IMG/VR virus record: IMGVR_UViG_3300049156_000034
Span: 1 to 26,285 of that record
DNA length: 26,285 nt
Reading direction: 5' to 3' (one strand)
Source of the DNA: a virus
The position numbers and the translations under genes are program-made. The notes under the pieces were generated by a model. That model saw only the letters and a list, made by a program, of their open reading frames with translations. It did not search any database and was not told where the DNA came from. Each line of letters begins with the position of its first letter. The stretch's first letter is position 1. Below are positions 1 through 26,285 of the stretch, piece after piece.

Positions 1-696
1 GTGACCTTCGAGGCCCTGGAGCCTAGTTTCTGGCCCCATTCAATGAACGCTGGTTGGTATTGCAGATACGCTCCCCCCAATCGTGCGATTGAATTGCTCA
101 ATGATTATGACGCAGTACAGATAAGCGGAGCTGATGTGTGTCCCTTGAATGACTACACACATTGGTTCGACGTTGCAGTAAAGACACATAATCCTGTGCT
201 ATCCACCAATGAGCAAGGTTGCGCGGATTATTCACGAATGACACCAAAGGGTGAACACCCCTATGTTCATACGTGGATGGTTCCTTATGCTGATATACCA
301 GCTATTTTTACTCCAAGCCATAGGGGGCTTCTGGCGTTAAATTTTGATTATCAGAAAAGGGACGATTGCAGACTATCTTGGATGGATGGGCTCAACTATT
401 CCCTGCGTGATTTCGATCAGACGGTCAATGTTGTTCCTGGCAACCTATGGGTTTTGAATCTAAGCTCTGCAGTAAAAGTTGTCAGGGATGGTGACAAGAT
501 TTATGTCAATGAACAACGCATGAATTCGTTTCATAGAAAATACTGGCTGGCTGGTGTCTGCAAGAAGTACCTGGCTCCAGACAATCCCAACTGCCAGCAC
601 AATCACTACATATTCAATCAGATGTGGAATTTCTTCAACAGGGATTGTCGAGTTGTCTGGACTGAGGGTGTGGACGAGTGGGACGGAAAAAAATAG
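1..696 (+). CDS. Glycosyltransferase-like protein, 5' end cut by the window
   Basis: The frame is open from base 1, so the true N-terminus probably lies upstream; the GTG at base 1 need not be a real start. I do not recognise a specific family. Its layout resembles the glycosyltransferase encoded at 1657-2565. An 'NDYDAVQISGAD' stretch (residues 34-45) sits where that protein has 'HEYDAICLLDAD'. A later hydrophobic strand and an 'HNHYIFNQ' helix resemble its 'DDFLYLNL' helix. If this alignment is right, the first Asp of the metal-binding DxD is replaced by Gly (G43-A44-D45), so the protein may be inactive or a divergent type. The 3' end overlaps the next gene by 19 bases, which suggests translational coupling. 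The sugar-enzyme neighbours favour a role in glycan transfer. The glycosyltransferase assignment is inference; the coding status is firm. Confidence 0.5.
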   Translation: MTFEALEPSFWPHSMNAGWYCRYAPPNRAIELLNDYDAVQISGADVCPLNDYTHWFDVAVKTHNPVLSTNEQGCADYSRMTPKGEHPYVHTWMVPYADIPAIFTPSHRGLLALNFDYQKRDDCRLSWMDGLNYSLRDFDQTVNVVPGNLWVLNLSSAVKVVRDGDKIYVNEQRMNSFHRKYWLAGVCKKYLAPDNPNCQHNHYIFNQMWNFFNRDCRVVWTEGVDEWDGKK

Positions 697-1667
697 TCAC
701 CATCGTTGGCACTAGGCCACAATTCATCAAGGCGGCTGCGCTTGATCTTGATGATATTTTGGTTCATACAGGGCAGCACTATGACTATGGAATGTCAAAG
801 CAGATTTGGGATGGCCTGAAACTGAGAGAGCCGGATCATCTTCTTGGCTGTGGACACGATAAGCCATATCATCAGTTTGAGTGTCTGATCCGTGACTTAA
901 CGCTGGTTCTAAAGGGAAGAAGGCCGGATTTTGTAATTGTCATAGGTGACTGTAATTCTACATTGGCGGGCGCTCTGGCAGCTAGTTTGCTCAAAATCCC
1001 TGTGATTCACATTGAAGCTGGCTTGCGCTGTTTCGATATGGATATGCCAGAAGAAAGAAACCGCAAGCTGACAGATCATTTGGCTGCGGTTAATTTTTGC
1101 ATCGACCATAAATCTAAATGGCAGCTTGTAATTGAACGGAGTTTGGGTAAGGCCCATGTGGTAGGTGACTTGCTCTATGATTCATTCCTTTCTTGTTTGG
1201 ATCGGCTTAAACCGATAGCGGGTGATTACTATCTGGCTACCGTACATAGGGAAGAAAACGCAGTTAATCACATTGATGAAATTCTGGAGGGTTTAGCGGC
1301 ACTAAACAAAAAGGTTATTTTCCCTAAACACCCACGAATTAAGGTGAACAGAGATTACGAAAATATAGAGATCATTGAGCCAGTTGATTATCTTTCGATG
1401 TTAAACCTGCAGCTTGGCGCTGATATGGTTTTTACAGACTCAGGCGGCGTACAGCGCGAAGCTGTTTGGCTTGGCAAGCGCTGTGTACTGTTAAGAGATA
1501 AGACCGAAATGACCCAATTCGTTTTATATGGTCATGTACTCCTGGCTGGACACGATAAGGAAAAGATAGCTGGAGCTGTATCCCATGAATGGCCCGAGAT
1601 TCCTTTCGATCACGGTCAGGACGGTCAGGCGGCAAAGAGGATAGCGGAGATCATTTATGGGCTCTAA
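678..1667 (+). CDS. wecB: UDP-N-acetylglucosamine 2-epimerase (WecB-like)
   Basis: Non-hydrolysing epimerases of this family interconvert UDP-GlcNAc and UDP-ManNAc in the cytoplasm, supplying ManNAc-type donors for surface glycans. The 329-residue protein starts with the family signature GTRPQFIK (residues 11-18) and has TGQHYDYGM soon after. It keeps the catalytic positions: Asp91 in 'VIGDCNST', Glu113 in 'HIEAGLRC', the 'PEERNRKL' segment, and His190 in 'TVHREEN'. The C-terminal nucleotide-binding signature 'TDSGGVQREA' followed by 'GKRC...TEMTQ' is also present. It is somewhat shorter than the roughly 375-residue bacterial enzymes, with loops trimmed, but no motif is lost, so it is probably active. 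The start is GTG with GAGGGTG seven bases upstream, inside the preceding gene. It overlaps the next gene by 11 bases. It is an auxiliary metabolic gene in a phage setting. Confidence 0.93.
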   Translation: MGRKKIVTIVGTRPQFIKAAALDLDDILVHTGQHYDYGMSKQIWDGLKLREPDHLLGCGHDKPYHQFECLIRDLTLVLKGRRPDFVIVIGDCNSTLAGALAASLLKIPVIHIEAGLRCFDMDMPEERNRKLTDHLAAVNFCIDHKSKWQLVIERSLGKAHVVGDLLYDSFLSCLDRLKPIAGDYYLATVHREENAVNHIDEILEGLAALNKKVIFPKHPRIKVNRDYENIEIIEPVDYLSMLNLQLGADMVFTDSGGVQREAVWLGKRCVLLRDKTEMTQFVLYGHVLLAGHDKEKIAGAVSHEWPEIPFDHGQDGQAAKRIAEIIYGL

Positions 1668-2565
1668 GTATGCGTTTGTGGTGGCGGCCAGCTCGAATTA
1701 CATTCCTGGCCTTGTGGCAATGTTCAATAGTCTGAAAAGGCTTGACAATGAGCATGACGTTATCCTGATTTCATTTCGTATTCCGGAACAGTTTATCGAA
1801 TCGCTCAAGGCGTATTCGTACACGATAAGGGTTATTGAAACTGAGGGAGACAATCAGACCCATCAGACCGCCATTGAGCGGTTCCGCGTAGCTGTTGAAA
1901 TCGGCCATGAGTATGATGCAATCTGTTTGCTCGATGCCGATATGTTTCTGACAGCAAATGTTGATGTATTCTTTCTGGCTGGCAGTAAAGGGCTGATTGT
2001 TACTGGCAGCAATGGCATGATTATCAATTTCAACAAGAAGTATCAGGAACAATATGATTGCTACCTGGAGAAAGATGAATGGCCCTATCCTCAAATCCAT
2101 ACTACTGTGCCTATTTTTCTTGATACTCGTAACCTTGATTGGTTTGATGCTCTTTATAAGTCCAGGCGCATAGATGCTTGGGATGATTTTCTTTACTTGA
2201 ATCTCCTGGGAATTCAGATGGGCAAGTATAACAAAATGATCTGCATGCCGCCCTATGCGTTTACAGGGATTCATCATTGGCAGATGAAACCGGAAACTGG
2301 AGTGATCGAGAAGGGTGATCTACTCCTGTCCGGTACGGAAGAGCAAGTTTACATGGTTCACGGCAAATGGTGGGATCAGGGTTGGTTGCAGGATTTAGTG
2401 CCAACAATGGCGGGATATTGGCTCGATGAAGGGATTAGTGAAAGAGGGCAAGGCCGAACACATAATGCAATTAACTCTTTACTCGGACGCTTTCGTAACC
2501 TGTTAACAGAAGGAGATATGTCATGGCTAACGTTATTACAAGAGGGGGCGGTTTCCTTACCCTGA
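1657..2565 (+). CDS. Glycosyltransferase, GT-A fold, GT8-like
   Basis: This probably transfers a sugar from a nucleotide donor to an acceptor on the virion or host surface. The 302-residue protein begins with a 'FVVAASSNYIPGLVAMFNSL' strand and helix, typical of GT8-like enzymes that scan for nucleotide sugars. It carries the metal-binding DxD as D93-A94-D95 in 'LLDADMF'. Near the C-terminus 'MVHGKWWDQGW' (His235) resembles the conserved 'H..G..KPW' motif of GT8. No signal peptide or membrane segment is seen, so it should be cytoplasmic. It overlaps both neighbours (11 bases with the epimerase, 43 bases with the next small gene). It lies directly downstream of the epimerase, so UDP-ManNAc or a derivative is a plausible donor; that pairing is inference. 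Donor and acceptor cannot be read from the sequence. Confidence 0.8.
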   Translation: MGSKYAFVVAASSNYIPGLVAMFNSLKRLDNEHDVILISFRIPEQFIESLKAYSYTIRVIETEGDNQTHQTAIERFRVAVEIGHEYDAICLLDADMFLTANVDVFFLAGSKGLIVTGSNGMIINFNKKYQEQYDCYLEKDEWPYPQIHTTVPIFLDTRNLDWFDALYKSRRIDAWDDFLYLNLLGIQMGKYNKMICMPPYAFTGIHHWQMKPETGVIEKGDLLLSGTEEQVYMVHGKWWDQGWLQDLVPTMAGYWLDEGISERGQGRTHNAINSLLGRFRNLLTEGDMSWLTLLQEGAVSLP

Positions 2566-2837
2566 CAGGCATTGACACAGATTTTGTCTGGAGTGATCTG
2601 TGGCCGAATGCAACTGGCGGTGTTCCAATACAGAGCATCGACTTTGTGATCGGGGCTGCGGGAGACAAAGTTGTTATCAGAGAAGGATCGCTAACAGGTC
2701 CGATAATCTTCGGAAGTGATGCAGGCATTAGCAGGCAGAAGTATTTCGAGGGTCAACCTGTGCGGCCCTGTATGGACGTATCGGAGGGAACGTACAATGC
2801 TGCCGCAGCGGTAATCATTCACATAGGATCGAAGTAA
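2523..2837 (+). CDS. Small beta-rich phage structural protein
   Basis: A 104-residue protein starting at ATG 2523 with AGGAG at 2511-2515. It has alternating hydrophobic strands, including 'SIDFVIGAAGDKVVIREGS', then 'GPIIFGSD', 'KYFEGQPVRPCMDVSEG' and a C-terminal 'AAVIIHIG'. From memory, small phage virion proteins near capsid or packaging genes share this layout: a variable N-terminus, a 'V.REGS..GP.IF' strand pair and a 'KYF.G....P..D' strand. That makes a capsid- or tail-associated decoration protein likely. No enzymatic motif is present. It overlaps the glycosyltransferase end by 43 bases, and its TAA shares a base with the next ATG (TAATG), so translation is probably coupled. The precise role is unknown. 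Confidence 0.6.
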   Translation: MANVITRGGGFLTLTGIDTDFVWSDLWPNATGGVPIQSIDFVIGAAGDKVVIREGSLTGPIIFGSDAGISRQKYFEGQPVRPCMDVSEGTYNAAAAVIIHIGSK

Positions 2838-3241
2838 TGGGAACAATACCTCAACAAGACACCTTTTTAGATAAGTTGCATCTAAAGCGTGTGCTAGAGC
2901 GCAGCAATGCTGATCTTGACAAGATTGGTCAAGCGCTGCGTGATGGTGATATGGCTGATCTGCGCAAAATTCTGGCTAAACATTCCAGACAGATACAGAT
3001 GGTTTTGCTTGCCGAGGCTTGCGAGCTGCATGACAGGCAGCAATTAAACTATCTGACTCAGCGAAATTTAGATCGTTACGAGCCAAAAACAAAACATATT
3101 CAGCAGCAGACTCAGGTGCTTGAAGAAGTACACCTGATTGTTTCTGAACTGGAGGCCGTACCAACGGATGAGTTACTCGAGAGAGCCAGAGCAATCTCAG
3201 GACGTAGAGAAACTAGACAGCTTAGAATTATCTCTGATTGA
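2837..3241 (+). CDS. Putative terminase small subunit
   Basis: A 134-residue, largely helical, charged protein encoded directly upstream of TerL and overlapping it. Terminase small subunits recognise the packaging start site and recruit TerL to viral DNA. Position and size fit. The N-terminal half ('LHLKRVLERSNADLDKIGQ', then 'DMADLRKILAKHSRQIQMV') could form a DNA-binding helical bundle. The middle ('KTKHIQQQTQVLEEVHLIV') looks like an oligomerising coiled coil. I see no unmistakable helix-turn-helix signature, so the call rests mainly on context. The ATG overlaps the stop of the upstream gene by one base (TAATG). It could instead be another packaging accessory protein. Confidence 0.45.
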   Translation: MGTIPQQDTFLDKLHLKRVLERSNADLDKIGQALRDGDMADLRKILAKHSRQIQMVLLAEACELHDRQQLNYLTQRNLDRYEPKTKHIQQQTQVLEEVHLIVSELEAVPTDELLERARAISGRRETRQLRIISD

Positions 3242-4811
3242 ACAGGTTCTCAAAGATCGGGACCCCGACCAGTATTACCAATATAGGATCGAGCCATATT
3301 TGGACGATCCTATTTCTTTTTGTAGGGAAGTCCTAAACTTTGAACCTATGGCCGAGCAGATTGAAATGCTCAAGGCTGTTGCAGAGCATAATCATATAAG
3401 CGCCCGCTCCGGTAGGGGGATTGGCAAGACCAGGACGCTAGCTTCTGCAATGTGGTGGTATATGTGTACGCGGCCTCATTGCGTTATCCCCTGTACCGCC
3501 CCCACGGAGAATCAACTGCGAGACGTATTGTGGGCAGAGCTGGCACGGCTGCAACGTAGCATGGACACTTATTTTGCCGATCAATTCCACCTGACGGTGG
3601 ATCGCTTCTTTCATCTTGAGCATCCTAAGACTTGGTATAGTGTTGCGAGGACAGCCAGGAAGGAGAATTCCGAGTCATTTCAGGGATTTCACGAGGAAAA
3701 CATGCTCTTCATCTGTGATGAGGCTAGTGGTATCCCCGATGAGATATACGATGTTATGGAAGGCGCAATGACCGACAAGCGCAATAGCAATAAGGCGATC
3801 CTGGTAGGCAACCCGACTAGGACTGTTGGTTATTTCCATGCGTCTCACCATGAGTTTGCGGATAAACCCTGGAGGAATTTCCATTTTAGTAGTGAAGAAT
3901 CAGAATTGGTCAGCGAGCAATGGTTACAGACTATGGGTGAACGCCCTGGTGGTAAATCCTCCAACTTTTATCGGGTTCATGTAAAAGGTGAATTCCCGAT
4001 TGAGGACGAATCAACCGTGATACCTAGACCATGGATAGACGCAGCAATAGATAGAAAGATTAACTACATTCGACCACTTTCAGACAGACCTATTGATTCA
4101 GTCGGCGTTGATGTGGCTGCGGGTGGTGATTCCAATACCGTGTTCGCTTTCGTCAAGGGCGTTAAGGTACTAGCCCTCGCAGTTTTTGAGAAAGAAGATA
4201 CGATGATCTGTGCAGGCAGGATTGCAGGTATGACTAGGCGTGGACCGGATATGTTGAACTTAAAGTCAACACGGCTGCGACCCATACCTGCAGACCTTAT
4301 CCGAATGGACGTAATCGGAGTTGGCATAGGTGTTTATGACCGCCTGATGGAGCAAGGGATTGATATTAACGGTGTTGACGTGCGTGAGGCTTCATCAGAT
4401 TCCACCTTGTTTATAAATCGCAGGGCAGAGCTGTATTGGAATCTCAGGGATCGCTTTGAGGAAGGCAGCATTAGTATCCCGAATGATAAGCATTTGATTC
4501 GGGAGCTGTCTAATTTGCGCTATGAGCTAGATAGTCGTGGCCGTGTTCAAATCTGGAGCAAACAGCGCATGAAGAAGGAGAACATACCGAGCCCTGATAG
4601 AGCGGAAGCGGTAATGCTGGCCTTTGCTGATTACTATCCAGAGGAAAAGACCAAGAAACCCAAGACCTTTACACAGAAATGGATTGACACGACGAACAAG
4701 CAAGAGACTGAACAAGATCCCTGGCTTGACTACGCCAAAAAGAACCTGAAAGAAGTCGCTGGCGGTGACTTTCTTTACGACGATGATGAATTCGCAGGAT
4801 TCCGATGGTGA
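3168..4811 (+). CDS. terL: Terminase large subunit (ATPase and nuclease)
   Basis: TerL is the motor that pumps DNA into the prohead through the portal and cuts the concatemer. Counting from ATG 3168 (547 residues), the N-terminal ATPase has a Walker A 'SGRGIGKT' (residues 81-88) and a Walker B 'MLFICDEAS' with D184 and E185. The C-terminal RNase H-like nuclease has acidic residues D315 in 'VGVDVAAGGD', D381 in 'IRMDVIGVG' and D477 in 'SPDRAEAV'. All three are in the order expected for TerL, so both activities look intact. The frame extends upstream to a TTG at 3138, but that has no good ribosome site. ATG 3168 has GGAGG at 3151-3155, a long spacing. Either start lies deep inside the small-subunit candidate, so the overlap is 74 bases or more. 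The 3' end overlaps the next gene by 7 bases. Confidence 0.93.
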   Translation: MSYSREPEQSQDVEKLDSLELSLIEQVLKDRDPDQYYQYRIEPYLDDPISFCREVLNFEPMAEQIEMLKAVAEHNHISARSGRGIGKTRTLASAMWWYMCTRPHCVIPCTAPTENQLRDVLWAELARLQRSMDTYFADQFHLTVDRFFHLEHPKTWYSVARTARKENSESFQGFHEENMLFICDEASGIPDEIYDVMEGAMTDKRNSNKAILVGNPTRTVGYFHASHHEFADKPWRNFHFSSEESELVSEQWLQTMGERPGGKSSNFYRVHVKGEFPIEDESTVIPRPWIDAAIDRKINYIRPLSDRPIDSVGVDVAAGGDSNTVFAFVKGVKVLALAVFEKEDTMICAGRIAGMTRRGPDMLNLKSTRLRPIPADLIRMDVIGVGIGVYDRLMEQGIDINGVDVREASSDSTLFINRRAELYWNLRDRFEEGSISIPNDKHLIRELSNLRYELDSRGRVQIWSKQRMKKENIPSPDRAEAVMLAFADYYPEEKTKKPKTFTQKWIDTTNKQETEQDPWLDYAKKNLKEVAGGDFLYDDDEFAGFRW

Positions 4812-5065
4812 CAATACAGATATTACATGCAGGTGGGTTAGTAGGTGCGGGGATTGTAGTTTCTATAATCCTCATTTTTTTTGGCTTTTGGCTCGGGCGT
4901 AAAACCCAAGGCGAAGCGCTTCTACCTCCAATGTTTGAAGGTGAGCCCAAAATGCCGGAAATGGACGTTTTTGAGCGAGCCCAACTACCTCCAGAAGAGG
5001 GGGGCTATTCGGACGAGGAGCTACGTGATATGGCTCGTGCAAGACCATACGAAGGGATACACTAA
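4805..5065 (+). CDS. Small single-pass membrane protein
   Basis: An 86-residue protein with one clear membrane segment (about residues 8-30, including 'GAGIVVSIILIFFGFWLG'). A short 'GRKTQ' positive patch follows, then an acidic, Pro-rich soluble tail ('PKMPEMDVFERAQLPPEEGG'). By the positive-inside rule the tail should be cytoplasmic. The gene sits between terL and the portal and overlaps the TerL stop by 7 bases (ATGGTGA). A holin or a membrane anchor for assembly are both possible. A holin assignment is not supported, because no lysin gene is visible nearby and many phages keep small membrane proteins of unknown role here. The stop shares a base with the next ATG. Confidence 0.65.
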   Translation: MVTIQILHAGGLVGAGIVVSIILIFFGFWLGRKTQGEALLPPMFEGEPKMPEMDVFERAQLPPEEGGYSDEELRDMARARPYEGIH

Positions 5066-5535
5066 TGGAATTGCTCAAGGAAATCCAAGAGTTTCATAAG
5101 GTTCAACCAGTACCAACCCAAGAACTCCAAGTAGCTTGTTGTGTCTGCAAGATGTGGATAGGCAATGCTCTAACATCGGAGCTTGATGTGCCGATTAAGG
5201 GTAGCATGTTCTACCATCGGCCCGGAACAGAGTCCCTGGAACTACCCGGCGATGATGCAATGGGTATGGATCTTCTTTGTCCGTTTTCTAAAACCGATGA
5301 TCCGGCTGATTTGCATCTATTTGTGGCGCACCTTCCTTTTCGTGAAATCGACGCTGACACGCTCGATTTATACAGGAGCAATGTCAAGTACCTAATTGAG
5401 CCTAGAGGGGCTCAGATCGAAGAAAATGAGGCTCAGGATGGCATTTGTCCGTGTGGCTGCGGGGGGGAAGTTAAGGAAGGCAAGATTTATGCTGCGCGGG
5501 GGTGTAATCAGAGACATAGGTGGAGGAGAAAGTAA
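5065..5535 (+). CDS. Cysteine-rich phage protein with C-terminal CPCGCG motif
   Basis: A 156-residue protein of unknown function. Eight cysteines are visible. An N-terminal 'VACCVCKMW' group (about residues 23-31) is followed by a lone 'LLCPF' cysteine. The C-terminal 'ICPCGCGGEV' to 'AARGCNQRHRWRRK' stretch resembles zinc-binding tails in many phage proteins, where a 'C.CGC' pair is followed by an aromatic or basic 'GC...H' ending. A metal-binding fold is likely. The very basic last seven residues could contact nucleic acid. It begins on the stop of the membrane-protein gene (TAATG) and ends two bases before the portal ATG, so it belongs to the packaging operon. A role in portal or terminase assembly is possible but not shown. 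Confidence 0.6.
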   Translation: MELLKEIQEFHKVQPVPTQELQVACCVCKMWIGNALTSELDVPIKGSMFYHRPGTESLELPGDDAMGMDLLCPFSKTDDPADLHLFVAHLPFREIDADTLDLYRSNVKYLIEPRGAQIEENEAQDGICPCGCGGEVKEGKIYAARGCNQRHRWRRK

Positions 5536-5537
5536 AA

Positions 5538-7544
5538 ATGGCTACGGCAACTGATACTCAGGGCAAACCGATTATCCGCAATCGTGACGAGATAGAGAAG
5601 CAGCATGTAACTTCATTGCTGCCGAAGGAGGGAGAGAAGAATGTTGGTCATGCTTCCTTCGCAATCTTAGAGGCGGTGATTGAGGACAAAGAGAAAAAGC
5701 GGCTGCCGCAAAAGTGGTACAGGAACTATGAAATGTACCGCAATCATCATTGGAGATCAGGCGCTTTCGCTCCCATTCCTCTTGCTTCCATAAGTCTCGT
5801 ATCAGCTCACGTAGAACGGACGGTGAACCTACTCACCGATAATAATCCTACATTCGATGTTATCGGGGAGGATGAGGAAAAGGCTTCGAGTTTGCAGAAG
5901 ATGGCTCGTTATTGGTGGAACGAAACGGAGCAGCAAGACATTTTTGGTGATTCAGTCAAGATGGCCGAGATCAATGGTTCCGCAATCGAGAAGGTTATCT
6001 TCAATCCCGCCCTAAACAATGGCCTGGGTGAAGTAGAAACCATTAACATTGATCCTCACAATTTCGGATTCTGGCCGCTGAATGAAAAAAATCCAAGAAA
6101 ATGGGAGGCAGCTCTCCATTACTTTACTATGCCGCTTAATCAGGCCCGGAGACGATGGCCGAAGAAAGCAGATCAAATAAAAGCCGACGAGGAATGGAAA
6201 GAGCAGCTCGGAGAGAAAAGGCGTGAAATTGTAGGCGGCTCTGCAAGGCCAATACCGAAAGCAGGCATGGGTGATTTCGCTCGTAGTCGTGCCTTTATTC
6301 ATGGCAATCCAGCGCTCTTGAGTGTCATGGGCCGTGGTGATGAAGTATTGATTGTGGAACTTTGGGTTAAAGATTATTCGATGGTTCAGGAAGTCACTAA
6401 ACCTATGGTGCAAGAGCTTGATGTAGATTCAGGCATACTGGCAGAGGTAGAGCCCGAAGAAAAACAAGTCAGACCTAAATATCCCGGCTATATCCGAGTA
6501 GTAACTACCTGCAATGGTGGTGATTTAGTGCTTTCAGACAGACCTAACCCGAGCATCAATCACAGTATGCCATTAGAGCAAATATCACAGACGTTTCTAT
6601 TTAATAGATTCCCCTTCACCCTTACACCTTCTGTCAAAGATCCTGTTACACCGTGGGGGTACTCTAGCATTGAGCAACTGGAACAGCTCAACATCGAGAT
6701 AGACAAATGTATTAGCCAGCTCAATTACATGAAAGATCGTGTCTCTCGTTCACCGCTTATCAATCCAAAAGATACCATGGTGGACAATGCTGATTTCACC
6801 AACGCCGCCAGGATCGTCAGACCGAAAAACAGTATCGTTGCCAAATCTATCAGGTACATGGATAGCCCGCCTGTCCAGACTGATATTCATAATATCCTCA
6901 CTATCTATCGAGAGCTGTTTGATAAAGTCGCCGGGACTTTCGATCTCACAGATCCTCAGATAATGAAAGGCCGCCTCGCCTTTAAGTCCATTGCTGCCAT
7001 TTTAGAGAATATGCACACTCTAATCAGGGGCAAAATTAGAACCTATGGCCGGATGATTAGAGATCGAGGCAGAATGTATATCTCGCACGTTCAAAACTGG
7101 TACACAGAAGAGCGCTTCTTTTTCTTAGAGGAAGATGGATTGCCGATACAGGGCTCTTTGGTTGGGCCTGAATCAATTATGCCTCACCATTTCCAGGTGG
7201 TTGCAGGATCTACCATGCCTACCTCTCGCCTGCAGAGACGTGAGGAGGCTATGGAATTATTTAAGATGGAAGCCATTGGAGTGCGAGAGTTGCTGGAAGC
7301 GCTTGAATGGCCTGACAGGGCTAACATAGCAACTAAGATGGAAATGGGTGTTGTCGGGCCGCTACTGGAGCGCATGCAAGCTCTAGGTGTTGAGCAACAG
7401 GTATTACAGATTGTTCAGGAAGTATCGCAAATGGATGAGTCAACATATAACGCCTTGGTGCAGCAAGTTAAAGAGCTGCAGGGTGAACAGATCCAAGAAC
7501 AAGGCCAAATAGAAGGAGGTGGAGGAAACCTTGCCGCTGTATAG
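5538..7544 (+). CDS. Portal protein (P22-like head-to-tail connector)
   Basis: The portal forms the dodecameric ring at one capsid vertex through which DNA enters and leaves. The 668-residue protein has the length and layout of podovirus portals. The N-terminal part has 'KWYRNYEMYRNHHWRS' and a long wing region. The central segment 'SRSPLINPKDTMVDNADF' precedes a 'VRPKNSIVAKSIRYM' strand. The clip/stem region 'FDLTDPQIMKGRLAFKSIAA' (about residues 468-487) corresponds to the '...G.....SG.AI' motif before the stem helices in portal families. The C-terminus is helical and Gln/Glu-rich, compatible with a barrel. A longer frame opens with GTG at 5520, but ATG 5538 has GGAGGAGAAAG just upstream and is preferred. 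It overlaps the next gene. Confidence 0.87.
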   Translation: MATATDTQGKPIIRNRDEIEKQHVTSLLPKEGEKNVGHASFAILEAVIEDKEKKRLPQKWYRNYEMYRNHHWRSGAFAPIPLASISLVSAHVERTVNLLTDNNPTFDVIGEDEEKASSLQKMARYWWNETEQQDIFGDSVKMAEINGSAIEKVIFNPALNNGLGEVETINIDPHNFGFWPLNEKNPRKWEAALHYFTMPLNQARRRWPKKADQIKADEEWKEQLGEKRREIVGGSARPIPKAGMGDFARSRAFIHGNPALLSVMGRGDEVLIVELWVKDYSMVQEVTKPMVQELDVDSGILAEVEPEEKQVRPKYPGYIRVVTTCNGGDLVLSDRPNPSINHSMPLEQISQTFLFNRFPFTLTPSVKDPVTPWGYSSIEQLEQLNIEIDKCISQLNYMKDRVSRSPLINPKDTMVDNADFTNAARIVRPKNSIVAKSIRYMDSPPVQTDIHNILTIYRELFDKVAGTFDLTDPQIMKGRLAFKSIAAILENMHTLIRGKIRTYGRMIRDRGRMYISHVQNWYTEERFFFLEEDGLPIQGSLVGPESIMPHHFQVVAGSTMPTSRLQRREEAMELFKMEAIGVRELLEALEWPDRANIATKMEMGVVGPLLERMQALGVEQQVLQIVQEVSQMDESTYNALVQQVKELQGEQIQEQGQIEGGGGNLAAV

Positions 7545-7851
7545 CTACAAGTGCGAATCTTGTGGCTATGAATTCGATGCTGTTAATAAAATAGCAGACA
7601 GAAATTATCAGACCTGCAGCCGTTGTGAAAGCCTGTGTGAAATACAGATCACAGGCTTTTTTAATAAGAGATCGGATGCTAAATGGATTCAGTCTGTTAA
7701 CGGCTTTCTGAATGACCCCGAATTCGTAGCTCAAGGCCGCCAAAGACATATAGAGACGAGAGAGCAATACCGCAATCATATCGAAACGGTTTATTCCGAT
7801 CCCGACCCCAGGGTTAAAGCTCTCAAGGAAGAGTATTTAGATAGGAGCTAG
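7531..7851 (+). CDS. FmdB-type zinc-ribbon protein
   Basis: A 106-residue protein starting at TTG 7531, chosen because GGAGG lies at 7521-7525 and the N-terminus then reads 'MPLYSYKCESCGYEFD', the usual FmdB-family opening. Two CxxC pairs, in 'YKCESCGYEF' and 'QTCSRCESLCE', form the zinc ribbon. The rest is a helical tail with 'FLNDPEFVAQGRQRHIETR' and a charged C-terminus. The family is often called regulatory, but its function is unknown; in phages it commonly sits among structural genes. A zinc-dependent nucleic-acid or protein contact is the usual guess. The start lies inside the portal gene (14-base overlap). A strong intrinsic-terminator structure lies within the coding sequence (see 7628-7662), directly after the zinc ribbon. 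Confidence 0.75.
   Translation: MPLYSYKCESCGYEFDAVNKIADRNYQTCSRCESLCEIQITGFFNKRSDAKWIQSVNGFLNDPEFVAQGRQRHIETREQYRNHIETVYSDPDPRVKALKEEYLDRS
7628..7662 (+). terminator. Intrinsic terminator inside the zinc-ribbon gene
   Basis: A 10-base arm AAAGCCTGTG (7628-7637), a 12-base loop, and the exact complement CACAGGCTTT (7650-7659) are followed by further Ts, giving a run of six at 7657-7662. This is the form of a Rho-independent terminator on the + strand. It lies wholly within an open coding frame, which continues for about 190 bases. In the cell, close-following ribosomes would normally suppress it, so it could act as an attenuator sensitive to translation. The structure is seen directly; its activity is inferred. 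Confidence 0.65.
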
Positions 7852-7853
7852 CC

Positions 7854-8006
7854 ATGCCAAAACCAAAAGCCGGGGAAAAGCGTAGTAAATTTGTACCCCG
7901 CTGTATTAGGGCCATTCGCAATGAAGGAGATAAGCGCCCTACCAGACAGGTAGCGGGTAAATGTTTCGGTATTTACGATACTTGGAAGAAGAAGGGGGGG
8001 AGATAA
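7854..8006 (+). CDS. 50-residue conserved phage microprotein
   Basis: A short frame beginning with ATG 7854, with AGGAG about seven bases upstream, and ending with TAA at 8004-8006. The product is 50 residues and basic: 'MPKPKAGEKRSKFVPRC' at the N-terminus, then 'RQVAGKCFGIYDTWKKKGGR' at the C-terminus. From memory, the pattern 'PK.GE....F..RC ... Q.VA.C...W' recurs in small phage proteins and as a terminal segment of some phage prohead-protease proteins. That supports a real gene linked to head assembly or an escorting factor. The two spaced cysteines could bind metal. It fills the gap between the zinc-ribbon gene and the basic protein gene, with two bases before and two after. Function unknown. 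Confidence 0.68.
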   Translation: MPKPKAGEKRSKFVPRCIRAIRNEGDKRPTRQVAGKCFGIYDTWKKKGGR

Positions 8007-8008
8007 TA

Positions 8009-9082
8009 ATGGCAAAAGACAAAAAGACAACTGAGGGCGTTTCCACACAAAAGCCAGGGGAAAAGCCGGGAGAAGGTCGGCTGCAGAAAGTCGATGAACA
8101 ACAAAAGAAAGAGGGGAAAGTGCCAGTTGGTCAAATTCAACGAGGGCTAAAGCCGGGTGATGTTGATGTGCAAACTGGCAAACCCAAGCCGGGTAGGTGG
8201 GGGAGGCTCAAAGCGTTTGCAACTAGAAAAGAGGGACAACCCATGCCTCGAGGAACAATGGGAGAGCGAGCTGCGGCCATCGGACAGGTAGCTAGGAGGG
8301 GTTTGGGGGGTACAGGCGAGGCAACAAGACCAGGGGGTATCCTCAATATAGAGAAATTGAGAGGTGAATCAAGGGGTCCATCAACGCCTAGTGAGCCCGG
8401 AGGTGGAAAGTCAGAGATTACTAAGTATAGAGAAAGAACTGCTGCCGATATTGAGTCTATCCCCGAAAAAGCTCGCAAAAAGATCCCGAAAGAAGTAGGC
8501 GCTAAATTCACGGCTGGCGAAAGACAGGGAGCTGGCAAGGGTGTAGCAGTTACAAGAACCGCAGCGGCAAAAGAGCCAACTAAATCTGAAGAGGGTAAGG
8601 TGACTGACCGTGGATCTTTAGGTGGATTCAAAGCAACTGGAGAGCCAAAGAAAGAGCCAGAGCCAAAAGTAATAACCAAAACCAGAACCATAACCAAGAC
8701 CAGAACCGTGAAAGAAAAACCGAAGAAAGAAATGAGTTTATGGGAAAAAATTAAGGCTGGAGCTAGTGCCGCTGCAACCAAAGTGGGAGAGGTTGCGAGT
8801 GAAGCCAGCAAAGAAGCATTGAGGGAGCAAGAGAGAGCAAGAAAGATCCAAGGTGGAGAAGCTGGCACAAAGAAACAAGCGAAGCAAGTTGGTAAGGCAG
8901 CCGAAAAAGCACTCGTACCTAAATTTGAAAAACCAACAAGAATAAAAAAGAAGGATTACAAAGGTTCACCAGATGTGCCAGCGGGTCAAGAAGCAAGAAG
9001 CAAAAGGGCCAGAAAAAACCTGATGAAACGACGAACAGACGAAGAAAGAAAAGCAAGAGAGAGAGCTGAGAAAAGGAGGTAA
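8009..9082 (+). CDS. Highly basic, largely disordered phage protein
   Basis: A 357-residue protein, very rich in Lys, Arg, Gly, Pro, Glu and Ala, and predicted by eye to be mostly disordered. The start is ATG 8009, two bases after the stop of the microgene, with GGGGGGAGA upstream. A likely helix is present around 'MSLWEKIKAGASAAATKVG' (residues 243-261), and the C-terminus is a near-continuous Lys/Arg helix ('RSKRARKNLMKRRTDEERK'). A short perfect internal repeat of 'ITKTRT' occurs at DNA level (8672-8707). No enzyme motif is visible. Its position just before the scaffold suggests an internal head protein, a DNA-binding or condensing protein, or a scaffold partner. All roles are inferred from composition and context. 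Confidence 0.6.
   Translation: MAKDKKTTEGVSTQKPGEKPGEGRLQKVDEQQKKEGKVPVGQIQRGLKPGDVDVQTGKPKPGRWGRLKAFATRKEGQPMPRGTMGERAAAIGQVARRGLGGTGEATRPGGILNIEKLRGESRGPSTPSEPGGGKSEITKYRERTAADIESIPEKARKKIPKEVGAKFTAGERQGAGKGVAVTRTAAAKEPTKSEEGKVTDRGSLGGFKATGEPKKEPEPKVITKTRTITKTRTVKEKPKKEMSLWEKIKAGASAAATKVGEVASEASKEALREQERARKIQGGEAGTKKQAKQVGKAAEKALVPKFEKPTRIKKKDYKGSPDVPAGQEARSKRARKNLMKRRTDEERKARERAEKRR
8672..8707 (+). repeat. Tandem repeat, two 18-base units
   Basis: Two adjacent copies of ATAACCAARACCAGAACC (R is A in the first, G in the second) encode 'ITKTRT' twice. It lies in the disordered middle of the basic protein at 8009-9082. It probably arose by slippage and may lengthen a linker. Confidence 0.85.
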
Positions 9083-9087
9083 TAACA

Positions 9088-9696
9088 ATGCCAAAAGGAG
9101 TTGGATACGGTGGTGATGAAGTTAGCTCAACCACCAACAAGAAAGTAATTACGAAAAAGGCTGTGCCACAAAAGAAATACTCAACGGCAGATCCTCCCAT
9201 TCATCCCCAAACTCCAGCACCCACAGGTATCCCTTCACGTCCAAAGGGAAATTCGCCCGAAGCTATAGCTGAATTTCAGAGACAGGTTGCTGCATCTGGA
9301 GCTGATGAAGCGACACAACGCGACATATTGAGAGCTGCGAAAGTGCCGCTATCTGGAACTGGTATCTCTTCCACTCCCCCCGCCGAAACACGGAAGGGAC
9401 TAGGAATGCGGCCCGATGAAATGACTAAACCAACGGCAAAAAAAGACGGCGTTGGCATTCGTGATAAGCAGAAAACGGATTCGGTTGACCGCGCTCTTCA
9501 ACAAAAAGTAAAGCGAGCTGGTGAGCTGCAACGTGCAGGCCCCGCCGGGAAGGAGACAAGGAGAAAAGAAGATGCAATGAAGGCGGGTGGTTTTGCCCCT
9601 GCTGAGATAAATGCTTTCAAAAGCATGGAAGAAGAAAGGCTCTTGCGTAAGAGGAAAAAAGAACCAGTATTTGAAACAGAACAACCAGGACCCTGA
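9088..9696 (+). CDS. Basic disordered phage protein, second of a pair
   Basis: A 202-residue protein with a clean AGGAGG ribosome site and ATG 9088. Composition is Lys/Arg/Pro/Ala/Thr-rich. 'MPKGVGYGGDEVSS' starts the protein, followed by a Pro-rich stretch with 'PIHPQTPAPTGIPSRP'. A short helical segment follows ('SPEAIAEFQRQVAASGADEA'), and the C-terminus has 'AMKAGGFAPAEINAFKSMEE' and a basic 'RLLRKRKKEP'. Phage proteins starting 'MPKG.GYG' are common next to capsid genes, but I know no function for them. It sits between the larger basic protein and the acidic scaffold. A structural or assembly role is likely from position only. Confidence 0.55.
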   Translation: MPKGVGYGGDEVSSTTNKKVITKKAVPQKKYSTADPPIHPQTPAPTGIPSRPKGNSPEAIAEFQRQVAASGADEATQRDILRAAKVPLSGTGISSTPPAETRKGLGMRPDEMTKPTAKKDGVGIRDKQKTDSVDRALQQKVKRAGELQRAGPAGKETRRKEDAMKAGGFAPAEINAFKSMEEERLLRKRKKEPVFETEQPGP

Positions 9697-9715
9697 ATGA
9701 AAAGGAGTTAAGCAA

Positions 9716-10672
9716 ATGGAAGATGTAGAGAAGATCATAGAGGACGCTAAAGAGCATGACCACGATGCCGGGGTTTCGTCTCTCCCCGAGGAGGACACCC
9801 ATCAACTCGATTTCGATGATTATGAAGCCGAGGATCTGTACCCGAGTGACGACTCGCTAAAAGCGGAGGAAGATACAGATTCAGAAGGTGAGCTACTCGA
9901 GATTGAACCAGAGGCAGAGGATCAGCCTCCCTTCCATGAACACCCGCGCTGGCAAAAATTGTTAGCCGAGAGGGACGACCTGCAAGGCAAGCTCGAAACT
10001 CTTGAGGGTGATGTTGAAGGCTACAGGACCCTAGAAGATCGCATAAATCAAAGGTTCCAATTATACGAGAGAGAGTTGGATAGATACCGCTTTATGCCTG
10101 AACACACCGTCCCCCAGGAGCAGCCCGATCCCTTCGCTACGATTATGGACAAAGAAGATAGCGAGATCGTCGAGCAATTCCAAGAGGACCCCAAGGGTTT
10201 TCTTACAGGTTTCGGTGAGAGTATCCAGAGTCAGGTTATGAGGTCGGTAGATGAGCGGAACATCGTTGCAGAGACAGACAAAGCCCTGCAATATGGCCTT
10301 GAGCATTTTGCCGAACAGCATGAAGATTTCATGCCATTGGTGGAAAGCGGAGAGGTTGCTCATTTTATTCAGATGAATCCTATCCACAATGCTATCTCCG
10401 CATATTGGGCCATTAGAGAATCGAGGGATCAAGGTGGCTCAGACCATGAAAGGGAAGCGCTGGAACAGCAAATAAGAGAGGATGAGCGCAATAAAACGCT
10501 CGCATCCATAAGGGCAAAACAGGGCGCTGAAGTTCTCGACGGTAGTTCTTCTGTAACTCCAGTTGGGTCCGGCAGCGCCGTTGAGCCCGAATTGCAGGAT
10601 ACTGCAAGGCATGGGGGCAAGCGCTCAGTAATAGCCAGCCGCCTTAAAAGATTTAGGGAGCGGCTTGGCTAG
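9716..10672 (+). CDS. Putative capsid scaffolding protein
   Basis: Scaffolding proteins guide coat subunits into a prohead and then leave. The 318-residue protein lies directly upstream of the major capsid gene and has the expected composition. The N-terminus is strongly acidic (about residues 1-75, for example 'LDFDDYEAEDLYPSDDS'), the centre is helical, including 'KLETLEGDVEGYRTLEDR', and there is a compact basic C-terminal helix 'KRSVIASRLKRFRERLG'. In P22-type scaffolds a basic C-terminal helix-turn-helix binds the coat, so the tail here is a good candidate for that contact. The start is ATG 9716 after AGGAG. The gap to the capsid gene is 11 bases and carries the capsid ribosome site. Assignment is by position and architecture, not by a diagnostic motif. 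Confidence 0.72.
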   Translation: MEDVEKIIEDAKEHDHDAGVSSLPEEDTHQLDFDDYEAEDLYPSDDSLKAEEDTDSEGELLEIEPEAEDQPPFHEHPRWQKLLAERDDLQGKLETLEGDVEGYRTLEDRINQRFQLYERELDRYRFMPEHTVPQEQPDPFATIMDKEDSEIVEQFQEDPKGFLTGFGESIQSQVMRSVDERNIVAETDKALQYGLEHFAEQHEDFMPLVESGEVAHFIQMNPIHNAISAYWAIRESRDQGGSDHEREALEQQIREDERNKTLASIRAKQGAEVLDGSSSVTPVGSGSAVEPELQDTARHGGKRSVIASRLKRFRERLG

Positions 10673-10683
10673 GAGGTTCCAGT

Positions 10684-11631
10684 ATGGCGCTTACGAGAAG
10701 TGAGCTGGAATCTATCACTCGAGATCATTGGGTAACTGATAATGGGAAAGCGTTTGACAACTATTTCACGTCAAACTACCTGATCTTTCGGGTTATGAAA
10801 AAACCGAAATATCGTCCCGCTGGTGGCGTTCAGATCAAAGTGCCGTTGACCTATGACCGCCTGACAGGTGGATCATTCGATGGTACGGATCAGTTCGACG
10901 TTGCCCGCAAGGATATTATCAATTCTGCGCTGTTCGATTGGCGGCACTACTATGTCAACGTCACAATCGTTTGGACCGAGGAGTTGGAGAATGCAGGTCC
11001 CGAGGAAGAGGTTGATATGGTGCTGACTAAGCTCGACAATGCGCAGGAAACTATCCGGTGGGATCTCGGTGACGGACTCTACAGCGATGGTTCAGGGAAT
11101 GCAAGCAAGGATTTGGATGGCTTGGAGGCCCTGTTTGACCCTGTAACTTCAACCCCTTATGGCGCAATAGCAAACGACGACATGCCAACATGGAGCGCCG
11201 GAGTAGATACTACTGCGGAGCCGTTGACGAGTGCTGTTCTTCGTGCCATGAGGACCGCTGCAAAGATCGGTGATGGCTCGAATGACAAGCCGAAGCTAAT
11301 TGTGACGACTGATGATCTGCTGGATAGTTGGTTGAACCAACTGCAAACTCAGCAACGTTTTCAGTCACCACAGGCAGCCAAAGCTGGTTTCGACGGTGTG
11401 TTTATGATCGACCAAGCAGAGATATTCAGCGACGGTAAATGCCCCGCTGGTAATTGCTATGCTTTGAATGATCGGCATTGGGGATTCGCGGTACATCGAA
11501 GCGGTATGTTTGTCAGGACCGCATGGAAGGTCCCCACGAATCAGGCCGTGAAAAGCATGCAGATTCTCTGGAAGGGCAACATGATCTGCACCCGGAGAAA
11601 CAGCCATTACAAGCACAGCAACTTGACCTAA
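10684..11631 (+). CDS. Major capsid protein
   Basis: The 315-residue protein forms the capsid shell. It follows the scaffold and is preceded by a strong AGGAGG site at ATG 10684. The N-terminus is a helical arm ('MALTRSELESITRDHWVTDN'), then 'IFRVMKKPKYRPAGGVQIKV' leads into the core. Later segments fit the HK97-like coat of podovirus-type phages: 'TKLDNAQETIRWDLGDGLYS' (spine-like helix region), 'PKLIVTTDDLLDSWLNQLQ', 'FDGVFMIDQAEIFSD' and a final 'NCYALNDRHWGFAVHRSGMF'. These are typical of the related marine and environmental phage coat family. No cleavable delta domain or protease gene is evident, consistent with a separate scaffold. A G/C hairpin follows the stop codon. Confidence 0.85.
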   Translation: MALTRSELESITRDHWVTDNGKAFDNYFTSNYLIFRVMKKPKYRPAGGVQIKVPLTYDRLTGGSFDGTDQFDVARKDIINSALFDWRHYYVNVTIVWTEELENAGPEEEVDMVLTKLDNAQETIRWDLGDGLYSDGSGNASKDLDGLEALFDPVTSTPYGAIANDDMPTWSAGVDTTAEPLTSAVLRAMRTAAKIGDGSNDKPKLIVTTDDLLDSWLNQLQTQQRFQSPQAAKAGFDGVFMIDQAEIFSDGKCPAGNCYALNDRHWGFAVHRSGMFVRTAWKVPTNQAVKSMQILWKGNMICTRRNSHYKHSNLT

Positions 11632-11648
11632 ACATCTATCTGGCGGAG

Positions 11649-11670
11649 TGGGGCGGCGCGAATCGCCCCA
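11649..11670 (+). other. G/C hairpin after the capsid gene
   Basis: TGGGGCG (11649-11655) pairs perfectly with CGCCCCA (11664-11670) across an 8-base loop, between the capsid stop and the ribosome site of the next gene. No T-run follows, so it is not a classical terminator. A role in mRNA end protection or reduced read-through is inferred. Confidence 0.55.
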
Positions 11671-11688
11671 ACGCCAAGGAGACAGGAT

Positions 11689-12441
11689 ATGCCAGTAAAT
11701 CAAACTGGAAGTAAGTACGGTTACGAAACCACAACCGGGCTCGTTATTCAGCAAGGTTTGTTCGAGGAATCCGAGGACCAGAAGCACAAGATAGATACTT
11801 GTGTGAAGCTGGCTGATGGTAGGTGTTTTCACTACGCCCAGGCTGGCGCAGTTGCTCTGAGTGCTGGAAAACTCAACAAAGCAGTTGAAACTCCAACGGG
11901 CCATGAGGACGTTGCGGTTCTTGCTGATGTTGCCATAGGCGGCAAGCTAGTCACGGTAACTGAGGGTGGGACCACACCTGTAACCAAGAATCAGTATGCC
12001 GAAGGCTATCTCTCGCTTCGCTCGGGTACTGGTGTAGGTCAGATGAGGAAGATCAGGAGTCACCCGGCTGCTGCGATAGGTGCAACCGTCGAGCTGACAC
12101 TCTATGATCCGTTTACCACAGCGATAGTCGCTGCGGATACGGCGGATCTCATCTACAGCCCCTACCAAAGCGTTGTTGAAAACGCAACCCTGGCTAATCC
12201 GGTTTCAGGAGTACCGCTGATTGCAGTACAGGCGAGTTACTTTTTCTGGAACCAAACCTTCGGACCAGCGAATGTGCTGAATGATGGCGGCACAGCACTC
12301 GGGACGTTACTTGTGCCTGATGCTAGTGTCGCTGGTGCTGTTGAAACTGCTGCTGCTTTCACAGGCCCGATTGTTGGATGGGCCATGATAGCGCAAGTAG
12401 GCGCAGACTATGGCGCTACGTTCCTCACAATCTGTCCGTAA
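11689..12441 (+). CDS. Capsid-associated structural protein (candidate decoration protein)
   Basis: A 250-residue protein with AAGGAG upstream of ATG 11689. It follows the coat gene, where decoration or minor head proteins usually lie. The sequence is beta-rich and small-residue-rich. 'ADGRCFHYAQAGAVALSAGK' (about residues 44-63) leads an Ala/Gly section. A second block has 'AEGYLSLRSGTGVGQMRKI' and 'TLYDPFTTAIVAADTADLI', a layout seen in structural proteins of many environmental phages. The C-terminus has 'AFTGPIVGWAMIAQVGADYG'. No enzyme motif is visible. A head decoration or stabilising role is the best guess. Confidence 0.62.
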   Translation: MPVNQTGSKYGYETTTGLVIQQGLFEESEDQKHKIDTCVKLADGRCFHYAQAGAVALSAGKLNKAVETPTGHEDVAVLADVAIGGKLVTVTEGGTTPVTKNQYAEGYLSLRSGTGVGQMRKIRSHPAAAIGATVELTLYDPFTTAIVAADTADLIYSPYQSVVENATLANPVSGVPLIAVQASYFFWNQTFGPANVLNDGGTALGTLLVPDASVAGAVETAAAFTGPIVGWAMIAQVGADYGATFLTICP

Positions 12442-12450
12442 ACAAACAGG

Positions 12451-12474
12451 TGGGGGGGATTCTTGTCCCCCCCA
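12451..12474 (+). terminator. Strong G/C hairpin, possible terminator
   Basis: A T plus seven Gs (12451-12458) pairs with seven Cs plus an A (12467-12474) across an 8-base loop. It lies just after the decoration-protein stop. It is followed by AAATCTCCTC rather than a T-run, so termination would be weak or Rho-assisted. It may instead protect the upstream mRNA end. Confidence 0.5.
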
Positions 12475-12546
12475 AATCTCCTCACTTCGTTTCACCGTCC
12501 TGGCGGTGTGAATTACGCCCTAAACAAAGGGCAGGAGGCAATTAAA

Positions 12547-12804
12547 ATGGCGAATACTTTTGACATACAGAAGATCACTCATATTGGTGACTTCAGAATG
12601 ACGATTACACAAGTCACAGGTGATGGTAGCACTACCGCCATTACCGCTACCGAGCTTGGCCTTGCCAAAATTCGGTTTGCATGGCTGCAGGATATTGACG
12701 ATGGTGCTGCGCTCGGCATTGCATCAATCACTACCGACACCCTCACTCTCTCCGCAGCCATTGGCAATACACAAAACCAGTACGTTTTTGCGTTAGGCTG
12801 GTAA
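12547..12804 (+). CDS. Small phage structural protein
   Basis: An 85-residue protein from ATG 12547 with AGGAGG upstream. The frame extends further 5' only through the hairpin region, which is unlikely to be coding. It is a compact beta protein: 'GDFRMTITQVTGDGSTTAI', then 'IRFAWLQDIDDGAALGIASI', a 'TLTLSAAIGNTQNQYVFALG' strand pair, and a C-terminal Trp. Such 'W.QD.D.....' small proteins often sit between coat and tail-connector genes in environmental phages. A minor virion role is likely. It is flanked by G/C hairpins on both sides, so it could be a separately dosed product. Confidence 0.6.
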   Translation: MANTFDIQKITHIGDFRMTITQVTGDGSTTAITATELGLAKIRFAWLQDIDDGAALGIASITTDTLTLSAAIGNTQNQYVFALGW

Positions 12805-12811
12805 CAATACC

Positions 12812-12833
12812 GGGGGGGCTAGTCCCCCCTTTT
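12812..12833 (+). terminator. Rho-independent-like terminator before the adaptor gene
   Basis: Six Gs (12813-12818) pair with six Cs (12824-12829) over a 5-base loop, followed directly by TTTT (12830-12833). It lies between the small structural gene and the ribosome site of the next gene. The T-run is short, so partial read-through is likely, which would lower expression of the tail genes relative to capsid genes. Confidence 0.6.
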
Positions 12834-12844
12834 CGGAGGAAGAA

Positions 12845-14089
12845 ATGGGAGCGAATCTATTTACCTTGAGAAAATTTGTTCGGCAAGAGATCGACGATCC
12901 GGCTCCCCTGAGAAAGCCTGGGCCAACGATCAGCTTCCAGCATGACGGTGGCTTTAATCAGACTACGAGCTTTCAGGATTCGTCTGAGGATTTTGTGACA
13001 CTAGGGATCGTCGTGGGTGATGTGATTTTCAACCTCACAGATGGTGGTTCTCTGGCTACTATCAGGGCTATTACCAGTAACATCGGTACGAATGATGTGC
13101 TGGAAGTAGATTCAATAGATGGCGGGAATCAGAATGAGTACAACCCGAATGATATTTGCTATCTCTATGATCGCCATGCGCAGAAGGGGCTAGACGGTAC
13201 TCGATTCATAAACTCCGAAATCCTCGATGCAATCAATCAAGCGCAGAAACAGGTAGCGCGGAAATTTGGTGGTGTTCAAAAGACTGACTATCATCAGGAT
13301 ATTAAGGTTCAGACCAAGATCCCGATTGATAATCTAGTTTCAACCTTGCTTGTGGAGGAAACCGTCACAGGTGCAAACAATGGATATACTGCCGTCATTG
13401 AATATCAGGCAGAGGATTTCTTTGTCGTTGAAGATTTCAGGGATGCTACTGGTACGTTAGACGATACAGCTCTCTTTGAGGACAATGAAGTAATTACAGG
13501 GAATACAAGCGGGGCTACGTGTCAGATAAACAGCCCTGATACCAGCGGCGCGGTCCCGCCCGCCCTGCAGGGATATAGTGTCAACAATTTTAATGTCGGA
13601 CAGAATTTACCTACCGATCTCAAATCCCTTGTAGCTGCCTACTATTTAGACCCAAGCAATCAGCGCTATGGCCTGGGTAAGCAATATATTGAGGAGCATT
13701 TTCGCTATCCTCGATCTACTGGAGAGCCTATTACTGCGGCTCCTTGGCAAGATAGTAATCGTATATGGCTCTGGCCCAACAGATCACCAGGAGGGGTAAA
13801 TAATATCCACCTAATCTATTGGGCGTGGCCTGCTGATCTTGCGGCTGATACAGATGAAACAGACCTAGATGTTCTTTACGAGCGGCTCTTAATTTTGTTG
13901 TCTGCAAGGATTCTGGCTGGACACATGAGAGACGAGGAAATGATTTCTCGAATCATGCCTGAGTTGCAAGAGGAACAATTCGATGTAATGACAACGAAAG
14001 ACGATGAGCCAAGACATTTCCGGCAAGAAATTCCTTGGGATCTTTATGAGGATGGTGATTACTTCTCGGGCCGAGGTAGGTATATATGA
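12845..14089 (+). CDS. Head-tail adaptor with two inserted beta modules
   Basis: The 414-residue protein lies between head and tail-hub genes, where podoviruses encode adaptor or head-completion proteins that sit below the portal. The helical adaptor core is visible as 'NLFTLRKFVRQEIDDPAP' at the N-terminus, 'NSEILDAINQAQKQVARKFG' in the middle and a C-terminal helical part ending 'PWDLYEDGDYFSGRGRYI'. Two stretches look inserted: residues about 35-110 ('TSFQDSSEDFVTLGIVVGDV' to 'CYLYD') and about 168-235, with 'NEVITGNTSGATCQINS'. Both match short beta modules common in phage tail and adsorption proteins. This makes the protein about twice the usual adaptor length. The start has GGAGG at 12836-12840 region. 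Its TGA overlaps the next ATG (ATGA). Adaptor identity is by position and layout. Confidence 0.6.
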   Translation: MGANLFTLRKFVRQEIDDPAPLRKPGPTISFQHDGGFNQTTSFQDSSEDFVTLGIVVGDVIFNLTDGGSLATIRAITSNIGTNDVLEVDSIDGGNQNEYNPNDICYLYDRHAQKGLDGTRFINSEILDAINQAQKQVARKFGGVQKTDYHQDIKVQTKIPIDNLVSTLLVEETVTGANNGYTAVIEYQAEDFFVVEDFRDATGTLDDTALFEDNEVITGNTSGATCQINSPDTSGAVPPALQGYSVNNFNVGQNLPTDLKSLVAAYYLDPSNQRYGLGKQYIEEHFRYPRSTGEPITAAPWQDSNRIWLWPNRSPGGVNNIHLIYWAWPADLAADTDETDLDVLYERLLILLSARILAGHMRDEEMISRIMPELQEEQFDVMTTKDDEPRHFRQEIPWDLYEDGDYFSGRGRYI

Positions 14090-16503
14090 TAAAGCGCACA
14101 GACAGTCAATTCAAGAACAAATTCGGCAAATTGGTTAAGGGTATAAGTTCCTTTCTCTTGGAGAATGAACAGCTCTCAGACATTCTCAACATGCTTCCCG
14201 GCTATGAGTGGCGGCAGCGCAAAGGCCAGAGTGAATTAACCACGACTGAAATAGCTGCCAATCTTGAATTCAAGAGTATGTTTCACTTCTCGCAGCTTAA
14301 TCAGCCTGGAGATTACATTCTGGCCCATGTGTCTGATCCTGTAAATGGTGATCGCATTATGAGAGCTTCTGCTCTCCCGCCTGCAACTGGCGTTACTTGG
14401 ATTGACGAATACCAGCTTACTACCGGGGCTAATCCAGCGCAGTTTTGTCAAGTTGGCGATGCTGTACTCATTGCCGACGACAATGAGTTTCTTATCTGGC
14501 GTGGCGAATCTCAATACGCTACTGGTGTTTGGGTCTATGATTCGTCAGCTACTCAATACATTGACTATTGGGATGAAATGACAGATGGGCGCACGACGAC
14601 CATTCTAAATTTAAGCAGCTTTCCCACGGCAGATCGCGTTCACATAATGGCGGATAGCCCAATCAATAGAATTATCGTGACCGTGGGGAATACCAATAGT
14701 GCTGCAGCCGTTCTTTCAGTTTTCTCCTATCAATCAGGGGGATACACCGCAGTAGCAGGGCTCGTTGATGGTACGAGCGTTACCGGGCGCTCTCTCTCCG
14801 TCTCTGGCGAGATTACCTTTAACCTAACAGGAAATGAAGAACAGACTATCATTGATGGGCAGGGCGGTTTTGTTGTCTATCTAACCTGGAACAACGTGCT
14901 TGATGCAAGCTGTGATCTTACTGAATTGAGGGTAGAAACCGAGTGGGGTCCAGTTCAAGACGTATGGGATGGAGATAGGATAGATCCTTCTGGAGCTTAT
15001 GTAACTGCTGACGATGTGACCTTTGAAGATTATTGGGCCAAGGTTTTGAATACCGCAGTTTCAGACTACCTCGATGCAGGCGGTCTTGTAACGGCGGGAT
15101 ATGTCTATGTCGGTTTTGACAGACAGGTAAATGCCATTGATTTCTGGCCCGATGTTGATAACGCACAGACAAATAATTCAAGCGTTACCTCCGTCCAGTA
15201 TTGGTCGAATACTGGAGCCTGGACAGCGGTAACAGGCTTGGTAGATACCACGGAGGCGAGTAATTCCTCATGGACACAAAAGGGAAGTATCGGCTGGACC
15301 CAAGTAGATCAAGATGTAGAGAAAACCGTGATAGTAGCTGGCGATATTAACCCCTGGTACTGGTATCGAATCACATGGGATGCAAATTTCTCTGCAGAGG
15401 CAAGAATTTATCGAATCACAGGTGTTGGATCTCCCCAAAGAATTGATTCTTCCTACGGAGTGCAAGCCTGGAAGCGCAGAGCTTGGCAGATTGCTCCGCT
15501 TAGAAGAGCGAATCAGTTGCGTTTCTCGGCTGATGGTTTGCCGAGTACCTGGAATGGGATTGATTCTGGCTATGTAGCCTTCGGTGAAAGGCCCGCCCGA
15601 GCTGCGTTGCCCTTTTTTAATGAGCTGGTGATCTGGTGTGACCGTGAGATGTGGATGTTACAGGGCGACCAGCCAGCTAATTATGGTCGCATGAGATTGA
15701 GTGCCAGGGTAGGCATTGATGCTCCTCATTCTGCAATAGCCATAGAGAGCGGGGTAATTGACCAGCGAAACATACGTCGTATTACTCTGGCATGGTTCTT
15801 TCAGGCCATTTGGTTTTTTGATGGAATCAGGTGGTGGATAATTTCCTCTCCAGACATAGATTCATTTTTTGATCCCGAGCATGAAGATTATATCAATCCG
15901 GATTTCAATGACAGAACTTACGGTGAGTATGACATTGAAACTGAATGCGCTTATTGGGTGGTTTACAGCGGTGCTAATCAGACTACACCTAATAAAGTCC
16001 TGGTCATGCACATTCCAACATTACAATACTCCATTTATCGGTACGCCACTCCGCTCTCGAGCATTCTTTCGGCTTTTAATAAGCGTTTCTATTTCATGGG
16101 CGGCGGGTACGATTCAGGGAAACATTACCTTTTGAATGATACCGACCAGGACGTTGATGCTACCGGGCAAGCGGTAGCCATTGATGCCTTTATGATTACA
16201 AAAGATGCGTGGGCTGCATACGATCAGGGATTGAAGCAGAGAGTTTTCAGCCTCGTTGTTGCGTCCCAGGATCAAGGTATGGTTGAGCTAGATGAATATC
16301 CAGATGGTTCTAAAACTCCGCAAGCGGCTGGCTCGATGAAACAGACCGCACTCGGCAAGACCTTAAAAGATGTGCAATGGACGCTCAAAGAATACCCAGG
16401 CCAGCTTACTACCAAGTTTAGAATCCGTCACCGCTCACTCAACGAAGGCTTTATCCCCTATGGATACAGCACGACTTGGGATCAGGATAGGAGCGAAGAG
16501 TAG
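14086..16503 (+). CDS. Tail hub / DNA stabilisation protein (P22 gp10-like)
   Basis: The 805-residue protein is probably the tail hub that plugs the portal channel and anchors tail spikes or fibres, as P22 gp10 does. The C-terminal half has hub-like blade signatures, including 'GVQAWKRRAWQIAPLRRANQ', 'LRFSADGLPSTWN', 'FFNELVIWCDREMWMLQGDQ' and 'AWFFQAIWFFDGIRWWIIS'. These are typical of this family, which carries a beta-propeller-like core. The N-terminal half contains two similar modules (about 193-285 and 348-445), each with 'TAVAGLVDGT' or 'TAVTGLVDTT' followed by a 'WYWYRITW'-like or 'FVVYLTWN' strand. This suggests an internal duplication of a carbohydrate-binding-like beta domain. It starts on the ATGA overlap with the adaptor and its TAG overlaps the next GTG. 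Confidence 0.75.
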   Translation: MIKRTDSQFKNKFGKLVKGISSFLLENEQLSDILNMLPGYEWRQRKGQSELTTTEIAANLEFKSMFHFSQLNQPGDYILAHVSDPVNGDRIMRASALPPATGVTWIDEYQLTTGANPAQFCQVGDAVLIADDNEFLIWRGESQYATGVWVYDSSATQYIDYWDEMTDGRTTTILNLSSFPTADRVHIMADSPINRIIVTVGNTNSAAAVLSVFSYQSGGYTAVAGLVDGTSVTGRSLSVSGEITFNLTGNEEQTIIDGQGGFVVYLTWNNVLDASCDLTELRVETEWGPVQDVWDGDRIDPSGAYVTADDVTFEDYWAKVLNTAVSDYLDAGGLVTAGYVYVGFDRQVNAIDFWPDVDNAQTNNSSVTSVQYWSNTGAWTAVTGLVDTTEASNSSWTQKGSIGWTQVDQDVEKTVIVAGDINPWYWYRITWDANFSAEARIYRITGVGSPQRIDSSYGVQAWKRRAWQIAPLRRANQLRFSADGLPSTWNGIDSGYVAFGERPARAALPFFNELVIWCDREMWMLQGDQPANYGRMRLSARVGIDAPHSAIAIESGVIDQRNIRRITLAWFFQAIWFFDGIRWWIISSPDIDSFFDPEHEDYINPDFNDRTYGEYDIETECAYWVVYSGANQTTPNKVLVMHIPTLQYSIYRYATPLSSILSAFNKRFYFMGGGYDSGKHYLLNDTDQDVDATGQAVAIDAFMITKDAWAAYDQGLKQRVFSLVVASQDQGMVELDEYPDGSKTPQAAGSMKQTALGKTLKDVQWTLKEYPGQLTTKFRIRHRSLNEGFIPYGYSTTWDQDRSEE

Positions 16504-17633
16504 TGAGCAAGCGGCGACCCTATATCTATCAAGATAGAGAATGGGCGGAGATAGCAGGCATAGAGGAGAAAGTTGATGTTCAGGGTGATGAAGTACCATT
16601 AAGCGAACTCGATCAGCCTTATCTTTTTGGCAACGATGAGGATGATACTTATCCCTCTTATGAAACTGATTATCCTGAATTGCCGCGCTATCCATTTCCC
16701 CCTCCCGACCCTATTCCGATTCCTGGCCCCTGCAATGCAGAAGATGGCTGTGGATTTGTAAATTTTGTAGATTTTCCCGAAGAAATAGAATGTGAAGATG
16801 AGTATTGGTTTAGAACTGTTCACTCAGTCCACGGCTGCGGGCCAGCCAATTTTGAAGATGCGTTTCTGACGTGGTGGATAGCAGAGGGTCCAGGGGAATT
16901 GATAGGTGCGGGGCATGGCGATCCTCCGGTTGGCGGCGTAGGTGTGAAATATAAAGCTCCTGAGAATAACGATGGAGCAACAGTCGTAATATGTGTCGCA
17001 TCTAGTGATGGTTCTTGTAGCATTTGCAGAGATTTCAAGATTAAATGTAAGGCTTGTTGTGAAGAATTTGAAATCGTCGGGGCAGACACCGTGAATCCTG
17101 GCACGATTTGGAGCGGAGGTATAACGCCGCCGTGTCCTGGTGCAGAGTGTACCGTTACCAATAATTCCGGCTGTCCCATGGTTTGCTCAGTCAATCCACA
17201 GGGCTCAACGGTAACTGTTGGTGTAGGTGCGAAGAATTGCGGATCTTTTACGGTTACAGTAACGGAAGATACCTCAACACCGCAAAAACAAGAAGATAAC
17301 TGCCCTGGTGAATCAGCTTCAAAGACTGTACGGATCAATGGCAATGGTGCTGGCTGGCGCGGTTGTGGTGGGGGAACTTACTTTTTGTGTAATGGTCCAT
17401 TCTGTCATTGTACTTTCGTAGAGGGTGAAAGAAGGTGGTTTATTTGGATTGGTGCAGGGATATTCTGTGGGAGTTGCCTTACTCGTGCTTGTGTTGAGGC
17501 GGGTGATCTGAAGTGGGGGCCACAACAATTCTGTGCGGCTGCTTGCCCTGATTCAATCGTGCCGTGTGCTGGCGGTAGTCTATGGGGCGTGTCCCTTTTC
17601 TATTGGGCGAATCCAGATTGTGAATGTATATGA
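16503..17633 (+). CDS. Cysteine-rich tail-associated protein
   Basis: A 376-residue protein starting with GTG 16503, which shares a base with the preceding stop (TAGTG). I count 28 cysteines, nearly all after residue 78, an unusual content for a phage virion protein. The N-terminal part is acidic and Pro-rich ('YPFPPPDPIPIPGPC'). The middle has Ig-like sections, for example 'VKYKAPENNDGATVVICVAS' and 'CGSFTVTVTEDTSTPQ', typical of extracellular beta sandwiches. The C-terminus is Gly/Cys/Trp-rich with pairs such as 'CHCTF', 'CGSC' and 'CECI'. Location right after the tail hub suggests a tail fibre, needle or spike stabilised by disulfides once outside the cell, or a metal-binding tip. No catalytic motif is seen. 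Confidence 0.6.
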   Translation: MSKRRPYIYQDREWAEIAGIEEKVDVQGDEVPLSELDQPYLFGNDEDDTYPSYETDYPELPRYPFPPPDPIPIPGPCNAEDGCGFVNFVDFPEEIECEDEYWFRTVHSVHGCGPANFEDAFLTWWIAEGPGELIGAGHGDPPVGGVGVKYKAPENNDGATVVICVASSDGSCSICRDFKIKCKACCEEFEIVGADTVNPGTIWSGGITPPCPGAECTVTNNSGCPMVCSVNPQGSTVTVGVGAKNCGSFTVTVTEDTSTPQKQEDNCPGESASKTVRINGNGAGWRGCGGGTYFLCNGPFCHCTFVEGERRWFIWIGAGIFCGSCLTRACVEAGDLKWGPQQFCAAACPDSIVPCAGGSLWGVSLFYWANPDCECI

Positions 17634-18118
17634 AAAAACAAAAGATCCTAGAATATATCGAATCATTCGATCCGACACATCTTTATACCGTGATCCAATT
17701 CTTTGAGTGGTTTAACTGTTGTGAAGATTTGATAGCTCCCATACAGGAACACCAAGATAGAAACATCAAAGAAATCGCAGCGATAAAAAGGAGAGCAAGG
17801 ATACAGTTTGAAGCGGCTGGTATGCCGCTAGTGACTGACGAAGAACGCGAAGTCTATATGAATGCCCCTTGCATTGATAAAGTCGATGAGATGGGAGCGA
17901 TCCCTGAAGGCGAAAAATATATACACGAACCTCAAAGACCTTTTGTAACAGTTGGCTTCTGTCCAAAATGCACTAGCAGAATGGTCGGAGAAGTAGTGCC
18001 GCTTTGTGAAACGGAAGAATCAGGCAGACATTTCTATAGTGAGTGTACTGCTTGCACATATTACACAGAAATTTTTAAGGGACGCAAAGGTAGATACATA
18101 GAAATGAAGGGGGAATAA
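17624..18118 (+). CDS. Putative zinc-ribbon protein
   Basis: A 164-residue protein. The frame begins at ATG 17624; a second ATG at 17630 forms a classic ATGA overlap with the upstream stop and may be the real start. The N-terminal half is helical and charged ('YIESFDPTHLYTVIQFFEWF'), with a 'CC' pair after it. The C-terminal half has 'GFCPKCTSRMVGEVV' and, further on, 'YSECTACTYYTEIF', two CxxC pairs about 30 residues apart, the layout of a zinc ribbon. It could bind nucleic acid or stabilise a virion complex. It sits between the cysteine-rich tail gene and the ejection candidates. Function unknown. Confidence 0.62.
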   Translation: MYMKKQKILEYIESFDPTHLYTVIQFFEWFNCCEDLIAPIQEHQDRNIKEIAAIKRRARIQFEAAGMPLVTDEEREVYMNAPCIDKVDEMGAIPEGEKYIHEPQRPFVTVGFCPKCTSRMVGEVVPLCETEESGRHFYSECTACTYYTEIFKGRKGRYIEMKGE

Positions 18119-18120
18119 CA

Positions 18121-18801
18121 ATGGCTGTATTACCTCAAGGTGATTATTCGACACAAGGGATAGTTGGTAGGATGCAAGCTGCTTTAGGCCCAACTTTTCG
18201 TCAAACTTCTCAGGCTGTCCGACAAGCTGCGGGCGGCGCAGCTCGACGAAGGGGTATATTCGGCGCTGCCGACATTGCATCACAGGCTACTCAACCTCTT
18301 GGCGCTCAGTTAGGTAGGGCTGCGGCATCGGCTGGAGTAGCTGGTGAAAAGTTGGGAGCGCAGTTTGAGCAGCAGGCAAGGGATTTGGAATTTCAGCGAG
18401 AACGATTATCGCAGCAAAAGGGTTTGGAGGAAGCTCGTCTTGCAGAAATAATGGCCGGAAGGCAACAGCAAGGCCAGCTCGCTATGTTTCCACAAACAGG
18501 TTTCACTCAGGAAATGTTGCAGAGCTTGGGCTACCCAGGCACTCCGCAAGATCCTTTCGGGCCTCAGATGGGTTTGAACCAATTCCAAAGGAGCCTTGAG
18601 GGTATGCAACGCCGTGACCAGCTCCCAGGTGTACCATTTCAACAAAGGGGATTTGGCGGACCAGGCGGCGGCATGAATGCTCAACAGAGTTTGATGTTAT
18701 CAAGAATGTATCCTGGTTCTTCCCAAGCATTCAGGATGCAGCAAGCACAGAACTTGGGGCTCATGGGTGGTCCAATTCAGCCAGGACAATTCCAGAGGTA
18801 A
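18121..18801 (+). CDS. Gln/Gly-rich candidate internal virion protein
   Basis: A 226-residue protein with AAGGGGGA upstream of ATG 18121. The N-terminal half is Ala/Gly/Gln-rich and helical, with 'TFRQTSQAVRQAAGGAARRR', 'LGAQLGRAAASAGVAGEKL' and a charged coiled coil ('EQQARDLEFQRERLSQQKG'). The second half is Gln/Pro/Gly/Met-rich and disordered, including 'FQQRGFGGPGGGMNAQQS'. Ala/Gly-rich, coiled-coil proteins between the tail hub and a giant virion protein are typical of ejection proteins in podoviruses, which leave the capsid with the DNA. No enzyme motif is visible. The assignment is by composition and position. Confidence 0.55.
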   Translation: MAVLPQGDYSTQGIVGRMQAALGPTFRQTSQAVRQAAGGAARRRGIFGAADIASQATQPLGAQLGRAAASAGVAGEKLGAQFEQQARDLEFQRERLSQQKGLEEARLAEIMAGRQQQGQLAMFPQTGFTQEMLQSLGYPGTPQDPFGPQMGLNQFQRSLEGMQRRDQLPGVPFQQRGFGGPGGGMNAQQSLMLSRMYPGSSQAFRMQQAQNLGLMGGPIQPGQFQR

Positions 18802-18814
18802 AGGGGGTGAGAAA

Positions 18815-20026
18815 ATGGCCGTTCAGAGGGTTATAGGTGCAGTAGAAGAACGGATGAGATCAGTAAGGCGACTCGAGAAAGAAGAGGATCGGAGGAGAAA
18901 GAAAGCCAGCGATAGGTCGTCTTTAATAAAAGCAGAAATAAACCGCCGAGGTCGGGGAGCTACCAAAAGAGCCTACGAGTTTGAAAAGCAACGAGAAAAG
19001 GACAGGTTAGTAGAGGATATTATACAAAGCATCGTTGCAGGTGAACCAACGGGTAGGTTTGCAGCAACGCAACCCGAGATCAGAAACTTTGCTATCTCTG
19101 AGGAGGAACAGGTGGCGCGGCCCCCAGGCGCTCCGGGCCGTACTCGTGGTGAGGAACTAGCCTACATCAAACCGTCACATCTTAAAAGATTGAGAGAGAA
19201 AGGTGTCAGGCGGGTAAGCATTGAAGGTGGGGGAATCTCACCGGACGCAAAAACGCTGAATACTTTAAGGCTCCTGCAGGATGGAAAAATACCAGTTGAC
19301 GAGGGCGATCCCAATGAGCTTAGAGGACAACTTGGCAGATTAGGACAGCCCCCACCGCTATCTACTGACCAAGCGCAAGAGATAATGCAAACTGGCAGAA
19401 TGCCAGAGCAAGCTCAAGCAGGTGGTCAGTCTATGAGAGCGCCCATATTTACAGGGGGACAGCAGGAAGATTTGCGAGGCTTATACGGTCAGTTTGAACC
19501 AACACCTCTTGAACAACCTGAGACTGATCTGACTCAATGGGCTCAACAGTATGTGGGTGAACCACAGGAAGCGACACCCACCGCAAATATACAAGCATTG
19601 TATCAACAGATGCAAGCAGAGGGTGGGGCCAAACAAAAACCAGCAAAGCTCATTACGGTCTTTAAGAAAGATGACAAGGCAGTAGGTCCCCGCACAATGA
19701 GAGTGCCTGATGTTGCAGGCCATCCTCCCCCTGGCTATGAATTCAAAGAGGAGAAAAAAGGCGGGACTATGAGTTTTACGGACGCAGAGGAAGAGCTTAA
19801 AAGGAGAAGTAGAGGTGGTGGTGGTGGAGGCATCGGTGGAGGCAGAGGAGCCCCGCTTGCTGAAGGTGATGAACGGCTAACACCTCCAGGCCCAGGTGCA
19901 ACAGAGGAAGAATGGGCAAGGTACTATTGGGAGCTGGCGAGAACGAGACTAAAGGGAGCATCACCATCGCAGATCGCAGCCGAAGCACGTAGGCTAGCGA
20001 CCCAAGGTGGAATGCAAATAGGATAG
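18815..20026 (+). CDS. Low-complexity candidate ejection protein
   Basis: A 403-residue protein. The start chosen is ATG 18815, which follows AAAGGGGGTGAG; a longer frame from 18767 lies inside the preceding gene and is less likely. The N-terminus is an intensely charged helix ('RMRSVRRLEKEEDRRRKKAS'). The middle is Gln/Pro/Gly-rich with 'YIKPSHLKRLREKGVRRVSI' as the only compact block. A Gly run ('RSRGGGGGGIGGGRG') precedes a C-terminal helix that includes 'EEEWARYYWELARTRLKG'. It has the composition of an internal, unfolding-prone virion protein. It ends six bases before the giant protein begins, so the two may be made and packaged together. Confidence 0.52.
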   Translation: MAVQRVIGAVEERMRSVRRLEKEEDRRRKKASDRSSLIKAEINRRGRGATKRAYEFEKQREKDRLVEDIIQSIVAGEPTGRFAATQPEIRNFAISEEEQVARPPGAPGRTRGEELAYIKPSHLKRLREKGVRRVSIEGGGISPDAKTLNTLRLLQDGKIPVDEGDPNELRGQLGRLGQPPPLSTDQAQEIMQTGRMPEQAQAGGQSMRAPIFTGGQQEDLRGLYGQFEPTPLEQPETDLTQWAQQYVGEPQEATPTANIQALYQQMQAEGGAKQKPAKLITVFKKDDKAVGPRTMRVPDVAGHPPPGYEFKEEKKGGTMSFTDAEEELKRRSRGGGGGGIGGGRGAPLAEGDERLTPPGPGATEEEWARYYWELARTRLKGASPSQIAAEARRLATQGGMQIG

Positions 20027-20032
20027 GGAACT

Positions 20033-23000
20033 ATGCCCTTAGAAGATTTCTTTAGCCAATTCGAGCGCGACGAAACTACTGCGCAGCAGAAAGTAGCAGG
20101 CCGCTCAATGCCTGATCTTATTGAGCCCCCTGTCCAGGCAGGTACATTAGTGCTAAAGCGGCCTACTCCACCTGTGCGAACAGGTACTCAGTTGCGCAAC
20201 CCTAACGTCGAGCAACAATTTCAAATTCTGGAGGCAGAGGAACAGGAGCGCCAAGATCCTACTGGTGCTGCCTTCCTCGAACAAATGTTAATTAGACGAC
20301 CCATAGGTGGACTCATTCAAACCTATAAGGGTTTGATGCAGTTGCAGAGAGTTGTAAGCAAGCCCTTTGAAAAGTATGATATTAACGCTCAATTACGGAC
20401 CAAAGTTGCAGACAGAGCAGTAGAGCATGCGGATAGATGGCTACAGCATCCGTGGATACAAATGCCGCAAGCATGGCGTGAGCCGATTGAATTTGCAGAT
20501 ATGCAGGAGGACGCTCACTTATCTTTTCAAGAACGAATAAACAAAGGCGAGCATCATTATTACGCCCAAGCAGCGGCCTGGAAAGATTCTCTTTCTAAAA
20601 ATGCTCCGCGTCTCCTTGCCGTAACGAGTGAGGCATCAACATCAATGGCGATTGCCTATGGTGCAGGCTTTCTTACAGGTCAATACTGGCTCGGCCCTTT
20701 AATCTTAGGCATGGCCGAATCTGGCCCGCTAGCTGAGAGGGCTTTAGAGGCTGGAGTTGATCCTCATACGGCAGTAGGGATAGGTGTCGTTTCAACTGCC
20801 GTGATAGCTGCCCTGGAAATGTTACCAGTAGAAACGCTGCTAAGATATGGTGGAAAGCGCAGAATCATAGCAATGATTAGGCAGGGCGGCGCTGAAATGA
20901 CCCAGGAATTATTGCAGAATCTTTACAGTAATACGGTTGAGCATTACGGATGGGATGAAACGCAAGAGATATGGGAAGGTGCTTTTGAAAGCGGAGTTTC
21001 ATCATTCTTACTCGGGTCAGGAGCGGGTTTACTAGCTCCTGAGTATCAAGAACAAGCGAGAAAATTTGAAGAGTCAAAAGAGCCCCCCCCAATAGAGTTA
21101 ACTGAGGCATTTGAAGAGCCAGCGATTGAACTTGATGAGCCAGCATTTCCACCTCACCCATTCAAGTTAGTTGACGATCCCGGTCTATACATAAGAGCAA
21201 GAAAAGATTCGCCTGTCTTTCTTTCATTTCGTGGCGCTACTATGAACTTGGAGAAGGCTAGTAAAGAAGTAGGCAGGCCGCATGAACTCGTTCAAATTAC
21301 GAATGACAAAAATGAACCTATTGGTTGGGGTCTATGGTCTGCACCTGCAACCGTTCCTGAAGCTGGAGACGTACAGGGCGTAGAGCCTACACCGGAAGAA
21401 GAAGCAGCTCCCCCCACCATAGATCAAGAGATAGAGGATATAAGTGATGAAGAGATAGATGATCTCTTTGAACCAACAACCCCCGAAGGTGAAGCCCCCG
21501 AAGTCCCTCCATTATCTACACCAACTATCTCTGTCAAGTTAAGCGAAGTGCTTAAACAGACAGAGGAAAGTGTCATTAATGAATTCAACCTCGCATCATC
21601 GCCTGACCTTGATATAAATACGCCTGTTTCACCAGAAGGTGAGCTACATACTACTAGGCCGGATGGCACTATGGTCACAGTAGAGAATGCTACTGATGCA
21701 GAGCTGGAGGAAGTTGTCAGGCGCAGGAGACAGCAAGTTTTACAACTCTGGCCGCAATTAGGCAAGGGCTTGGGCGATGTTCCCATGTTGGTAAAAAGCC
21801 GCGTCGAATCTCTGATCCGAGCTGAGAATGAGATTGTCAGGCGCAGGGATGAAATCGAAGCTCCCGAGCCCACTCCCGATGTTGATTATGGCACACCTGC
21901 AGACCTGAATGTAGGCATGCTGACAGAAATGTTTCTGCAAAGGCTGAGAGAAGGCCAAACCGATCTTAACAAAGTTAAGTTACAGCAAATCGTGGCAGCA
22001 CAGCTAGGCATTAGCCGGGGCGATCTCTTAGCAAGCGAAGGCTTTCTACACAAACCGATTGAAGAGGCGTTTGAATACGCCATTGTCAAGCGGGCCCGCG
22101 AGATTATCACCGAGCTAGGACACCCGACCATCCCTGCCCCCGCTATCTATGAACAGCTCAAGGCTCTCTATGAAACACAGCCACGATTGGCAACACGAAC
22201 AGGGATTAGCATAGAGACTCAGCAATACTCTACGCCTGTTCATTTAGCTTATCTAATGCAGGTAATGACCGAGACTGATGGACAAACTACCGTCTATGAA
22301 CCCACCGCTGGTACAGGCATGCTCCTTACCACCACAACTCCCGCAAGAGTGCTGGCTAATGAGTTAGTGCCTACCAGGGCAGACATTCTCAGGGACCAGG
22401 GCTTTGTGGTTAGTCAGGAAGATGCTCGTGGCCGTATAATAAATTCACCGTCCGAAGGTAGAATGGACGTGATGCTTGCTAATCCTCCCTTTGGAAGTCA
22501 GCTAGCCGTAACTGTTGAAGATGTGAGGATAATGAAACTAGAGCATCAGATCGTTATGGATGCTCTGTTGGCTATGAAAGATGATGGCAAGGCTGCTTTT
22601 CTGATCGGAGAACATACAATAAAGGAAACGCAAACCGAGCCCACACGAGCAAGAAAGAACTTTCTCAACTGGCTTTACAGCAATTATAATGTCATTGCGA
22701 ATATAGAGATCCCTGGTAGTGAGTACGCTAGACAGGGTACAACTTTTAATGTAACATTACACGTAGTCGATGGGCGTTTGGCCGAAGTGAATCCCAACCT
22801 CGGTTGGTGGACAGCTTTCGATCAAATGTTAAGGGTCCAGAGCATTGATGAGCTTGCGCCCATTGCAGAGGAGATTGGCCGTGGCAAAGAAACAACAGGA
22901 AGAGAAATTCTGGCTCCCCCAGGAGTTGAAGAAGTACCCCCTAGCGGTGAAGTTGTTGGGCCTCCTGTTGCCCCCGAGCCAGAAGGTGTCGAAGAAGAAT

Positions 23001-26000
23001 TACCTCCAGCTCCACCGCCAGAAGTTCCAGAGCCTACTCCAGAAGCAGAGCCAGGTGTCGGACCCCCGCCTACTGTTGGAGAACCTACTCCAGAACCCAT
23101 ACCAGGACCCCTACCCCCTGGAGTCGAGCCCGAACCTGTGGGACCTGCAGGAGAACCTGGAGGAGAACCACCCGGAGTTGTTCCGCCCGCCGTTCCTGAT
23201 GAACTTGTACCTGAACCGGAAGTTGAGCCTGAAAGACCTGAAAGAGAGCCTGGACCTCCAGAGCCAGAGCCCACCCCCGAGCCCGAACCAGTCGAAGTCG
23301 GCGCTCCAGAGATTGCACCTGTCGGAGTACCTGGAGCTGAGTCTCCCATAGAACAAGACATTAGGACTGTCACCGATGAAGATTTGGATGATATGTTCGG
23401 TGAACCTGATGGCCGCCCCGAAATCCCCCTGTCCCCCGAACAAGAAGATGTACCCCCTGATCGTCCTGATGATGTAAATGAAACACTCAAGGGTAATGAT
23501 CTGAATCAAAGGTGGGATGAATACTTTGAGCAAGTTGCTACCTTTTGGACAGGTCGCCCCGCTCCCGAGCCAATAATCACCGAAGAGATCAAGCCTCTTG
23601 GCGCTGGTGAAAGTCTGCTTGATGCCATTGAAGAAACTGGCAAGGCCGGAAAAGAGTTAGCCAAGGGCCTGAATACTTTATTCGGCGGCAAAGACCCGAG
23701 CCGTGTCAGCATGGGCTTTACTTTTGATGAGGAGACTTACGCCCAGGCGAAGCCTCATTTTGATGCAGCCTTGAAACATGCCTTACAAGCAGGGCTGAGT
23801 CTAAGGCAGGTAGTCGATCAACTCATTGCGAAATATGGCGATGTGATTAAGCCCTATCTGCGCAGGTGGATTGAAGAAGGACGTGAGCGCAAGAAGATCC
23901 AAAAGATCCATGAAGATGAATATCAAGTAACCTACATACCAAAATCACGCGGGCAGATCGTTGACGAAACCATGATGCCACGCATGCAGCGCCAAGCCGT
24001 GAACCAAGCCCTCGATAATCTCGAGGAAAGAATCGGTGATATTGATGAATTTGTAGCCAGGGAAATGCGCTTTCCCTCGGTTGAGGAATTATGGAATCAT
24101 CCTGATGGTAGGTCGCGTTTCTCTGCAGATCAGATAGATGCGCTCGCTCTTGCCATTGACAATTTGAAGAACGGCAAGGCAATGATCGTTGGTGATGCTA
24201 CTGGAGTAGGCAAAGGCCGAGTAGCTGCAGCGATTATGGATTGGGCTCGCTGGCATGGACACATTCCGATTTTCTTTACTGAGAAAGCGACTCTCTTTAC
24301 AGATATTTATCGAGATATGATTGATATTGGCCGTGACTTTAATCCCTTTATCATGGGTGCAAGAGATAAGGGAACGATTGTTGATAAGGAAGGCAAGCTA
24401 ATATATCAACCCTTACCCGATACAAAGCGCAGAGCTTTCTTACAGCGCCTTGCAGGGGCAGGAACCCAAGCAGAAGCCCAAGAGATGTTGAAGGATGCTG
24501 GTTACGATATGATCGTGACCACGTATTCACAGATTCAAGCACCTGGGAACCTACAGCAACAAGTAATCCAAAGACTTTCTCCAGGCAATTATATGATATT
24601 GGATGAAGCGCATAATGCCGCTGGTGATTCTAATACCGGGGCGTACATGCGAGAAACCCTTGATAGAGTTGAGGGTGTAATTTATCTATCAGCTACCTTT
24701 GCCAAACGTCCTGATACGCTTTCGCTCTACAGAAAAACCGACATTAGCAAAGCGAACATGACTCACGAGGAGCTGGTGCATGCCTTAACCGCTGGTGGTA
24801 CTCCATTACAGGAGATTTTATCAACTGCATGGACTAAACAAGGTCAATACATCAGGCGTGAGAAATCATTTCGCGGTATAAGCATGCCTGTTAAATTCGA
24901 CACGAAGAATAGAGAACGAGACGAAGAGCGTTCCGATACCATGACGTTCCATTTGAGAGGCATGGTTCGGTTTGACAATAAGATGGCTGCCTTATTTGCT
25001 CATTGGAATGGCTTGTTAAAAACAGCATTACGCAGAGGTAAGGATGATTGGCTGGACTATATTACTGATCCCGATCTGTTGCATTTCATAAATGTAACTG
25101 GCATTGATCCGAGTTGGGATATAAGAAGTGGGAGATTTGTTGCCTCGAGTGTCAGCAAGACAACCTTTGCGGCCAAAGTACATAACGCTGTCAGGCAATT
25201 ACTGTTTTCAATCAATACTGAATTCTCAATAGAGGAAACCAAAGAAGCTCTTGCAGAGGGCAGGAAACCATTCATTGCTGTCAGTAATACCATGGGAACA
25301 TTCTTCAAGGAAATGGTGAACCTGGGTGAGATTAGTGAAGGCGATCCATTTAAGTTTTCTTACAATGATTCCCTGCGTATCCACCTCAATAGAATGCTAA
25401 ACATCAGAGTGACAGATACCAGGGGCAATAGTGACGTTATTGATTTTGACATAGATGCCTTGCCGAGTGACTTTGAACGTGACTTTAACGGCATGCAGGA
25501 GAGAATCGCAGAATCATTTACTGACTTACCTTTGAGTCCGATTGATATGATGCGAGAAGAGCTAGCAAAGGTTGATACGGTTGATCTAAACACAGGCAAA
25601 ACACGCAAGGTAGTTGTAGATGAGATAACCGATAGGGATTTCCGTGTTGATACAACTGATCCTCTGTTCCCGAAGCTCAAGTTTAGGCGCGGAACTGAAA
25701 AGTCACGTAGGAATCAGATAATCCGAGACTACAATAACGGTAAGATTGATGTGATAATAGTTAATGCTGCTGGAGCTGCTGGTTTATCAGCTCATGCTTC
25801 ATCTGAGTTTAAGGATCAACGAATCCGTAAATTCGTTGGCGCACAGGCTGACCTTGATGTTGCCGTTGAAGTACAGAAGATGGGTCGTATTCATCGAAAG
25901 GGTCAAGTTGTAACCCCTGAGTATGTAACTTTGGCGGCAGACCTACCCGCAAACAATAGACCAATTTCAATTCTGATGCGCAAGCTCAAATCTCTCAGCG

Positions 26001-26285
26001 CTAATACCTCTGCCAATACAGATTCAGTTTTAATGACTAAAGAAATCCCCGATATGATGAACAAATATGGGGATAGGGTAGTGCAAAAGTATCTGGCTGA
26101 TAATCCTGAAATGGCTTCCCTGCTAGGTACAATGGTTAGCCCCGACCAGCTTGACACGGCCCCACCTGCCGGGTTGATGGCGAAGATCACAGGAAGGGTA
26201 GCGTTACTCGCGGTTGCTCAACAAAAGACTTTCTATGAAGAAGTTGAATCTGAATACAACAATCTGATTCAGGATCTCAGGGATG
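20033..26285 (+). CDS. Giant DarB-like protein: N6-adenine methyltransferase fused to a Strawberry-notch helicase, 3' end cut by the window
   Basis: One uninterrupted frame of 2084 codons reaches the window edge. The N-terminus (about 1-340) has hydrophobic stretches near 203-228, 243-266 and 323-338. A methyltransferase follows: 'QQYSTP' (730-735), SAM-binding 'EPTAGTGML' (756-764) and catalytic 'NPPFG' (817-821), the signature of N6-adenine enzymes. A Pro/Glu-rich linker spans about 961-1107. The SF2 helicase has 'GDATGVGKGR' (1387-1396), 'DEAH' (1524-1527), 'SATFAKRPD' (from 1553), 'VNAAGAAGLS' (1910-1919) and 'QKMGRIHRKGQ' (1948-1958); the third and fifth are typical of Strawberry-notch helicases. 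Phage P1 DarB has the same pairing, is packaged, and protects injected DNA from type I restriction. The same role is inferred here. All key motifs are intact. The ribosome site is weak (AGGGAACT). Confidence 0.88.
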   Translation, partial: MPLEDFFSQFERDETTAQQKVAGRSMPDLIEPPVQAGTLVLKRPTPPVRTGTQLRNPNVEQQFQILEAEEQERQDPTGAAFLEQMLIRRPIGGLIQTYKGLMQLQRVVSKPFEKYDINAQLRTKVADRAVEHADRWLQHPWIQMPQAWREPIEFADMQEDAHLSFQERINKGEHHYYAQAAAWKDSLSKNAPRLLAVTSEASTSMAIAYGAGFLTGQYWLGPLILGMAESGPLAERALEAGVDPHTAVGIGVVSTAVIAALEMLPVETLLRYGGKRRIIAMIRQGGAEMTQELLQNLYSNTVEHYGWDETQEIWEGAFESGVSSFLLGSGAGLLAPEYQEQARKFEESKEPPPIELTEAFEEPAIELDEPAFPPHPFKLVDDPGLYIRARKDSPVFLSFRGATMNLEKASKEVGRPHELVQITNDKNEPIGWGLWSAPATVPEAGDVQGVEPTPEEEAAPPTIDQEIEDISDEEIDDLFEPTTPEGEAPEVPPLSTPTISVKLSEVLKQTEESVINEFNLASSPDLDINTPVSPEGELHTTRPDGTMVTVENATDAELEEVVRRRRQQVLQLWPQLGKGLGDVPMLVKSRVESLIRAENEIVRRRDEIEAPEPTPDVDYGTPADLNVGMLTEMFLQRLREGQTDLNKVKLQQIVAAQLGISRGDLLASEGFLHKPIEEAFEYAIVKRAREIITELGHPTIPAPAIYEQLKALYETQPRLATRTGISIETQQYSTPVHLAYLMQVMTETDGQTTVYEPTAGTGMLLTTTTPARVLANELVPTRADILRDQGFVVSQEDARGRIINSPSEGRMDVMLANPPFGSQLAVTVEDVRIMKLEHQIVMDALLAMKDDGKAAFLIGEHTIKETQTEPTRARKNFLNWLYSNYNVIANIEIPGSEYARQGTTFNVTLHVVDGRLAEVNPNLGWWTAFDQMLRVQSIDELAPIAEEIGRGKETTGREILAPPGVEEVPPSGEVVGPPVAPEPEGVEEELPPAPPPEVPEPTPEAEPGVGPPPTVGEPTPEPIPGPLPPGVEPEPVGPAGEPGGEPPGVVPPAVPDELVPEPEVEPERPEREPGPPEPEPTPEPEPVEVGAPEIAPVGVPGAESPIEQDIRTVTDEDLDDMFGEPDGRPEIPLSPEQEDVPPDRPDDVNETLKGNDLNQRWDEYFEQVATFWTGRPAPEPIITEEIKPLGAGESLLDAIEETGKAGKELAKGLNTLFGGKDPSRVSMGFTFDEETYAQAKPHFDAALKHALQAGLSLRQVVDQLIAKYGDVIKPYLRRWIEEGRERKKIQKIHEDEYQVTYIPKSRGQIVDETMMPRMQRQAVNQALDNLEERIGDIDEFVAREMRFPSVEELWNHPDGRSRFSADQIDALALAIDNLKNGKAMIVGDATGVGKGRVAAAIMDWARWHGHIPIFFTEKATLFTDIYRDMIDIGRDFNPFIMGARDKGTIVDKEGKLIYQPLPDTKRRAFLQRLAGAGTQAEAQEMLKDAGYDMIVTTYSQIQAPGNLQQQVIQRLSPGNYMILDEAHNAAGDSNTGAYMRETLDRVEGVIYLSATFAKRPDTLSLYRKTDISKANMTHEELVHALTAGGTPLQEILSTAWTKQGQYIRREKSFRGISMPVKFDTKNRERDEERSDTMTFHLRGMVRFDNKMAALFAHWNGLLKTALRRGKDDWLDYITDPDLLHFINVTGIDPSWDIRSGRFVASSVSKTTFAAKVHNAVRQLLFSINTEFSIEETKEALAEGRKPFIAVSNTMGTFFKEMVNLGEISEGDPFKFSYNDSLRIHLNRMLNIRVTDTRGNSDVIDFDIDALPSDFERDFNGMQERIAESFTDLPLSPIDMMREELAKVDTVDLNTGKTRKVVVDEITDRDFRVDTTDPLFPKLKFRRGTEKSRRNQIIRDYNNGKIDVIIVNAAGAAGLSAHASSEFKDQRIRKFVGAQADLDVAVEVQKMGRIHRKGQVVTPEYVTLAADLPANNRPISILMRKLKSLSANTSANTDSVLMTKEIPDMMNKYGDRVVQKYLADNPEMASLLGTMVSPDQLDTAPPAGLMAKITGRVALLAVAQQKTFYEEVESEYNNLIQDLRD
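22915..23355 (+). repeat. Pro/Glu/Gly-rich low-complexity linker
   Basis: About 147 codons made of imperfect short repeats built from PEP, EPEP, PGP and GEP elements. It lies inside the giant gene, between its methyltransferase and helicase. At DNA level the repeats centre on GARCCW and CCYGAR hexamers. It probably forms an extended spacer. It also creates long false frames on the other strand. Confidence 0.8.

Follow-up and report, generated by a model that had tools for sequence, protein, structure and literature searches.

A predicted giant methylase-helicase polyvalent protein of the Strawberry-notch subtype encoded at the end of a phage virion gene cassette

Introduction

What is a frame of more than two thousand codons, apparently joining a DNA methylase to a helicase, doing directly behind the virion genes of a phage? 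This question is raised by a viral contig of 26,285 b (IMG/VR virus record IMGVR_UViG_3300049156_000034, G000 in our set), the whole of which was analyzed and is referred to below as the window. The original prediction, made from the letters of the DNA, described a fusion of an N6-adenine methyltransferase with a Strawberry-notch (Sno) helicase, likened it to DarB of phage P1 and suggested an injected anti-restriction machine in a podovirus-type phage. Methylase-helicase dyad polyvalent proteins were described by Iyer et al. 2017 (PMC5512222), with DarB as the archetype. These authors proposed that such proteins are injected and methylate or protect the incoming DNA, and already noted a few instances of Sno versions of the dyad. 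In our library search for literature on Sno-methylase proteins in phages, theirs was the only study found.

Results

Features of the window are listed in Table 1. The ATG of the giant gene lies 6 bases past the stop codon of the preceding gene, and the frame then stays open until the record stops at 26,285 b, which leaves the gene truncated. The chance that 2,084 codons stay open in random sequence with these base frequencies is ~1e-50, and the remaining five frames of the same stretch contain 62-198 stops. Comparison with the nearest relative (G006, 84% identical) gave a dN/dS of ~0.22 over 981 shared codons (dN 0.099, dS 0.446) and of 0.13 across the methylase part; the gene is under purifying selection. 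A fusion in one frame with a missing 3′ end, as originally described, was thus confirmed. We also considered a chimeric assembly, which is unlikely because independent contigs show the parts joined in one frame: G006, whose contig ends within the Pro/Glu/Gly-rich linker region, has the N-terminus together with the methylase, and other contigs have the methylase together with Sno.

Table 1. Coordinates of genes and protein regions in the window
Feature	Position	Strand	Remarks
Terminase large subunit	3138..4811	+	Recognized in the virion cassette
Portal protein	5520..7544	+	phrog_156; MetMV relative
Major capsid protein	10684..11631	+	Related to podophage Mx8 capsid protein
g18	14086..16503	+	805 aa; conserved virion-cassette protein, candidate tail protein
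g21	18121..18801	+	226 aa; Gln/Ala-rich conserved protein, candidate ejection protein
g22	18767..20026	+	419 aa; 6-nt gap before giant gene; candidate ejection protein or adaptor
Giant polyvalent protein gene (predicted)	20033..26284	+	ATG start; 2,084 codons; 3′ end missing at contig end
N-terminal region, residues 1-371	20033..21145	+	phrog_10691 match; TM-like peak
Possible copy of ~58-aa domain, residues 372-425	21146..21307	+	Borderline; common to sister-phage slot giants
Gamma-class N6-adenine DNA methyltransferase with helical N-terminal cap, residues 630-950	21920..22882	+	STP, EPTAGTGML and NPPFG motifs
Pro/Glu/Gly-rich linker, residues 960-1160	22910..23512	+	29% Pro, 19% Glu
Strawberry-notch SF2 helicase/translocase, residues 1294-2083	23912..26281	+	AAA_34 + Helicase_C_4

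Profile searches against the Sno and N6-methyltransferase families bore out both halves of the predicted fusion. For the motor, Helicase_C_4 (65.5 bits) and AAA_34 (52.3 bits) scored over the curated Pfam cut-offs, and ResIII and DEAD profiles likewise matched. The set of SF2 motifs is complete, as had been claimed, with GDATGVGKGR at residues 1387-1396, LDEAHN at 1523-1528, YLSATFA at 1551-1557, IDVIIVNAAGAAGLSAHA at 1905-1922 and VQKMGRIHRKGQ at 1947-1958. The C-terminal winged helix of Sno would fall past the contig end. For the methylase, Pfam N6_Mtase alone gave 17.2 bits, under its cut-off of 20.4; the assignment was secured by a methylase profile of the aligned proteins, which matched HsdM of the type I restriction-modification enzyme EcoR124II (E 4.4e-7), and by matches of this region to PHROG DNA methyltransferase profiles. 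Its motifs are intact (QYSTP, 731-735; YEPTAGTGML, 755-764; ANPPFG, 816-821, with NPPF at 817-820), and in the six-member homologue alignment the methylase and helicase motifs are invariant or nearly so. The LPD36 domain has been reported "nearly always" N-terminal to the dyad methylase (PMC5512222); by a simple motif test, none of the six aligned proteins showed its GXG[GAS] motif in the ~110-130 residues that precede the methylase.

The long extra N-terminal region is also present. Its ~370 residues begin charged and rich in Pro; a hydrophobic, Gly/Ala-rich stretch that is probably helical (~190-345) comes next, with a single TM-like peak near residue 245-252. The sole database match was to phrog_10691, a profile of 3,925 positions with no assigned function (residues 202-356, E 2.4e-6), and apart from it the region did not significantly resemble known ejection modules; the AF2 model of the region (pLDDT 37.5) was too poor for use. 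We regard residues 1-371 as a candidate packaging/ejection module.

Terminase, portal and capsid proteins were recognized upstream, and the giant is the last gene of this virion cassette, in agreement with the original description. The capsid protein matches that of Myxococcus phage Mx8 (profile match, 99.2%) and is also related to the capsid protein of the archaeal virus MetMV. MetMV was the only source of a portal relative; toward the end of its late gene region, this virus encodes a 3,002-aa LPD38 protein. Two candidate ejection proteins had been predicted before the giant. Both genes exist, and position and size suggest the ejection role; genes 7, 20 and 16 of P22 (229, 471 and 609 aa) occupy the corresponding place, with no sequence homology detected. 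Neither g21 nor g22 showed detectable homology to the ejection proteins of P22 and Mx8, and among the tail, ejection and capsid genes the capsid protein is the sole one with a detected homologue in these phages. PDB searches with profiles of g18, g17 and the portal returned nothing meaningful, and the AF2 model of g18 (pLDDT 46) was too poor for use. The Mx8-related capsid protein and the JC1/P22-like layout make a podovirus-type virion plausible; the assignment is kept at that level, short of the original wording, because g18 and the candidate ejection genes have no detectable homologue of known morphology.

Many other methylase-Sno proteins were found among viral contigs, phages and genome contigs, mostly with both domains in one frame and in some cases split into two genes. 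They fall into compact (~1,550-2,000 aa, for example on an Acinetobacter plasmid) and giant (~2,600-7,177 aa) size classes, and the methylase precedes Sno in all 53 other loci used for the tree. This quickly built tree places the window, on a long branch that makes its position uncertain, in loose association with giants whose contigs were binned as Deltaproteobacteria, Thermodesulfobacteriota and Nitrospira. Because the nearest complete relatives (3,800-4,650 aa) continue into MuF_C, RadC or LPD38 domains, further domains of these kinds probably follow in the missing C-terminal part, as had been anticipated, and three relatives (G007, G008 and G009) have in common ~350 further conserved residues past the point where the window ends. 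The nearest complete relatives, which lie in this part of the tree, are genuine polyvalent proteins: L108 combines ddrB-ParB, Sno, RadC and LPD38, its methylase being detected by profile, and L075 combines a methylase with Sno and MuF_C. A further relative, L028, has InPase and LPD39. The cut gene of the window itself shows only the methylase and motor domains. Many dyad loci repeat one order, in which proteins of ~130-300 aa and ~270-580 aa precede the giant, and the layout of g18, small ORFs and dyad giant is found again on a distant contig, L076, where g18 is 26-28% identical. The hydrophobic N-terminus of the G009 giant matches a virion RNA polymerase PHROG (E 1.7e-8).

Contigs of sister phages match the window cassette gene by gene, with identity dropping in the 3′ direction. 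Relative to G001, G002 and G003, identity of the window is 81-83% for the capsid protein, 53-83% for g18, 33-76% for g21 and 25-31% for g22, and the giants have no detectable similarity; g22 diverges together with the giant. The same slot is occupied by giants of 2,030 aa in G001, 3,134 aa in G002 and 2,988 aa in G005, a phage with a capsid protein 63% identical to that of the window. Radical-SAM and LPD38 domains were found in the G005 giant, and those of G001 and G002 had no Pfam or PHROG match. The dyad was not matched anywhere in the sister contigs, which may be incomplete. The giants of G001, G002 and G003 have a ~58-aa domain in common (residues 400-650, copies E 1e-20 or better). For the window, a copy at E 1e-12 or better was rejected, as the first iterative search had included the near-identical G006 copy; with strict inclusion, decoys and no self-training, E values were 0.04 for G006 and 1.3 for the window, so that the copy of the window (hhalign 38.7%, E 3e-4) is only borderline. 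Apart from this domain, hhalign revealed no N-terminal module shared by the window protein and the sister giants that scored clearly over shuffled controls.

Discussion

The giant is best explained as a methylase-helicase-dyad polyvalent protein that would be made late with the virion proteins, and that is most likely carried in the particle, ejected with the genome and used in anti-restriction. We give packaging, ejection and anti-restriction, taken together, a probability of about 0.6. Injection and anti-restriction are inferred here from P1 DarB and from the podovirus JC1. In such a scheme, the N-terminal ~370 residues and the two small upstream proteins would jointly assist in packaging and in crossing the membrane. 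Once delivered, the Sno motor could move along the duplex as it enters the cell, and the methylase fused to it would mark adenines of the incoming DNA, or the complex would simply occupy the DNA; restriction enzymes acting on unmodified incoming DNA would be blocked in cis, as they are by P1 DarB.

The rival that survives best, though unlikely, is a non-virion protein that is expressed late, remains in the producing cell and methylates progeny DNA before packaging. A methylase acting on replicated DNA would protect the next infection too, and compact dyads such as that on the Acinetobacter plasmid exist apart from giant virion-linked proteins. However, in this phage as in many relatives, the gene closes a structural operon and follows candidate ejection genes; relatives bear MuF_C, LPD38 and LPD39, which are typical of proteins thought to be injected; and the JC1 counterpart is present in virions (PMC9144972). 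Somewhat less likely still is a polyvalent effector with a target other than restriction, for example one acting on host DNA or pulling viral DNA into the cell. Polyvalent proteins do mix activities (PMC5512222), relatives add RadC, InPase or MuF_C, and import of the DNA could be driven by a translocase that arrives with the genome; however, DarB, the sole functionally tested relative, acts in anti-restriction. A replication or recombination enzyme of phage DNA metabolism that follows the virion genes by chance is very improbable, despite an SF2 motor matched by ResIII and DEAD profiles, because sister contigs with 81-83% capsid identity, possibly incomplete, lack a copy and have unrelated giants in its place, and because the neighbors of the giant in the window are virion genes.

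Since sister phages carry unrelated giants in the slot, the dyad appears to be an exchangeable accessory payload rather than a replication enzyme, and its absence from the sister contigs fits this interpretation. We tentatively extend this to the cassette end as a whole, at slightly less than even odds: it may be a payload slot, in which a conserved particle delivers whichever giant is present and the giant is replaced, together with the fast-diverging g22, between close relatives. The ~58-aa domain (residues ~400-600) and g22 would be candidates for an address label and an adaptor, respectively. What is new here is the clear replacement of a whole giant among close relatives with a near-constant particle. 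With such a set of sister phages, one could ask how proteins of >2,000 residues are chosen, threaded and delivered by a phage particle, and against which host function each payload is directed.

With regard to known systems, domain content and order place the giant among the polyvalent proteins of the Iyer et al. 2017 dyad type, Strawberry-notch subtype. Like other members, it has a gamma-class, EcoKI/TaqI-like N6 methylase with an N-terminal TP motif and NPPF, located N-terminal to a Sno SF2 module of the SWI2/SNF2 clade, in a large multidomain protein with a phage late-gene context, and its relatives carry LPD38, LPD39, MuF_C, ddrB-ParB and RadC. It differs from the published type in its ~370-aa N-terminal region with a hydrophobic stretch and in that the LPD36 motif was not found.

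The pairing that the original prediction attributed to P1 DarB holds in part. The methylases are remote homologues, detected at the profile level (hhalign, 94.6% probability, E 6.9e-8, 203 columns, methylases only), the methylase-then-motor order is the same, and anti-restriction is the working model; no BLAST similarity was found between the two proteins. In contrast, the DarB motor is an SNF2 ATPase: DarB matches N6_Mtase, SNF2-rel_dom and Helicase_C and neither Sno family, and orthology of the giant to DarB was rejected, as it is unsupported by the motor. In addition, DarB (2,255 aa) has NVPF instead of NPPF and a methylase near its N-terminus, and P1 is a myophage. DarB is packaged via its N-terminal 30 residues (PMC9024508). 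It acts with DarA, Hdf, Ulx and DdrB, of which no counterparts were identified in the window.

Similar in layout, by published description, is JC1, a Bcep22-like podovirus in which a giant methylase-helicase ends the virion module behind two smaller proteins (196, 510 and 4,515 aa). The giant, DarB-like gp69, is the last virion gene product, and 51 unique peptides from it were identified when purified JC1 particles were examined by mass spectrometry (PMC9144972); unlike the window, its motor match is of the HepA type. The Serratia podophage Parlo is described as having a DarB-like giant of 3,764 aa encoded by the last virion-module gene, with a reported N-terminal transglycosylase as a difference from the window protein, and Atu_ph08 bears a similar giant. 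Bacteroides phage BS-TP4 gp3 has the methylase-Sno dyad itself (32-35% identity), adjoins the portal gene and ends in LPD38; it differs in being much longer (5,391 aa), in its InPase and ddrB-ParB domains, and is annotated as a hypothetical protein only. Thus, DarB-like giants were already known as the last virion gene of podoviruses, and our analysis adds Sno motors and an uncultured phage group to the known range of virion-linked methylase-translocase giants.

Giant proteins in the phages and their relatives

The hydrophobic N-terminus of a methylase-Strawberry-notch giant from a relative matched phrog_2206, a PHROG of virion RNA polymerases (E = 1.7e-8), a hint that this giant and N4-type virion RNA polymerases have a delivery module in common. 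Strawberry-notch helicases also occurred as stand-alone ORFs of about 1,025 aa in many viral contigs (L004-L021, L026, L029), and no fused methylase was detected with these ORFs.

Sister phage contigs carry unrelated giants in the slot at the end of the virion cassette. In G002, the slot giant (3,134 aa) was 60% identical over 2,589 aa to a second slot-type giant at the opposite end of the contig; a circular or permuted genome would place this pair in tandem. Upstream of the cassette, three sister contigs possessed a further giant whose N-terminus is conserved (80-94%) and which contains many copies of a repeat of about 156 aa, so that it looks like a very large, repetitive fibre or adhesin; this gene was absent from the window. 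Within the window itself, two fast-evolving ORFs between the portal and capsid genes were strongly skewed in composition, with AT skews of 0.46 and 0.36 and a GC skew reaching 0.25, and are possibly scaffold or decoration genes.

Features of the window and related contigs
Feature	Size	Location	Context
Giant N-terminus, phrog_2206 match		L028:4055-5554	relative
Second slot-type giant	3,066 aa	L066:232-9429	start of G002 contig
Upstream giant	3,680 aa	L064:2387-13426	sister contig
Upstream giant	3,706 aa	about 14249-25366	G001
Upstream giant	3,511 aa	about 32446-42978	G002
Two skewed ORFs		7961-9696	window
Slot giant (domains: radical-SAM, DUF7178, LPD38)		L063:1984-10950	G005
LPD38 protein	3,002 aa	L133:25686-34694	MetMV

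The slot giant of G005 is apparently an injected protein, and with its three domains it is an unusual enzyme for such a role. An LPD38 protein was also present in MetMV, a predicted Methanosarcina virus with related capsid protein and portal, which suggests that polyvalent giants extend to archaeal viruses.
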